Positions 1 to 57,974 of a stretch of 57,974 nucleotides of DNA are shown here, in pieces (the stretch's first letter is position 1; every line of letters begins with the position of its first letter). A model generated the notes under the pieces. That model was not told where the DNA came from and ran no database searches. It was given only the letters and a program-made list of their open reading frames with translations. Source of the DNA: Ferranicluibacter rubi (lineage in GTDB: Bacteria > Pseudomonadota > Alphaproteobacteria > Rhizobiales > Rhizobiaceae); contig NZ_JAANCM010000019.1 of NCBI RefSeq assembly GCF_011603255.1, positions 1 to 57,974 of the forward strand, given 5' to 3'. A program made the translations under genes and the position numbers.

Positions 1-2
1 AT

Positions 3-183
3 GTTCAAGAACGTCGGTGGCGGGCATCTCGACCTTTTCACCGCGCGCCATCTCTTGTTACAGAGCCGGTCGCTGGGATAAGAGATCGCGTGGTTTACTT
101 CGGGGAGGGTCTTACAAGATCGGAAGCCTACTGTGATGCTCGCGGCAATCTGGAGATGCTGCTGACCATTCGTAAGTGGTCCT
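3..183 (+). CDS. Possible 3' end of a gene cut by the window start
   Basis: Reading from base 3, the frame stays open for 60 codons to a TGA at 181-183. The last part (about residues 28-60) looks protein-like, ending in LEMLLTIRKWS. I do not recognise the family. The first third reads less convincingly, and a second frame starting at base 1 runs 26 codons to a stop at 79-81, so a frameshift near base 55 is possible. This is a weak call. Confidence 0.2.
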
Positions 184-516
184 GAATCCTGATTTAACTG
201 CCCCCTTATATCGCGTGCAGTTCGTTCAAGTCCAATGCGCGCTCAAACTCATGAGTTCGATCACCAAATTCATGTCACGGTTGACCGACGGAATGTTTCT
301 TCCTTCAACGACCTTCTTCAATCAACCCGCAATTTTCAGCCGTGGGCCTACTCATAAGACGCTTATATTGATCGGAAACAAAACCTATTACCCCAGTTCT
401 AGGGGAAAATCCTAAAATCTACCGCTTGTCAAAGAGAAAGCTTCGACTTCCCGTAAGTGACTATCGACTCTTCGTAAAGTTGTGCGATGATCTCCTCGTT
501 ATCTGAGGGGACAACG
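184..516. other. Stretch without a recognisable gene
   Basis: A 79-codon open frame on the plus strand (176-415) lacks a good ribosome binding site and any family motif, and I do not believe it is a gene. The sequence is more AT-rich than the surroundings near 350-480 and probably holds the promoter of the lipoprotein gene that follows. No clear -35/-10 pair could be fixed. Confidence 0.4.
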
Positions 517-942
517 TTGAAATTTAAGCAATTTGCGCGGCTCGCGTTAGCCGCATCGATGACGCTTGCCTTGGCGAGCTGCACAACCACTACTCAAGCT
601 GAGTTTGCCAGGAATCCTAAAGCCGTCAGCCAGGCTTCCCTATGCCGTACATTTCTGCAGGCTATGGATCCTGTTTTCCAGCAGCAGATTGCGGTCGAGC
701 TGAATCGACGTGGAATCCAAACCTACGATTGCCCGGCAATGGTGCAGCAGCAGGACCAGGCTGCTGCTGCAATCGTGGCTATCGCATTGGTTGGAACAGC
801 CGTCGCAATTTGTGCCAACAACGATTGCGGGGCACCGTCTTACCCGACGTATCAAGGAAATTGTCAGTACTCCTGGCAGCGGGACGCGAGAGGCAGACGA
901 TGCGGAGATCGTGCAGCCAACCGGAGGGCAGGTGGATGGTGA
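517..942 (+). CDS. Small putative lipoprotein
   Basis: This encodes about 141 residues if it starts at the TTG at 517, which lies seven bases after a GAGGGG ribosome binding site. An ATG ten codons upstream (487) has no such site. The N-terminus has basic residues, a hydrophobic stretch and a lipobox ending in LASC, so signal peptidase II processing and a lipid-anchored periplasmic location are expected. The middle is rich in Gln and Ala (residues about 75-90), followed by a second hydrophobic segment and a Cys/Arg-rich tail. I do not recognise a family. The next small secreted-protein gene overlaps its end by seven bases, so the two are probably co-translated. Function is unknown. Confidence 0.55.
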   Translation: MKFKQFARLALAASMTLALASCTTTTQAEFARNPKAVSQASLCRTFLQAMDPVFQQQIAVELNRRGIQTYDCPAMVQQQDQAAAAIVAIALVGTAVAICANNDCGAPSYPTYQGNCQYSWQRDARGRRCGDRAANRRAGGW

Positions 943-1091
943 TAACACGCTGCGTAGCCATTGCAGGCTTCATCCTTTCACTGTGCCACACGACGAGCCT
1001 GGAGGCTCATGGTGGAGGTTGCCGTAAAGATTCTCCACCCGGACAGTGCTGTCATATGAACAGGAAGACCGGTCAAGCCCACTGCCATTGA
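936..1091 (+). CDS. Small secreted YHYH-type cysteine/histidine-rich protein
   Basis: A 51-residue protein starting at ATG 936, preceded by a purine-rich GGAGGG stretch. Residues 1-22 form a signal peptide ending near LEA. The mature part begins HGGGCRKDSP and continues with CCHMN and GQAHCH, a short Cys/His pattern seen in small secreted proteins annotated as YHYH domain proteins. The Cys and His residues could bind metal or form disulfides, but this is inference. The start overlaps the end of the lipoprotein gene, which suggests a two-gene operon of exported proteins. The identification rests on the His/Cys pattern alone. Confidence 0.55.
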   Translation: MVITRCVAIAGFILSLCHTTSLEAHGGGCRKDSPPGQCCHMNRKTGQAHCH

Positions 1092-1137
1092 CGGTAGGGC
1101 CATAGGGATCCGCGCTTGCGCGCAGAGCACATGTACC

Positions 1138-2145
1138 TCACGCCGCCTGCCAAACCTGATTGAGGATCTTCGCCGCCAGCGCCGCCTTATCCTGCGGCAG
1201 GAAGCGGCCATAGTGCCTTGCGACCATGTCGGGTGTGTCCTGGAAGGCATAGCTTGCCTGCTCGTAGGAGCCGGTCTGCTTTAAGATATGGGTGGCGAGC
1301 ACATCGCGAACATTGTGCGGCCCGTGTGGCAGCAGGCCTTCGATCGCACCGCGGCCGGTGTAGGGATTGTAGATCCCGTACCGCTGGATGGTCAGCCGCC
1401 AAGCCTCGTAGAAAGTCGTCTGGTCGTAGGCCGCATCCTTGCTGGTGGTCTTCACCGTCTTGACGAAGAAAGTTTCGGGATCGCGCGCGTTTCCAAGAAG
1501 GACACTGCGGTGTCGCGCGACATAGGCGTCAAGATGCGTGTAGAGACCCAAAAGATCGGGCAGAACCAGCCGGAAAGGTTTCGAGCCGAAGAACGACGAG
1601 TGGGCATTCTTGAAGGCGTTGGCCGGAATGAGCACTTCCCAGCCCCGCTCGCGGTCGTTCCAGCGCAGCTCGCCCCGCTTCAGTTCTTCCAGCCGCCGCT
1701 CGGAGCGTGGAAAATGACCGCGAGGGCAGAGCAGGAGCTGGCGCAGGTTCTTCTGGCGAAGCCCCAGATGCAGGCCGAGACGCAACATCAGGAAAGCACG
1801 CACGGATTCGGCCACAGCCCGCGGATACCGGCGTTCATCCGGCATCCGCTGAACGATCTCCTCCGTGATCTTGCGATACTCGGCAAGCGGGCTTGCCGCC
1901 TCCAGAACCGGCATGATCGGCTCGAACGGATCACGGTGGACGCGCATGACCCGCTGGATCTCCTTCGAGCGATGACGGGCATACTGGAAGAAACGTTCGC
2001 AGGCGGCATGCCAGTCGCTGCGCGCGTCATCGATCTCGGCTTGCGAAATCAGGCCGGGCACGGCACGTACGCGCTGCAAAAGTTCGGGATGTTGTCGCAG
2101 CCAGCCTGTGCCTTCCCGGGTCAACGAAAGTGCGACGTTCAGCAT
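1138..2145 (-). pseudogene. Tyrosine recombinase, catalytic part of a frameshifted gene
   Basis: The 335-residue product carries tyrosine recombinase marks: the first catalytic Arg in GLRQKNLRQL, an HxxR-type box in HGPHNVRDVL, and the nucleophile Tyr in ARHYGRF near the C-terminus. The usual LGH is replaced by FQDT. The ATG at 2145 is probably not the original start. Translated upstream in the same frame, the DNA reads FYTAWEVD directly into this Met, while the preceding open frame (2139-2717) ends out of frame at the same place. One indel near 2165 would join them. I therefore read this as the C-terminal part of a longer integrase of about 790 residues broken in at least two places. A natural separate start cannot be excluded. 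Confidence 0.6.
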
Positions 2146-3529
2146 GTCGACCTCCCAGGCAGTGTAGAAGCACGGCGGCGTTCACGCCACTGCACATACC
2201 AGTCCCAGATGCCGGGAAAGACCAGCATGCCGAAGGTCAGGTGCGGCAGCGGCACACCACGCCCGCGCACGGCACTGCCAGGAGAGGCGGCAAGGGCACC
2301 GAACATCAGGCCGAGATGCTCGATCTTCTGGGACGCCGTTTCCTCACCCCACACCCCGTGGCGCTGAAACCCGAGGGCTGTCAGCGTCGATGTCTTGAAG
2401 CTAACGAGATCGGCCATTTCCATCGCAAGGGCTGGCGGCGCATCGAACACGCCGGACAGGAGATCCGGATCCTCGATCGACGTGACATCGTCTTCATCTG
2501 CATCGTCCACACTTGTGAGGAGGTTGCAACTGGTCGATGGGCCGCCGCCATAGGCTATTCCGGGAAAGCGTATGGCGTATCGCTGACGCACGGCTGCTGC
2601 CTGATATCGCCTGTAGTCGGTGGCGCCGGTAATAATGACGCGGCGGACCCATTCAAGGATCTCCTCGCGCTTGGCATGGGGCAGACTGTTGAAGTCGTCC
2701 GGAAGATGCCAGACCAATCGACGGCGTTCCGCTGGACCGATGTCGCTGCCGACGTCATGGCCCGATGCTGCGCGCGCGGCATGCGGCAGTTTGGCTTTGA
2801 AGTATCCTTGGGGAAGGCGATAGCGGGCTTCAATACGGTTGAGGATGTCGAGGCTTTCCAGCGTCCTCTGCGTCTCATGCCGGTGATCCAGCTCAGAAGC
2901 GTATTCTTGTCAAAGGTCTCGCTTGGACGAACGACGGTCTTATGCAGGCTGTAGTAGGTCTCGCCAAAACGACGGATCTGGTAGCTGAGTGCCTCCTGGA
3001 AAGAGGCGGGATCCTGCCCTTGGCTGAAGAGCGGCTCGGGGAAGGGGTCGATTGGTCGCGGATCCGGTTCAGGCTTCAACCGAGACGATGGCGACACGGA
3101 TATCATCGTTGGCTGCGACGTTGACGATCTCGATGGCGGCGCGCCTTTGACTGATCGTTTAGCCTCCGCCGTCTTGCCCATAGTCGTCGTCCGCGGGCGC
3201 GGCCGTGCTTGCTGAGAGGGAGCTAGAACCGGCTCCGCCTCGCTGACGTCGCGTATCCAGCGTTCGATCGCATCCAGTCCTGGCTGCATCGCCCGCTTAA
3301 GCCTCGGCGACAGGTCGTGCTGGAGATCACATTCATCTGCAATCTGCCGCCAGTCCGCGGTGCGCCCTGTGTTCATCATGGGCGACGGGGCTTTTTCGGC
3401 GATGAGGGCAAGCATGAAGCGCTGAATGTTCTGGCAGTCTCGTGGTGTTGCCACGGAAGCGATCCCCGCTTGGCAGAACTGGGTAATCATGCGCTGGAGG
3501 GTTTGGGGTGAGGCAATGTGCTTTCGCAT
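2139..3529 (-). pseudogene. N-terminal and middle part of the broken recombinase gene
   Basis: Two overlapping minus-strand frames (2555-3529 and 2139-2717) fit together as one protein. The first starts MRKHIASP and reads sensibly to LLSWITGMRR at about 2870, then becomes Ser/Arg-rich noise. In the neighbouring frame the DNA continues sensibly from the same point as TLESLDILNRIEARYRLP and on to VWHLPDDFNSLPHAKREE. A single indel near 2865 explains this. The joined product would run into the catalytic recombinase piece downstream, which is itself offset by a second indel near 2165. I know no named family for the N-terminal part; it probably contributes DNA binding. Either the gene is dead or the assembly has indel errors. 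Confidence 0.55.
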
Positions 3530-3711
3530 AAGGCATCCGCAGTTGGTCGAACATCGCCGACCTAAGGCCGGGGCACGCCTGCTAATGCGATAATGTTAAC
3601 AGAGCGTGTATAAGACAATGAGAATGTAGTTTCGGAGCTGTCTGACCCGTTTGGAAGCGCCCGATCCTGTGCTGCACCTTGCGCAGCTCCATGTAACTTA
3701 AGATTTTAAGG

Positions 3712-3738
3712 CGTTCGGACCGTTCGGACCGTTCGGAA
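3712..3738. repeat. Three tandem 9-bp repeats upstream of the epimerase gene
   Basis: CGTTCGGAC occurs at 3712-3720 and 3721-3729, and CGTTCGGAA at 3730-3738, head to tail. The array ends about 60 bases before the ATG at 3802. It could be an operator or a chance short tandem array. No regulator gene lies immediately next to it. Confidence 0.6.
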
Positions 3739-3801
3739 CCGGAGCGACAGATGCGCGTTCCCGAACACGAGCCTCCATCAACCAGGCAGTCAGGTGACGT
3801 T

Positions 3802-4767
3802 ATGACCCGTGTGATCGTGATTGGAGCAACGGGGCATGTCGGGACCTACCTTGTTCCCGCCCTCGTTGACGCAGGGTATAAGGTTGTCGCCATCAGTCGT
3901 GGCTTGGCCGAACCCTACCAGCCGCACACGGCCTGGCGTCAGGTCGAACGTCTGCAAATGGATCGGGAGGCACTGGAGCGCGCCAGTACTTTTGGCAAGG
4001 ATATCCTGTCTCTGAAGCCCGACATCGTCATCGACATGATTTGCTTCACAAAACCCAGCGCTGAAATGCTTGTTGAAGCACTGGCTGGTCACGTCGGTCA
4101 TTTCCTTCACACAGGCACGATCTGGACCCACGGCACGTCTGTTGCTGTGCCGACCGTTGAAGACGCAGCAAAATATCCCCTCGGCGACTATGGGGTGAAG
4201 AAAGCCGAGATCGAGACCTACCTGTTGAAGAAGGCGCATCAGGACGGGTTTCCCGTGACTATTCTTCATCCCGGCCACATCGTCGGACCGGGCTGGGCCC
4301 CGCTCAACCCGCAGGGCAACTTCAATTCGCAGGTGTTTTCGATGCTGGCGCGGGGTGAAACACTCGTCCTGCCGAACTTCGGCCTGGAGACGGTTCATCA
4401 TGTCCATGCGGAAGATGTCGCCCGCTTGTTCATGGCGGCCATCTCCTCTCGTGCAACGGCAATCGGCGAGGCCTTCCACGCGGTTTCCGACAAGGCTCTG
4501 ACGCTGCGCGGATATGCGGAGAGCATGTTGCGTTGGTTCGGTCACGAACCGGATCTGGAATTCCTTCCCTATGACCAATGGGCTGCTGGCCAGAATGCCG
4601 AAGACGCGAAAGCCACATGGGAGCATATTGCGCGCAGCCCAAACTGCTCGGTGGAAAAAGCGCGGCGTCTCCTAGGTTTCGTCCCCCGGCACACATCGCT
4701 GCAAGCCGTACAGGAAGCGGTCACGTGGCTCATCGCAAAGGATGAGGTAGAGGCACCAATCGGGTAA
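3802..4767 (+). CDS. NAD-dependent epimerase/dehydratase (extended SDR) family protein
   Basis: A 321-residue protein if started at ATG 3802, preceded by AGGTGAC; an upstream ATG at 3751 adds 17 residues without family character. The N-terminus MTRVIVIGATGHVGTYL has the Gly-rich NAD(P)-binding loop of extended short-chain dehydrogenases. The YGVKK segment near residue 130 matches the YxxxK catalytic pair. The C-terminal half fits the substrate domain of nucleotide-sugar epimerase-like proteins. The substrate cannot be told from sequence. It stands alone between the broken recombinase and the Fic gene, behind the tandem repeats at 3712-3738, so no pathway is indicated. Confidence 0.8.
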   Translation: MTRVIVIGATGHVGTYLVPALVDAGYKVVAISRGLAEPYQPHTAWRQVERLQMDREALERASTFGKDILSLKPDIVIDMICFTKPSAEMLVEALAGHVGHFLHTGTIWTHGTSVAVPTVEDAAKYPLGDYGVKKAEIETYLLKKAHQDGFPVTILHPGHIVGPGWAPLNPQGNFNSQVFSMLARGETLVLPNFGLETVHHVHAEDVARLFMAAISSRATAIGEAFHAVSDKALTLRGYAESMLRWFGHEPDLEFLPYDQWAAGQNAEDAKATWEHIARSPNCSVEKARRLLGFVPRHTSLQAVQEAVTWLIAKDEVEAPIG

Positions 4768-4974
4768 GTATATTGGCTTCAGCGTGGATTATATGCCACC
4801 GATAAGCCGTACTTATCGATGGTTAGAGCTCCTACCAGCAATCATACCATGTGAGCGATTGGGAATATGAGGCGAGCTTTATCAAAATGTGTTTAGGGTA
4901 AGAGGTTGCCTGTCGATCGCTGCCTCTTGGGTGGAGGCTGCAGAATGTGGTATTGAGCGATAGGCGGGCTTGCA

Positions 4975-5028
4975 ATAGCTCATTCTGGGCAATAATTATG
5001 AGTTATAGAGAGGAATTCTATAGCTCAT
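4975..5028 (+). promoter_or_regulatory. Three-copy operator-like array at the fic start
   Basis: ATAGCTCAT is present at 4975-4983, inverted with one mismatch at 4998-5006 (ATGAGTTAT), and again at 5020-5028, where it covers the ATG of the fic gene. The centres are 23 and 22 bases apart, about two helical turns. The second and third copies form an inverted pair around the ribosome binding site (AGAGGA), so occupancy or an RNA hairpin could block translation as well as transcription. The C-terminal winged helix of the Fic protein is a plausible ligand. This is an inference from repeat layout only. Confidence 0.5.
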
Positions 5029-6133
5029 GAAATGGAACTGGCAAAACACTGACTGGCCAAACTTCAGATACGACAGCGCAAGCCTAGTACCGTTGGAGCA
5101 GAAATTCTTGCAGTCCGCCGGCGAGGTTATCGGTGCTGTTCGACATTTCAACGATGACGACAGCAACCAACTTCGCATTGAGTTGCTGAGCGACGAAGCG
5201 GTCAAGACCTCAGAGATTGAGGGGGAGTTTCTGGACCGCGTGAGTGTCCAGTCATCACTCCGCCGGCAGTTCGGGCTGAACACTGATGATAGACAGATCC
5301 GCCCCCAGGAGCGGGGAATCGCCGAGATGATGGCGGATGTCTATCGAAGTTGGCATAGGCCGCTGTGTCATGAGGGACTGTTCCACTGGCATTCAATGCT
5401 GATGGCCGGAAACCGATATATTGAAACGGTTGGTGCTTACCGCACGCATGAAGACGCCATGCAGATCGTATCAGGTCGATTGGACAAACCCACTATCCAC
5501 TTTGAGGCTCCCCCATCTCGTCAGGTTGCCGCTGAGATGGAGACCTTCATCAAATGGTTCAATCAATCCGGGCCAGATTGTCAAACGTCGCTTCAAGCTT
5601 TGGCACGCGCCGCATTAGGACACCTTTACTTTGAAAGCATACATCCATTTGAGGATGGCAACGGCCGAATTGGACGCGCGCTCGCCGAGAAATCCCTGGC
5701 GCAAAACATAGGGCAACCAAGCCTCATTTCACTCGCCTTCACAATCGAGAAGCGTCGGAAGGCCTATTACTCAGAGCTTGAACGGCACCAGCGCACGCTT
5801 GATATCACCGACTGGGTCATTTTCTTTTCAGAGACTATCCTGGATGCTCAACGGGCGACGCTTGAGCGCGTAGATTTCTTCATCCATAAAGCAAAGTTCT
5901 ATGATCGTTTTCGGGACAAGCTGAACGAGCGGCAAGAAAAGGTAGTCGCGCGTATCTTCAAGGAAGGCACAGCTGGTTTCAAGGGAGGTCTAAGTGCCGA
6001 GAACTATATCTCGATCACAGATACATCCCGCGCTACAGCAACACGCGACCTTCAGCAGCTCGTGGAGATCGGTGCACTGACGCGTAGGGGTGAACGTCGG
6101 CATACTCGGTACTCACTATCATTGCAGAAATAA
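5027..6133 (+). CDS. Fic family protein with inhibitory motif and C-terminal winged helix
   Basis: The 368-residue product has the Fic core motif HPFEDGNGRIGR starting at His206, with all residues expected for AMP (or other nucleotide) transfer to a target hydroxyl. The N-terminal TSEIEG at 61-66 fits the autoinhibitory (S/T)xxxE(G/N) helix, so this is a class II-type, self-inhibited Fic enzyme. The last 60 or so residues (ENYISITDTSRATATRDL onward) resemble a winged helix-turn-helix, typical of Fic proteins that bind DNA. Target and physiological role are unknown. Three copies of a 9-bp element overlap its start. Its only close plus-strand neighbour is a nucleotidyltransferase-fold protein 154 bases downstream. 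No stand-alone antitoxin gene is visible. Confidence 0.9.
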   Translation: MKWNWQNTDWPNFRYDSASLVPLEQKFLQSAGEVIGAVRHFNDDDSNQLRIELLSDEAVKTSEIEGEFLDRVSVQSSLRRQFGLNTDDRQIRPQERGIAEMMADVYRSWHRPLCHEGLFHWHSMLMAGNRYIETVGAYRTHEDAMQIVSGRLDKPTIHFEAPPSRQVAAEMETFIKWFNQSGPDCQTSLQALARAALGHLYFESIHPFEDGNGRIGRALAEKSLAQNIGQPSLISLAFTIEKRRKAYYSELERHQRTLDITDWVIFFSETILDAQRATLERVDFFIHKAKFYDRFRDKLNERQEKVVARIFKEGTAGFKGGLSAENYISITDTSRATATRDLQQLVEIGALTRRGERRHTRYSLSLQK

Positions 6134-6242
6134 ATCGCTGCCACTCCAATGAACAACACCAAAGTCATTATCTAGTGAACGGCGGTTCGTATCCGTTCAA
6201 GGCGGAGAACTTACGTCCCGTATTGCGACCTATCCTTTCGAG

Positions 6243-6273
6243 CGTTATACTGTTTTTGAAAAACAGTATAACG
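6243..6273. promoter_or_regulatory. Perfect 31-bp palindrome upstream of the nucleotidyltransferase gene
   Basis: The 15-base arm CGTTATACTGTTTTT (6243-6257) is followed by a central G and its exact reverse complement (6259-6273). It ends 14 bases before the ATG at 6288, just upstream of the ribosome binding site. It is AT-rich with no following T-run, so an operator is more likely than a terminator. The inner CTGT/ACAG resembles an enterobacterial LexA box, but the spacing is nine rather than eight and alphaproteobacterial LexA uses a different site. Confidence 0.6.
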
Positions 6274-6287
6274 CCGGAGTCGAGCTT

Positions 6288-7382
6288 ATGAAATCTGTCG
6301 ACCTCATGTACCAGACTATGCTCGCCGAGCTAGGTCAGCGCTCGCTTGACGCCGCTTGGACGGCTGATTTCCCTCCAGAGGGGCGATTTACCCCTGCGAC
6401 CATCAAGGGACGCAAGTATTGGTACTTCGACATCCCGGATGGACACGGTGGTACCAAACGTCGCTATGTTGGTCCTGCTGACGATCCGGATATAGCACAA
6501 CGCGTATCTGATCATAAGCGGGACAAGGACGACCTACGCGCTCGCAGGCGGTTGGTAAATAGCCTGACCCGCGAAGGTGGGATGATTTCCCCCGACGCCA
6601 TGTCGGGCGACATTGTCGAAGCTCTTGCCGATGGGGGGCTCTTTCGACTCCGTGGTGTTCTCATAGGCACGGTGGCCTTTCAATGCTATTCAGGGCTGCT
6701 GGGCGTGCGCCTTCCCATGGCTGCCATACTGACCGGCGATGCGGACATCGCTCAGGATTATGCCATCAGTCGAGAGGTTGAAGATAGTCTGCCTCCGATC
6801 GTGGAGTTGCTGCAGCACGTCGACGCCAGTTTCCTGCCCGTTCCACATAGATCGGGATCAGGGGCCTCGTCAGCGTTTCAGAATGCCGACGGCTACAGAG
6901 TTGAATTCCTGACATCGAACCGTGGCTCGGACGACTACGTCGATCAGCCAGCGAAGATGCCTGCTCTTGGCGGTGCTAGCGCGGATCCACTGCGCTTTCT
7001 CGACTTTCTCATCAGGGAACCGGTCAGGACAATCCTGCTCCACCGAAGCGGCATCCCAGTCGTTGTCCCTGATCCGCCTCGGTATGCCGTCCATAAGCTC
7101 ATAGTCGCCAGCCGTCGGCACACCGACGGGCAAGGGCCAGCGAAGCGCGAGAAGGACATTCGTCAGGCCGCGCTGCTTTTCGAGGCGCTGCAGCAGACAA
7201 GGCGATCCGCTGACTTGGCCCTCGTCTACAACGAAGCGTGGGAGCGCGGCCCTGCGTGGCAAGACGCTATCCGAATTGGGGCGGGGATGCTGCCGGCACC
7301 AGATGCAGACCGGTTCAAAACTGTCCTAATCGACGGCGCAAAGAAAAACCGAGAAGCAATTGAACTTCCGTTCGGCGAATAG
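6288..7382 (+). CDS. GSU2403-type nucleotidyltransferase-fold protein
   Basis: A 364-residue protein starting at ATG 6288 behind CCGGAG. The N-terminal 95 residues include a basic segment (IKGRKYWYFD, GGTKRRYVG). The central part has the marks of a DNA polymerase beta-like nucleotidyltransferase: GT at 127-128 in VLIGTVAFQCY, and a DxD pair at D151/D153 in LTGDADIAQD. The pattern agrees with what I remember of the GSU2403 (NTP_transf_8) family, which is thought to occur in mobile and conflict-related loci; no activity is established to my knowledge. It follows the fic gene and is preceded by a perfect palindrome. The family call is by recall, not search. Confidence 0.65.
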   Translation: MKSVDLMYQTMLAELGQRSLDAAWTADFPPEGRFTPATIKGRKYWYFDIPDGHGGTKRRYVGPADDPDIAQRVSDHKRDKDDLRARRRLVNSLTREGGMISPDAMSGDIVEALADGGLFRLRGVLIGTVAFQCYSGLLGVRLPMAAILTGDADIAQDYAISREVEDSLPPIVELLQHVDASFLPVPHRSGSGASSAFQNADGYRVEFLTSNRGSDDYVDQPAKMPALGGASADPLRFLDFLIREPVRTILLHRSGIPVVVPDPPRYAVHKLIVASRRHTDGQGPAKREKDIRQAALLFEALQQTRRSADLALVYNEAWERGPAWQDAIRIGAGMLPAPDADRFKTVLIDGAKKNREAIELPFGE

Positions 7383-7544
7383 ACGTACTTGAATTGAATG
7401 CCAAGCTGTTGATCTCGTTGGAAGTGGCTCACACAAATAGGGTGCCGAGAGTCCGATTCTGTTCAAGGCGATGGGAGTAGAAGGAGAACTGGAACCGAAC
7501 CTCTTCGGAATTCATCATGGATGAAGCACGTTGAGGGGGCCGCG

Positions 7545-8537
7545 TCAGCCCACGCCAACTGAGCGCAGCGCTCGCAGCCTTGACGGTGTCTGGCCGAACA
7601 CCTGGAGGAAGGCGCGCGAGAAATTGGAGGCGTTTTCAAAGCCGACATCAAGCGCAATTTCGATCATGGAAGTATCTGTTTCCAGCAGTAGCTGCTTGGC
7701 CCGCTCAAGTCTCAGGCGGCGATAGACGAGGGCGGGGCTCATAGCGAGTTCAGCGAGGAACATGCGTTCCAGATGACGGCGGGACAAGCCAACGGACGCG
7801 GCGAGTTCTTCGATCGGCACCTTGCCCTCGATGTGGCGGTCCATCGCGATGAGCACGGCCTGAATGCGAGGATCCTTACTTTCAAGCGAAAGCGGGCGGC
7901 GTGGCTGGATCGCGAGCGCGGTGCGTGCCTTGTCGATCTGCAGGACTTCCATCGCATTGCGCTCGGCTTCCCGACTGATGTGCTTGCGCACGATCATCGC
8001 GGCCATGTCGGCCGCGCTGCTACCGCCAGCGCATGAGCCCCGGCTGCGGTCGAGATTGAAAATTCGGTCGGAACGGACTTCGTGGTCAGGGAAGCGCTCG
8101 CGGAAAGCGTTGTAGTGTAGCCAACTGACGCAGGTACGATGCAATTTCATCAGGCCTGCTTCGGCAAGGATGAACGAGCCCGTGCAGACGCCGATCAGTG
8201 ACACGTTCGCAGTAGCGGCCTTCTTGAGGAAGTCCATCGTCACCCGGTCGATCGTAACTTCGCTGTTGAGGAGGCCACCGACAACGACGATGTAGGTGAA
8301 CTGTCGAGGATCGGTAAAGTCGGACGTCGGAGCGACCTTCACGCCACAGCTTGACGCGATCAGATTGCGACTGCTCGCAAGGACCTCCCAGTCCGCAAGC
8401 ACGCGTCCCGAGCGGTCGAATTCGTCGCTGGCGAGCCGCAATGTGTCGATGAACAATGCGAATGCTGATAGCGTGAAGGACTTGGCCAGCACGAAGCCTA
8501 TCTTCAACCGCGGCACATCAGGATCCAACGATGTCAT
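7545..8537 (-). CDS. GlxA-family transcriptional regulator (DJ-1/PfpI plus AraC HTH)
   Basis: A 330-residue protein starting at ATG 8537 (GGAG upstream). A frame open further upstream adds 67 Arg-rich residues that are the shadow of the reductase gene. Residues about 10-180 form a class I glutamine amidotransferase-like (DJ-1/PfpI) domain with the elbow GVCTGSF. The C-terminal 100 residues are an AraC helix-turn-helix (VPIEELAASVGLSRRHLERMF and IALDVGFENASNFSRAF). Regulators of this architecture (GbdR, CdhR) control betaine and carnitine catabolism. It is the last gene of the betaine/hydroxyproline operon, 13 bases after the reductase gene, so it probably senses a pathway metabolite. Confidence 0.85.
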   Translation of the reverse strand: MTSLDPDVPRLKIGFVLAKSFTLSAFALFIDTLRLASDEFDRSGRVLADWEVLASSRNLIASSCGVKVAPTSDFTDPRQFTYIVVVGGLLNSEVTIDRVTMDFLKKAATANVSLIGVCTGSFILAEAGLMKLHRTCVSWLHYNAFRERFPDHEVRSDRIFNLDRSRGSCAGGSSAADMAAMIVRKHISREAERNAMEVLQIDKARTALAIQPRRPLSLESKDPRIQAVLIAMDRHIEGKVPIEELAASVGLSRRHLERMFLAELAMSPALVYRRLRLERAKQLLLETDTSMIEIALDVGFENASNFSRAFLQVFGQTPSRLRALRSVGVG

Positions 8538-8550
8538 GGCGACTCCAAGT

Positions 8551-9342
8551 TCAGCGGCCGGACGACATCGACAGCGCCTTCCGATAGGCGACCCAGAGGC
8601 CTCGGTCCACGATTTCGTCGAAACCGTTTCGACGCATCGCGAGTATACCTGCCGCCGTTGTGCCCTCATAGTCGATGAAGGACTGGACTGTCTGGGACAC
8701 CGAGTCGCCCGACGTCTCCTGAAGCCGGCCCGCTGCAATCAGCACCTGCTGCGCCGCCCGATGAGCGATAGTCTCAGGGATGCCATGCTTTATCGCGGCT
8801 GCTGCCAAGGCATCGGTGAGGAGCGCAGGGAAGGCGGCTCCCGAGCCGGACATTGCCGTGAAGTAATCGATATGATCCTCGTCGAGGACGCGGTCTACCA
8901 GGCCTCCACATTTGAATATGGCCTCGATCCTCGCCGCGTCCGATGCGTCCTCGCTCGCTAAATGGTATGGCGTGTATCCAAAGCCGATCCCGACGGCTGC
9001 ATTCGGCAGAGCACGCGCGACGCGTCGGGACTTCGTTCTTGCTGCTATCTGCTTGAGCGGGACTCCGGCCATGACGGAGATAACGAGCTTGTCGGCAGCC
9101 TCGATTCGGATGGTGGGCCAGTCATCCGGCCGCACGCAAAGCATGATAGTATCGGCAGCGCCTGCCAGTGCGACGTTGTCCGTCGTCCATGCGCAGCCGA
9201 GATCGTCGTCCGGTCGGGTACGGCGATAGGAGCAGATCAACCTGTCGGGTGTCAGCCGCCCCGTCTCAATCAGCCTGGCGGCGATCGCGCCGCCCAGCCA
9301 TCCGGCCCCGCCAATGAGGCCGACCTTTCCGAGGTCCATCAT
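8551..9342 (-). CDS. Pyrroline carboxylate reductase-like protein (ProC family)
   Basis: The 263-residue product begins with a Rossmann loop (GLIGGAGWLGGAIAARL). Later it has the helical dimerisation segment typical of pyrroline-5-carboxylate reductase (SGSGAAFPALLTDALAAAA, then EGTTAAGI). It therefore probably reduces a pyrroline carboxylate with NAD(P)H. In a hydroxyproline or proline-betaine cluster the substrate could be 1-pyrroline-2-carboxylate or its 5-carboxylate isomer, or a demethylated analogue; sequence alone cannot decide. It sits ten bases downstream of the racemase-family gene and 13 before the GlxA regulator, in one operon. Confidence 0.8.
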   Translation of the reverse strand: MMDLGKVGLIGGAGWLGGAIAARLIETGRLTPDRLICSYRRTRPDDDLGCAWTTDNVALAGAADTIMLCVRPDDWPTIRIEAADKLVISVMAGVPLKQIAARTKSRRVARALPNAAVGIGFGYTPYHLASEDASDAARIEAIFKCGGLVDRVLDEDHIDYFTAMSGSGAAFPALLTDALAAAAIKHGIPETIAHRAAQQVLIAAGRLQETSGDSVSQTVQSFIDYEGTTAAGILAMRRNGFDEIVDRGLWVAYRKALSMSSGR

Positions 9343-9352
9343 ATCAGTTCAC

Positions 9353-10351
9353 TCATCTTATCTGGAAGCCATGCTTCAGCGGGTCACGGTCGTCAACGAA
9401 GATAGTATTGTGGCCGATAATCCTTGCCCAACCTGATACGCTGGGTCGTACGCCACGGAATGGCCCGACCTCGACCTGCTCTTCCAACCGACCCTCAAAC
9501 ACCGTGCCGATGAGGCTTTCCTGCCGGAAGATCTTCCCGATGGGAAGACGGCCCTTGCCATGGAGTTGCGCCATCCGTGCCGACGTGCCGGTTCCTCCAG
9601 GAGAACGATCGATAGCCTTGTCGCCGTAGAAGACGGCACCGCGACCGTCCGCGTTCGGGCTCGTGGATTGATCGCACCAGATGGCGTGGTGTACGCCTCG
9701 AATGCTGGAGTTCTCCGGATGCACAGGGTCGCAAATCTCCGCAAGCGCATCCTGTAGCCGGACACTGAGATCAACGATCTCGCCAGCATTCATCCCGTCA
9801 AGGCCGGACCAGGATGACTGCGGTTCTATGACCGCGTAGAAATTGCCGCCATAGGCGATATCGACTGTCAGTCGGCCATGGTTCGGCACATCGACCTCTA
9901 TGTCGCTCGCATGCAGGTAGCTCGGGACGTTGTACATGCGGACAGAGGTCACGGCGTCGCCAGTTTTCTCGTAGGTCACGTCGACTTTTCCGGCTGGTGT
10001 CTCGAGCGAAACGCAGCCTTCGACACGGGGCACGAGGAGCCCTTCCTCGATCGCTGCCGTTACAAGGCCGATGGTGCCCGCCCCACACATTGGCAAGCAG
10101 CCGCTGACCTCGATGAATAGCACGGCGATGTCGCAGTCTTCGCGATAGGCCGGATAGAGGATCGCACCCGACATGATGTCATGGCCGCGGGGCTCGAACA
10201 TAAGCGCCTGCCTCACCCAGTCGTGCTTGGCAACGAAGATGTCCCGCCTCTCGGCGATAGCGAGGTGCGGAAGGATCGGTCCGCCGCCTGCCACCAGTCG
10301 CACCGGGTTACCGCAAGTGTGGGCGTCGATGCAGAAGAAGCTGCGTCGCAT
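9353..10351 (-). CDS. Proline racemase-family protein with Cys/Gly active-site pair
   Basis: The 332-residue length and overall sequence fit the proline racemase superfamily (proline racemase, 4-hydroxyproline 2-epimerase, trans-3-hydroxyproline dehydratase). The first catalytic position is Cys89 in MCGAGTIG. The second lies in DRSPGGTGTSA, where the usual Cys (racemase/epimerase) or Thr (dehydratase) is Gly252. The codon is GGA, two changes from a Cys codon, so a simple sequencing error is unlikely. In racemases both residues are needed as acid/base; with Gly the enzyme may be one-base, a dehydratase-like or lyase variant, or inactive. It follows the second permease gene by 15 bases. Context suggests a hydroxyproline-type substrate. 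Confidence 0.85.
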   Translation of the reverse strand: MRRSFFCIDAHTCGNPVRLVAGGGPILPHLAIAERRDIFVAKHDWVRQALMFEPRGHDIMSGAILYPAYREDCDIAVLFIEVSGCLPMCGAGTIGLVTAAIEEGLLVPRVEGCVSLETPAGKVDVTYEKTGDAVTSVRMYNVPSYLHASDIEVDVPNHGRLTVDIAYGGNFYAVIEPQSSWSGLDGMNAGEIVDLSVRLQDALAEICDPVHPENSSIRGVHHAIWCDQSTSPNADGRGAVFYGDKAIDRSPGGTGTSARMAQLHGKGRLPIGKIFRQESLIGTVFEGRLEEQVEVGPFRGVRPSVSGWARIIGHNTIFVDDRDPLKHGFQIR

Positions 10352-10366
10352 CGGGAACCTCGTCTT

Positions 10367-11218
10367 TCACTGAATTTCTGTCATGTCACGCTGCTGCAGC
10401 GCGCCGCGCGACAGCCGGTCTAGAAGAATGGCAAGCGCCACGATAGCAAGGCCCGCGCGAAGGCCCAGACCCATCTCCATGCGCGTAAGACCGCGCGTGA
10501 CTTCCGCTCCCAGACCTCCCGCGCCGACGAGACCAGCAAGCACGACAATAGCGAGCGAGAGCAGGATGCACTGATTAAGGCCGACGAGAAGTGTCGGGGT
10601 CGCTGAAGGGATCTCGATCTTGAAGAGGATCGAGCGTGGGGATGCCCCCGTCGCCTGTCCGAGTTCGAGAAGATCCTTGGGCACCTGCTGGAAGGCGAGT
10701 GTCGTCAGTCGGAGCATGGGCGGTATTCCGTAGACGATGGTGGCGATGATGGCCGGCACGCGGCCGAGGCTGAAGATCATCACGGCGGGGATCAGATAGA
10801 CCCACGGCGGAACCGTCTGCATCACGTCGAGCATTGGGCGGATCACGGCTTCGAAGGTGCGGTTGCGTGCGGCAAGAACCCCGATCGGAAAGGCGATGAT
10901 GACCGATATACAGACTGAGACGGTGACGAGCACAAGCGTCTGCATGGAAGCCTCCCAAAGGCCTGAGAAGAAACAGAAGCCGAGCGCGATGCCGCTGACG
11001 ATGGCGACCCGGATGTTGACGAGAAGACCAGAAAAAATAACGACGATTGCGATGACGGCGTAGGCCGGGAGGATGAGGAGGATGGTCTCAAGGGCGCCGA
11101 GCGTCGTCTCGATGATACGCGTCACGAGATCGAAGAAAGGGTGGAAGTTGGCGTTCAACCAATCAACGACCGGCGCGAGCAAGGCGCCCGGCGAAAACCG
11201 AATGAGATCGGCGTTCAT
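10367..11218 (-). CDS. Glycine betaine/proline-type ABC transporter permease, second subunit
   Basis: A 283-residue membrane protein starting at ATG 11218, which overlaps the stop of the upstream permease gene as ATGA. An open frame extends further upstream but is the shadow of that gene. It has several hydrophobic segments and a ProW-like permease signature (ELGQATGASPRSILFKIEIPSATPTLLVG), the cytoplasmic loop that contacts the ATPase. With its paralogue upstream it would form a heterodimeric channel for a betaine. Translational coupling with that gene supports equal production. Confidence 0.9.
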   Translation of the reverse strand: MNADLIRFSPGALLAPVVDWLNANFHPFFDLVTRIIETTLGALETILLILPAYAVIAIVVIFSGLLVNIRVAIVSGIALGFCFFSGLWEASMQTLVLVTVSVCISVIIAFPIGVLAARNRTFEAVIRPMLDVMQTVPPWVYLIPAVMIFSLGRVPAIIATIVYGIPPMLRLTTLAFQQVPKDLLELGQATGASPRSILFKIEIPSATPTLLVGLNQCILLSLAIVVLAGLVGAGGLGAEVTRGLTRMEMGLGLRAGLAIVALAILLDRLSRGALQQRDMTEIQ

Positions 11219-12063
11219 GATGCGGCTCCCTTGGCAAGGGCTGCCGCGCTCTGCGTTAGCCGGTCGATGATCATGGTCAGGATGACGATGGCGATCGCCG
11301 CATTGATCGATGTGGCGATGTCGAGGGTTCGCACCGCGCTGTAGATCGTCTCTCCGAGCCCGCCGGAGCCCACGATCCCGGCAATGACCACCATGCCGAA
11401 GGCCATCATCAGGCTCTGGTTGATCCCGGCCATCATGCTCGGTACGGCAAACGGCATGCGGATCTTCGCAAACATCTGCCAAGGCGTGAGGCCGCTCGCA
11501 TGACCGAGTTCGATGAAGGCGTGCGGTGTGCGACGGATGCCGAGCGAGGTCAGCCGGACCACCGGTGGCATCGCCACGATCACGGTCGCAAGCAAAGCCG
11601 TGGCGGGGCCGTATCCCATGAGGGCGATGGCTGGTAGAAGGTAGATGTAGGGCGGCAGCGTCTGGATGAGATCGAGAGACGGCTGCAGGATTCTGTCAAA
11701 GGTTCGCACGAAGCCCGCGATGATGCCGAGCGGAATGCCAATCAGGAGCGCCATCATCGTAGCCGTTGCGACGAGCGCGAGCGTGCTCATTGTTTCCGAC
11801 CAGAGGCCCATGGCGGCGCAGGTGACAAGCGCCACTCCAGCCAGAAGACCTGCCTGCCAGCGGATCAGCCGCCATCCGAGAACCCCAACCAGCAGCGCCA
11901 TCACGTAGAAGGGTGGCAGTGAGACAAGCCAGAGGATGGCCTCATATGTGCCTTCGAGAGCTGCTCTGATCCCGTCGAAGAGAAACGCAGCGTTGTCGCC
12001 GATCCAGATAAGGGCATCGTCGATCCGCTCGTCGAAGACGTCGGTGATGACAGTGGTATCCAT
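11215..12063 (-). CDS. Glycine betaine/proline-type ABC transporter permease, first subunit
   Basis: The 282-residue product has an N-terminal extension of about 60 residues before the hydrophobic core, as in ProW-type permeases. Its coupling loop reads ELGHASGLTPWQMFAKIRMPFAVPSM. It is clearly related to the next permease, though divergent, consistent with duplication and heterodimer formation. It begins 14 bases after the ATPase gene and overlaps the following permease by four bases. Acts in the inner membrane. Confidence 0.9.
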   Translation of the reverse strand: MDTTVITDVFDERIDDALIWIGDNAAFLFDGIRAALEGTYEAILWLVSLPPFYVMALLVGVLGWRLIRWQAGLLAGVALVTCAAMGLWSETMSTLALVATATMMALLIGIPLGIIAGFVRTFDRILQPSLDLIQTLPPYIYLLPAIALMGYGPATALLATVIVAMPPVVRLTSLGIRRTPHAFIELGHASGLTPWQMFAKIRMPFAVPSMMAGINQSLMMAFGMVVIAGIVGSGGLGETIYSAVRTLDIATSINAAIAIVILTMIIDRLTQSAAALAKGAAS

Positions 12064-12077
12064 GTCGTCCTCCCGAA

Positions 12078-13166
12078 CTAGGCCGCAGCCAGCGTAGCGA
12101 TGTGGCTTCCGGAGACTCCACCGAGGATCGCGCGCGTCGTGACGATGCCGACCACTTCGCTGTCATCGACCACGGCGATGGCATCACGACCCGACTGCAG
12201 CGTGAGGTCTATGAGCGCTCCGATGTCTGCTTCCGGTGTGGTGCGTACCAGCGCCCCGATGTCCGTGTGCGGACCACTGAGGTACTGCGCGACCGGAATC
12301 ATGATCGAGTGCGCCTTTACGAGATGAACCCGCGAGATGCCGCCGACAAATTCAGCCACGTAGTCGTCGGCCGGGCGTGTCACGATCTCCTCGGCATCGC
12401 CGACCTGGACAATCACACCGTCCTTCATGATCGCTATGCGGTCGCCGATGCGGATGGCTTCTTCGAGATCGTGGGTGATGAACACGGCAGACTTGCCGAG
12501 CGATTTCGTCAACTGCCGGAACTCGTCCTGAAGCTGGCGGCGGATCAGCGGATCGAGCGCGCTGAAGGGCTCGTCCATGAGAATGATTTCGGGATCCGCC
12601 GCGATCGCGCGGGCAAGGCCGACGCGCTGCTGCATGCCGCCAGATAATTGGGACGGGTATCGCCCGGTCCAATCAGACAAGCCGACCTTGTCGAGCGCGG
12701 CACGCGCCGTCTTGAAGCGCTCTCCCTTGCCGACCCCGCGGACTTCGAGGCCGAATGCCGCGTTCTCGAGAACCGTGCGATTGGGCAAGAGCGCGACGCT
12801 CTGAAACACCATGCCGATATGGCGGGCACGCATATCGCGCAGCTCTGCCGCATTCAGCGCGGAGATGTCCTTCCCCTTGACCGTAATTCGTCCCAGGCTC
12901 GGCTCGATCAGCCTGTTGAGAAGGCGTACCAGGGTGGATTTGCCGCTACCGGACAGGCCCATGATGCAGAAGATCTCACCGCGTCTGACCTGGAGGCTCG
13001 CGTCGGAAACGCCGACCACGCAATCATAGTCGTTGAGGATCTGCGTCTTGCTCAGGCCATCTCGCTGGACGGCATCGACGGCCGCTTTCGCGCGGGCACC
13101 GAAGATCTTCCAAACCGACTGGCAGTCGATCAGGACATCGCTCTCATGCTGCTTGGAATGGGTCAT
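12078..13166 (-). CDS. Glycine betaine/proline-type ABC transporter ATP-binding protein (ProV-like)
   Basis: The 362-residue product has Walker A (GLSGSGKST, residues 70-78), the signature LSGGMQQRV, Walker B (ILMDEPFSALD) and the switch His in VFITHDLEEA. The extended C-terminus (about 260-362) resembles the CBS-pair regulatory region of ProV/OpuAA, which in relatives senses ionic strength or a nucleotide. It drives the two permeases encoded directly downstream. A strong hairpin lies between it and the binding-protein gene upstream. Confidence 0.92.
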   Translation of the reverse strand: MTHSKQHESDVLIDCQSVWKIFGARAKAAVDAVQRDGLSKTQILNDYDCVVGVSDASLQVRRGEIFCIMGLSGSGKSTLVRLLNRLIEPSLGRITVKGKDISALNAAELRDMRARHIGMVFQSVALLPNRTVLENAAFGLEVRGVGKGERFKTARAALDKVGLSDWTGRYPSQLSGGMQQRVGLARAIAADPEIILMDEPFSALDPLIRRQLQDEFRQLTKSLGKSAVFITHDLEEAIRIGDRIAIMKDGVIVQVGDAEEIVTRPADDYVAEFVGGISRVHLVKAHSIMIPVAQYLSGPHTDIGALVRTTPEADIGALIDLTLQSGRDAIAVVDDSEVVGIVTTRAILGGVSGSHIATLAAA

Positions 13167-13220
13167 TGCGTTCCCCGCGGCCCGTTTTGCACGGACGTTC
13201 TTGGTTGTGGATCCGAAAGT

Positions 13221-13246
13221 CGGGCAGCCGGCCTCGCGGCTGCCCG
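13221..13246 (-). terminator. Intercistronic hairpin after the betaine-binding protein gene
   Basis: CGGGCAGCCG (13221-13230), six loop bases, then the exact complement (13237-13246) form a 10-bp GC-rich stem. On the transcribed strand it follows the binding-protein stop by about ten bases and precedes the ATPase gene. It lacks a U-run, so it is better read as a stabilising or partial-termination element that keeps binding protein in excess over the other transporter subunits. Confidence 0.65.
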
Positions 13247-13256
13247 GAGTACGGTT

Positions 13257-14108
13257 CTATTCGGACTTGATGTTCTCCCAGCGCTTCAGGAGGTCGACAT
13301 GGGTGTCGGTCCAGCCCTTGATAGCCTCGTCCATGGTCTTGCCTTCGTTGACGGCGCTGTTGATCGCAGTGATGTCGGCCAACGGCACATAGACGCTTGC
13401 AATGACTTCACGCGCATGCGGGTTCTCTGCGGAGAAGCCCTTCTGGCCGATCCAGTAGTAGCTCTGCGGCGGAGGGAAGACGCCTTTCGGATCGGCAAGG
13501 AACTTGATATCGAACTTCTGTGCCATCCAGGAAGGCTCCCAGATCGTCAAGGCAATCCATTCCTTGCGATCGGTGGCTGACTTTAGTGCCGCAGTCATAG
13601 CGGCTGTGCTGCCCTCGACGAGTTGAAGCTTCAGGTCGTAGTCCTTGACCGCATTGCTGGTGTCCTTCATGAGGCCAGCGCCAGGCTCGATGCCGACGAT
13701 CTTGCCGCCGAGCTTCTCGGCGTTTTCATTCAACTGGTCCATCGAATCGATGGGTACGTACTTCGGCACGGCCACGCCTTGGAACAGCCCGTGAGAGACC
13801 GGCGAGATCTTTTCCAGCCGCTTCTTGTTCTTGTTCCAGTAATCCTGGGCAACGTAATCCGTCTGGGAGGCCATGATCTGTACGTCGCCCTTGGCGAGTG
13901 CTGCATAGGCGATACCCCATTCGGAGAATGGTACGACCTTGACGGTGTAGCCGGAATCCTCGAGCACTTTCTTGGTGATGCCGGTGATCGGGGTCAGGTC
14001 TTCCCAGGACATCGTCCCGATGGTGATCGATTTTTCTTCCGCATGCGCGGCCGTCAGGCTCATGCCGACCACTGCGGCGGCGCAGAGGGCTTTCCATAGG
14101 ATGTTCAT
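13257..14108 (-). CDS. Glycine betaine-type ABC transporter substrate-binding protein
   Basis: The 283-residue protein has a signal peptide (residues 1-23, ending AHA) and an OpuAC-type periplasmic binding domain. Trp residues at SWEDLTP and WEPSWM are candidates for the aromatic cage that holds a quaternary ammonium by cation-pi contacts. Its position next to demethylation and hydroxyproline genes suggests proline betaine or hydroxyproline betaine as ligand. The gene lies 80 bases after the FAD oxidase gene with a small hairpin in the gap, and is followed by a strong hairpin. Confidence 0.9.
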   Translation of the reverse strand: MNILWKALCAAAVVGMSLTAAHAEEKSITIGTMSWEDLTPITGITKKVLEDSGYTVKVVPFSEWGIAYAALAKGDVQIMASQTDYVAQDYWNKNKKRLEKISPVSHGLFQGVAVPKYVPIDSMDQLNENAEKLGGKIVGIEPGAGLMKDTSNAVKDYDLKLQLVEGSTAAMTAALKSATDRKEWIALTIWEPSWMAQKFDIKFLADPKGVFPPPQSYYWIGQKGFSAENPHAREVIASVYVPLADITAINSAVNEGKTMDEAIKGWTDTHVDLLKRWENIKSE

Positions 14109-14148
14109 GCTCTTGGCTCCTGTTTTTTGTTCCCGTTATTGTTTGAAA

Positions 14149-14162
14149 GCCACGCACGTGGC
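14149..14162 (-). other. Small hairpin before the binding-protein gene
   Basis: GCCACG-CA-CGTGGC forms a 6-bp stem with a two-base loop in the 80-base gap between the FAD oxidase gene and the binding-protein gene. It may be a processing or stability site in the polycistronic RNA. Alternatively it is part of an operator for a separate promoter. Confidence 0.35.
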
Positions 14163-14188
14163 GTGAGCCTTCATTGCGCTCCGGGAGG

Positions 14189-15517
14189 TTATCCCTCGCG
14201 GCCTGCACGCAATTCCTGCATTCGGATCACCGCGTTGACGCCGAGCCACGCAAAGGGCTCCGGCGGAAGCCTCACTGGCTTCGGCTGATCCATGTAGTCT
14301 TCGAGCACTTTTGAATGCGTACCTGTGGCGAGATCTGCGGCCATGACGCCTGCAAGTGTACTCTTCACCGTGCCGAGACCATTTTCGCAGCAGGCGGAAT
14401 AAAGACCCTCTTCGATCTCGCCGAAAGCGGCGACATGGTTTCGGCTCAGGCACAGGCGTCCGGCCCAGTTGTAGTCGAAAGGCACGCCTGAGAGATCGGG
14501 AAAGCGCGCGTCTAGGGACTTGCGCTGTTCGGCGGCTATCCGCGCCATCCTGCGTTCGGTGACCTGGATGGTGCGGTCGTAGGTGAAGCGGGTACGAATG
14601 ACGATGCGCGAACCCTCGTCCGTCTCGATCTGGCGGACGGTCGCGCCCATCGGATCGGCAGGAAGCAGCGCCCAGGAGGGTCTGCCAGACTTTGCCTGAA
14701 AAGGCGCCGTCATCGATGCATAGGTGAAGATGTGCATCAGGCGGCCCTGGAAGTGGCCGAAGTCTTCGATATGACCGTTGACGGCGACAATGACCTTGGG
14801 TGCCGTAACGTGTCCCTTGTGCGAGGTCGCCGTCCAACTGCCCCTGTCGCGGCCGAGCCTGACGACAGGGGACTGCTCGAAGATGTCAACACGACCCGCA
14901 AGCCCTTCTGCAAGGATGCGAATGTAGTCGGCTGGCTGGATGAGGACGGCGCCGGGTGTGTAGAGGCCTCCGTGATAATAGGAGGAGCCGGTTATCTCCC
15001 GCATCTCGCGCGCATCGAGAAGTTGGTGTTTCTCCCCTATCGCGCCCAGCGAGCGTGCGTAGGCGGCGTTCATCTCGGTGCCACGCTCGGATGCGGCCGC
15101 ATTGATCTTGCCGGACGGATCAAATGTCCGGCGTGACATGCCGTAGTCCGCAGCGGCATGTGCGGCAAAGGATATGGCAAAGCGGTTCTGCGCTATCTCG
15201 GACTTCGTAGCCGCATCGCTCCCGACCGAATATTCGCCAGATGAGAGATTGTGCGGTACGTCGATCATATAGCCGGAGTTGCGGCCCGATGTTCCCTTGG
15301 CAACTTCTCCCGCTTCAAGAAGAACGATCCTGTCCGCAGGGCGTTGCTCGAGCAGCCGACGTGCGGCCGACAGCCCGGCGAAGCCCGCCCCGATGATGAG
15401 CCAGTCGGCTGCGACGGGACCGTCAAGCGTGCGGAGGGGAAATCTGCGACGGCTGATCGCCTCCCACCCCGAGGTTCCGGACACTGCCGGAAGCCGCTTG
15501 ATGACCCGCTCGGTCAT
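14189..15517 (-). CDS. FAD-dependent oxidoreductase (D-amino acid oxidase family)
   Basis: The 442-residue product has the dinucleotide-binding motif GAGFAGLSAARRL starting near residue 43 and a C-terminal FAD-binding segment with CCENGLGTVKSTLAG. It belongs to the DAO family, which includes gamma-glutamylputrescine oxidase-like and D-hydroxyproline oxidases and N-methyl amino acid demethylases. Here it would oxidise a D-hydroxyproline to a pyrroline, or remove the last N-methyl group of a methylproline; sequence cannot separate these. The ATG overlaps the stop of the aldehyde dehydrogenase gene (ATGA), so the two are translationally coupled. Confidence 0.85.
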   Translation of the reverse strand: MTERVIKRLPAVSGTSGWEAISRRRFPLRTLDGPVAADWLIIGAGFAGLSAARRLLEQRPADRIVLLEAGEVAKGTSGRNSGYMIDVPHNLSSGEYSVGSDAATKSEIAQNRFAISFAAHAAADYGMSRRTFDPSGKINAAASERGTEMNAAYARSLGAIGEKHQLLDAREMREITGSSYYHGGLYTPGAVLIQPADYIRILAEGLAGRVDIFEQSPVVRLGRDRGSWTATSHKGHVTAPKVIVAVNGHIEDFGHFQGRLMHIFTYASMTAPFQAKSGRPSWALLPADPMGATVRQIETDEGSRIVIRTRFTYDRTIQVTERRMARIAAEQRKSLDARFPDLSGVPFDYNWAGRLCLSRNHVAAFGEIEEGLYSACCENGLGTVKSTLAGVMAADLATGTHSKVLEDYMDQPKPVRLPPEPFAWLGVNAVIRMQELRAGREG

Positions 15518-17031
15518 CGCACTGTCTCGTCCACGGACCGTTCGGAAACGTCGATCCAGATCGTCTTCAGCTCGGTGTACTGGTCGTGGGCGAAGATCGA
15601 CTTGTCGCGCCCGCCGAACCCGGACTCCTTGAAACCGCCGAAGGGTGTGCTTGCGTCGCCCTCGCCGAAGCAGTTGACGGTTACAACACCGGCACGGATC
15701 TCGCGCGACAGTCTGATCGCCTTGCGCAGACTGCCTGTGTAGACAGACGCGGCCAGACCGTAGGGGGTGTCATTTGCGAGTGTTATAGCCTCCGAGAGAC
15801 TGTTGAATGTCGTGACCGAAAGGACGGGTCCGAAGATCTCCTCCCGGAATAGCCGGCTCGCAGGGGAGACGCCGTCGATGATCGTCGGCTCGACGTAGAC
15901 CCCTTCACGGGTCTCTCCGCCGTGAGCTACGACCAGCTTGTCCTTGGTGAGATCGTCGAGATAGGATTTGACCTTGGCGAAGTGGGTTGGGCTGACCAAC
16001 GCACCAATGCGGTTCTCGGGGTCGAGAGGATCGCCGGTCTTCCATTCACGCAAGTATGCGCCCATCCGGGCAAGCAGGTCGTCCTTGATATTGGCATGCA
16101 CCAAGAGGCGCGACGTTGCCGAGCAGTTCTCACCCATATTCCAGAACGCGCCGGTCACGACCTGTTCCGCAACAAGATCGAGGTCCTCGGCATCGTCCAT
16201 GACCACTGCGGGGTTCTTGCCGCCGCATTCGAGCACGATCCGCTTGAGATTGGAGTCGGCGGCGTAGCGCAGGAAGCGGCGGCCGGTCGGCGTGGAGCCT
16301 GTGAAGGTGACCATGTCGATGTCCATGTGAAGGCCGATCGGCTCGCCGACCTCCTTGCCACCGCCGGTGACGACGTTGAACACACCTGCAGGAATGCCGG
16401 CCTCATGGGCCAGTTCGGCGACACGAAGCGTTGTAAGCGTTGTTTCCAGAGCGGGCTTGACAATGACGGAGCATCCTGCAGCCAGCGCCGGTCCGATCTT
16501 CCAGGCGAGCATCAGGAGCGGGAAGTTCCACGGAAGCACGGCGCCGACGACACCGATCGGCTCACGTACGACCATGGTCAAGGCGCTTGCACCGACCGGT
16601 GCGGTGTGATCGTAGAGTTTGTCTATCAGTTCGGCATGCCAGCGGATCGTGTGGATCGTATCCGGAACATCGACCGTTTGGCACTCCCGCACCGGCTTCC
16701 CGCTGTCGAGGCTTTCGAGAACGGCCAGTTCATGGCGGTGGTCTTCGAGCAGGCGTGCAAATCCTAGAAGAACGCGCTTTCGTTCACCAGGCGACAGGAG
16801 CCGCCAGCGGCCGTCTTCGAACGCCGCTCTGGCCTTCGTTACAGCAAAATCCACGTCGCTTGAGTCGCAAGCGGAAATTTCTGCGAGCAAGTCGCCGGTG
16901 GCCGGGTTTTTCGTCTCGAACGTCTTGCCAGACTGCGCCGGTCGAAATGCACCATCGATAAAGGCGGAGGTTGGCAGCGTAATGGTCTTTGCAATAGCCC
17001 GGTATTCGGCGGCTGTCAGAGGTTCATGCAT
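15514..17031 (-). CDS. Aldehyde dehydrogenase
   Basis: The 505-residue product carries the full catalytic set: Asn169 in PWNFP, Glu268 in LECGGKNP and Cys303 in GENCSATS. The overall sequence is closest in feel to PuuC-type gamma-glutamyl-aminobutyraldehyde dehydrogenases. In a hydroxyproline pathway the expected step is alpha-ketoglutarate semialdehyde to alpha-ketoglutarate, which this enzyme could catalyse. It overlaps the DHDPS-family gene upstream by eight bases and the FAD oxidase gene downstream by four, so these three genes form a tight unit. Confidence 0.88.
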   Translation of the reverse strand: MHEPLTAAEYRAIAKTITLPTSAFIDGAFRPAQSGKTFETKNPATGDLLAEISACDSSDVDFAVTKARAAFEDGRWRLLSPGERKRVLLGFARLLEDHRHELAVLESLDSGKPVRECQTVDVPDTIHTIRWHAELIDKLYDHTAPVGASALTMVVREPIGVVGAVLPWNFPLLMLAWKIGPALAAGCSVIVKPALETTLTTLRVAELAHEAGIPAGVFNVVTGGGKEVGEPIGLHMDIDMVTFTGSTPTGRRFLRYAADSNLKRIVLECGGKNPAVVMDDAEDLDLVAEQVVTGAFWNMGENCSATSRLLVHANIKDDLLARMGAYLREWKTGDPLDPENRIGALVSPTHFAKVKSYLDDLTKDKLVVAHGGETREGVYVEPTIIDGVSPASRLFREEIFGPVLSVTTFNSLSEAITLANDTPYGLAASVYTGSLRKAIRLSREIRAGVVTVNCFGEGDASTPFGGFKESGFGGRDKSIFAHDQYTELKTIWIDVSERSVDETVR

Positions 17032-17935
17032 GGTTGGCTCCCGACGTGATCCCAGCGACCGTGCGCTTCAGGGTGGTGACAACTGTTTCGAGTGCGCGCT
17101 TTTCCTCGCTCTTCAGGCCTCGAAGCGGCGCGCGCACCGGACCGGTCTTCAGCCCGATGATCTCGCATCCATGCTTGATGGACTGGACGAACTTGCCGCA
17201 TTCGAGAAAGTCCATCAGCGGCAGCATGGCAGTCATGATGGCGCGGCCCTTGTCGAAATTCTTCTCCAGCACGCAGGCTTCGTAGAGCGCGACATGCTCG
17301 CGCGGCAGGAAATTCGAGCCGGCGCAGACCCAGCTACGCGCGCCCCATGCAAAGAATTCGAGCGCCTGGTCGTCCCATCCGCAGGACAGGCCGATATGCG
17401 GGAACTTCCGGGCAAGGAGATGGACGTTCGCCATCTCGCCCGAGCTTTCCTTGATCGCTACGACGTTGCGCGACTTGCCGACGCGGGCGAAGTAGTCCTC
17501 CCGCATGGTGACGCCCATGCGGGCAGGGTAGTTGTAGAGCATGATCGGCAGGTTTGCGGCCCGGTCGACGGTCAGCGCATGAATAGCGTTTTCCTGCTCT
17601 GTCGGCAGCGCGTAAGGCGGCGAGGACACAAGGATCGCGTCCGCGCCGATTTCCTTTGCCGCCTTGGCGTATTCGACAGAGTCTTCCGTGCGTGTCGCGC
17701 CTGTGCCGATGACGAGCGCAAGCCGCGTGCCGATAACAGACTTCGCAAAGGCTCCAAGCTCGAACCGTTCCTGCGCGCTCTGGGCATAGTACTCGCCGGT
17801 GGACCCGCCGACGATGATGCCGTGGACCTTCGCCTCGATCAGGGACTCAAGGACCGCCGCGAAGGCTGTCTGGTCGATGCTCCCCTCGTTCCTGAGCGGC
17901 GTGATCGCCGGTGTATAGATGCCTTCGAATTTCAT
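17024..17935 (-). CDS. Dihydrodipicolinate synthase/N-acetylneuraminate lyase family protein
   Basis: The 303-residue class I aldolase-fold protein has the Schiff-base Lys162 in VVAIKESSGE, Tyr134 in LYNYP and the loop GGSTGEYY. In hydroxyproline catabolism a member of this family (LhpC) is 1-pyrroline-4-hydroxy-2-carboxylate deaminase, producing alpha-ketoglutarate semialdehyde. The aldehyde dehydrogenase encoded directly downstream fits that step. A true lyase on another keto acid is possible. Its ATG overlaps the GntR stop, making it the second gene of the operon. Confidence 0.85.
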   Translation of the reverse strand: MKFEGIYTPAITPLRNEGSIDQTAFAAVLESLIEAKVHGIIVGGSTGEYYAQSAQERFELGAFAKSVIGTRLALVIGTGATRTEDSVEYAKAAKEIGADAILVSSPPYALPTEQENAIHALTVDRAANLPIMLYNYPARMGVTMREDYFARVGKSRNVVAIKESSGEMANVHLLARKFPHIGLSCGWDDQALEFFAWGARSWVCAGSNFLPREHVALYEACVLEKNFDKGRAIMTAMLPLMDFLECGKFVQSIKHGCEIIGLKTGPVRAPLRGLKSEEKRALETVVTTLKRTVAGITSGANHA

Positions 17936-18642
17936 GATGACTTCTCCATCGATTGCATCGGCGTCTCGACCAGTGCGTCCGCTTTGAGGGCCTGCGGGGC
18001 GATAAACATCTCCATGTTCTCGCGCGACAGTTCCCAGTGTTCAAAAACCAGATCGACGACCGCATCCTCGTCATGCGCGGCAATGGCCGCGATGAAGCTG
18101 TCATGGTGCGCGACCGACTTTCCAAGGCGCTCGTGCATGTCGTTGTTGCGCGGGCGAAAGAATGTGTGACCGATGCGGGCATGGTCGATCAGCAGGCGGC
18201 CGAGGCTCGGCTGCAAATACTCGTTGCCCGACATCTCGCCGATGATTTCGTGAAAGCGGTTGTTCTCAAGCGTGAGGGACAAAGGATCCTGCGCGGCGCT
18301 CGCAGCGCGAAACCGGTCCTGCGTCGCCTGAAGTTCGAGCATCTGCTTCGCCTTGAAGTTCCGGGCGGCAAGCCTTCCGATCGCGGCATAGATCATCGGT
18401 GCAACGAGGAAGAAGTGCCGCAGCGTCGCGTGGTTCATAGGGATGACGCGCGCTCCCCGATTGGTGCGGATATCGACGTATCCTTCACCTTGCAGGCGCC
18501 TGAAGATCTCCCGGACCGGCGTTCTCGACAGTCCGTACTGCTCGCTGAGGCTCGCTTCGTCGAGGTCTTCGTCGGGATCGAGTTCCATGGTCAGGATCTG
18601 GCGTTTCAGATGATCGTAGAGCTCGCCCTTGCCACCTTTCAT
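17932..18642 (-). CDS. GntR/FadR-type regulator, first gene of the betaine operon
   Basis: A 236-residue protein starting at ATG 18642, which has GGAGG nine bases upstream; the longer frame to 18720 is not needed. The N-terminal winged helix (LSEQYGLSRTPVREIFRRL) is followed by an FCD ligand domain with the expected metal/ligand residues (NNRFHEI, HARIGH, HHDSF, HWELSREN). It is closely similar to the divergent GntR at 18861-19571, roughly two thirds identical by eye. It overlaps the DHDPS-family gene by four bases, so it is probably autoregulated with the operon. Confidence 0.9.
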   Translation of the reverse strand: MKGGKGELYDHLKRQILTMELDPDEDLDEASLSEQYGLSRTPVREIFRRLQGEGYVDIRTNRGARVIPMNHATLRHFFLVAPMIYAAIGRLAARNFKAKQMLELQATQDRFRAASAAQDPLSLTLENNRFHEIIGEMSGNEYLQPSLGRLLIDHARIGHTFFRPRNNDMHERLGKSVAHHDSFIAAIAAHDEDAVVDLVFEHWELSRENMEMFIAPQALKADALVETPMQSMEKSS

Positions 18643-18734
18643 CGCTTGATCCTCCGCTTGATCCTCGGCCCGGTCGTGCTGCCGAGGCTGTTGATTGGGA
18701 AGTTTGCATGAGCATTCCAACCTGTCAACAGAAT

Positions 18735-18769
18735 TGTATTTTCTAAGTACACATTAATTGTGCGGACAA
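18735..18769. promoter_or_regulatory. Candidate GntR operators between the two divergent GntR genes
   Basis: TGTA-N9-TACA spans 18735-18751 (TGTATTTTCTAAGTACA) and TTGT-GCGG-ACAA spans 18758-18769. Both lie in the AT-rich 218-base gap between the two start codons. FadR-type regulators bind short inverted repeats of this size. With two near-identical regulators flanking, cross-regulation is likely. The sites are judged by symmetry only. Confidence 0.45.
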
Positions 18770-18860
18770 AATACATATGAGACCGAATGCGCTTTGTGGA
18801 TATTTGCCAAGCCGGCTCGCCAGCGTTAAATCCAGCGAGCGAAGGCTAAGAAGGTTCGAA

Positions 18861-19571
18861 ATGAAGAGTGGTAAGAGCAGTCTCTATGACGATCTCAAGC
18901 GCCAGATCCTGACAATGGAGCTCGATCCGGACGAGGATCTGGATGAAGTGACCATCAGTGAGAAGTACGGGTTGTCACGCACTCCAGTGCGCGACATATT
19001 TCGCAGGCTGGCCGGGGAGGGCTACATCGACATCCGCGAAAACCGCGGCGCACGGGTTATCCCTCTCAACCATGCGACGCTGCGCAACTTCTTCCTCGTA
19101 GCGCCAATGATCTATGCCGCCATCGGTAGGCTCGCGGTCCAGAACTTCAAGCCGAAGCAGTTAGCCGACCTTGTCGAAACTCAGGAACGATTTCGGCGCG
19201 CCAGCGCGCACTTTGAAACGCTTGCGATGGTGCTGGAGAACAACAGGTTCCATGAGATAATGGGCGAGATGTCGGCCAACGTCTACCTCCAGCCAAGCCT
19301 CAGACGGCTGCTGGTGGACCACGCTCGCATCGGCCACACTTTCTTCCACCCCCGCAACGATGACATGCGGCAGCGCCTGAAGATTGCGGTCGACCATCAC
19401 GATGCCTTCATTGAAGCGCTGAAAGCGCACGACGAGGCGGGCGTCGTCGATCTCGTGTTCAGGCACTGGGAGTTGTCGCGAGAGAACATGGAACTCTACG
19501 TCGCGCCTGGCGATATGAAAGCCGACTTTCCACTGGAACTCGCATCCTCTGTGGTTCGTTCTGGCCGGTGA
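18861..19571 (+). CDS. GntR/FadR-type regulator, paralogue of the operon GntR
   Basis: A 236-residue protein starting at ATG 18861, preceded by AGAAGG; an upstream ATG at 18777 adds residues not shared with the paralogue. It aligns end to end with the GntR encoded on the other strand: the DNA-binding helix (LSRTPVRDIFRRL) and the FCD residues are conserved, and differences concentrate in the FCD middle (about 110-130) and C-terminus. This suggests the same operators but different effectors. It ends three bases before the convergent LysR gene. Confidence 0.9.
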   Translation: MKSGKSSLYDDLKRQILTMELDPDEDLDEVTISEKYGLSRTPVRDIFRRLAGEGYIDIRENRGARVIPLNHATLRNFFLVAPMIYAAIGRLAVQNFKPKQLADLVETQERFRRASAHFETLAMVLENNRFHEIMGEMSANVYLQPSLRRLLVDHARIGHTFFHPRNDDMRQRLKIAVDHHDAFIEALKAHDEAGVVDLVFRHWELSRENMELYVAPGDMKADFPLELASSVVRSGR

Positions 19572-19574
19572 GAC

Positions 19575-20474
19575 TCAGACGGACGTCTGCAAGGCCTGCG
19601 TCAGCCATGCCGCCGTCAGGTCTGCAGCAGCCGTCCGCCGGGTACTACCGGGCACGAGGATATTGTGGCGTCCTTCAGCATCCAGCTCGATGTCCCCGAC
19701 CCTTACAAGACTGCCGTCTGCGATGAGGCTGCCGACCAGCGTGTCCCATCCCAGCGCGACACCCTGACCAGCCTTCGTAGCCGAAATTGTCTCCGTGTAG
19801 TGGCTGAACCTCAGCGTGGCACGAAGCCGGTCGGGCTTGCGTCCAACACGTGCAAACCAGTCCGCCCAGCGATACCAGCTTCGGCTCGGGACATCGCTTT
19901 CGATCAGCTCGCAATCGCCATCCGGAAAATCCGCCACCTTTCCCGATTTAGCGTAGCTCGGCGAGCAGACCGGATAGATGCGATCGCCGCAGGACGCGAG
20001 CACCATGCCGTCATTGAAAGGCGGAACACCGTATCGCAGCGCGATATCGACGCCTCCCTGTCCAAGGTCGAACTTTGCGTCCTGCGAGACGACGCGGATC
20101 TGGATGCCGGGATGAATGAGCCGCAAGTCCGCGATCCTCGGGAGCAGCCAGAAGGACGAGAAAGCGATCGTTGCGCCGATCGTCACCACATCGTTAGAGC
20201 TGGCTCGTATGGCATCCACACTGTCCGCGATGTTGGAAAGGCTATCTGCCAGCGACGCGCCGAGGATCAGGCAGGCAGGCGTCGGCTCGATCGACCGATG
20301 ACCTCGCGTGAACAGCGGCCGTCCGAAGTCGTCCTCCAGGAGCGCGATCATCCGGCTGACCGCTGCCTGCGTGACACCGAGCTCATTGGCCGCAAGTGTA
20401 AAGCTTCGATGGCGTATAGCAGCTTCCAGCGCCACAAGCGCGGTTAGCGAAGGGAGCTTCTTACGGTACTGCAA
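19575..20474 (-). CDS. LysR-family regulator
   Basis: The helix-turn-helix (SFTLAANELGVTQAAVSRMIALLE) and the substrate domain of GcvA-like LysR proteins are clear. The frame is open to an ATG at 20570, but that would leave 18 bases before the Rieske gene start and add about 30 non-family residues. I prefer the TTG at 20474, eight bases after AAGG, which gives MQYRKKLPSL, a usual LysR N-terminus. It is divergent from the Rieske oxygenase gene and probably controls it; the 114-base gap would hold both promoters. Confidence 0.82.
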   Translation of the reverse strand: MQYRKKLPSLTALVALEAAIRHRSFTLAANELGVTQAAVSRMIALLEDDFGRPLFTRGHRSIEPTPACLILGASLADSLSNIADSVDAIRASSNDVVTIGATIAFSSFWLLPRIADLRLIHPGIQIRVVSQDAKFDLGQGGVDIALRYGVPPFNDGMVLASCGDRIYPVCSPSYAKSGKVADFPDGDCELIESDVPSRSWYRWADWFARVGRKPDRLRATLRFSHYTETISATKAGQGVALGWDTLVGSLIADGSLVRVGDIELDAEGRHNILVPGSTRRTAAADLTAAWLTQALQTSV

Positions 20475-20588
20475 AGGTCGATACCTTTTTCTTAGAGTGA
20501 CTTTTTGTAATGCCACATACAAGTATTTATGCCATTGAAACCAGCGCAACTTGGAGCATTCTCTGAACAACAGGCATCAGAGGATATC

Positions 20589-21842
20589 ATGCTAAACACG
20601 TTTCCGTCACCTATCTCAGCCATTCTCGATCAACGTGCCGAAGGTCATTCGCTTCCAGCAGCGCTCTACACTCAAGAAGACGTGTTTCGAGCTGATCTAG
20701 ACGTATTCTTCCGAAAGCACTGGATCTATGTCGGACTTGAATGCGATGTGCCTGAAGCGGGGGATGCCAGCGTCATCGACATTGGGACGACGAGTCTCAT
20801 CCTACTTCGGGACGACGCTGAGCATATCCGCGTCTTGCACAATGTCTGTCGGCACAGAGGCACACGCTTCTTGGACGAGGGACAAACAGTTATCTCAAAG
20901 CTCGTGTGTCCTTACCATCAGTGGACCTATGAGCTTTCCGGAGAACTGATCCACGCGCCGCACATGGGCAAGGATTTCGACACAGCCTGCCACAACCTGA
21001 AGCCTGTCCATTTCAAGTCAATCGGGGGCCTCATCTATGTCTGTCTGTCGGACAAGCCTCCAACGGATGTCGCGCTACTCGAACGCGTGATGGAGCAGCG
21101 TTTGGCGCCTTATGATATCCGAAACACGAAGATCGCGTTCCAGAAGGACGTGATCGAAGACGGCAACTGGAAGCTCACGATGGAGAATAACCGTGAGTGC
21201 TATCACTGCGCGGCCAACCACCCGGAGCTCTGCGTCTCGTTCATCGATCTAGATTTCGGCTTCGACCCTGAGACGCTGAGCGATGAAGACCGTGCCGAGG
21301 CGGAGGATCACATGCGCCAATATGCGGAGCGGACATCTGCCTGGGAGGCCGATGGCTTTCCATCAAGCGCGGTCGAGCAACTGGCAGGCAACGAGACGAA
21401 TTTCCGCACCCAGCGCCTCATCATCGCAGGCGCTGGCGAATCCCAGACACCTGACGCGACGGCCGCCTCATCGAAGCTTATGGGCACCATGACGCGGAAG
21501 GATCTCGGCGACACGCATCTCTGGGGGCATAACTGCTGGAACCACTTCATGGGCGACCATGCGGTGACCGCGATCGTCATACCGTTATCGGCCAACAAGA
21601 CGCTCGTCAGGACAAAATGGCTTGTCCACAAGGATGCTGTCGAAGGTGTCGACTACGACCTCGACAAGCTGACGGATGTCTGGATCGCAACGACAGACCA
21701 GGATGCAGAATTGGTCGCCAGATCGCAGCGCGGTGTCGAGGATCCGGCCTACGAACCCGGTCCGTATTCCCGCTTCACGGAATCCCAGCTCGACAATTTC
21801 GCGACCTGGTACGTCGAGAGGATGCGAGCCCATGGATATTGA
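20589..21842 (+). CDS. Rieske [2Fe-2S] oxygenase, stachydrine/glycine betaine demethylase-like
   Basis: A 417-residue protein from ATG 20589 (AGAGGA upstream; another ATG lies at 20529). The Rieske cluster ligands are Cys87/His89 in CRHRG and Cys107/His110 in CPYHQWTY. The mononuclear iron ligands His206 and His211 lie in NRECYHCAANHPE, with an Asp expected further on. The pattern resembles GbcA and Stc2, which hydroxylate an N-methyl group of glycine betaine or proline betaine to release formaldehyde. With the proline-type transporter and hydroxyproline enzymes nearby, a proline or hydroxyproline betaine is the likely substrate. Its reductase partner overlaps its 3' end. Confidence 0.9.
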   Translation: MLNTFPSPISAILDQRAEGHSLPAALYTQEDVFRADLDVFFRKHWIYVGLECDVPEAGDASVIDIGTTSLILLRDDAEHIRVLHNVCRHRGTRFLDEGQTVISKLVCPYHQWTYELSGELIHAPHMGKDFDTACHNLKPVHFKSIGGLIYVCLSDKPPTDVALLERVMEQRLAPYDIRNTKIAFQKDVIEDGNWKLTMENNRECYHCAANHPELCVSFIDLDFGFDPETLSDEDRAEAEDHMRQYAERTSAWEADGFPSSAVEQLAGNETNFRTQRLIIAGAGESQTPDATAASSKLMGTMTRKDLGDTHLWGHNCWNHFMGDHAVTAIVIPLSANKTLVRTKWLVHKDAVEGVDYDLDKLTDVWIATTDQDAELVARSQRGVEDPAYEPGPYSRFTESQLDNFATWYVERMRAHGY

Positions 21843-22908
21843 GATGGTAACGGCGCCATCGATCGGACCTGTTGCTTGGGATCCGGAGATCGACGCGGAA
21901 TTGCTCTGCGTCGATCTCCATTTAGAGACACATGATGTGAAAACCTTTACGTTCGTGTCAGCCAGCGGAAAGGACATCTCGTTCACTGCCGGGCAGTATT
22001 TCGCTTTTGACGTAGAAACGGAAAGCGGCACGGAGACCCGGTGCTACAGCATCTCTTCCTCGCCCTCCCGCAGACGCGCCGTGTCGATCACCGTTAAGCG
22101 TGTCCCCGGTGGTATCGTTTCCAATTGGCTGCATGACACTCTCACGGCCGGACATATCCTGCGTGCTGCCGGTCCTCTAGGTCATTTTGCAAGGCCGGAA
22201 AATCGAAAGTACCTTTTTCTCAGTGGCGGATCGGGCATCACGCCTGTCATGTCCATGGTCCGTGATCTGGCCGACCAAGCCCTGCCGGTGGATGTCATCT
22301 TCCTGCATGCCTGCCGCACTCCAATGGACCTCGCCTTCCGAGCGGAGCTGGAGACGATCGCCAGGAGACTGAAGGGCTTACGTCTCTTCTTCCTCCCCGA
22401 AACCCTGGTGGGGGAGCCCGGCTGGCACGGGTTGAGCGGACGGATTTCTGAAGGCCTTCTCGCCCTTGCGGTTCCTGATATAGCCGTACGGACGGTCCTT
22501 TGCTGTGGGCCGGCTCCGTTCATGGCCGCCGCCCGGTCGCTCTGTGCAAGCCTAGGTGTGCCCGCTGACTGCTACATCGAGGAAAGCTTCGACGCTGCTG
22601 TCATCGAAGAAGCCCCGGCACCCTTGGTCGAGGAGAAGGGTGCCGCTTCCTTCAAGGTGATGTTCACGAAGCAGGGTCGTTCAATCGACGTCACCGGCGA
22701 TCAGACAATCCTTGGATGCGCAAAAAAGGCCGGCATCAAGATCCCCTCGTCGTGCGCGACAGGCCTGTGCGGCACCTGCAAATCGAAGCTTGTCAGCGGT
22801 CAGGTGAACATGACCCACAACGGAGGGATTCGCCAGCGCGAGATCGACGCTGGGCTTTTCTTGCCCTGTTGCTCCAAGCCGCTGAGCGATCTTGTCATTG
22901 AGCGATAG
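21832..22908 (+). CDS. Ferredoxin/flavin reductase partner of the Rieske oxygenase (GbcB-like)
   Basis: A 358-residue protein starting at ATG 21832, overlapping the oxygenase gene by 11 bases. The N-terminal flavin-binding domain has RCYSISSSP (70-78). The NAD(P) domain has GGSGITPVMSM (132-142) and CCGPAPF. The C-terminal plant-type [2Fe-2S] ferredoxin has Cys308, Cys313, Cys316 and Cys346. This order (flavin, nucleotide, ferredoxin) matches GbcB-type reductases that pass electrons from NAD(P)H to the oxygenase. Confidence 0.92.
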   Translation: MDIEMVTAPSIGPVAWDPEIDAELLCVDLHLETHDVKTFTFVSASGKDISFTAGQYFAFDVETESGTETRCYSISSSPSRRRAVSITVKRVPGGIVSNWLHDTLTAGHILRAAGPLGHFARPENRKYLFLSGGSGITPVMSMVRDLADQALPVDVIFLHACRTPMDLAFRAELETIARRLKGLRLFFLPETLVGEPGWHGLSGRISEGLLALAVPDIAVRTVLCCGPAPFMAAARSLCASLGVPADCYIEESFDAAVIEEAPAPLVEEKGAASFKVMFTKQGRSIDVTGDQTILGCAKKAGIKIPSSCATGLCGTCKSKLVSGQVNMTHNGGIRQREIDAGLFLPCCSKPLSDLVIER

Positions 22909-23095
22909 AGCAATAAAGCGGCATGCGACGATCTACGATGCATAGCGTCTGGCAAGAACTTGTGACGTAGCAAGCCTTGCGGTTGGACGAGCCGTTGGTC
23001 AGCAGCGTTCTCACAATCACTGCGGCAGGTTCCGTAAAAGCGTTAATATGCAGAGGTAATGATAGAAGGTTCCAACCCCCATTTAGATGTGGGAG

Positions 23096-23128
23096 ATTTT
23101 GACAAAATTTGCCAAAATCGAATATGAT
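23096..23128 (+). promoter_or_regulatory. parD promoter and operator
   Basis: TTGACA (23099-23104) and TATGAT (23123-23128) are separated by 18 bases, a good housekeeping promoter for a transcript reaching the antitoxin ATG at 23150. A perfect palindrome, ATTTTG-A-CAAAAT (23096-23108), covers the -35 box, and a related half-site (CCAAAAT) follows. This fits autorepression by the ParD ribbon-helix-helix protein. Confidence 0.6.
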
Positions 23129-23149
23129 GCCTTCAAATGGAGGTCTCCG

Positions 23150-23392
23150 ATGGCGACTATGAACGTTTCTCTTCCAGACCCGATGAAAGATTGGGTGGAG
23201 GCGCAGGCCAAGACTGGGCGATATTCGAACGCGAGTGACTACGTACGCGACCTGATCCGACGCGACCAGACACGAAATGACAAGATTGCCGCCATGCAAA
23301 GTTTCGTTGAGGCCGGGCTCCAAAGTGGCGTTGGCATTCGATCAAAGGATGAACTGTTTGCCGAAGCGATGGCTCGTGCCAGCAAGCCATGA
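23150..23392 (+). CDS. parD: ParD-type antitoxin
   Basis: An 80-residue protein starting at ATG 23150 behind GGAGG; the frame further upstream is non-coding. The N-terminal MATMNVSLPDPMKDWVEAQ is a ribbon-helix-helix DNA-binding domain. YSNASDYVRDLIRRD is the usual ParD dimer helix, and the C-terminal tail (LQSG...RSKDELFAEA) binds the toxin groove in relatives. The stop overlaps the toxin start as ATGA. The antitoxin looks intact although the toxin is frameshifted. Confidence 0.9.
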   Translation: MATMNVSLPDPMKDWVEAQAKTGRYSNASDYVRDLIRRDQTRNDKIAAMQSFVEAGLQSGVGIRSKDELFAEAMARASKP

Positions 23393-23680
23393 GTTTTAAG
23401 CTTTCTGTCGAAGCGGAAGAACATAATTGCGATCGCCGCGCAGGGTACCCGTTTGTTCGATGTAGACCAGGCAGAACGTTACCACGATGAGCTTTACGCG
23501 CTATTTGATCTGATAGCTGCCAATCCACGCATCGCGCGCGAGCGGAATGAGATCGAGCCGCCCGTCAGAATACATCCTTTCAAAGCGCACCTCATCGTTT
23601 ATCAGGTTGAAGACGATGAGAGAATTTTTGTAGTGCGAATTCGCCATGGGCATGAAGATTGGTCAGCTACATCAACGTAG
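23389..23680 (+). pseudogene. parE: ParE-type toxin, frameshifted
   Basis: The reading frame starts at ATG 23389 (MSFKLSVEAEE) and then loses family character. In another frame the DNA continues IIAIAAQGTRLFDVDQAERYHDELYAL and on through PPVRIHPFKAHLIVY and IRHGHEDW, typical of a ParE gyrase-inhibiting toxin. Family members read AEEDII across this point, so an indel near 23423-23428, most simply loss of two bases, breaks the gene. Only an internal ATG (23453) could start the remaining frame, which would lack the first beta strand and helix. The toxin is probably inactive unless the indel is a sequencing error. Confidence 0.8.
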
Positions 23681-23858
23681 TGCCACGATGGAACTGCGGG
23701 TTCTGGTGTATCAGGTTCGAATCTGTTCGAGACGCTAGGGATTGTGAATGCAATGCTGTTTTCTCCACTCGTCAGGCGCCGCGACAGAGTCACTCTACTA
23801 ACTTGCCTCGACAATCCGTCAGGCCTCCTGTGAAACATCCCGGTGCAACGACATGCGA

Positions 23859-24827
23859 TCATGCAACTTCCAATTCTGCATCAACCGAGGCACGTTCCAG
23901 ATGAACCGTGCCTTTGTGTTTCATCATTTGCCGCCATCTCCCCGGCGCGATACCTGTTCTGCGCTTGAACACTCGGCTCAGTGACAAGTCATTATCGTAG
24001 CCGACCAGGTTGGCGATGCGCAGCAGGCTTTCGTCCGTTCCGGTCAGCAGCATCTTGACGCGGTAGACGCGCCAGCCAGTGAGGTAATCCAGCGGCGCTT
24101 CACCAACCACCGATTTGAACAGGGCAGCAAAGCTCGAACGCGAAAGTCCGGCCTCCTGCGCCATATCTTCGACAGTCCAGCGCCGCGCTAGATCGGAGTG
24201 GACAGCGTGGATCGTGCGCGCCAGCCGTCGGTCGCCAAGGCCTGCAAGCCAGCAGCTTGTCTTGCCCGTGTCGTTGCTGCAGAGCGCACGCAGCGCCTGC
24301 ACGAACAGGGTGTTGACCAGTCGATCGACCACAAACCCTGAACCATGCTCACCGGCGGTGGTTTCCATGCCGATGAGATCGAGGGTCGCCCTGATCAAAG
24401 CGGCATGCGTTTCGTTCAGCGGGAAATGAACCAGAGCCGGTATGGAGCGAAACAGAGGCTCGGCCGCGACCGCATCAAAGGAAAAGCGAGCTGAGACGAT
24501 CTCGGTTTGCGCACCGCTTCCGCCGTAAGCCACCGCGCCGTCCGTTTCCGACGTCACCAGTGTTTCACAGGCGATCACACTCTGATCAGGTACGTCCGAC
24601 AGATCGAAGGTGACCTGTGGCTGCACAATCATGCAGGTGCCTGGGGCTAGCCTGACAGGATCGGTTAGCCCCTCCCACCGCAGAAAGCAGTCGCTTCTGG
24701 ATATGACGACCAGTCGCGCGTGCTCGCCGGTATGGAACCGAATGCCCCAAGGCGCGCCGAGATGCAGACGAGCGTAAAGGGATGTCTCGACCTGCATCTG
24801 GTGGATGATTTCATCGAACGGGTTCAC
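23859..24827 (-). CDS. AraC-family regulator with N-terminal cupin domain
   Basis: A 322-residue protein. The N-terminal half is the AraC-binding cupin type (AGTC... style sequence at LAPGTCMIVQPQ). The C-terminus has two helix-turn-helix motifs (WTVEDMAQEAGLSRSSFAAL and IANLVGYDNDLSLSRVF). It is divergent from the MDR oxidoreductase gene and probably activates the oxidoreductase/DUF1330 pair in response to an unknown electrophile or quinone-like compound; the effector is a guess. Confidence 0.88.
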   Translation of the reverse strand: MNPFDEIIHQMQVETSLYARLHLGAPWGIRFHTGEHARLVVISRSDCFLRWEGLTDPVRLAPGTCMIVQPQVTFDLSDVPDQSVIACETLVTSETDGAVAYGGSGAQTEIVSARFSFDAVAAEPLFRSIPALVHFPLNETHAALIRATLDLIGMETTAGEHGSGFVVDRLVNTLFVQALRALCSNDTGKTSCWLAGLGDRRLARTIHAVHSDLARRWTVEDMAQEAGLSRSSFAALFKSVVGEAPLDYLTGWRVYRVKMLLTGTDESLLRIANLVGYDNDLSLSRVFKRRTGIAPGRWRQMMKHKGTVHLERASVDAELEVA

Positions 24828-24932
24828 GACAGCTCCGGATTGGACGATCGGATATAAATAGCAGACTGCGCGGCATTATTCATCCGAATTCTCAATGTTA
24901 GATTGGCGTCACAGTCAAGCATGGAGTTGAAG

Positions 24933-25928
24933 ATGAAAGTTTACCGCCACATAAAGTCAGGCGACATGACCACTCTGAAGGTCCGCGAGGAAGCTCTTCC
25001 GGCGGTCGGTTCGGGTGAGGTTCTGGTTCGTGTCCAGGCCAGTTCGCTGAACTTCCGCGACATCATCATTGCGCAGGGTCACTATCCCTTTGGCATCGTG
25101 GAGAACCACGTGCCCCTGTCGGACGGCGCAGGTGTGATTGAAGTTGTCGGCGACGGTGTCCGCCGGTTCGCCGTGGGCGATCGGGTCATGAGCAGCTTCT
25201 TTCCGAACTGGTTCGGCGGCCGCATTCCCGCTCACCGCGAACAATATCAGATGGAACAGGACGGCTGGTTGACCGAATATCGCCTGATCAGTGCGGAAGC
25301 TTTGATGTCCATCCCCGATCATCTGACCTTCGAAGAGGCATCCGCGTTACCTTGTGCCGCCTTGACCGGATGGTCGGCCGTGTCGGGCGTCGGGCCTGGC
25401 GATACAGTTCTGACGCTTGGGACAGGCGGCGTTTCCCTCTCCGCGATCCAGTTCGCAAAGGCACGCGGCGCGCGGGTCATCGCCACGACATCGTCCAGCG
25501 ACAAGTTCGAAAAGCTCACCGCGCTCGGTGCGGATGCGCTCATCAACTACCGGGAGAACCCGGACTGGCAACAGGCGGTCCGTGATCTGACGGGTGGCCT
25601 GGGTGCCGACCGTATCGTCGAGGTCGGCGGACCGGCAACCATCGCCCAGTCCGTTCGCTCGATCCGCGAAGGCGGCCAGGTCTCCATCGTCGGCGCGCTC
25701 GGCATGGAGGGCGAAGCGATCGATATCATGAAGCTGTTCTTCAGCCAGGCGATCTACAAGGTCATCAGCGTCGGCAATCGCAGCGACCTCGAGGATATGA
25801 ATCGCGCTGTCGCCGCGCACCAGATCCGCCCGGTGATCGACAGCGTGTTTGCGTTCGAGGACGCCCATTCCGCCTACGAGCGCCTCGCCAACCGAAATGT
25901 CTTCGGCAAGGTCGTCATTCGCAACTGA
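24933..25928 (+). CDS. Zinc-independent alcohol dehydrogenase/quinone reductase-like (MDR) protein
   Basis: A 331-residue protein starting at ATG 24933 with GGAG seven bases upstream; an ATG four codons earlier is also possible. The GroES-like N-terminal domain lacks a structural-zinc Cys cluster. The Rossmann part has VLTLGTGGVSLSAIQFAKARGARVI. The overall pattern fits NADP(H)-dependent zinc-free alcohol dehydrogenase or quinone reductase relatives. It is followed after 31 bases by a DUF1330 gene in the same direction. The substrate is unknown. Confidence 0.88.
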   Translation: MKVYRHIKSGDMTTLKVREEALPAVGSGEVLVRVQASSLNFRDIIIAQGHYPFGIVENHVPLSDGAGVIEVVGDGVRRFAVGDRVMSSFFPNWFGGRIPAHREQYQMEQDGWLTEYRLISAEALMSIPDHLTFEEASALPCAALTGWSAVSGVGPGDTVLTLGTGGVSLSAIQFAKARGARVIATTSSSDKFEKLTALGADALINYRENPDWQQAVRDLTGGLGADRIVEVGGPATIAQSVRSIREGGQVSIVGALGMEGEAIDIMKLFFSQAIYKVISVGNRSDLEDMNRAVAAHQIRPVIDSVFAFEDAHSAYERLANRNVFGKVVIRN

Positions 25929-25959
25929 CCGTATCGCGAACTCTCAAGGAGATTTCAGC

Positions 25960-26250
25960 ATGACCGCATATGCAATTTTCATTCGGGAACGCAGTCGCAA
26001 TGCCGCTGAACTGCAGACCTATGCCGAACTGGTGACACCACTGCTCGGTCAATCGGGAGCGACCGTGCTTGCCGCCTACGGCCCTCTGGATGCTCTCGAG
26101 GGTGCCGCTCCCGAAGGTGTCGTTATGGCCAGGTTCCCGACCATGGAAGCCGCTCGCGCCTTCTACGACAACCCCGAATACCAGGCGGCCGTGAAGCACA
26201 GGTTCCTGGGTGCAGACTATCGCTCCTTCATCATCGACGGGGTAAGCTAG
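25960..26250 (+). CDS. DUF1330 family protein
   Basis: A 96-residue protein starting at ATG 25960 behind CAAGGAG. It has the DUF1330 pattern: MTAYAIFIRERSRNAAELQTY at the N-terminus and FPTMEAARAFYDNPEYQ in the middle, a small dimeric ferredoxin-like alpha/beta barrel fold related to monooxygenase-type ABM domains. No enzymatic activity is assigned. Cotranscription with the MDR oxidoreductase suggests a shared substrate class. Confidence 0.88.
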   Translation: MTAYAIFIRERSRNAAELQTYAELVTPLLGQSGATVLAAYGPLDALEGAAPEGVVMARFPTMEAARAFYDNPEYQAAVKHRFLGADYRSFIIDGVS

Positions 26251-26283
26251 GCCAGCGAGGGTTACGGGACCTCAACATGAATC

Positions 26284-26304
26284 GCCCGCCACATCGGGGC
26301 GGGC
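26284..26304. terminator. Candidate bidirectional terminator between convergent genes
   Basis: GCCCGCC (26284-26290) and GGCGGGC (26298-26304) form a 7-bp GC stem with a 7-base loop, 33 bases after the DUF1330 stop and 57 bases beyond the convergent lipocalin-like gene. Flanking AATT is short, so termination strength is uncertain. Confidence 0.45.
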
Positions 26305-26360
26305 AATTCAGTCGATCAGACACGGTGGTTCCTGAAGAACGTCTGCAGGGGCTCGAGCTT

Positions 26361-26798
26361 TCAGAAGCGGTCGTAGCTGACGCGCCAACCTTCTGCAGCA
26401 TCGACCGGGGAAATCACCAGCTTGTCACCTGTGACCTCGAACTTGCGCTCAAGTCTCTGACCGATCAGGTTGCGGACGAGGGAGGACTCCACGGTGATCG
26501 CGAATATGTTCCTGGCATCGTCGATCTCGACGGGACCGTAATAGGCCTCGTAGGCTTTCGTGGTGTAGGGCGTGTCGGCGGCATTGGCATCGGGGTTCAT
26601 AGCCTGGACCGACAGGGTTCCTCCTTGCGTGAAAACGAGCTGGCCTGAATACGGGATGGTCTGAAGATTACCCGCAGCACCGACCTCCAGTGCGGTCATG
26701 CGCCAGGCACCGATGATCGGAGACTTGGCATCACTCGCGAATGCCGGGGAGGTAAAGGCCAGTGCCAGTGCTGCAGCCAAGATCTTGAAACTGTTCAT
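26361..26798 (-). CDS. Exported lipocalin-like protein
   Basis: A 145-residue protein with a clear signal peptide (residues 1-21, cleavage after AFA). The mature part starts with IIGAWRMTALEV and includes LVFTQGGTLSVQ, a pattern of small lipocalin-like proteins found beside short-chain dehydrogenases and cyclophilin-like genes. The ligand is unknown. It is the last gene of a minus-strand group (MFS, SDR, cyclophilin-like, this gene). Confidence 0.75.
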   Translation of the reverse strand: MNSFKILAAALALAFTSPAFASDAKSPIIGAWRMTALEVGAAGNLQTIPYSGQLVFTQGGTLSVQAMNPDANAADTPYTTKAYEAYYGPVEIDDARNIFAITVESSLVRNLIGQRLERKFEVTGDKLVISPVDAAEGWRVSYDRF

Positions 26799-26838
26799 CG
26801 AGATGTCCTTTGTTGTGTGGCAGGAAGAGGTTGGACCG

Positions 26839-27300
26839 TTAAATCCGTTCGATACGGACGGGATACTTGCCGCGCACCAGAAGCGCGTCGAAACCGTTGT
26901 CGAACCGGCCGAGACGGATCAGCCCGTCTCAACGATAGTCGGCATAGAAGAGAGCGAGGTTGCCCCAAGGCTTGAAGTAGCAGAGGTCGCCTGGCCGCTC
27001 GTTGGTGAAGGGGCCGCTGGCATCCTCGGTGAGCTTGCGAGGCAGATGGACGATCTTTTCGTTGCCTCCGAAATCCTCGATCTCGAGATCAAGCGGAAGC
27101 ATGGACGCAAGGTCGCGCGATGATGGGTTGTCGTAGAGCGTCGCTGTCAGCACCAATCCATTGAACGTCAACCTGATGCGCACGTCGCTCGGCTCCCGGT
27201 TGTTTGGGTCGCGTCCTTGCTGTGCTTTTGCGACATGCGGGATTGCCGCAGCCGCGAGCGCGACACCCAAAACCTGTCCTCGCCTGAATGATCGAGACAT
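26839..27300 (-). pseudogene. Cyclophilin-like fold protein interrupted by an in-frame TGA
   Basis: The frame from ATG 27300 encodes an exported protein (signal peptide to about residue 26) with the cyclophilin-like sequence LTFNGLVLTATLYDNPSSRDL and ends at TGA 26931-26929 after FYADYR. In the same frame the DNA goes on DGLIRLGRFDNGFDALLVRG to a TAA at 26839, which matches how members of this family end. A single base change (for example TCA to TGA) explains the stop. The 123-residue product would lack about 30 C-terminal residues. Low-level readthrough is possible but there is no evidence for it. Confidence 0.65.
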
Positions 27301-27311
27301 GGCGGCTTTCG

Positions 27312-28058
27312 TCAGACCGGTTGCGCTGTGGGTCGGAAGAGAATTTCGTTGATGTCCACGTCATCCGGCTCACTAATGGCGAATGCGACACTCCGGGCAA
27401 ATGTACCGGGCCCGATGGCGATTTTGCTGACGAACTCCATGGTACCTGCCTGGATATCCTTTTCGCTGATATGTTCGAGGAGTTCTGTGTTGACCGCGCC
27501 GGGCGAGATGATGGTTGTCCGGATATTGTAGGGTTTCACCTCTTTGCGCAGGCCTTCTGACAAAGCGCGGACGGCATGCTTTGTGGCGCAATAGACAGTC
27601 GCACCGGGATCAACGACATGGCCGTAAACCGAGGAAACGTTGATGATGTGTCCCGACTTTTGGGCCTTCATGTGAGGAAGTGCGGCGGCAATCCCGTAGA
27701 GCACGCCCTTGATGTTGACATCGATCATGCGGTCCCACTCGTCGACCTTGAGACGTTCTAGCGGCGCAAGCGGCATAAGGCCCGCGTTGTTCAGCATGAC
27801 GTCGATCCGACCGAACTGTTTGACAGTGATATCGACAAGGTTTTTGACCTGATCCCGGTCGGTCACGTCAGTCTGTACCGCGACGACCTTATAGCCCTGT
27901 GCGTTCATTTCCGCAGCCAGAGCCTCAATGCGGTCAAGGCGACGCGCGCCGATGATCACGGTCGCGCCGCGCTCTGCGAGATGCCGGGCCGTAGCTTCGC
28001 CCAGGCCACTGCTGGCGCCGGTGATGACAACGACCTTGTTTTCGATTCCCTGTGACAT
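27312..28058 (-). CDS. Short-chain dehydrogenase/reductase
   Basis: The 248-residue classical SDR has [12 protein letters not shown] near residue 13, NNAG at about 90, the catalytic Ser in INVSSVYG, and YCATK for the Tyr/Lys pair. The NADP preference is suggested by GARRLDR after the second strand. It lies 30 bases after the MFS gene and 11 before the cyclophilin-like gene. The substrate is unknown; genes of this type often surround LysR-controlled efflux pumps. Confidence 0.9.
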
Positions 28059-28088
28059 GACGGTCTCCTGTTTCTGAGTTTAAGTGGT

Positions 28089-29253
28089 TCAGCTGCGCGG
28101 CCGGGCGAGGGCGGCCAGAACCGCCGACCCGACGAGCAAGATTGCGGAGAGGACAAAGGCGCTCCACCATCCGACGGTATCGAACAGGACACCGCCTGCG
28201 GACGCGCCGCCTGCTATAGCGAGCTGGATCAGGGCGACCTGCAGGCCGCCGCCGGCTTCGAGATCGTCCGGGATGATACGTGTCATCCAGGTGTTCCAGG
28301 CGACAGGCACCGGTGTCGACACGGGCTGCCGTCAGCCACTGGAATGGTCCAGCTGCGATCAGGAGGAGGGCGATGACGGCAAGGACAACGGGCATGCCGA
28401 CAAATGCGACCCCAAGATGCCGACGGAGCACGAAACCGATCGCAAACAACCCGGCCAATCCGCCAACACCCAGGCCGAGCAGCACCATGGACAGCGTGTT
28501 GATGTCGAGCCTGGTCACATGTTCGAGGAACGGCCTCAGGTAGATCGAGAGCGAATTCATGCCGATGAACGTCAGCGCAGTCGCCGCCATGCCAATCGCA
28601 AAGGTGCGGCTGCGAAGCAATCCGAACATTGTCCCAACGGATGCTGCTTTGGCAGGGGGCATTTTCGGCAGGACAGCCATTTGCCATATCAGCGCGCCGA
28701 AGCCGATCGGTACGGTGACGAGAAATGTGTTGCGCCACCCAATGAGGCTGCCGAGAAAACTGCCCAGCGGTGCGGCGGCAACGATTGCCATTGCCGTTCC
28801 GCCCTGAAGCTGGGAAATTGCCTTGGGAAGATCGGGGCCAGATGCGAGGCGCGCGAGAATGGCGGTCGAAAGTGACCAGAAGCCGCCGATCGCGATGCCA
28901 ACCAGGGCCCGCCCGATCAGGAAGATTAAGTAGCTTGGAGCAAGCGCCACCGCGAGACTGGAGATTGTCAGAACGGTCGTATAGAGAAGCACGACCGTTT
29001 TCCTGTCCAGTAGGCCTAAGATCCTGTTCCCGAACAAACTGGTCACGACCGCAAAGAAGCCCGAAACCGCGATCGCCAGTCCTGCCTGACCCTCGGTAGT
29101 CGACAAGTCCTGCGCAATTGGTGTCAGGAGGCTGACAGGCATGAACTCCAGGCCCACCAATAGGAATGTCAGGAGCGACAGGCAGGTGACGGCACTCCAG
29201 GGTGTCGTCTGCGGCCGGCCATGAAAGCCATCATCCACGGTCAGTTCGGTCAT
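28089..29253 (-). pseudogene. MFS transporter with a frameshift in the C-terminal part
   Basis: The frame from ATG 29253 encodes about 310 residues of an MFS drug or sugar efflux protein with ten or so membrane segments and RALVGIAIGGFWSL. After WLTAA (near 28330) it turns Arg-rich, whereas the neighbouring frame continues VSTPVPVAWNTWMTR to the normal end at 28089. One extra C in the run at about 28326-28328 accounts for the shift. The broken product would lack its last two or so helices and carry an unrelated tail overlapping the SDR gene. A sequencing indel is an equally good explanation. Confidence 0.75.
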
Positions 29254-29347
29254 ATGGTACTCGCTTCTGTTGCGAGTTTAGATAACGGTGTTGAACTCGT
29301 GCCACTAGACGGCATAAACTGCATGTCATGGTGAGAGAGATTCAACA

Positions 29348-30253
29348 ATGCGCCGAGACGAATTTACCGAGATGCGGGCCTTTCTTGAGGTCGCGAGAGA
29401 ACGCAGCTTTACGCGCGCGGCTGTAAAACTTGGGGTCACCCGATCTGCGCTCAGCCATACCATCCGAGCGCTGGAGGAGCGGCTCGGTGTGCGCCTCCTC
29501 GCGCGCACGACCCGTGATGTCGCACCGACTGCCATGGGCGAGCGGCTAGTGCAGAGTATCGAGCATCATTTCGAGGGGATCAGTGCCGAGATCACAGCGC
29601 TGAAGGCTCTCAGCGACAAGCCCTCCGGCCATGTCCGGATCGTCTGTCCCGATGATGCCATCGAACTGGTGTTTCGGGATCGGCTGAAGCCGTTCCTGCG
29701 CGAGTACACGGACATTCAGGTCGAACTCATCGTTGACAACGGTTTCACGAATATTGTCGAACGCCAGTACGACGCCGGGGTCCGGCTAGGTGAGGCGATC
29801 GCACGCGATATGGTCGCTGTTCGCATTGGTCCTGATGTGAGCTATTCCGTTGTCGGTTCGCCTGAATATTTCGAGCGTTATCCTGTGCCGGAGAGCCCAC
29901 AGGATCTCACCACGCACAATTGCGTCAATCTGCGGCTTCCTACATCGGGTGGTCTTTACGCCTGGGAATTCCAGGAGTACGGGCGCGAGTTCAGCGTCCG
30001 CGTCGATGGCCAGCTAGTTTACAGCAATATTGGCTCAGCAGTCGATGCCGCTCTCGACGGAATGGGTATTGCTTACGCGCCGACCGATCTCATTCGCGGA
30101 TATGTCAACGACGGCCATCTGCGAGAGGTCATCAAGGACTGGTGCCCGACCTTCCAAGGCTACCATCTCTACTATCCCAACAAGCGAAACCATTCCCCGG
30201 CGTTCTCGACATTTGTCGATGCATTCAGGTTTCGCCTTGGCACGGGCTATTGA
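29348..30253 (+). CDS. LysR-family regulator divergent from the MFS/SDR group
   Basis: A 301-residue protein with the helix-turn-helix SFTRAAVKLGVTRSALSHTI and a GcvA/PecT-like effector domain. It starts 94 bases from the divergent MFS gene, so the gap holds the shared regulatory region. It probably controls the MFS-SDR group. It ends about 50 bases before the left end of the IS630 element, which does not disrupt it. Confidence 0.9.
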   Translation: MRRDEFTEMRAFLEVARERSFTRAAVKLGVTRSALSHTIRALEERLGVRLLARTTRDVAPTAMGERLVQSIEHHFEGISAEITALKALSDKPSGHVRIVCPDDAIELVFRDRLKPFLREYTDIQVELIVDNGFTNIVERQYDAGVRLGEAIARDMVAVRIGPDVSYSVVGSPEYFERYPVPESPQDLTTHNCVNLRLPTSGGLYAWEFQEYGREFSVRVDGQLVYSNIGSAVDAALDGMGIAYAPTDLIRGYVNDGHLREVIKDWCPTFQGYHLYYPNKRNHSPAFSTFVDAFRFRLGTGY

Positions 30254-30385
30254 AAAATTCGTGCTCCGGTGGCGATCGCAGCAGAAGCGTTTTGAGACGG
30301 GTAATACCAACCTCCATTGATGCTGACTCTCGGGGTTCCCAAAAGCCGACGAATCTGAATCGGTAGCGCAAACAGGAGGTTTGCG

Positions 30386-30931
30386 ATGGGTTCAGCAATT
30401 TCTTTGCGATCAGACTTTCGCGGGGACGGGCTGCGGATTCTGGCCCGACAGACAAAGGATGCGGACCAGGCGCGGCGGCTCCTGGCGCTTGCTTCGATCT
30501 ATGATGGCGGCTCTCGCGCTGATGCTGCGCGGCTCGGCAGCGTCACGGTGCAGATCGTGCGCGACTGGGTGGTGCGGTTCAACGCGCGCGGTCCCGATGG
30601 GTTGATCAACGGCAAGGCTCCGGGCAAGCCGTCACTGTTGAACGAAGATCAGCGCACGGCCTTGGCGCAAGCCATTGAGCGAGGCCCTACACCCTATCTC
30701 GACGGCGTCGTGCGCTGGCGTTTGTGTGATCTGGCCCAGTGGCTTTGGGAGGAATTCCGTGTCTCGGTGAGTGAGCAGACTTTGGGCCGCGAAGTGCGCT
30801 CGATGGGCTACCGCAAACTCTCGGCTCGCCCGAGACATCATGCGCAGGATGCCGAGACAGCCGAGGCGTTTAAAAAAACTTCCCCGCCGCAGTGGCAGAG
30901 GTCGCCGTCGGTCCCGCCAAGGGCAAGGTGA
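30386..30931 (+). CDS. IS630 transposase, upstream frame (DNA-binding part)
   Basis: Starts at ATG 30386 after CAGGAGG. The first 140 residues are the helix-turn-helix region of IS630 transposases (GGSRADAARLGSVTVQIVRDW, then LWEEFRVSVSEQTL). At TTTAAAAAAAC (30870-30880) a run of seven A precedes the point where the catalytic frame takes over. Slipping back one base yields a fused protein. The tail after the run (TSPPQWQRSP) is not family sequence. A programmed -1 frameshift is known for many IS630 relatives. Confidence 0.85.
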   Translation: MGSAISLRSDFRGDGLRILARQTKDADQARRLLALASIYDGGSRADAARLGSVTVQIVRDWVVRFNARGPDGLINGKAPGKPSLLNEDQRTALAQAIERGPTPYLDGVVRWRLCDLAQWLWEEFRVSVSEQTLGREVRSMGYRKLSARPRHHAQDAETAEAFKKTSPPQWQRSPSVPPRAR

Positions 30932-31446
30932 TCGAAATCTGGTTTCAGGACGAAGCGCGTATTGGGCAGAAGAACAAAATCACCCGCCGCTGGGCCAAGC
31001 GTGGATCAAGGCCATCCGCACCGCACGACCAGCGAACCCGCTCGGCCTATATCTTCGGCGCGATCTGCACCAAACACGGCAAGGCCGCCGCTCTCGTCAT
31101 GCCTTGGTGCGATACCCATGCCATGAACCAACATCTGATCGAAATCTCTCGAAACGTCGCCGACAATGGGCACGCCATTCTGATCATGGACCAGGCAGGA
31201 TGGCACATGTCCAACAACTTGGCCGTCCCCGAAAACATCACCATCCTACCCCTGCCGCCGAAATCACCCGAACTCAATCCCGTCGAAAACATCTGGCAGT
31301 TCATGCGTGAAAACTGGCTCTCGAACCGAGTCTTCAAATCCTACGAGGATATCGTCGACCACTGCTGCCACGCTTGGCGAACACTGCAGGACCGACCTTG
31401 GAAGATCATGTCCATCGGTCAGCGGCAATGGGCTCATAGGTTCTGA
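30892..31446 (+). CDS. IS630 transposase, downstream frame (DDE catalytic part)
   Basis: Contains the catalytic triad: Asp in IWFQDEARIG, Asp in ILIMDQAGWH and Glu in SPELNPVENIWQ. All three residues are present, so a fused product made by -1 slippage at the A7 run would be a complete DDE transposase. The apparent start at 30892 (GTG) is probably not used independently. The gene ends 16 bases before the right inverted repeat. Confidence 0.85.
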   Translation: MAEVAVGPAKGKVIEIWFQDEARIGQKNKITRRWAKRGSRPSAPHDQRTRSAYIFGAICTKHGKAAALVMPWCDTHAMNQHLIEISRNVADNGHAILIMDQAGWHMSNNLAVPENITILPLPPKSPELNPVENIWQFMRENWLSNRVFKSYEDIVDHCCHAWRTLQDRPWKIMSIGQRQWAHRF

Positions 31447-31721
31447 TCAATGAGGGTTGGTATAAGTTGTGTATTGGTGGAACGTCGGTTCGTATCGGTT
31501 CGAGGCGACAGTACTTATAGGAGCCATACGCAACGGAATTCAGTTCTTACGCTTCAATCACGCCAGCCTATATCTTGTTTTCCGCGAAAGTATCGTTGCC
31601 AGCCTGCAGGCGTACCGGCTAACCGGCGAGAACACGTCATAGAGAATGTTGGTGGAAACAGCCTGGAGCTGCAATGGTGATATAGATGCAACGCGGTGGC
31701 AACTGTCACATTTCGGCATAA
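31447..31721. other. Gap between IS630 right end and the hydroxyquinol operon
   Basis: About 275 bases with the IS right end at the left and no supported gene. A 76-codon plus-strand frame has no ribosome binding site or motif. No convincing terminator for the leftward operon was found here. Confidence 0.4.
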
Positions 31722-32594
31722 TCACGGCTTAAAATCAGGCGAAGCCTTCTCTATCACGATCGGCACAAGGACGAAGTCGAAGGGCGAACGCCACGCTGTA
31801 TAACCGTTTGTGAGACGTTCGAAAGGCGCGATCAAGGAGCTCTTAACGCCAAACACGGTGTCGGAGCTCAGATACGAGTCATCGCCGACAAAGGTGTGCG
31901 TCACAACCTTCTGAAAGCCAGGCGCGGTTACGAGGTAGTGCATATGCGCTGGACGAAAGGGATGACGGCCGAGCTGCGCGAGCATCTTCCCAACCGGGCC
32001 GTCGTCCGGGATCGGATATGACACCGGCTTGATGCCAACGAAGCTGTAGCGACCGTCTGAGCCGGTGACAAAGATACCTCGATTGTTCCAGCGCGGCTGG
32101 ATATCCGGCTGTTGGACGTCGTAGTAGCCGTCGGCATTATCTGACCAGACGTCGATTCGTGCACCTGCTATCGGATTGCCTTCGAGGTCGATCACGCGCC
32201 CTTCAAAGAGACAGGTCTCACCTTTGCCGTCGAGCGAGATCGTCGCTCCCATTTCACGGATCGGTGCGTTCGGGACGTGGAATGGACCGAACACTGTATT
32301 CTCTGTCGCGCCTTCGGGCCGTCGGTTGTTGATGGCATCGACCAGCATCGAGAAGCCAAGCGTGTCGCTGAGAAGGATAAACTCCTGGCGTTCGCCGGAA
32401 CACATCTTTCCGGTTCTGGTGAGGAAATCGATACCGACCTCCCACTCCTCCTGAGTGAGCTGCGTTTCTTTCGCAAAAGCATGAAGATGCTTGACCAGGC
32501 AAGCCATGACTTCAGCGAGACGGGGATTCGCTTCGGAGGCCGTCCGGGCATTTACCGCCTCGACCGAGCCCTCCTCCGTGAAGTAAACGTCCAT
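31722..32594 (-). CDS. Intradiol ring-cleavage dioxygenase, hydroxyquinol 1,2-dioxygenase type
   Basis: The 290-residue product has the N-terminal helical dimer region and the non-haem Fe(III) ligands of intradiol enzymes: Tyr158 (NADGYYDVQ), Tyr193 (PVSYPIP), His217 and His219 (RPAHMHYLV). Similarity to hydroxyquinol (1,2,4-trihydroxybenzene) enzymes is inferred from length, the ENTVFGPFHV segment and the maleylacetate reductase gene upstream. Product would be maleylacetate. Catechol or chlorocatechol cleavage is the alternative. It is the last gene of a nine-gene operon that contains no aromatic hydroxylase. Confidence 0.85.
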   Translation of the reverse strand: MDVYFTEEGSVEAVNARTASEANPRLAEVMACLVKHLHAFAKETQLTQEEWEVGIDFLTRTGKMCSGERQEFILLSDTLGFSMLVDAINNRRPEGATENTVFGPFHVPNAPIREMGATISLDGKGETCLFEGRVIDLEGNPIAGARIDVWSDNADGYYDVQQPDIQPRWNNRGIFVTGSDGRYSFVGIKPVSYPIPDDGPVGKMLAQLGRHPFRPAHMHYLVTAPGFQKVVTHTFVGDDSYLSSDTVFGVKSSLIAPFERLTNGYTAWRSPFDFVLVPIVIEKASPDFKP

Positions 32595-32704
32595 TCTTTT
32601 CTCCTCCTCCTAGCTCCTCATAGCCAAGTCGTTCCTGCAACGATCGGGTTGCCCGCTGGCTGGAGCGCTCATTAAGACCAAAGGCAAGTGTAAATCGTTA
32701 TCGC

Positions 32705-33766
32705 CTAGGGGCGCGGCTCAGCGCCCTCCCATGCGCGTTGAAGCAGCGCTCTCAGTGGCGCGGCCTCAACTGGCCGTGGGTTCCAGTAGGGTTTGGAAAG
32801 CGCGATCTCACAAGCGCGATCAAGGTCAGCCTCCTTCATTCCAAGGTCGCGGAGAGCTGTCGGCATACCTAGCTTCGTTGCTATCCGATGGAGGCCGCCA
32901 GGCCCGTCAGAAGCATGTATTGCGTTCGCAATCTGCTCCATGGCTTCCGGTGCATTAGGGCTATTATACGCCAGGGCGTGGGGCAAAACGATGGTATGCG
33001 TTTCCGCGTGCGGGAGGTTAAAAGTTCCTCCGAGCGTATGGCAGAGCTTATGGTGCAAAGACATTCCAACGTTGCCGAGCACCGTGCCGCAGAGCCAAGC
33101 TCCATAGAGGCACGACGCACGTGCTTCCTTGTCGTCTGGTGCCTCTACGAGCTGCGGCATTCCCTCGGCAAGCGCGCGAATTCCTTCCTGGCCCATAAGG
33201 GACATGACAGGATTGCCGTCCTGCGCGTAAAGCCCCTCGGCTGCATGAGCGATCGCATTCATCCCGCTGACGAGCGACATTCCGAGTGGCAGGGTCATCG
33301 TCAGATCCGGATCGTATATGACCGAGCGCGGCAGGACGCGAACATCCTTGCCCGTTCGTTTGAGACCGTTCTCGGTAATACCGTAGATCGGCGTCATTTC
33401 TGAACCGGCATAGGTCGTCGGAATAGCGATAATGGGGATCGAGGATTCAAGCGCAATCGCTTTGCCAAGACCGATGGTCGAGCCGCCTCCGATCGCAACA
33501 GCGCAATCTGCGCCGAGCTCCGCCGCGAGAGCCCGAGCTCTACGCGCGCTCTCGATCGGAACGTGCATTTCAGCTCCGTCATGGATACCCGCGAGGCGTG
33601 AGCCGAGCATTTCGGCCACCATCTCAGCCTGCGCGCGTTGAGGAGGCGTGCAAAGGACTAGCGCGCGGCTTGAACCGATCGCCTCGACCTCGTCGGCTAC
33701 GGTGGTGACTTTCCCAGTCCCGAACACCACCCGAGAAGGAAGTGCTTTATAGACAAATTCCCTCAT
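32705..33766 (-). CDS. Maleylacetate reductase
   Basis: A 353-residue iron-alcohol-dehydrogenase-fold protein starting at ATG 33766 (GGGAGG upstream, overlapping the DABB stop by one base). GGGSTIGLGKAIAL binds NAD(P)H, with GSEMTPIYG, NAIAHAAEGLY and SLHHKLCHTLGG further on. The metal ligands of true Fe-dependent dehydrogenases are only partly kept, as in maleylacetate reductases. It would reduce maleylacetate to 3-oxoadipate, which leads to succinate and acetyl-CoA. Position next to the intradiol dioxygenase supports the assignment. Confidence 0.88.
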   Translation of the reverse strand: MREFVYKALPSRVVFGTGKVTTVADEVEAIGSSRALVLCTPPQRAQAEMVAEMLGSRLAGIHDGAEMHVPIESARRARALAAELGADCAVAIGGGSTIGLGKAIALESSIPIIAIPTTYAGSEMTPIYGITENGLKRTGKDVRVLPRSVIYDPDLTMTLPLGMSLVSGMNAIAHAAEGLYAQDGNPVMSLMGQEGIRALAEGMPQLVEAPDDKEARASCLYGAWLCGTVLGNVGMSLHHKLCHTLGGTFNLPHAETHTIVLPHALAYNSPNAPEAMEQIANAIHASDGPGGLHRIATKLGMPTALRDLGMKEADLDRACEIALSKPYWNPRPVEAAPLRALLQRAWEGAEPRP

Positions 33767-34080
33767 CAAGCGCTTCCTCCCGCGACAGCATAATCCACCT
33801 GGTAGCGCGCGATCCTCATCTGACCCAGTTCTCCTTTGACCCTGATGTGTGCGGGATGCACCGCATAGGCATCGAGGGCTTCCTGACTTTCGAATTCCGT
33901 GTAGAGGACGACGTCGCAGGCATAATCAACGTGGCTGTGATCAAGACCCACCTCGAGGTGAAGCAGACCCGGCACCTCACCGCGCAATTGCTCGAAGCGG
34001 CTGCGGAGGAAATCGGCAGCCTTTGATCGATCCTCTTTCGTATCGCCTGCAACATTCCACATCACGATATGCTTAATCAT
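33766..34080 (-). CDS. DABB (stress-responsive A/B barrel) domain protein
   Basis: A 104-residue protein starting at ATG 34080 (CGGAG upstream). The N-terminal MIKHIVMWN with later LLHLEVGLDHS and DVVLYTEFESQEALDAY is the DABB pattern. Most members have no known activity, but plant olivetolic acid cyclase shows that this dimeric fold can catalyse ring-forming or aromatising chemistry. Here it is embedded between a dehydrogenase and maleylacetate reductase, so a role in isomerising or dehydrating a ring intermediate is possible. This is an inference. Confidence 0.85.
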   Translation of the reverse strand: MIKHIVMWNVAGDTKEDRSKAADFLRSRFEQLRGEVPGLLHLEVGLDHSHVDYACDVVLYTEFESQEALDAYAVHPAHIRVKGELGQMRIARYQVDYAVAGGSA

Positions 34081-34139
34081 TATGATACTCCGTAGACGCG
34101 AGGATCTTGTGGCACCGCACGTTGCCAAGCTCATCTGAG

Positions 34140-35225
34140 TTAAAGCTTGATCTCGGCCCCGTTCTGCGACGATGACTGGAAGAGTGCCTCAAGGACACGG
34201 TTGATATTGTGCGCTTGCTGAGCCGGGACGTTTGAAGGCGCACCTGTCCGCAAGGAATTCGCGAAGGTGGCTGCCTCTCGGTCAAAATAGACGGGGTTCC
34301 CGATTTCAGCGATTTCCGGGGAGTAGATTGTCTTGCGGACAGCCCAGACTTCCGGGAAGCTCGTTTCATTCCATTCTGTCCAGCCCTCGGGCAGGCCGGT
34401 CTTGCCTGTGCTGTAGAGCTTGTAGGAAGCTGGCATCGGGCGGGAATGCAGTACGCCTTCGGTGCCATAGGCGGTGATATCCCAGCTCTCCGTCCACGGA
34501 AGCGGATCCCAGGACATGAAGTCGATGGTGATCATCTTGTCGGAATAGTTCAGGATCGCTCCGGCAGCGTCTTCCCGAGCGGCCGGCACCATGACACCGT
34601 CGAACTTGGTGATACGGGCGTTGACCGACTGGGGCATGCCGAAGTGCAGCAGAAGCCGATCGATCGTGTGGCAGCCGATCACGTAGAACGCCCCACCGAT
34701 ATCGCCAGGCTGGCGCATGTGGTCGGTGTCAGCCTCTCCATGGGAGCAGCCCGCGTGCGCGCGCACTTGCAGCACCTTGCCAAGCTGACCGGCCTGCAAG
34801 ACTTCCTGCATCTTGTCGATCGACGGCGCATAGCGCCAGCAGTAGCCGACCTGAAAGAGCTGTCCCGTCTTCTCGACGGCTTCGACCAACCTTACTGTGT
34901 CAACGGATCCCCGGCCTGCAGGCTTTTCACAAAGAACAGCCTTTCCTGCTTCCATGGCTTCGATGGCCCACTCGGCCATCAGATAACTTTTCGGGTGGAT
35001 CAGAACCGCGTGAACCTCGGGGTCAGCAAGGATATCCTCTTTGGTCCGCTTGGAAATGCCCATCGCCTCAACGAATGGATCGAGCAGAGGGCTGGTATCA
35101 TAAGCGCCCAGCACCTTGGCGTTCGACATGCGTTGAAATGCCTTCACGCGCCCGGAGGTGTGCGGATGCGTGATGCCGAGGCAAGCGATCCCGAGTGTGG
35201 TGTCGGCTCCAATGGCATAGGTCAT
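34140..35225 (-). CDS. Gfo/Idh/MocA family oxidoreductase (first of two)
   Basis: A 361-residue protein starting at ATG 35225 with GGGAG upstream; the frame continues upstream only as shadow of the next gene. It has the Rossmann domain (LGIACLGITHPHTSGRVKAFQ), the signature CEKPAG in VLCEKPAGR, and a C-terminal substrate domain with GGAFYVIGCHTIDRLL. The N-terminal Gly loop is non-classical (GITHPH), typical of one subgroup. It would oxidise a sugar or cyclitol hydroxyl with NAD(P). It is distinct from the IolG-like enzyme encoded just upstream. Confidence 0.87.
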   Translation of the reverse strand: MTYAIGADTTLGIACLGITHPHTSGRVKAFQRMSNAKVLGAYDTSPLLDPFVEAMGISKRTKEDILADPEVHAVLIHPKSYLMAEWAIEAMEAGKAVLCEKPAGRGSVDTVRLVEAVEKTGQLFQVGYCWRYAPSIDKMQEVLQAGQLGKVLQVRAHAGCSHGEADTDHMRQPGDIGGAFYVIGCHTIDRLLLHFGMPQSVNARITKFDGVMVPAAREDAAGAILNYSDKMITIDFMSWDPLPWTESWDITAYGTEGVLHSRPMPASYKLYSTGKTGLPEGWTEWNETSFPEVWAVRKTIYSPEIAEIGNPVYFDREAATFANSLRTGAPSNVPAQQAHNINRVLEALFQSSSQNGAEIKL

Positions 35226-35250
35226 GACGATATTCTCCCTTATTATAATT

Positions 35251-36246
35251 TCAGACGCTGACGGCGCGGCCGGTACGCGCGGACTCGACGGCGCATTCGG
35301 CAAGGCGCAGAGCAAGGACCCCATCGCGCACAGTGGTCGGCATGGGCTTGCCGCCCTCGATCGCATCAATGAACGCATCCATTTCTGCCCGGTAAGCCTG
35401 TGCGTATCGTTCGAGGAAGAAGTTGAGCAAAGGCTCCCGCGCGTCGGTGAGATCGGCCGTCGTTACCCGCATGGTTGTCGGCCGGAGGTTATCCTGGGTG
35501 AGCATGCCTGAAGCGCCAAGCACCTCGACGCGCTGGTCATAACCATAGACCGCTTCGCGGCAGTTGTTGATGTGCGCCTGCCGTCCGCTTGCAGTCTGCA
35601 GTACGACCATCACTGTATCGTAATCTTCGTACTGACCTACAAGCTCTGGATCGACAAGGCGCGAGCCTACGGCAGTGACGAGCATCGGCTCCTCACCAAG
35701 CAGCCAGCGCGCCATATCAAAATCGTGGATGGTCATGTCGCGAAAGATACCGCCGGAAGTCTTCACATAGGCAGGCGGGGGCATGCCAGGATCGCGGCTG
35801 GATATGATCACCTGACGGACCTCTCCAATACGGCCAGCATCAATCGCACGGCGCATCTCGGCGAAAGTGCTGTCAAAGCGCCGGTTGAAAGCGAGCATGA
35901 CCTTGCCCCCTCTACGCTCCACCTCGGCCGCAGCGCTTTCGCTCTTTGTCATATCGAGATCGATCGGCTTCTCGCACAGAACGGCTTTACCGAGCTCGAT
36001 GGCCTTCATGAGGAAGCCGACATGCGTGTCCGTGGGCGTGCCGATCACAACGGCATCGACGTCCACGCGCTCGATCGCGGCCATGGCATCGGTCATGGCT
36101 TCTGCGCCATGCGCATCCGCGACAGACTTGGCAGCGTCCGCAAAGGGGTCCGCCACCGCGATCAACTGCGCCTTCGGGTTGGCCGCCACGCTCGCGGCAT
36201 GGATTTTGCCGATACGCCCGGCGCCAAGGACTGCAATTCTTACCAT
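35251..36246 (-). CDS. Inositol 2-dehydrogenase-like Gfo/Idh/MocA oxidoreductase
   Basis: The 331-residue product has GAGRIGKIHA for NAD binding, VLCEKPIDLD for the conserved Lys, and YGYDQRVEVLG and GGIFRDMTIHDFDMARW, all typical of IolG-type inositol dehydrogenases. It should oxidise a cyclitol or related polyol at one ring carbon, giving an inosose. It lies 25 bases upstream of the other Gfo/Idh gene and 52 after the TIM-barrel gene. The exact substrate is open. Confidence 0.87.
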   Translation of the reverse strand: MVRIAVLGAGRIGKIHAASVAANPKAQLIAVADPFADAAKSVADAHGAEAMTDAMAAIERVDVDAVVIGTPTDTHVGFLMKAIELGKAVLCEKPIDLDMTKSESAAAEVERRGGKVMLAFNRRFDSTFAEMRRAIDAGRIGEVRQVIISSRDPGMPPPAYVKTSGGIFRDMTIHDFDMARWLLGEEPMLVTAVGSRLVDPELVGQYEDYDTVMVVLQTASGRQAHINNCREAVYGYDQRVEVLGASGMLTQDNLRPTTMRVTTADLTDAREPLLNFFLERYAQAYRAEMDAFIDAIEGGKPMPTTVRDGVLALRLAECAVESARTGRAVSV

Positions 36247-36298
36247 CTTGGAATTCCTTAAGTTCTAGATCGGGGGTATCCGCCCCGTTTGAGTTCGG

Positions 36299-37177
36299 TC
36301 AGTCGCTCGGCAAGGTGACGGCGCGAAACTGCTGCATCGTCGTGTCGAACGCCCGCTGTGCGGCAAGCTCAAGGGGGAGGTGGCGGTGATAGGCCGAAAT
36401 GACCTCGACCCCCCAATAGCCCCGGTATCCAACGTCCAGGACGGCTTGGACCTGAGATGGGATGTCGATCGAGCCTTCGCCGCAGAGACGTCGGTAGTGT
36501 GTCGAGTCGTTGAAAAAAGAGCCGAGAATTTCGGGACCCGCATCATCCAGCTCGACTGCGCGGAGAAAATCCGTAGGTATTTGACGGATATCGTCGGCTG
36601 TCATGCCGCCGCGCTCGATATGCCAGGTATCGACCAGAAGCCCCCCGTTCGTCGTGCCGAGTCCTTCGAAGAGCGCCAAACCGCGTTTAATGTTGTTGAT
36701 GCTGGCGAATGGAAGAAACTCGATGACGATATCGATGCCGAGTGGCGCCGCGCGTTCGCAGATCGAATGCAGGGCGCTCCGCATAGCAGGAAGATCCGGC
36801 TCGCCTTCTTCGAAGATGCCGCCGCCTATCTTGATCTTCTTGATGCCGATTTCGGCCCCGAGCTCCAAAAGGCGGTCGTACATCGTATCGGATGCAAGAC
36901 GCCGCTCGCCGCCGAGATGCCAGTCGACGAGGAATTCGAGTTCAACGTGGCGAATGCCGTTGTCCGAAAAGATCTGACGGACGGTCGGCAGCCCGTAGCG
37001 GGTGACCGATGCATTCATATCGTCGAGAACAAACCCCATGCCCCGCCAGCCGATACGACCGCAGACCTCGGCGCGTTCTTTCAAGGAAAACGGACTGATC
37101 TCAGTTGGCGAGCCGGGGTGAACAGCTCCACTGACCGTCCAGTACGTCGCGCAAAGTTCGATGTCTTCTATTCGCAT
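36299..37177 (-). CDS. Sugar phosphate isomerase/epimerase-fold protein (IolE/IolI-like TIM barrel)
   Basis: The 292-residue product fits the xylose isomerase-like TIM barrel (AP endonuclease 2 superfamily). Candidate metal ligands are Glu in IVIEFLPF, Asp and His in LLVDTWHIERGG, Glu or Asp in AVELDDAGP, and Glu in GVEVISA. Such proteins include inosose dehydratase, inosose isomerase, keto-sugar epimerases and the C-glycoside-cleaving enzymes. With two cyclitol or sugar dehydrogenases beside it, a dehydratase or beta-eliminating role is reasonable. I cannot assign a substrate. Confidence 0.8.
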   Translation of the reverse strand: MRIEDIELCATYWTVSGAVHPGSPTEISPFSLKERAEVCGRIGWRGMGFVLDDMNASVTRYGLPTVRQIFSDNGIRHVELEFLVDWHLGGERRLASDTMYDRLLELGAEIGIKKIKIGGGIFEEGEPDLPAMRSALHSICERAAPLGIDIVIEFLPFASINNIKRGLALFEGLGTTNGGLLVDTWHIERGGMTADDIRQIPTDFLRAVELDDAGPEILGSFFNDSTHYRRLCGEGSIDIPSQVQAVLDVGYRGYWGVEVISAYHRHLPLELAAQRAFDTTMQQFRAVTLPSD

Positions 37178-37243
37178 GTCTGCAATCTTTCTAATGCGGC
37201 ATTCTTTTGGATTGGATCCTAGCCCCGAGGAGCAGGAACCATT

Positions 37244-38452
37244 TTAGAAGCTTTGGTGTCCGGTCGCCCGCTCGATGAGTTTGTCGATGGAAACGGCCAG
37301 AACCAAAAGGAGGCCGGTGACGATAAGGCGGACTTCGTTTTCGACACCCAGCAGATTAAGTCCGTTGCTGACCGTCCCGATAACCAGCGCGCCAAGCAGC
37401 GCTGCGTGGATCGAGCCGCGACCTCCGAAGAGGCTGACGCCGCCGATGACGGCAGCCGCGATGGACTCCAACAGCAGAGTTCCACCACCCACGCCGCCAC
37501 CCGAGAACACGCCCACGCCGAGCGTCCGCGATGCCGCGATCACACCGGCGAGAGCGGCAACCCCTCCGGCGATCGCGAAGGCGGCCATCTTGATGCTCGC
37601 TACCTTGATGCCGGCGCGTCGCGCCGCTTCCTCATTGTTGCCGACAGCGTAGAGGTAAAGACCGAACTGCGTGCTCTTGAGGATGTAGCCGCCGATCCCC
37701 AAGAGGACGGCGAAAATCAGTACCACAAGTGGGATACCCTGGTGTGCGGTCAGGATTGCCACGACGATCACGCCGAACACTGCAGCCGCAGCAATTGGTG
37801 TCGCGACAGTCTGCATGAATGGCGATTGTAGTCCGACCTTCTTCCGTCGTGCCTCGTCGGACAATACGACTGCGGCGTAGACCAGAAGAACCAGAGCGAG
37901 GGATAGCCAAGCCCACACGCCGCTGATGCTTGTGAGAGCGATCTTCTCAATGCCAGTCTGCTGCAAGCCGTAGCGGGCCGTCGACGGCAGGAGGATAAGT
38001 TGCAGTCCGTTAAGCGCGAGGCCGAGGCCTAGGGTTACGACGAACGAGGGTACGCCAACGAATGTCACCCATCGCGCCGAACAGCTCCCAATAGCTGCAC
38101 CGATGAGAACAGCCGTGGGAACTGCGACCCAAGGGGAAAAACCGAACTCCACGATAAGTTTCGCCATAAGAACGGATGTGACACCGTTGATGGCGGCTAT
38201 CGAGAGGTCGATCTCTTTCACTAGGAGAACGAACATCAGGCCGAGAGCCATGATCCCGACGACGGTGCTTTGCACCAGAAGGTTTGAAAGGTTCCGGGAG
38301 GTCAGGAACACATCGCTTTGGGAGGCGAAAAAGATCCCGAGTGCGACAAGACCGATGACGATCGGCAGTGCCCGAAGGTCGCTGGAGAGCAGTTCGCCGA
38401 AGCTGCGGCGGGGACGTTGCGCAGGCGCATCAACCGTCATGGTGTTGGCCAT
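37244..38452 (-). CDS. Sugar-type ABC transporter permease (XylH/FrcC-like)
   Basis: A 402-residue protein starting at ATG 38452 (GAGGAAT upstream; an in-frame ATG at 38488 lacks one). It has about ten hydrophobic segments and the LLVKEIDLSIAAINGV and YAVGNNEEAARRAGI signatures of carbohydrate ABC permeases that work as homodimers with a RbsA/XylG-class ATPase. The long form (about 400 residues) is like XylH. Acts in the inner membrane with the ATPase upstream. Confidence 0.92.
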   Translation of the reverse strand: MANTMTVDAPAQRPRRSFGELLSSDLRALPIVIGLVALGIFFASQSDVFLTSRNLSNLLVQSTVVGIMALGLMFVLLVKEIDLSIAAINGVTSVLMAKLIVEFGFSPWVAVPTAVLIGAAIGSCSARWVTFVGVPSFVVTLGLGLALNGLQLILLPSTARYGLQQTGIEKIALTSISGVWAWLSLALVLLVYAAVVLSDEARRKKVGLQSPFMQTVATPIAAAAVFGVIVVAILTAHQGIPLVVLIFAVLLGIGGYILKSTQFGLYLYAVGNNEEAARRAGIKVASIKMAAFAIAGGVAALAGVIAASRTLGVGVFSGGGVGGGTLLLESIAAAVIGGVSLFGGRGSIHAALLGALVIGTVSNGLNLLGVENEVRLIVTGLLLVLAVSIDKLIERATGHQSF

Positions 38453-38484
38453 TGGATATTCCTCAAAGATTCTAGGGTTTGCGG

Positions 38485-39291
38485 TCAACCCGCAAGATTG
38501 ACGCCTTCGTTGCCGCCGACCATGGCGTTGACGACCTGCTCGCCTGTCACGTCTTTCGACTTGAAGCTCGCCACGTTGGTTCCAAGGCGCATGACTTCTA
38601 TCCGGTCAGTCGCGTTCACAACGAAATGATGGATGTCGTGGCTGACGATAACAATGCCGAGGCCTTGATCGGCCAGCATCCTGACGAGGGTCGAGACGCC
38701 TTCAGCCGCTGAATGGCTGAGTGCCGCGGTCGGCTCGTCGAGGATGACGACCTTTGGCGTTTCCAGGATTGATCGTGCAATTGCGATGTTCTGACGCTGA
38801 CCTCCAGACATGGCGCCGACCGGCCGCGTCAGAGACAGGTTGCCGAGTCGCATCCGCGTGAGGATCTCACGCGCGCGGACCTCGCATTCGGCGCGACGGA
38901 TGCGTCCGCCACCCCACCACGAACCCGTTCGTTCGCGTCCAAGGAAAAGGTTCTGCACGGCATCGAGATTGCTGCAAAGCGAGAGATCCTGGTAGACCGT
39001 CTGGATTCCCAACGCCGTTGCGTCCGTAGGCTTTTTGACCCGAACAGGCTTTCCCTCGAAGAGGTAGTCGCCGGAGTCTGAAGCGTGAACACCAGCCATG
39101 ACCTTCACGAGCGTTGATTTACCCGCACCGTTGTCCCCGACCAGAGCGACGATCTCACCAGGGTATACGTCAACGGAAGCGCCGCGTAGAGCGTGCAAGG
39201 ATCCGAAATGCTTCTGGATGTTGCGAAGCGAAATAATAGGGGTGGCGCTGTTGTAAGCCGTTGCCGGTCTCTCTGCTGCCAGTGCTGTCAT
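38485..39291 (-). CDS. Sugar-type ABC transporter ATP-binding protein, single domain
   Basis: A 268-residue protein starting at ATG 39291 (GGGAGG upstream). Walker A is GDNGAGKST, the signature MSGGQRQNIAIAR and Walker B VVILDEPTAAL are present, and the switch His is in VIVSHDIHH. Unlike RbsA or XylG it carries one ATPase domain, not two, as in FrcA-type transporters of rhizobia. It is separated from the binding-protein gene by a GC-rich hairpin. Confidence 0.92.
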   Translation of the reverse strand: MTALAAERPATAYNSATPIISLRNIQKHFGSLHALRGASVDVYPGEIVALVGDNGAGKSTLVKVMAGVHASDSGDYLFEGKPVRVKKPTDATALGIQTVYQDLSLCSNLDAVQNLFLGRERTGSWWGGGRIRRAECEVRAREILTRMRLGNLSLTRPVGAMSGGQRQNIAIARSILETPKVVILDEPTAALSHSAAEGVSTLVRMLADQGLGIVIVSHDIHHFVVNATDRIEVMRLGTNVASFKSKDVTGEQVVNAMVGGNEGVNLAG

Positions 39292-39316
39292 CAGGTAGTC
39301 CTCCCAGAAGTGAGAA

Positions 39317-39341
39317 GGGCGGGCGGCTGAGCCCCCCGCCC
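39317..39341 (-). terminator. Hairpin between sugar-binding protein and ATPase genes
   Basis: GGGCGGG (39317-39323) pairs with CCCGCCC (39335-39341), with an inner GGC-TGA-GCC stem, in the 56-base gap right after the binding-protein stop. As in the betaine operon, such a hairpin can raise binding-protein levels relative to downstream subunits. There is no U-run for efficient termination. Confidence 0.65.
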
Positions 39342-39347
39342 AGTCGT

Positions 39348-40424
39348 TCACATGTTGGTCTTGCAGACCTCGGTGCTTTCGATGCCCTGGCAGATTTCCT
39401 TCCAGCTCCAGACACCCTTCTTCACCACATCGCCGAGATTGTCCTTGGTGATATTCTCCACCGGCAGCAGGATTGCAGGCACATCGGCAAACTCGTTGTT
39501 GACCGTGCCGTTGACGAGATTCTTGGGAACCCCCTTGCCGTCGAGGATCGACGAAACGACCTTGGCGGCTTCGGTCGCTTCGACCTTGAGGTCCTTCAGC
39601 ACCGAGTTGTCCTGCCAGCCTTGCGCAACATAACGGAGCGCCTCCACGGTCGCATCCTGACCGCCGGTGACAACCTTATCGCCGGGTTTAAAGCCTTGGC
39701 TGATCAGAGCGGCCACCGAGCCACCGGTCGTGCCGTCGTTCATGCCAACGAACACGTCGACATCGCCGCCATTCTTGGTCAGGCAGTCTTCCGCGAATGA
39801 CTGAGCAAGCGTCGGGTCCCAGTTCTGTGTGTACTGTTCGCAGACGACCGTGACCTTTCCTGCGTCGATCAAAGGCTGGATGAATTCGTTCTGGCCCTTT
39901 TCATACTGCCCAGTGCCATATTCGCCCTGATTGCCCTTTATCCGAGCGACCTTTACCGGTGACTTGGCCATCGTGTTGATAAGCTCCGCCGCCCGCTTGC
40001 CCTGCGCCTGACCGACAGCAAGCGAGTCGAAAACCACGTGAGCCTCGGCTTTGCCGCCGACAGCATCGTGGTCGTAGAGAACGACCGGCACATTGGCGGC
40101 TTGAGCGGCCGCGAGACCGCCAGCGATGAGATTGGCGTCGGCAGAGGTCAACAGGATCAATTTTGCACCCTGCGAGATGGCGTCTTCGATCTGCCGCTGC
40201 TGCTGCTGTGGGTCGCCCTGCGCGTTCTGGACCACGATCTCAGTATTCGGACGCATGCCCTTCATGGCTTCAACAAAGAACGGAGCATCGCGGCTTTCAA
40301 ACCGGATCGTCGTCGTGTTCGGAAGTAGGAAAAATACCTTTTCCATGGTCTGTGCCTGGACGGTGCCAGCGAGACCAGCGAAAGAAGCGGTCGTGACCAG
40401 TAGTGCGGTGATTAGGCCCTTCAT
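39348..40424 (-). CDS. Sugar-type ABC transporter substrate-binding protein
   Basis: A 358-residue protein starting at ATG 40424 (GGGAGGA upstream). The signal peptide ends near VQA (about residue 24). The mature protein is a periplasmic binding protein of the LacI/RbsB-like type (QNAQGDPQQQQRQIEDAISQGAKLILLTSADAN; a split of short motifs including GNQGEYGTGQ). Four Cys may form disulfides. It is the first gene of the operon and presumably binds the cyclitol or glycoside that feeds the downstream enzymes. Confidence 0.9.
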   Translation of the reverse strand: MKGLITALLVTTASFAGLAGTVQAQTMEKVFFLLPNTTTIRFESRDAPFFVEAMKGMRPNTEIVVQNAQGDPQQQQRQIEDAISQGAKLILLTSADANLIAGGLAAAQAANVPVVLYDHDAVGGKAEAHVVFDSLAVGQAQGKRAAELINTMAKSPVKVARIKGNQGEYGTGQYEKGQNEFIQPLIDAGKVTVVCEQYTQNWDPTLAQSFAEDCLTKNGGDVDVFVGMNDGTTGGSVAALISQGFKPGDKVVTGGQDATVEALRYVAQGWQDNSVLKDLKVEATEAAKVVSSILDGKGVPKNLVNGTVNNEFADVPAILLPVENITKDNLGDVVKKGVWSWKEICQGIESTEVCKTNM

Positions 40425-40560
40425 TATGATATCCTCCCAGATGAAACTTAAGGCGTGTGCATGCCACCGGCTGTGGCTGAGCAACTCCCTTTAACATTTA
40501 CAAAATCTGAGATTAACAGGCCATTTTGGGAAACATTTTTGCAAAAAATGCAAAACACGG

Positions 40561-41475
40561 CTAAACGGTCCAATGGCGTTCAAAATCGTTTAGACGGAAA
40601 CGTTCAACGAGGAAGTCGATAAAAAGCCTCGTTCGAACGGGCATGAAAGACTTGCTCGGATAAGCGATGTTCATGGTGAGACGCGGAAGATCCCAGTCAT
40701 CGAGAACTCTGATGAGGCGGCCTGCGTTCAAGTCTTCTTGAATTATGTAGGTCGGCTGAGCAAGGATACCTAAGCTGTCGCGAGCGGCCTGACAGATCAA
40801 CTGACCGTCGTTGGCAAGGATCGCACCGTCGACCTTCACGGAGACTGATTCCTGGCCGCGACTGAACTTGAATTCATTCCAGTTGTCGGCCAAAGTGTAT
40901 AAGATAAGGTCGTGCGCCATGAGGTCGTTTGGATGTTCAGGAATGCCTTTTCGGCTTAGATAGTCAGCGGAAGCTGCCAGCAGGCGACGTGTCTCACCCA
41001 ACCGCCGTATAGTGATTGAGCTGTCCGCTTCGACACGGCGGGTGCGTATTGCCAGGTCCAACCCATTCTCGATGATATCGTAGTAGCGGTTCGAAGAGAT
41101 TATTTCGATCGAGAGGGTGGGGTAGATTCGACGAAACTGCGCAACCACGGGCATAAGATGAAGCAGGGAAAAAGATAGGGATGCTCCAATCCGAAGCCGA
41201 CCTGTGGGGGCATGCGAGCGTGCCGTGACGTTCGCCTCGGCCGCGTCCCATGTTGCAAGAAGATCTCGCGCGTCTGCAAAAAGTGCTTCGCCTTCGCTCG
41301 TCAGACTGAGCTGACGCGTCGATCTTTGTACAAGTCTAGCACCTAGACGTGTCTCGAGGTTCACCAAGTGTCGGCTGATGCCGGAAACTGAAAGGCCCAG
41401 CGTGCTCGCTGCCTTCGTCATACTCCGCTCCTCAGCGATCTTGACAAAGACGTGAAACTCGGTCCAGCGGTCCAT
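40561..41475 (-). CDS. LysR-family regulator upstream of the hydroxyquinol operon
   Basis: A 304-residue protein starting at ATG 41475 (GGAAGAG upstream); a TTG at 41505 would add ten residues. The helix-turn-helix is SMTKAASTLGLSVSGISRHLVNLE and the effector domain is of the CrgA-like group. It is transcribed in the same direction as the transporter operon, ending 136 bases before its first gene, so it may be part of or upstream from the same transcript. It probably controls that operon. Confidence 0.88.
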   Translation of the reverse strand: MDRWTEFHVFVKIAEERSMTKAASTLGLSVSGISRHLVNLETRLGARLVQRSTRQLSLTSEGEALFADARDLLATWDAAEANVTARSHAPTGRLRIGASLSFSLLHLMPVVAQFRRIYPTLSIEIISSNRYYDIIENGLDLAIRTRRVEADSSITIRRLGETRRLLAASADYLSRKGIPEHPNDLMAHDLILYTLADNWNEFKFSRGQESVSVKVDGAILANDGQLICQAARDSLGILAQPTYIIQEDLNAGRLIRVLDDWDLPRLTMNIAYPSKSFMPVRTRLFIDFLVERFRLNDFERHWTV

Positions 41476-41568
41476 TTTCTCTTCCGGATAAGGCGGTTTG
41501 TTCAAGCTGATCTTTGATTTGTAGAGGTATCACAGATCGAGAGGAGCCAAAGGTCTGATCGGTGCAAA

Positions 41569-41868
41569 TCAGTGCGTTAGAAGCGTGCTAGATGTCGATA
41601 GCTCGAGCGTTATTGTTACAATGAACGTGACTGTGCTTTTATTGACGAGTGTGAACTCGAGAGGCTCGACGCTGCTGAAGATTGCCCCCAGCCAACTCTC
41701 GATGTTTGTCGTCCGCAAATACCCCCTTACGTCGAGTAGAAGCTTGAGATCGTCGAGTTCTAAGATAGTCGTTCCGAGGTTGACCCCTTGGTGGTAGACA
41801 TCGATGCGGTAATTGTACAGCCTGCGATCTGGTCGAGCGGAGGATTGTTGCGGAAGACCTGTACTCAT
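41569..41868 (-). CDS. Small hypothetical protein
   Basis: A 99-residue frame starting at ATG 41868 with GAGG six bases upstream. The middle has a DVRGYLRTTNIESWLGAIF stretch and the C-terminus is rich in Thr, Ser and Val with alternating beta-like pattern. I do not recognise a family. It is acidic-neutral with no signal peptide or membrane helix. An imperfect inverted repeat lies just upstream. It could be a real orphan gene of this island. Confidence 0.5.
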   Translation of the reverse strand: MSTGLPQQSSARPDRRLYNYRIDVYHQGVNLGTTILELDDLKLLLDVRGYLRTTNIESWLGAIFSSVEPLEFTLVNKSTVTFIVTITLELSTSSTLLTH

Positions 41869-41889
41869 GTGCAGCCTCGATGATTTAAG

Positions 41890-41916
41890 AAAAGACTACA
41901 ATAAAAAGGGTCTTTT
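41890..41916. repeat. Inverted repeat upstream of the hypothetical gene
   Basis: AAAAGAC (41890-41896) and GTCTTTT (41910-41916) are exact complements separated by 13 bases, 21 bases before the start codon at 41868. It may be an operator or the base of a leader hairpin. Confidence 0.4.
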
Positions 41917-42026
41917 TGTCTATTCAAGGTTCACCAAGTGAATGCAGGCGATCTGCGAGTGTGCGCATTTATTTGAGAGCGCGTTGATACCAAATATCGA
42001 GCTTTAGCGGAAACTCAATTAACAGC

Positions 42027-43379
42027 TGAACCGCCCCGGCTTTACCGGAGACCTTAACTCGTGAGAAGTAGGGTCTATCACAAGCAAAACGACGAACAAA
42101 TTTTCTCCTGAAGTTCGTGCCCGTGCTGTTCAGATAGTGACGGAGCATGAAGCCGAACTTCTCTCCCGCTGGGCGGCAGTATCATCGATAGCGGCCAAGA
42201 TCGGTTGCTCGGCGCATACCCTCCATGAATGGGTGAAGAAGGCCGAGGTCGACAGCGGCAAGCGTGCAGGTTTGTCGAGTGACGTGGCCGAGAAGATGAA
42301 GGCTCTGGAACGGGAGAACCGGGAGCTTCGTCAGGCGAATGAGATTCTACGCAAAGCCTCGGCGTATTTTGCCCAGGCCCTTTCAGCGAATGCAAGCATT
42401 CCCTTGTCGGGCAAGGGGAGCTCGACCGCCCACTGAAGCGATGATTTCCTTCATCGACGAACACCGCTCGGTGCTCGGGGGCCGATCTGCAGGCTGCTGC
42501 CGATTGCCCGTCCACCTATTATGAAGTCGTCGCCAAGCGCACGGACGTGGGTCGCCTATCAGCCCGCGAACGGAATGATATTGCTATGAAAGTCGAGATA
42601 CGCCGGGTGTTCAACGAGAACTTCCAGGTCTATGGCGTGCGGAAAGTGTGGCGACAGTTGCAGCGAGAAGGCTTCGACGTCGCACGGCTCGCACCGTCGC
42701 AAGGCTCATGAGAATGATGGGTCTTCAAGGCATCATTCGTGGCAAGCCGATCAAAACCACTATATCGGACAAGTCTGCTCCGTGTCCGCTCAACCGCATC
42801 AATCGCCACTTCAAGGCTCCCGCGCCGAACATGCTGTGGTTATCCGAGTTCACCTATGTCGCGACCTGGCAAGGCTTCGTTTACGTGGCCTTTGTCATTG
42901 ATGCCTTCGCCCGCCGTATCGTCGGTTGGCGGGCAAGCCGGACGGCTCATACCGGCCTTGTGCTCGATGCCCTCGACCAGGCGCTTCATGAGCGGCGGCC
43001 TGTCAAACGCGGCGGGCTGGTTTATCATTCCGACCGCGGCTCGCAATATGTGTCCATTCGCTATTCCGAACGGCTGGCGGAGGCGGGCATCGAGCCGTCT
43101 GTCGGAAGCGTTGGCGACAGTTACGACTGCTCTCGCCGAGACGATCAACGGTCTTTTTAAGGCCGAGGTCATCCATCGCGGGGGACCGTGGCGTAGCTTT
43201 GAAGCCGTGGAGTTCGCCACGCTCGAATGGGTCGACTGGTTCAACAACCGCCGCCTTCTGGAGCCCATCGGAAATAATCGCCTGCCGAGGCTGAAGAACG
43301 ATACTATGCCATGCTGGACGCACTAGCCATGGCCGCGTAAGTTAAACCAAACGGTCTCCGGTAAAGCCGGGGCGGTTCA
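42027..43379 (+). mobile_element. Decayed IS3-type insertion sequence
   Basis: The first 27 bases (42027-42053, starting TGAACCGCCCCGG) and the last 27 (43353-43379) are exact inverted repeats. The 1353-base length and OrfA/OrfB layout fit the IS3 family. No target duplication is obvious. The ends are intact, so the element could still be moved by a transposase supplied in trans, although its own genes are broken. Confidence 0.85.
42077..43340 (+). pseudogene. IS3-type transposase OrfA and OrfB, multiply broken
   Basis: OrfA reads [20 protein letters not shown] from 42080, but the expected ATG at 42077 is ATC. After KASAYFAQA (near 42379) about 38 extra bases containing two small hairpins shift the frame before the usual ELDRPLK end. 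OrfB starts at ATG 42441 (MISFIDEHRSVLG) and has indels near 42477, 42505, 42690 and 43123, and changes near 43270. The integrase core is recognisable (YVATWQGFVYVAFVID, YHSDRGSQY, NGLFKAEVIH), but the first catalytic Asp is Glu in WLSEFTYV. It is a dead transposase. Confidence 0.8.
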
Positions 43380-43612
43380 CAGGTACACATCTTCGTTCGA
43401 CGAAGAAGCTTGTGGGGTAACCCACGACGTTGATGATTTCCTTGAAGGGAGGGCGGTTGCCCAGCCCGCACGGCAACGTATTTGCAAGACGTATTGGGCA
43501 ACCGCACAAACGCGCCGGCCCGTGCACCGATCGACGAAATGGTGGTGTGAAAAGCCTCGGCCCACGGGGAACCGCTGTCTGTGATGTCGGTTCGTATCAG
43601 ACGGAGGAGACG
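43380..43612. other. Gap between IS3 remnant and hydrolase gene
   Basis: No gene is supported in these 233 bases. The last part holds the ribosome binding site (GGAGGAG at 43604) of the hydrolase gene. Open frames on both strands show no family motif. Confidence 0.4.
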
Positions 43613-44191
43613 ATGAAAGAAAGTCACTGGATCCACTTGTGCATCGATATGCAGCGTATGTTCGCAGAAGACACGCCTTGGCATGTCCCATGGATGCGAG
43701 ACGTTTCGCCTCAGGTCCAGGAAATTGCGCTACGTCATCCGCAGCGCACGGTGTTCACGCGGTTCGTGCCGCCCCAGCGGGCAGAGGCTATGCCCGGCAT
43801 GTGGCGGAGCTACTACGAGAAATGGGACACCATGACCATGGACCAGCTAGGACCGGACATGGTCGACCTCGTTCCGTCGCTGAACGTCTTGGTCCCGCCG
43901 GCCCGGATCTTTGACAAGATGACCTATTCCCCATGGACCACCGGCAAGCTTCACCACGTCCTGGCGGGGGAGGGCGTAAAGACACTCGCGATCTCAGGCG
44001 GGGAGACGGACGTATGTGTTCTGGCTGCAGCTCTCGGAGCTATTGACCTCGGCTATCGCGTCATTCTCCTGAAGGACGCCGTCTGCAGTGGCGCCGATGA
44101 TACCCATGATGCCTCGCTCGAATTGTTAGGCGATCGGTTCTCAGTGCAGTTGGAAATTCTGTCGACAGAGGACTTTCTCAATAGGATATGA
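43613..44191 (+). CDS. Isochorismatase-family cysteine hydrolase
   Basis: A 192-residue protein starting at ATG 43613 behind GGAGGAG. The catalytic triad of the family is visible: Asp in LCIDMQRMF, Lys in IFDKMTYS and Cys in TDVCVLAAALGA. Members hydrolyse amides such as nicotinamide, biuret or carbamoylsarcosine, or enol ethers. The substrate cannot be told. The gene stands alone between the IS remnant and the oxidase operon. Confidence 0.88.
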   Translation: MKESHWIHLCIDMQRMFAEDTPWHVPWMRDVSPQVQEIALRHPQRTVFTRFVPPQRAEAMPGMWRSYYEKWDTMTMDQLGPDMVDLVPSLNVLVPPARIFDKMTYSPWTTGKLHHVLAGEGVKTLAISGGETDVCVLAAALGAIDLGYRVILLKDAVCSGADDTHDASLELLGDRFSVQLEILSTEDFLNRI

Positions 44192-44482
44192 ACATCGTTG
44201 GCCTCATCTGAGGGCGATCAAAGGAGGGTGGTCACGGATCTCCATTGATCTTGGCGCCGATGCCAGCGGGTGCCCGTCATCAGGCCGTCCCAGCCTGCGG
44301 CCGTCACCGTGCAATGATCTGCTCGAGCTCGTTGCAATACCCGGTGGGATCGTTTCCTCGCGCTCTGCCACTTGTCTTTGTTTGGGAACGCGACATATCG
44401 CGCAGATTGTCGCACTTAGGACAGGAGTGATACGGCGATTTCAGGACGGATCAGAGCCCCGACCCGGATTTTCGGTCGTCCT

Positions 44483-45457
44483 GTGCCGACGATCGTTTTC
44501 GCGACCTTGGCCCTCGCGGGTTGCTCTGGCCCGCAATCTGCACTCGATCCGGCCGGGGTAGAAGCGAGCGCCGTGCACCACCTCTTCATCGTCATGGTGA
44601 TCGGCGGCGCCATCATCTGGGCACTGACCATCGGTGTTCTCGCCTATGCCGGCCGTACCCGCCCAAAACCCATGTCCGTGCGTGGAGCGAGCCGACTGAT
44701 CGTATGGGGTGGGGTCGCCTTTCCGGTGATCGTCCTGTTTCTTCTGCTGTCCTATGCCGTCTGGCTGATGCCGCAAGTGCGACCCTGGCTGCCGGGCGCC
44801 ATGGACGGGACGGCTGAGATCGAGGTGACCGGCGAGCAGTTCTGGTGGCGTATCCTCTATCTCGATCAGGCCGGTAAACCTGCCTTCGAGACTGCCAACG
44901 AGCTGCACTTGCCTGTCGGACGCCGGACGACCTTTCGCCTGAAGGCTGCCGATGTCATCCACTCCTTCTGGATTCCCGCCCTCGGCGGCAAGATGGATAT
45001 GATTCCCGGCCGCGATAACACTCTATCGCTGGAGCCGACGAAAGCTGGCATTTACCGTGGCCCTTGCGCGGAATTCTGCGGAACGTCGCATGCGCTGATG
45101 GCCTTTTCCGTCGTGGTGATGGAGGAGGCGGACTACTTGGCTTGGCGGGCGGCACGGACGCAGGCACCGGTTGCTCCGCAAAAGACGTCCGGGCAAGAGT
45201 TGTTCTTCCGGCATGGCTGCGCGGCCTGCCACGCTATTGCCGGTACGCCTGCCATTGGACGCATTGGCCCGGATCTGACGGCCGTCGGCGAACGCCAGAC
45301 GCTGGCCGCTGGCACGCTTTCGAACACGCCGGACTCCATGATCCGTTTCATCCGCGACCCCGCCTCCATCAAGCCCGGCGTGAAGATGCCGGCCTTTGGC
45401 ATGCTGCCGGACGGCGATATCGAGGCGATCTCCGCCTGGCTCGGAGGGCTAAAATGA
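44483..45457 (+). CDS. ctaC: Cytochrome c oxidase subunit II fused to cytochrome c (caa3 type)
   Basis: Starts at GTG 44483 in this call, though an Arg-rich in-frame extension reading upstream could belong to the signal peptide with a non-standard start. A lipobox (ALAGC) suggests a lipid-anchored subunit. Two membrane helices follow. The CuA site is complete: His160, Cys195, Glu197, Cys199, His203 and Met206. The C-terminal part is a cytochrome c domain with CAACH (246-250). This architecture is that of caa3-type oxidases, where the fused haem accepts electrons from soluble cytochrome c. It overlaps the subunit I gene by four bases. Confidence 0.9.
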   Translation: MPTIVFATLALAGCSGPQSALDPAGVEASAVHHLFIVMVIGGAIIWALTIGVLAYAGRTRPKPMSVRGASRLIVWGGVAFPVIVLFLLLSYAVWLMPQVRPWLPGAMDGTAEIEVTGEQFWWRILYLDQAGKPAFETANELHLPVGRRTTFRLKAADVIHSFWIPALGGKMDMIPGRDNTLSLEPTKAGIYRGPCAEFCGTSHALMAFSVVVMEEADYLAWRAARTQAPVAPQKTSGQELFFRHGCAACHAIAGTPAIGRIGPDLTAVGERQTLAAGTLSNTPDSMIRFIRDPASIKPGVKMPAFGMLPDGDIEAISAWLGGLK

Positions 45458-47973
45458 GCGCGACTGATCTGCCGACCTTTACCGACGAGGAGCGCGCGGG
45501 CCAGGAGGAGCGGCTGCGCAAGGTCTGGACGACACCGTCAGGCTGGCGTTACTGGACATCGGTCAACAATACGGAAATCGGCCTTTGGTACGGGGCCGCC
45601 GCTTTCATCTTCATGCTGTTTGCAGGCCTGCTCGGCCTGATGGTGCGCGTGCAACTCGCGGTTCCCGACAACAGCTTCATCTCCGCGGATCTCTTCAACC
45701 AAGCCTTCACACTGCACGGAACGATCATGATGTTCCTGTTCGCGGTGCCGATCTTCGAGGCCATTGCGGTTTATCTTCTGCCGTCCATGCTGGGCACGCG
45801 GGAGCTTCCCTTTCCGCGCCTGTCAGCCTTCGGCTTCTGGAGCTTTGCCATCGGCGGCGTGTTCGTCTGCGGGTCGATCTTCTTCAATGCCGCGCCCAAT
45901 ACGGGCTGGTTCATGTATCCGCCGCTCGCCACCGACAAGGAATATTCCGGCATTGGCGCGGATATCTGGCTGCTCGGCCTCTCCTTCATCGAAGTCGCCT
46001 CCATCGCGGCGGCGGTCGAACTCATCGTCGGCATCATGAAATGCCGCGCGCCCGGCATGCGTATCAACATGATGCCGCTCTTTGCCTGGTACCTGCTGAT
46101 CGTCGCCGGCATGATCCTCTTCGCCTTCCCGCCGCTGATTGCAGGCGATATCCTGTTCGAGATGGAGCGGATGTTCGACTGGCCGTTCTTCGACGCGGCA
46201 CGCGGTGGCGACCCGCTGCTCTGGCAGCACCTGTTCTGGATCTTCGGCCATCCGGAGGTCTACATCATCTTCCTGCCGGCCATCGCGATCATGGCCATGG
46301 TGGTGCCGACCTTCTCGCAGCGCCCCATCGTCGGCTATTCTTGGATCGTGCTCGCCGCCGTCGGCACCGGGTTCCTGAGCTTTGGGCTCTGGGTGCATCA
46401 TATGTTTGCGACCGGCCTGCCGCAGATGTCGCTCGCCTTCTTCTCGGCGGCATCGGAAGCCGTGGCGATCCCGACCGGCGTGCAGATCTTCGTGTTCATC
46501 GCCACCATGCTGGCCGGCCGGGTGATCTTCTCCGTGCCGATGCTGTTCGGCGCCGGCGGGCTCGCCATCTTCGTGATCGGGGGCCTCACCGGCGTCATGG
46601 TCGCGCTCGTGCCCTTCGACTGGCAGGCGCACGACACCTATTTCATCGTCGCCCACCTGCATTACGTGCTGATCGGCGGCATGCTCTTTCCAGTCGTTGC
46701 CGGCATCTATTACTACTATCCTCTGCTCGACGGAAAAAAGTTGTCCGACCGTTTCGGCAAGGTCGCCTTCTGGCTGATGTTCGTCGGCTTTAACGTTGCG
46801 TTCTTTCCCATGCACTTCTCCGGCCTGCGCGGCATGCCGCGCCGCGTCTTTACCTATCCGGCTGGTATCGGCTGGGACTGGTTCAACATGATCTCCACCA
46901 TCGGCGCCTTCGTCTTTGCATTCGGCGTCGGTGTGGTGGTGATCGACGTCGTGCGTCCGAAAAGGAAACAGCCGCGCTGCGAACAGAATCCGTGGAACGC
47001 CGGCACGCTGGAATTCATCTCTGAGCCGGAAGAAAAATGGGGCGTGCGATCGGTACCGATCATCACCAGCCGCTATCCCGCCTGGGACCAGCCGGACCTG
47101 ATCGCCAATATGAAGGCCGGCCGCTACTATCTGCCGGACAGCCCGATGGGGGAACGCGAGACGCTGGTCACCACCGTCCTCGACGCGCGGCCTGTCCAGT
47201 GCCTGCGCGTCGGCGGCACCTCGATCGTGACGATGGTCGCGGCCGCCGCACTCGGCGGCGTGTTCATCGCGCTTACCTTCCACTGGTGGTGGATCACGAT
47301 TGCCTGCGCCATCGTTACGCTCGGGGCCATTCTCACCTGGCTGTGGACGGGAACCGCGATCATTCCCGAAACGCAGGATTACGATGTCGGCCTTGGACTG
47401 AAACTGCCCGTCTATGCGTCGGGTCCGGACTCCGTTGGCTGGTGGGCGATGTTCATCACCATGGTTGGCGACGGCACGGCCTATGCCAGCCTCATCTTCG
47501 GCTATTTCTTCTACTGGACGATCCACGAGGATTTCACCGGCGGACATGCCGGGCCCGGCGCCTTCTGGCCGATGGCGGCGCTGGTGCTCTTCGTTCTCGC
47601 CTGGCTTCTCATGCTGGCTGCACGCTCGCTCAACAAGGCGAACCGCATTCGCGCGACGCAGGGCGTGCTTGTCCTCTCCACAGTTCTCACCGTCGCCGGC
47701 TGCGGTGCGGGCCTTGCCGGTCCTTACCTATATTCGATGGACCCGACGCTGTTCGTCTATCCTGCCATTGTCTGGGTCGTCGCCATCTGGACCGTCGTCC
47801 ATGGCGCGGTCGCGGTGATCATGCAGCTATATTGCCTGGCGCGCAGCCTGTCGGGCCGTATGACGGCACGTTACGACATGGATCTCGTCAATGTCGTGCT
47901 CTACTGGCATTTCATGGTCATAACCGCCGTCACGTCCTTTGCCGTAATCGGCCTGTTTCCGCTGTTGAGGTGA
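45454..47973 (+). CDS. ctaD: Cytochrome c oxidase subunit I-III fusion
   Basis: An 839-residue membrane protein starting at ATG 45454, overlapping the subunit II stop (ATGA). Residues about 40-560 form subunit I: the low-spin haem ligand His88 (FTLHGTI), CuB His266 with Glu268 and cross-linked Tyr270 (GHPEVY), the CuB pair in VHHMF and the haem ligands in AHLHYV. The glutamate in HPEVY marks an A1-type haem-copper oxidase. From about 600 the protein continues as subunit III-like helices (MVGDGTAYASLIFGYFFYW). Such I-III fusions are known in caa3-type operons. It is an inner-membrane proton-pumping terminal oxidase. Confidence 0.92.
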   Translation: MSATDLPTFTDEERAGQEERLRKVWTTPSGWRYWTSVNNTEIGLWYGAAAFIFMLFAGLLGLMVRVQLAVPDNSFISADLFNQAFTLHGTIMMFLFAVPIFEAIAVYLLPSMLGTRELPFPRLSAFGFWSFAIGGVFVCGSIFFNAAPNTGWFMYPPLATDKEYSGIGADIWLLGLSFIEVASIAAAVELIVGIMKCRAPGMRINMMPLFAWYLLIVAGMILFAFPPLIAGDILFEMERMFDWPFFDAARGGDPLLWQHLFWIFGHPEVYIIFLPAIAIMAMVVPTFSQRPIVGYSWIVLAAVGTGFLSFGLWVHHMFATGLPQMSLAFFSAASEAVAIPTGVQIFVFIATMLAGRVIFSVPMLFGAGGLAIFVIGGLTGVMVALVPFDWQAHDTYFIVAHLHYVLIGGMLFPVVAGIYYYYPLLDGKKLSDRFGKVAFWLMFVGFNVAFFPMHFSGLRGMPRRVFTYPAGIGWDWFNMISTIGAFVFAFGVGVVVIDVVRPKRKQPRCEQNPWNAGTLEFISEPEEKWGVRSVPIITSRYPAWDQPDLIANMKAGRYYLPDSPMGERETLVTTVLDARPVQCLRVGGTSIVTMVAAAALGGVFIALTFHWWWITIACAIVTLGAILTWLWTGTAIIPETQDYDVGLGLKLPVYASGPDSVGWWAMFITMVGDGTAYASLIFGYFFYWTIHEDFTGGHAGPGAFWPMAALVLFVLAWLLMLAARSLNKANRIRATQGVLVLSTVLTVAGCGAGLAGPYLYSMDPTLFVYPAIVWVVAIWTVVHGAVAVIMQLYCLARSLSGRMTARYDMDLVNVVLYWHFMVITAVTSFAVIGLFPLLR

Positions 47974-47977
47974 CCCG

Positions 47978-48355
47978 ATGAAATGGCTGCGCGAGATCGA
48001 GACCTTCTGGACGCTATTCACGGCGCCGACCGTCTGGGCACTGCATTTCCTGATTTGTTATGTCGCCTTCGCGGTCTTTTGCGCCAAGCAGGGTGCGCTT
48101 GCCCTTTCTTTCGATACCGTGCGGCTGGCGCTCGGTGGCGTGACCGTCGTCGCGCTAGGCGTCATCGTGCTTTCCGCCTGGCTCGCCTGGCGGCAATGGG
48201 GCTTTGGCACCGACGATCCGCCGCATGATGCGCCGACCGACGAGGACCGCCGGAAGTTTCAGGGCTTTGCCACCCTTCTGCTCGCGGGTCTCTCCTTCGT
48301 CGCCGTTCTCTACGTCTCGGTCCCGCTCCTCTTCATCGGAGCCTGCCAGTCATGA
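47978..48355 (+). CDS. Small membrane protein of the oxidase operon
   Basis: A 125-residue protein with three hydrophobic segments (about 15-35, 48-70 and 95-120) and a polar loop TDDPPHDAPTDEDRR. It begins four bases after the subunit I-III stop (GAGGTG upstream) and overlaps ctaG by four. No family is certain; by position it may be a subunit IV-like or assembly protein of the oxidase. Confidence 0.75.
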   Translation: MKWLREIETFWTLFTAPTVWALHFLICYVAFAVFCAKQGALALSFDTVRLALGGVTVVALGVIVLSAWLAWRQWGFGTDDPPHDAPTDEDRRKFQGFATLLLAGLSFVAVLYVSVPLLFIGACQS

Positions 48356-49014
48356 GCCGAGAGGGGACACGGAAAAATGCATCGCTGGCCGCCGGGATCG
48401 GTGTGCTTCTCGCCATTCTCGTGGCCATCACGCTGAGTTGGGGCGAGCGGTCCTTCACGGCCCATATGGTTGTCCACATGGCCATCGTTGCTATTGCCGC
48501 GCCACTTGTAGCCACAGCGCTTTCGGGAAGCCGTGCCGATCTCACGCGGCACCTGCCGTGGCTCGGACCGCTGCTCGCCTCGCTGATCGAACTCGTCATC
48601 GTCTGGATCTGGCATGTGCCGGCCATGCGCGGCGCGGTGGAAGCCGAACCCTTTCTCGGTCTTTTCGAGCAGGCGACCTTTCTCGCCGGCGGCCTTCTTC
48701 TCTGGCTCACCTGTCTCGGCGGCGCGGCAGATGGAAGGACGGGGCGGCGGCTTGCCGGTGCGATCGGGCTTTTGTTCACCTCCATGCACATGACCCTGCT
48801 CGGCGTTCTGCTTGCGCTAAGCCCACGCCCGCTCTATGGGGACGGCGACGTGACCTGCTTCGGCATTCCCTTGACTGGCGGAACCGACCAGCAACTGGGT
48901 GGTGTGGTCATGCTGGCCGTTGGTGCGGCGTCCTATCTCATCGGCGGCGTGGCGCTCCTTTCCAGTATCCTGCGTGACGAGGGGCCTTTGAAGCCGGAGG
49001 ACGCGCAATGCTGA
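48352..49014 (+). CDS. ctaG: CtaG-type cytochrome c oxidase assembly protein
   Basis: A 220-residue polytopic membrane protein (about six helices) with HMVVHMAIVAIAAPL, IWHVPAMR and FTSMHMTLLG. The conserved His/Met-rich positions fit the caa3_CtaG family, which supports CuB or haem insertion into subunit I. It is unrelated in fold to the Cox11-type CtaG of other alphaproteobacterial oxidases. It overlaps the gene before it (ATGA) and the cytochrome c gene after it by seven bases. Confidence 0.88.
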   Translation: MSREGTRKNASLAAGIGVLLAILVAITLSWGERSFTAHMVVHMAIVAIAAPLVATALSGSRADLTRHLPWLGPLLASLIELVIVWIWHVPAMRGAVEAEPFLGLFEQATFLAGGLLLWLTCLGGAADGRTGRRLAGAIGLLFTSMHMTLLGVLLALSPRPLYGDGDVTCFGIPLTGGTDQQLGGVVMLAVGAASYLIGGVALLSSILRDEGPLKPEDAQC

Positions 49015-50057
49015 TCCGCTGGCGTCATCTCCTGGCAGCCTTGGTCGCCTTGCCTGTTCTCGGCCTGATGGTTGCGTGGCTGGGTCTCATTCCGGTCGGC
49101 GCGAGCGGCGGGCACTGGGCGGCAACCGACTGGTTTTTGCACTGGGTCATGCGCAATTCGGTGCGAACGGCGGCACTCGATACCAAGACCCCGCCTCTTA
49201 ACAATGCCGCCATGCTACCGCTCGCGGCCGGTCATTTCGAGACCGGATGCGCGCTCTGCCATGGTTCGCCTGTGCAGAAGCGGTCGGCAGCAGCTCTTGC
49301 TATGCTGCCGCCGCCGCCGGACCTGGCAGAGGTTGTGCCGACCTGGACTGATGCCCAGCTGTTCGAGATTGTCCAGCATGGCGTGCGCTTTACCGGCATG
49401 CCCTATTGGCCGACGCGCGATCGGGAGGACGAGGTCTGGGCAATGGTCGCCTTCCTGCGGCAGCTGCCGGATATGGACGGGCCGACCTATCTGCGACTAT
49501 CCGGGCTGGCCACCCCGATCCAGGACGGCACCCTCCGACCACCCGCTCTTGCCTGCGACAGCTGCCACGCGGAAACGCGGCTCGACGGAAACGGCCTGAT
49601 CCCCGGCCTTGCCGGCCAGTCCGAGGCCTATCTGCTGGAGAGCCTGCGCGCCTATGCCGACGGAACGCGGCCAAGCGGCGTGATGCAGGCGGCCATCAGC
49701 GGGCTGGAGCCCGACAGCTTTCATGATCTCGCCCGCTTTTACGCCGGTCAGGCGCGCCAGTCGCTGCCGCCTGCGCAAAGCGAACCCGCCCTCCTCGATC
49801 ATGGCCGCCGTCTTGCCGAAGCGGGCGACGCTGGCCGCCGCATCCCCGCCTGCCTCACCTGTCACGACAGGGCCGACGGAAACCCTGCCTTTCCCGTGCT
49901 ATCCGGACAGAGCGCGCCCTATCTGGAAAGCCAGCTGCGCCTGTTCGCCGCTAAAACCCGCGGCGGGGGCGCCTATGCAGACCTGATGATTCCGGCTGCC
50001 GAAAATCTTGAGGAGCGCGACATCGAAGCACTCGCTGCTTATTTCTCCAGTCGATAA
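49008..50057 (+). CDS. Triheme c-type cytochrome
   Basis: The 349-residue protein has an N-terminal signal or anchor helix (about residues 8-28) and three CxxCH haem sites: CALCH 81-85, CDSCH 183-187 and CLTCH 282-286. It appears as three consecutive class I cytochrome c domains, with Met ligands likely in FTGMPYW and similar positions. As last gene of the operon it probably feeds electrons to the fused cytochrome of subunit II, or replaces a bc1-linked donor. Confidence 0.88.
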   Translation: MLIRWRHLLAALVALPVLGLMVAWLGLIPVGASGGHWAATDWFLHWVMRNSVRTAALDTKTPPLNNAAMLPLAAGHFETGCALCHGSPVQKRSAAALAMLPPPPDLAEVVPTWTDAQLFEIVQHGVRFTGMPYWPTRDREDEVWAMVAFLRQLPDMDGPTYLRLSGLATPIQDGTLRPPALACDSCHAETRLDGNGLIPGLAGQSEAYLLESLRAYADGTRPSGVMQAAISGLEPDSFHDLARFYAGQARQSLPPAQSEPALLDHGRRLAEAGDAGRRIPACLTCHDRADGNPAFPVLSGQSAPYLESQLRLFAAKTRGGGAYADLMIPAAENLEERDIEALAAYFSSR

Positions 50058-50355
50058 TTCTTTTCCTTCCAGCCCGAAAATCGTGTGTCTCAGCTTGTTG
50101 ATTCGGTGAGGCCGCCTCTAGCTCCGTTGTTGTGCAGGCTCAGGCGTCTGATTGGAACGCAGCGACAGCTCTTTTAGGTGGGTCGCAGCGCTATAATATT
50201 CTCGGATGTGAGGTCCCGAATTCAACTGAGCCTAGAGTCAACAGGGTCTCCCAGAGGACCGTGCCGTAGCTGGCAGCAAGACATTGATATGATGGTGATG
50301 TTGAGATTTTTTCTTGCCTGTGCAGTATGGGGAAAAACGCTGGGCTAACGACTTT

Positions 50356-51537
50356 ATGAACGCGGACGATATCTGGAATAGCCTGAGCGATTTTCCCGCT
50401 CCGGATGGCCTTCTGTCGGAAGGCGGCATGATGGGTGATGCGATCCGCCACCATGACTGGGCGGCGACCTCCCTAGGCCCGATGGCAACGTGGCCACTTT
50501 CCTTAAAGAATGCGCTGCGCATGATGCTGACGTCCCGCCAGCCAATGTCGCTGTTCTGGGGTCGTGACCTGATCATGCTCTACAACGACGGCTACGCACC
50601 GTTCCTCGCCGAACGCCATGGACGGGCGCTGGGTCAGCCATTCCAGACGATCTGGAGCGACGTTTGGCAGGAGCTAGTGCCGCTGGTTGCGGAAACGCTT
50701 TCCGGTCGCGGCACAGGCGGCGAGGACATCCGTTTGATGATGCTGCGCGATGGCGTGGAGGTCGAAACCTTCTGGACGTTTTCCTATACACCGGTCCATG
50801 ACGACCATGGCAGGATCGCAGGCCTGATCAACATTACCACTGAAACGACGTCTCACGTCCGCAGCCAGGCTGCTGCGGCAGCGATCATTGAAGATACTCA
50901 ACGCCAGCTGGAACATACGATGCAGCTGGAGCGACAGCGGCGCATTGTGCAGCGTGAGATGGCGCACCGCATCAAGAATATTTTGTCAATGACTATGGCA
51001 GTGGTGTCGCAAAGCATGCGTCATGCAACAAGCATCGAGGATGCACAGGAAACAATCACGCACCGGATCGGTGCCTTGGCCAAGGCCCAGGACATCCTGA
51101 CCGACACGGAATTCCGGGATGCTAATGTCCGCTCGATCATCGAGCAGGTCCTCAAGCCCCATCAGGACCATAGTGGCCGGACCCGCCTTGATGGCCGCGA
51201 TGTGAAGGTTTCGGCGCAACAAGCGCTAGGCCTGTCGCTTGCTATGCATGAGCTGGCCACAAACGCCGTCAAGTACGGTGCCCTGTCCAACGAGAACGGT
51301 ACGATTTCCGTTAGGTGGGAGGAGGGTGCCGACAACACGTTCCGGCTCGAATGGCAGGAAGCCGGTGGTCCGCCGGTAGTGCCGCCAAGCCGCAAGGGGT
51401 TCGGCTCGCGCCTGACCGGCCGGATCGTCGGGGGGTATTTCAACGGGGCGGGTGATATCGATTATCATCCCCAAGGTGTTCGTTACGTGCTGACGGGGAC
51501 AATCGAGCGCCTCGCAGACGAACTTAATCCTTCTTGA
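50356..51537 (+). CDS. HWE-family sensor histidine kinase with PAS-like domain
   Basis: About 393 residues from ATG 50356; TTG 50314 and GTG 50320 are alternative starts, and no strong ribosome binding site decides. The N-terminal 180 residues hold a PAS-like sensor (FWGRDLIMLYNDGYAPFLAERHG, then a PAC-like end at GLINITTET). The HWE kinase core has the phospho-accepting His204 in EMAHRIKN, the N box HELATNAVKYGALS, the WxE-type LEWQEAGG and GFGSRL. No membrane segment is seen, so it is cytoplasmic. Its stop overlaps the response-regulator start. Confidence 0.9.
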   Translation: MNADDIWNSLSDFPAPDGLLSEGGMMGDAIRHHDWAATSLGPMATWPLSLKNALRMMLTSRQPMSLFWGRDLIMLYNDGYAPFLAERHGRALGQPFQTIWSDVWQELVPLVAETLSGRGTGGEDIRLMMLRDGVEVETFWTFSYTPVHDDHGRIAGLINITTETTSHVRSQAAAAAIIEDTQRQLEHTMQLERQRRIVQREMAHRIKNILSMTMAVVSQSMRHATSIEDAQETITHRIGALAKAQDILTDTEFRDANVRSIIEQVLKPHQDHSGRTRLDGRDVKVSAQQALGLSLAMHELATNAVKYGALSNENGTISVRWEEGADNTFRLEWQEAGGPPVVPPSRKGFGSRLTGRIVGGYFNGAGDIDYHPQGVRYVLTGTIERLADELNPS

Positions 51538-51932
51538 TGACTTTAAGGCCGATGAAAAGCATGCAGCCGTTAAAAGTCCTCGTCGTCGAGGACGAGATCA
51601 TTCTCCTGGTCGATATCGTGGATCTCGTGGAAGACAGCGGATTCCGCGCGCTGGAGGCGCAGAACGCTGATGCCGCAATGATCCTGCTGCAACAGCACAC
51701 CGATATCGACGTCCTGATCACCGACATCGACATGCCGGGTTCCATGGACGGTCTGGAGCTGGCACGTCGTGCGCGTGGAATCTATCCGGATATGGCCGTG
51801 GTGGTCATTTCCGGAAAGTTGCACGCTTCAAAGAACGATGTGCCTCCGCGCGGCCGCTTCATCCCGAAGCCCTACCCCCGGTTGGCGATCATGGAAGTGC
51901 TTAAGGCGTTGGCGACGCCGTCATATCATTAG
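51537..51932 (+). CDS. Single-domain response regulator
   Basis: A 131-residue receiver from ATG 51537 (overlaps the kinase stop by one base; Met codons at 51552 and 51561 are alternatives). It has the acidic pocket VEDE, the phosphorylation site Asp63 in LITDIDMPG and the conserved Lys in FIPKPY. There is no output domain. It probably acts through protein contact, as partner or phosphate sink of the HWE kinase. Confidence 0.9.
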   Translation: MTLRPMKSMQPLKVLVVEDEIILLVDIVDLVEDSGFRALEAQNADAAMILLQQHTDIDVLITDIDMPGSMDGLELARRARGIYPDMAVVVISGKLHASKNDVPPRGRFIPKPYPRLAIMEVLKALATPSYH

Positions 51933-52019
51933 TATTTTCGGTAAACCTGATCTGTTTTTGTCCGCTTGAAACCGTAACAATTCCACTAATTTTGGATTGG
52001 AAACGGTAAGGAGAGCATC

Positions 52020-52202
52020 ATGTCAGACGATGGCAAGAAGAAGCGGAGACCCAAGGGGCAAGCGGCACTTGGAGATGTTGTTCAGACTAAAAAAGTTGTT
52101 GATTTGATGCTGAAACAGCAACACGAAGATACCAGGGCCAAGTCTGCGCGACTCCGCGAACTCAGGCTTGCAGCAAGGCAGCAAGATTCACAGACGCCTT
52201 AA
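52020..52202 (+). CDS. Small basic hypothetical protein
   Basis: A 60-residue protein starting at ATG 52020 behind GGAGAG. It is highly charged: MSDDGKKKRRPKGQ at the start, then a helical stretch with many Arg and Gln. No family is recognised. It follows the response-regulator gene by 87 bases and may be in the same transcript. The good ribosome binding site and helical pattern make it likely real. Confidence 0.55.
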   Translation: MSDDGKKKRRPKGQAALGDVVQTKKVVDLMLKQQHEDTRAKSARLRELRLAARQQDSQTP

Positions 52203-52774
52203 CAACCTGACGAGGAGCACTAACCAGCTCGATTGAACTGCAGGGTTTTGTGAACATCAGGCAAACCTCTATTCACGCTGTAAGTGTCGACATCGACAAT
52301 GTGGTCCAGGTCTCACCGGAGCGGGTAGCAGGCCAGACTTTCGATTGCCATTTTGTTGGCCAAGGTGAGAAAGCCGAAAAACCACCTTGTCCACCATCTC
52401 CGTCAGGTCGGCTTGACACAGCATGTTCCCCCCGGGAAAAACGTGTGGCGCTTGGTTTGTTCCCGCAATGGATTCCAAACCACATTTTGCGCGTCACAGG
52501 ACACGCAGATCGCCGAGGCCGTATTTCTTGACTTAGTGGATAAAACAGCCGCCGGCCTCGGAACGGCTATGGCTGGCACCCCCAACATCTGATTGAGGAT
52601 CTTTCCAATATTCCCCTTTTCCCAGAGCGCCGCCCGGTTTTGAAGACGTCTCCGAAAACTACGTCGTCGATGACGAGATAAACGCTTCAGCGTCATTGGA
52701 AGAGAGCCCGCCATTTCTGGTCTTTGGCGGTTGACCACAAAATTGACCGCAGTTGGCGCTGAGCGGCCACGAGG
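52203..52774. other. Stretch without a recognisable gene
   Basis: Open frames up to 111 codons exist on both strands but overlap one another, lack motifs and have poor start contexts. It could hold a decayed gene, but nothing can be identified. Confidence 0.4.
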
Positions 52775-53692
52775 CTATTCCAGATAGGGCCGGAGCACCT
52801 GTTCGATCCATCCCATGAATGCTCGCACACGGCGTGACAGGTTTTGGCGATGCGCGACCACAAGCGACACGTTCAACGGCTCCGGGCGGAAATCCGGCAG
52901 GACTTCAACAAGTGCTCCGCTTTCCAGATGTTGGCGTATCCCGTAATAGGCTGCCTGGATCAGTCCCATGCCTGCGAGACCGGCAGCCTCGTATGTCTGC
53001 ACACTATTGACATGCAGTGCACCAGGAAGCGGAAGCGTCGCAAAATCGCCGTCACCGTCCGGATACTCCCAGCCATAGGGTTTGGCGCCGAGTGTCCTGC
53101 TGTAGTGAATCGTATGGTGCGTCTGTAGTTGCAGGTCTTCCAGAGTTTGAGGGATGCCATAGCGAGCTATGTAGATCGGGCTTGCCGCATTCACCATGCG
53201 CAGCCGACCGAGCCGACGGGCGATCAGAGTCTCGTCCCCAATCGGCCCGATCCGGAGCACGCAGTCGAAGCCCTCCTGAACAAGATCGACCTGCCGATCC
53301 GTGCTCGATATCTCCAGCTCCAGATCTGGATGGGCGGCCATGAATTCCGGCAGGGCAGGGATGATCGTCGTACGCGCCAGTTCTGTCGGCAGATCGACCC
53401 GAAGCCGACCTCGAAGCGCAACGTGATCTTTCGCAAACATCGATTGTAGATCGTCGACGCTGGCAAGAATGTCGCGGGCGCGCGCATGGTAGGCCCGTCC
53501 GTCTTCCGTGATTTGCACACTTCGTGTCGTCCGGTGCAGCAATCGAACGCCGACATCCTCCTCGAGCTTGCGAACGGCGGTGGAGGCGCGCCCCTTTTGT
53601 ATGCCCAGGCTATCCGCCGCGCGGGTAAAGCTCCCCATCTCGGCAACCCGGATGAAGATGAGGAGTGGCTCAAGGTTATGCAATTCTAACAC
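52775..53692 (-). CDS. LysR-family regulator divergent from the flavodoxin gene
   Basis: A 305-residue protein from GTG 53692 (TTG 53683 is an alternative). The helix-turn-helix is SFTRAADSLGIQKGRASTAVRKLE, and the effector domain resembles the CrgA/DmlR group. The 137-base gap to the flavodoxin-like gene probably contains both promoters. It likely controls the flavodoxin-like/aldehyde dehydrogenase pair. Confidence 0.9.
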   Translation of the reverse strand: MLELHNLEPLLIFIRVAEMGSFTRAADSLGIQKGRASTAVRKLEEDVGVRLLHRTTRSVQITEDGRAYHARARDILASVDDLQSMFAKDHVALRGRLRVDLPTELARTTIIPALPEFMAAHPDLELEISSTDRQVDLVQEGFDCVLRIGPIGDETLIARRLGRLRMVNAASPIYIARYGIPQTLEDLQLQTHHTIHYSRTLGAKPYGWEYPDGDGDFATLPLPGALHVNSVQTYEAAGLAGMGLIQAAYYGIRQHLESGALVEVLPDFRPEPLNVSLVVAHRQNLSRRVRAFMGWIEQVLRPYLE

Positions 53693-53829
53693 ACCCGATT
53701 GGACCGTTTGGGAAGAACAATGCGTTCTTTATAGCCCAATTTATCATCGATTGGCAAAACAGTAGTTTGGCACGGGCACGAACTATGCACCGTCAATAAG
53801 GCGGAACGCCCTAGCGCCAAGGACATACA

Positions 53830-54408
53830 ATGACCCAATCAACCTTAAAGACCGCCGTCGTCTACCACTCCGGCTACGGCCACACGAAACGGCTCGCAGA
53901 GGTCGTCGCCGAAGGCGCTTCCGCGTTGCTGATCGCGATCGATGCCGAAGGCAACATCTCGCAGGATGCGTGGGACGCTCTCGATGATGCGGATGCCATC
54001 ATCTTCGGCTCGCCAACCTACATGGGCGGACCTAGCTGGCAGTTTAAGAAGTTTGCCGACACCTCTTCAAAACCGTGGTTCGAAGAAAAGTGGAAGCACA
54101 AGGTATTCGGCGGCTTCACCAACAGCGCCAGCGTCAACGGCGACAAGCTCAACACCCTGCAATATTTCGCCCTCCTGGCAGGCCAGCACGGTGGCGTTTG
54201 GGTTAGCCTTGCTATGAAGCCTGCCAACGTCAAGGCGTCCAAACGTGACGATCTGAACAGAATGGGCTCATACATCGGGCCGATGGCACAGTGCGACGCA
54301 GATGCCGCCCCGAACGAGATGTCACAAGGCGATCTTGAGACCGCTCGGCTTTACGGCGTTCGCGTAGCGGAAATCGCCAGCCGATTTGCGCCGGCTCAAA
54401 CAGCCTGA
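53830..54408 (+). CDS. Flavodoxin-like NAD(P)H-dependent oxidoreductase
   Basis: The 192-residue product has VVYHSGYGHTKRLAEVVAEG, the FMN phosphate loop of WrbA-like flavodoxin folds, then FGSPTYMGGPSWQFKKF and a third FMN contact at GGFTNSASVNG. It probably reduces quinones or related compounds with FMN. It precedes the broken aldehyde dehydrogenase gene by 33 bases. Confidence 0.88.
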   Translation: MTQSTLKTAVVYHSGYGHTKRLAEVVAEGASALLIAIDAEGNISQDAWDALDDADAIIFGSPTYMGGPSWQFKKFADTSSKPWFEEKWKHKVFGGFTNSASVNGDKLNTLQYFALLAGQHGGVWVSLAMKPANVKASKRDDLNRMGSYIGPMAQCDADAAPNEMSQGDLETARLYGVRVAEIASRFAPAQTA

Positions 54409-54441
54409 ACGCCAAACGATCAATGACCGAAGGATCGATCA

Positions 54442-55849
54442 ATGTCTATTGGTGTGCAGAACCTCTTTATCGACGGGCACTGGGTGCCTTTCGAAAGTGG
54501 CAAGACCTACGTATCTCTAAACCCTTTCACCGGGGGCTTCGCGACGCGGGCGTCGGCTGCAAACGCCGTCGACATCGAGCGTGCTGTGGATGCAGCGCAG
54601 AATGCCTCCGGTCGCTGGGCTTCTTTGCCTCCGGGCAAACGACGGCAATATCTTTTGGCTGCGGCCGACGCCGTTGAGGCGCGCGCCTCAGACATCATCG
54701 AAGCCATCACGACAGAGATGGGAGGACCCGCCGCCTGGGGGAAATACAACGTCAAGGTCCTGGCGGAAAAGCTTCGTTTTGCTGCAGACGGCAGCTACCA
54801 GGGTCTGACCGGTGAGGTCATCCCATCCGAAAATCCGTCGCGAACGATGATTGTCGTCCGCAAGCCCGCAGGGGTTGTCGTTAGTATCGTGCCCTGGAAT
54901 GCTCCGGCACTGCTCATCGGCGCGTCAGTGCCGGCCGCACTCGTTCTCGGCAATACTGTCGTCATCAAGGCGTCGGAGCAGACACCCCGGACGCACGGCC
55001 TCGTGACGGAATGCTTTGCCGACGCCGGCTTCCCGGCTGGCGTGGTCGACCTCATCACCAACGCTCCCGAAAACGCGGGCCAGGTCGTGGAAGCCTTGAT
55101 TGCCAATCCGAGCGTGCGCCGCGTCCACTTTACCGGATCGACGCGGATCAGCCGCATCATCGCGGAAAAGGCCGGGACCTATCTCAAGCGGGCCGTGCTG
55201 GAACTTGGCGGCAAGGCGCCGTGCATCGTTCTGGCCGATGCCGATCTGGATCGTGCCGTGAGTGCTGCGGCATTTGGCTCATTTGCCAACTCCGGACAGG
55301 GATGTCTTTCGACTGAACGCATCATCGTCGACAAGTCCATTGCCGACGACTTCTGCCGTCGCCTCGCCACTGTGGCGAAGACCATCGTCTATGGTGACCC
55401 CCGCAACAGCGCGACTGTGCTTGGTCCAGTCATCAACGCGCCCGCGGTCAAACGTCTGGCGGAACTGGTCGAGGATGCCGTTGCTTCCGGTGCCCAGTTG
55501 CTTGAGGGGGGCAAGGCCGACGGCCCATGTTTTGCCCCAACGGTCTTGAGTGGCGTCACGCCCGCCATGCGTGTCTATCAGGAAGAATCCTTCGGACCCT
55601 TGGCATCCGTCGTCATTGTCGATGGTGCGGAAGAGGCAATCCGGATCGCCAACGACAACGACTACGGCCTGTCCTCTGCGATATTCAGCCGGGACGTCAC
55701 ATATCAACGGTGCAACGCTTGATGACGAGGCTCAGATACCCTTTGGAGGGGTTAAAGACAGCGGCCACGGCCGGTCGGGTGACGCAATCGGGTTCGAAGA
55801 GTTTACCGAGCTGCAATGGATCACAATCGAAGGTCCACAAGCTCCGTGA
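54442..55849 (+). pseudogene. Aldehyde dehydrogenase with a frameshifting internal deletion
   Basis: From ATG 54442 the frame encodes about 420 residues of an aldehyde dehydrogenase with PWNAP, LELGGKAP and the catalytic Cys in NSGQGCLS. After FSRDVT (near 55700) it goes out of frame and stops at 55722. The neighbouring frame carries the true end: HINGATLDDEAQIPFGGVKDSG to FTELQWITIEGP at 55849. The family normally has about 13 further residues at the joint, so roughly 40 bases were lost. ACGTCAC at the joint could be the leftover of a short direct repeat. The enzyme would lack the oligomerisation strand and is probably inactive. Confidence 0.8.
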
Positions 55850-56036
55850 TATCCGATCTCCGAACAACACCTCTGACCGACACGTCGGCTTAAGGGCCGG
55901 CGTGATGGTCCCTCGATGGCCATTCTAGGAAGGCGCTCATGCACACAATATTCGTCGGGCTTTCCGTCGCGGTATTCGTTGGCAGCTTGTAAGGTGCTTA
56001 CCGGTATCTTATTAGCGTCCCGTGCTCAGGATAGGA

Positions 56037-56951
56037 TCAGCATTCTCCTGTGTTCGGAATGCGTATTGTAAGCCAGTGCCCCGGCGTAATGCCAAAGGTT
56101 TTCCGGAAATGCCGCGTAAAATGTGCCTGATCAGCAAAGCCGGCATCAGCGGCCGCCGCCGCGAGCCCCTGTCCTTCCGCCAGGGATCGTTTTGCCCGCT
56201 CCAGGCGGCGCATTACAAGGTATCGGTGGGGGCTCGTACCCATCAGCCGTCGAAACTGCCGCGCCAACTCGTATCGATCCAGTCCTGTTTCTGCCTCCAG
56301 TGCCTTGGAGCTTACGAGGTCTGCGCAGCGGTCTTCGAGGAGGTCCCGAGCTCTCAGGACAGCGGACCGTGCCGAAGGAGTTAGCCTTTTTCCCAGTGCA
56401 CCCGCCTGCCGGAAAAGACCGGCAGCCAGCCGCATCACCACGTCATCCATGATCAGGTCAGACGGCTGCTCGTCCAGGTCATAGAGGATATCTCTGAGCG
56501 CCTGCCGTATCTCCTCATCGGCCAACACAGGATCAGGAACAAAGGGCAGCCCTGTTTGATCACCGTTGACGGCGCTGATCAGGGCAGGCGGGAGATAGAT
56601 CATGCGGTAGATCAAGCCATCTTCAGTGCCGGCAGCTCCGTCATGCAACTCGTCGGGATGAAGCACGATGACGTTGCCGGCATTGCTGAAGCGCTCGACC
56701 CCACGATAGTGGAAAGTCTGCACGCCATGGAGCGTTAGTCCAAGCCCGTACGTGTCATGGCGATGCGGTGAGAAGGCGTTGCCATGAAAGCGAGCCTCGA
56801 TGCGCTCCACCCCATGTGAAGGGTCGGCAACACGGATCCCGTCCGCCGGACGGGCCTGGCACGAACGTTCAAGACCGCCCCGACCACCCGGCGCTAAGTC
56901 TACGTTTAAGTTCACACCCAAAAAGGAGTTCCGTTGCATGTTTGACACCAA
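56037..56951 (-). CDS. AraC-family regulator with N-terminal cupin domain
   Basis: The N-terminal half has the cupin His pattern FSPHRHDTYGLGLTL and HPDELHDG; the C-terminal half has the two AraC helix-turn-helix motifs (LVSSKALEAETGLDRYELARQF and AAAADAGFADQAHFTRHF). The start is uncertain: ATG 56951 would overlap the divergent DUF2000 gene start at 56938. The cupin homology begins around residue 39, so a start at a GTG such as 56915 or 56810 is likely. It probably controls the DUF2000 gene. Confidence 0.82.
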   Translation of the reverse strand: MVSNMQRNSFLGVNLNVDLAPGGRGGLERSCQARPADGIRVADPSHGVERIEARFHGNAFSPHRHDTYGLGLTLHGVQTFHYRGVERFSNAGNVIVLHPDELHDGAAGTEDGLIYRMIYLPPALISAVNGDQTGLPFVPDPVLADEEIRQALRDILYDLDEQPSDLIMDDVVMRLAAGLFRQAGALGKRLTPSARSAVLRARDLLEDRCADLVSSKALEAETGLDRYELARQFRRLMGTSPHRYLVMRRLERAKRSLAEGQGLAAAAADAGFADQAHFTRHFRKTFGITPGHWLTIRIPNTGEC

Positions 56952-57345
56952 AATCGCGATCGTAATTCGCGATGATCTTGCAATGTGGCAGAAGCTGAAC
57001 GTGACCGCCTTCTTGACGAGCGGCCTCGTCGCCCAATCGCCGGAGATTATCGGCGAACCATACCGGGATGCGGACGGTCATGTCTACAATCCAATGACCA
57101 TCCAGCCAATGGTGGTGCTTAGCGCAGATCAGGAAACATTACGCGGAATGCATAGACGCTCCGTCGAGCGTCAGGTCACAATCTCCGCCTACACGGAGGA
57201 AATGTTTGGGACTGGCCACGACGCTGCTAACAGGGCTGTGTTTGCTCAGTTCTCGCCAGATATTGCGAAACTCGCGGGACTCGCCCTGCGCGCCGAAAGG
57301 AGGATCGTTGACAAGATCGTCAAGGGAGCCAGGATGCATCAGTGA
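56938..57345 (+). CDS. DUF2000 family protein
   Basis: A 135-residue protein starting at ATG 56938 with AAAAAGGAG upstream. MFDTKIAIVIRDDLAMWQKLNVTAFL and GEPYRDADGHVYNPM fit DUF2000, a small alpha/beta family related to peptidyl-tRNA hydrolase 2-like folds with no assigned activity. Such genes are often adjacent to AraC regulators of this cupin type, as here. Confidence 0.85.
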   Translation: MFDTKIAIVIRDDLAMWQKLNVTAFLTSGLVAQSPEIIGEPYRDADGHVYNPMTIQPMVVLSADQETLRGMHRRSVERQVTISAYTEEMFGTGHDAANRAVFAQFSPDIAKLAGLALRAERRIVDKIVKGARMHQ

Positions 57346-57850
57346 CCGCATCTGAATGATGCCGCGTTGGCAGAGTTGCTTTCAACGCCGAAGCGCCGCG
57401 GGAGTTGACAGCCGATGGCAGCCTCTAACAACTGGCCTGAACATCGGTATCAGGACGTCTTTGTAAAAAGGCGTGCTGTTTTGTGAGTGTTGAGTTGGCG
57501 GGTCAGAGCCGAGGCCAGAGCAGTGCAAGTCTGCCGAAGCGAGAAATCCGTCCGTTTCAGGCCGACTCCGGACTACTGGTCAGGTGTCCGCATTCGTAGA
57601 TGGGAGAGAAGGGGGAGCAGCCAGCCCATGTTCTTCCAAACCCGGCAAACCTGATTTCCCTGCGCACCAACGGCACTGGTTGCAAGAGATATACAAAGGC
57701 AGGGTCGATGGCTCGATACCCTTCAAGAGCTTCATATTGCTGAGTGGTCCCGGGTTGCGGTTCTAATGAGAGGCTTGCGCATCTGGATGAAGCGCCGCAC
57801 CAACTTTCTGTGCTGCGGCCGCCAGGCGCTTATCTCTTGTCCACAAACTA
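57346..57850. other. Stretch without a recognisable gene before an IS left end
   Basis: About 500 bases with only short open frames and no motifs. It ends at the likely left end of an IS5-type element. Confidence 0.4.
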
Positions 57851-57974
57851 GGGTCCGGACCCAATAATTGGTTTCCTTGCACATTTCGACGTGATTCAAT
57901 CGCCTGAGCAAGGAGGCGATTTCATGTCTGATTTCTTTTGGTTTTCCGATGCGCAGTGGGAGCGAATAGAGCCG
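57849..57974 (+). mobile_element. Left end of an IS5-type element, cut by the window
   Basis: The transposase start at 57924 is preceded by a symmetric end-like sequence: GGGTCCGGACCC (57851-57862) and CCAATAATTGG (57861-57871). These are typical terminal-region symmetries. The right end lies outside the window, so family and boundary are provisional. Confidence 0.5.
57924..57974 (+). CDS. IS5-type transposase, N-terminal fragment at the window end
   Basis: ATG 57924 follows AAGGAGG. The 17 visible residues MSDFFWFSDAQWERIEP match the N-terminus of IS5-family (IS427-like) transposases, which begin with a similar W-S/T-D-x-Q-W pattern. The frame is open to the end of the window. Confidence 0.65.
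   Translation, partial: MSDFFWFSDAQWERIEP

Follow-up and report, generated by a model that had tools for sequence, protein, structure and literature searches.

The window, that is, the whole stretch of 57,974 nucleotides of Ferranicluibacter rubi DNA that was analysed, carries on its minus strand, at 31722-41475, ten co-directional genes, comprising nine catabolic or transport genes and a LysR gene:

40561..41475, minus strand: LysR-family regulator, first gene of the cluster (Pfam HTH_1 and LysR_substrate)
39348..40424, minus strand: periplasmic binding protein of a CUT2-type sugar importer (Peripla_BP_4; XylF-like)
38485..39291, minus strand: single-domain ABC ATPase of the importer (ABC_tran)
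37244..38452, minus strand: importer permease (BPD_transp_2)
36299..37177, minus strand: TIM-barrel protein, proposed metal-dependent cyclitol-ketone dehydratase (AP_endonuc_2)
35251..36246, minus strand: IolG-type inositol 2-dehydrogenase, proposed first oxidation (TIGR04380)
34140..35225, minus strand: Gfo2, a divergent Gfo/Idh/MocA protein (GFO_IDH_MocA domains)
33766..34080, minus strand: DABB protein, proposed dehydratase or aromatase (Dabb)
32705..33766, minus strand: maleylacetate reductase, MAR (ADH_Fe)
31722..32594, minus strand: hydroxyquinol 1,2-dioxygenase, HQD (Dioxygenase_N and Dioxygenase_C)

The intergenic gaps among the nine catabolic or transport genes range from -1 to 110 bp, and the LysR gene is spaced 136 bp from the first of them. 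The earlier note had described the interval as a nine-gene operon; the genes that it named are all in place, but the interval holds ten genes because 41475 is the start of the LysR gene. A LysR orthologue (74-90% identity) lies just 5' of the binding-protein gene in four of ten homologous loci and in locus L017. Scans for promoters and terminators returned 2 and 8 candidates, respectively, where 3.5 and 9.3 were expected from shuffling, so that both are within expectation. Transposase genes flank the cluster. The presumed sugar-type ABC transporter is confirmed as a CUT2 importer by its Peripla_BP_4 and BPD_transp_2 domains and its sugar-type ATPase. The binding protein, whose best solved relative is XylF (3m9w), scores 160.2 bits with the XylF-like NCBIfam model, below the cut-off of 389.55, and the top NCBIfam match of the permease, GguB, is likewise below cut-off. 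The ATPase has 268 aa and one domain, and the sugar ATPase models YtfR, RbsA and XylG match it with their N-terminal half only. The cargo of CUT2 importers consists mostly of monosaccharides, which speaks against an aryl glycoside as substrate.

The solved relatives of the last two gene products agree with their initial assignment as hydroxyquinol 1,2-dioxygenase and maleylacetate reductase. The top three solved matches of HQD are 8r2x, 1tmx and 3n9t, named 6-chlorohydroxyquinol dioxygenase, hydroxyquinol dioxygenase and PnpC, and HQD carries the same letters as 1tmx at seven positions of the substrate pocket; it falls below the cut-off of the NCBIfam catechol and chlorocatechol models. For MAR, the best solved relatives are 3jzd, 3w5s and 3hl0, the latter two named maleylacetate reductase. 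As first noticed from the DNA, no flavin monooxygenase is part of the operon: Pfam detected no hydroxylase among the ten genes, and five flavin-monooxygenase references had no match anywhere in the window. In the gra-type (gamma-resorcylate/resorcinol) operon on pRL12 of Rhizobium johnstonii 3841, the HQD and MAR are 77% and 56% identical to those of the cluster. However, that operon encodes a flavin monooxygenase, a flavin reductase and a decarboxylase, none of which is present here, whereas the F. rubi operon has the sugar importer, IolG, Gfo2, the TIM-barrel protein and the DABB protein instead. A plain gra operon is ruled out by the absence of both the hydroxylase and the decarboxylase.

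Two Gfo/Idh/MocA-family proteins had been recognized, and both assignments hold, one protein being a full inositol 2-dehydrogenase and the other divergent. IolG reaches 405.1 bits with the NCBIfam model TIGR04380 (inositol 2-dehydrogenase), over its cut-off of 355; its best solved relatives are 4hkt and 3euw, and the 4hkt stretches CEKPIDLD, FNRRFD and FRDMTIHDFD are kept. Gfo2 is 81-91% identical to its counterparts in seven other type A loci (type A being defined as having both IolG and Gfo2), and the two genes are adjacent in all 11 loci of this type. The best solved relative of Gfo2 is DgpA, a weak and partial match (2.8e-16 with a profile). The profile also weakly reaches dimeric dihydrodiol dehydrogenase (9.4e-10, low among 36 listed matches), an aromatising member of the same fold family. 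Gfo2 has neither the glycine motif typical of Rossmann folds nor the Asp found before the active-site His in DgpA and yvaA, residues of presumed function, and so may not be a dehydrogenase; this is not decisive, since 3u3x, named an oxidoreductase, has a variant glycine motif similar to that of Gfo2.

The TIM-barrel protein matches Pfam AP_endonuc_2 with 69.1 bits (cut-off 31.1). It had been labelled IolE-like, which is inaccurate: the NCBIfam models that match it at E <= 0.001 are those for QuiC 3-dehydroshikimate dehydratase and IolO, each falling well short of its cut-off, and no IolE model is among them, so that we rejected an identity as IolE. Its best solved relatives and nearest folds are Lmo2234, IolI and 5hmq, which we take to be QuiC1; the substrates of IolI and QuiC1 are ketones on a six-membered carbon ring. 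E153, D183, H186, E209, R229 and E258 are invariant across 13 aligned copies, that of the window included, and four predicted metal-site positions are acidic and likewise invariant in the 13 copies. With the QuiC/AsbF 3-dehydroshikimate dehydratases the protein has in common the TIM-barrel fold, the predicted metal-site positions and the proposed principle of aromatising a ring ketone by loss of water; in contrast to QuiC, it is a single domain, scores 42.4 bits where the QuiC model requires 1200, and has Glu as its predicted third metal ligand, a position occupied by Gln in 5hmq. The DABB protein is confirmed by Pfam Dabb, and its Foldseek neighbours include olivetolic acid cyclase.

The pairing of the TIM-barrel protein with an intradiol dioxygenase, for which a neighbourhood search had been suggested, recurs in other genomes. 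Ten further loci hold the enzyme set of TIM-barrel protein, IolG, Gfo2, DABB protein, MAR and HQD, one of them with the HQD cut at a contig end. The TIM homologues examined number 23, from the window, ten loci, ten plasmid records (hand-picked among 40 listed of 169) and two genomes, and 21 of them lie near an HQD, counting the partial HQD at the contig end in L010; the remaining two, L019 and L081, are in clusters without HQD. None of the 21 HQD-bearing loci has a match to the five flavin-monooxygenase references, a screen that unrelated hydroxylases would escape. The 20 TIM-linked loci (L010, L019 and L081, without a full HQD, being left out) were compared with 60 other HQD loci, 54 from a class sample and six from plasmid records hand-picked among 60 listed of 307. 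A reference-matched binding protein was found in 16/20 against 1/60 loci, MAR in 19/20 against 16/60, a DABB protein within 10 kb of HQD in 17/20 against 1/60, and a flavin-monooxygenase match in 0/20 against 16/60; neighbours may be missed in 20 of the 54 class-sample loci, which extend less than 20 kb at contig ends, and the Fisher values are descriptive only, relatedness being uncorrected. These counts contradict the possibility, raised at the outset, that in homologous operons a hydroxylase is always present and the sugar genes are missing. None of the 54 class-sample loci has a TIM homologue of at least 35% identity within 10 kb of HQD; weaker homologues (host L025, 27%; L074; L076; a second TIM gene in L016) were left uncounted. 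In L074 and L076, proteins with 23-25% identity to the window's TIM-barrel protein lie near distant HQD-like genes. Genome searches with the TIM profile gave at least 1/397 in the order, at least 2/398 in the phylum and at least 2/385 in the class, its own genome counted in each; these tallies are lower bounds because at most six candidates were scored per genome. The combination occurs in proteobacteria and in Rhodococcus. The cluster is thus conserved, and on its recurrence across loci we rejected a chance neighbourhood.

The HQDs do not follow the rest of the cluster. By their TIM-barrel proteins, 10 of the 11 window-like operons fall in one branch (98/99), whereas a single clade of their HQDs was rejected (p-AU 7.7e-76, on 34 of the 80 HQD rows, hand-picked, with the tested group named after the first tree). 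Because the HQDs of operons with the window's enzyme set fall in two separate clades, one HQD seems to have taken another's place among these operons. The window's HQD belongs to a 15-member clade in which eight HQDs are linked to a monooxygenase, so that an ordinary hydroxyquinol enzyme could fill this role; six close relatives from other settings, hand-picked and 77-83% identical, all have a flavin enzyme beside them (6/6).

On balance, and with modest confidence, we favour the interpretation that the operon serves the catabolism of a cyclitol, most simply a quercitol-type deoxyinositol, which would be converted to hydroxyquinol without an oxygenase before the ring is cleaved. A cyclitol ketone is favoured because the cluster pairs a true inositol dehydrogenase with a TIM-barrel protein nearest to IolI, Lmo2234 and QuiC1. 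A cyclitol, a polyhydroxylated cyclohexane, would be imported by the CUT2 transporter, and IolG would oxidise one hydroxyl to a ketone (C6H12O5 - 2H = C6H10O5). The TIM-barrel protein, as a putative metal-dependent enzyme akin to IolI and QuiC, would dehydrate the ring next to the ketone, and a further dehydration, in which the DABB protein may assist, would make it aromatic (C6H10O5 - 2 H2O = C6H6O3, hydroxyquinol). For a quercitol, the oxidised hydroxyl would have to adjoin the CH2, as oxidation farther off would lead to pyrogallol. HQD would then convert hydroxyquinol to maleylacetate and MAR maleylacetate to 3-oxoadipate, which enzymes encoded outside the operon would finish; a close PcaF-type thiolase is present in the host. 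Making the aromatic ring would require no oxygenase, and oxygen would enter only at ring cleavage. The acid-catalysed dehydration of myo-inosose to 1,2,3,4-tetrahydroxybenzene is reported as a chemical precedent (PMC11467972). The deoxy-inositol aromatisation proposed in the earlier note is partly supported by the neighbourhood counts, IolG and the relatives of the TIM-barrel protein, while we infer the substrate, the order of the steps and the roles of the TIM-barrel protein, Gfo2 and the DABB protein. Several observations count against this reading. The minimal scheme gives no task to Gfo2, whose gene is one of the best conserved, and DABB proteins are functionally diverse. The two TIM homologues in clusters that have no HQD count on the same side. 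In addition, a few TIM-linked loci have enzymes nearby that could serve an oxygenase step. The Burkholderia cluster includes an FMN reductase, with a PhyH-type dioxygenase farther out; Agrobacterium L018 has an LLM flavin-dependent oxidoreductase and an FMN reductase about 9-11 kb from HQD, and Shinella L015 has a cytochrome P450 about 9 kb away. Other variants lack a close IolG and carry SDR enzymes, an amidohydrolase or an FAD oxidase instead, so that the substrate class may be broader.

The substrate could instead be an O- or C-linked aryl glycoside of hydroxyquinol, with a Gfo protein oxidising C3 of the sugar, the TIM-barrel protein freeing the aglycone for HQD and the second dehydrogenase recovering the sugar; we consider this unlikely. 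3-Keto-glycoside chemistry employs Gfo and TIM-barrel proteins, and the C-glycoside catabolism systems DgpA/B/C and CarA-C have both in common with this operon. DgpA is the best solved relative of Gfo2, and a TIM homologue of about 40% identity lies among FAD-binding oxidoreductases in Sphingobium. However, Pfam found neither a glycosidase nor a DUF6379 protein among the ten operon genes, DUF6379 being the family of the small lyase (beta) subunits of C-glycoside deglycosidases; the 50 listed fold matches of the TIM model include no entry named C-deglycosidase, and on these two grounds we rejected that role for the protein. IolG is an inositol-type enzyme, and the operon differs from the C-glycoside systems in having IolG with HQD and MAR and a TIM-barrel protein nearest to IolI, Lmo2234 and QuiC1. 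To our knowledge, hydroxyquinol glycosides are rare. The aryl C-glycoside model, also raised in the earlier note, is therefore weakened by the missing DUF6379 subunit and retains the weak match to DgpA.

There is also a slim chance that the substrate is a cyclohexanetetrol such as the 1,2,4,5-tetrol, with IolG and Gfo2 each oxidising one hydroxyl and the TIM-barrel protein removing one water (C6H12O4 - 4H - H2O = C6H6O3). Both dehydrogenases and a single dehydratase would be put to use, in keeping with the adjacency of IolG and Gfo2 and with the weak profile match to dimeric dihydrodiol dehydrogenase. Several hosts are Paracoccaceae or Roseobacteraceae, families with many marine members, and 1,2,4,5-cyclohexanetetrol occurs in some algae. 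Against it stand the missing glycine motif and Asp of Gfo2, a point tempered by the variant in 3u3x.

Inositol itself is a doubtful substrate. IolG would oxidise it, the TIM-barrel protein would dehydrate the ketone, Gfo2 would reduce the dione back and two more waters would be lost, a redox-neutral sequence (C6H12O6 - 3 H2O = C6H6O3) that suits an IolG over the inositol 2-dehydrogenase cut-off and gives the second Gfo protein of type A a task. The operon shares with iol catabolism an IolG over the TIGR04380 cut-off, a CUT2-type importer and a xylose-isomerase-like TIM barrel, but it ends in intradiol ring cleavage, and Pfam and NCBIfam gave no match to iolB, iolC, iolD or iolE among its ten genes. 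Because two iolD genes over cut-off lie on other contigs of the host, ordinary inositol would be served separately; a plain inositol operon is ruled out. As the host has these genes and two further IolG over cut-off, the selective value of a second inositol route is unclear, and type A IolG has E231 beside the YGYDQR stretch, where the host's two other IolG have Arg. Least probable, and strongly disfavoured, is a fortuitous union of an unrelated sugar operon with an ordinary hydroxyquinol pathway whose hydroxylase gene lies elsewhere: the lower-pathway genes are standard, the flanking transposase genes make chance assembly possible in the host genome and the whole-genome hydroxylase search covered the gra type only, but that search found no close homologue (best 29% identity) and the combination recurs in many genomes, from proteobacteria to Rhodococcus.

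Catabolic pathways mostly obtain their aromatic rings from aromatic substrates, and hydroxyquinol is typically an oxygenase product. Among the titles and opening parts of abstracts listed by searches of the open-access literature, which leaves subscription journals mostly outside, we found no description of cyclitol-to-hydroxyquinol catabolism. We see an even chance of the more general proposition that some bacteria degrade deoxyinositols via a benzene ring with no oxygenase step, through at least four module variants with different dehydrogenases and with ring-cleavage genes exchanged with ordinary aromatic operons. If true, it would give a fate for quercitols, which are reported in oak and eucalyptus (PMC8919412); viburnitol is annotated in the exometabolome of a marine alga (PMC12303313). 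It would also offer oxygenase-free enzymes for polyhydroxybenzenes from renewable polyols and account for a recurrent gene cluster for which we found no explanation, and the aromatisation of a saturated, sugar-like ring would connect the breakdown of cyclitols with that of aromatic compounds.

The operon is read on the minus strand from 41475 to 31722 and holds ten genes, in the order LysR regulator, binding protein, ATPase, permease, TIM-barrel protein (TIM), inositol 2-dehydrogenase (IolG), a divergent Gfo/Idh/MocA protein (Gfo2), Dabb-domain protein (DABB), maleylacetate reductase (MAR) and hydroxyquinol 1,2-dioxygenase (HQD). Within the block of nine catabolic and transport genes the gaps are −1 to 110 bp; the LysR and binding protein genes lie 136 bp apart. 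Transposase domains lie on both sides:

30892-31443 (flank region 30386-31443), one side of the operon: transposase domain DDE_3
within 42137-43157, other side of the operon: transposase domains HTH_Tnp_1 and rve

These domains fit a mobile origin and the patchy distribution of the operon, and TIM homologues are rare among the sampled genomes. A 99-aa ORF with no Pfam match (41569-41868) precedes LysR in the same orientation. Two adjoining genes about 9 kb from the operon (50314-51932), one response-regulator-like, start similarly to a pair directly adjoining the operon in Rhizobium sp. Leaf371 (locus L005, 15807-17374); this common gene pair hints at a shared island. At 9353-18720, a by-eye reading of ORF starts gives proline-racemase-like, ABC transporter, FAD oxidase, aldehyde dehydrogenase and DapA-like genes, which together resemble a hydroxyproline catabolic set.

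Judged by its relatives, the lower half of the operon (HQD and MAR) is the standard, known ring-cleavage half. The solved structures closest to HQD are 8r2x (6-chlorohydroxyquinol 1,2-dioxygenase), 1tmx (hydroxyquinol 1,2-dioxygenase) and 3n9t (PnpC), with catechol dioxygenases far behind, and HQD has identical letters at seven positions of 1tmx that we take to be its substrate-pocket list. Those closest to MAR are 3jzd, 3w5s and 3hl0, the latter two named maleylacetate reductase. Genes for a CoA-transferase and a thiolase directly follow the operon in Aureimonas sp. AU20, and in S. fredii a single small ORF intervenes; the host genome (5.47 Mb in 42 contigs) encodes a thiolase with 78% identity to the Aureimonas PcaF. 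These relationships of HQD and MAR, with the PcaF-like thiolase, therefore make a route from hydroxyquinol to central metabolism plausible in the host. Its two other intradiol genes adjoin each other on contig 33.

The same enzymes recur together elsewhere. HQD, MAR and DABB accompany TIM at all ten loci from the species-genome collection, one HQD being cut by a contig end. Loci with TIM, IolG, Gfo2, DABB, MAR, HQD and a CUT2 importer (type A) occur in Aureimonas, Rhizobium sp. Leaf371, Puniceibacterium, Thioclava, Alloyangia, Novosphingobium, Azospirillum and another genome from the window's phylum. In Paracoccus (L010) the contig starts within HQD, so no importer can be seen there. In Azospirillum, Novosphingobium and the further same-phylum genome the CUT2 importer is ChvE-like and unlike that of the window, so that by sequence another transporter of the same kind is joined to an identical enzyme set. 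Type B loci, which are plasmid-borne in Rhizobium leguminosarum, R. beringeri, R. gallicum, Sinorhizobium fredii and Agrobacterium, combine TIM with two SDRs, DABB and/or YciI, MAR and HQD. A Gfo2 72% identical is also present in R. gallicum and R. beringeri, and the Shinella locus resembles type B, with no MAR found there. Burkholderia and Caballeronia carry TIM, DABB, MAR and HQD with an amidohydrolase, FMN reductase, SDR, Gfo and sugar binding protein, and Rhodococcus opacus carries TIM, SDRs, an NTF2-like protein, MAR, HQD and a sugar importer. Of 23 homologues of TIM, two (L019 and L081) lie in clusters without HQD, so membership of the TIM family does not by itself imply hydroxyquinol; the Sphingobium plasmid copy (L019, 9001-9864), about 40% identical and situated between FAD-binding oxidoreductases, perhaps has a keto-sugar lyase role. 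Conversely, locus L035, from a genome of the same order, has HQD, MAR, DABB, an amidohydrolase, an FAD oxidase and sugar transport genes, and no TIM match in the stretch. Its amidohydrolase is 58% identical to the PRK08204-type enzyme of variant L011 (7946-9957), and at 8106-12744 the FAD oxidase and a 3-hydroxyisobutyrate-dehydrogenase-like gene adjoin HQD and DABB; both variants may serve other, perhaps nitrogen-bearing, substrates. The HQD-free TIM clusters, the TIM-free L035 locus and the rarity of TIM homologues count against the cyclitol reading given below.

This neighbourhood is distinct from that of other HQD genes. The class sample contained at least 55 HQD-like places (E <= 1e-40), counting the one in the window, spread over at least 46 of 385 genomes; the 54 others (of which 20 span less than 20 kb) and six plasmid records with close HQDs gave 60 loci for comparison with 20 TIM-linked ones. 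Within 10 kb of HQD, DABB was present at 17/20 TIM-linked versus 1/60 other loci, a sugar binding protein at 16/20 versus 1/60, MAR at 19/20 versus 16/60 and Gfo2 at 12/20 versus 0/60. In contrast, a match to any of five flavin-monooxygenase references was seen at none of the 20 TIM-linked loci and at 16 of the 60 others (10 of 54 from the class sample and all six plasmid records), including 14 of the 27 whose HQD shares 50% identity or more with that of the window. Four of the five references were drawn from the compared loci themselves (three from the plasmid records, one from L026) or are close copies, and the screen is blind to other hydroxylase kinds; none of the five gave a match anywhere in the 21 TIM-linked stretches, of which the entire window is one. 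The remaining 44 of the 60 have neither TIM nor a reference monooxygenase, and many of them may not be true HQDs. Each plasmid record pairs a flavin enzyme with an HQD 77-83% identical to the window's, those of R. johnstonii 3841 and Rhizobium sp. Kim5 being gamma-resorcylate clusters with the tsdA decarboxylase; the nearest class-sample HQDs (L026, 76%; L027, 74%) also accompany a reference-type monooxygenase. A genome-wide search of the host for the gra-type hydroxylase of such resorcinol/gamma-resorcylate operons found no close copy (best 29% identity). Candidate components of an oxygenase do lie near some variant TIM-linked loci: FMN reductase and PhyH-type dioxygenase genes in Burkholderia, genes for an LLM flavin-dependent oxidoreductase and an FMN reductase at L018 of Agrobacterium, and a cytochrome P450 gene at L015 of Shinella. 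The window's operon has no counterpart of any of these.

The history of HQD also bears on its substrate. One branch of the TIM tree (98/99) holds ten of the 11 type A copies, the eleventh (L080) lying near Burkholderia. In the HQD tree, a clade of 15 unites the window, two Aureimonas, Leaf371 and Puniceibacterium with eight monooxygenase-linked and two type B HQDs, and another group joins four HQDs from type B or Shinella loci to those of Thioclava, Alloyangia, Novosphingobium, Azospirillum and L080. Forcing type A together cost 207.9 log units (p-AU 7.7e-76, on 34 of 80 HQD rows and with the group named after the first tree was seen). Gene order agrees with the HQD tree: HQD is the last gene in the window, Aureimonas, Leaf371 and Puniceibacterium, and stands just before TIM in Thioclava, Alloyangia, Novosphingobium, Azospirillum, L080 and L010. 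MAR, judged by identity rather than a tree, appears to make no such jump (85-87% with Aureimonas and Leaf371, 81% with Puniceibacterium, 76-78% with Thioclava, Alloyangia and Novosphingobium). The simplest reading is that the ring-cleaving gene was swapped for one from an ordinary hydroxyquinol operon, which suggests that both HQD kinds act on the same compound.

The upper half of the operon is non-standard and new. IolG scores 405.1 bits against the TIGR04380 cut-off of 355 and, aligned to the solved inositol 2-dehydrogenase 4hkt, keeps CEKPIDLD, FNRRFD and FRDMTIHDFD. Two further IolG (contigs 38 and 40; 52% and 45% identical) and two iolD (contigs 11 and 40) above cut-off are present in the host. 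Position 231, beside the YGYDQR stretch, is Glu in the window and ten type A relatives and Arg in both host paralogues, a possible sign of changed substrate. TIM, 86% identical to its nearest relative in Leaf371, matches the QuiC and IolO profiles, each far under cut-off. Its AlphaFold2 model, built on 11 sequences (pLDDT 80.2) and poor at residues 215-235, most resembles IolI, Lmo2234 and 5hmq, the last of which we take to be QuiC1; the substrates of IolI and QuiC1 are six-carbon ring ketones. E153, D183, E209 and E258, presumably the four metal-site positions, are invariant with H186 and R229 across 13 aligned copies, and in the printed alignments the third metal-site position is Glu in TIM, His in IolI and Gln in 5hmq. 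The functionally named folds closest to the DABB model (pLDDT 78.3) include hydroxynitrile lyase and olivetolic acid cyclase, and methylmuconolactone isomerase ranks lower; matched by number only, Tyr 72 and His 78 agree with olivetolic acid cyclase mutant positions and the third, H5, differs.

Quercitol oxidation at the hydroxyl beside the CH2 would give a ketone, from which two dehydrations would yield exactly 1,2,4-trihydroxybenzene, whereas oxidation elsewhere would lead to pyrogallol (our own derivations). The proposed dehydrative aromatisation is reasonable because acid-catalysed dehydration converts myo-inosose to 1,2,3,4-tetrahydroxybenzene (PMC11467972). Quercitol is reported from oak and eucalyptus (PMC8919412), and viburnitol was annotated via a suspect list in the Prymnesium parvum exometabolome (PMC12303313); such occurrence fits the plant-associated and marine hosts of the operon and proves nothing. 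Gfo2 has no explained role in this scheme, which counts against it. Its identity with seven other type A copies is 81-91%, yet CLGITHPH stands in place of the glycine motif GAGRIGKIH of IolG, and the Asp that DgpA and yvaA have before the active-site His is missing. Gfo2 may be other than a normal dehydrogenase, although a similar variant motif occurs in 3u3x, a protein named oxidoreductase. Because DgpA is the best solved relative of Gfo2, an aryl glycoside is a candidate substrate, but we consider it improbable: the operon genes include no DUF6379 match, and the IolG evidence favours a cyclitol. A cyclohexanetetrol (two oxidations, one dehydration) and an inositol (redox-neutral, three waters lost) balance in atoms as well as quercitol does, and each seems to us a doubtful substrate.

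Aromatisation of a cyclitol without an oxygenase, most simply a quercitol-type deoxyinositol, is thus the best-supported mechanism; it is unproven, and we lean towards it with confidence slightly lowered by the oxygenase parts in variant loci. Searches of an open-access library brought up no description of such a catabolic unit. The operon is a real, recurrent catabolic unit in which a known ring-cleavage half is joined to a new upper half.
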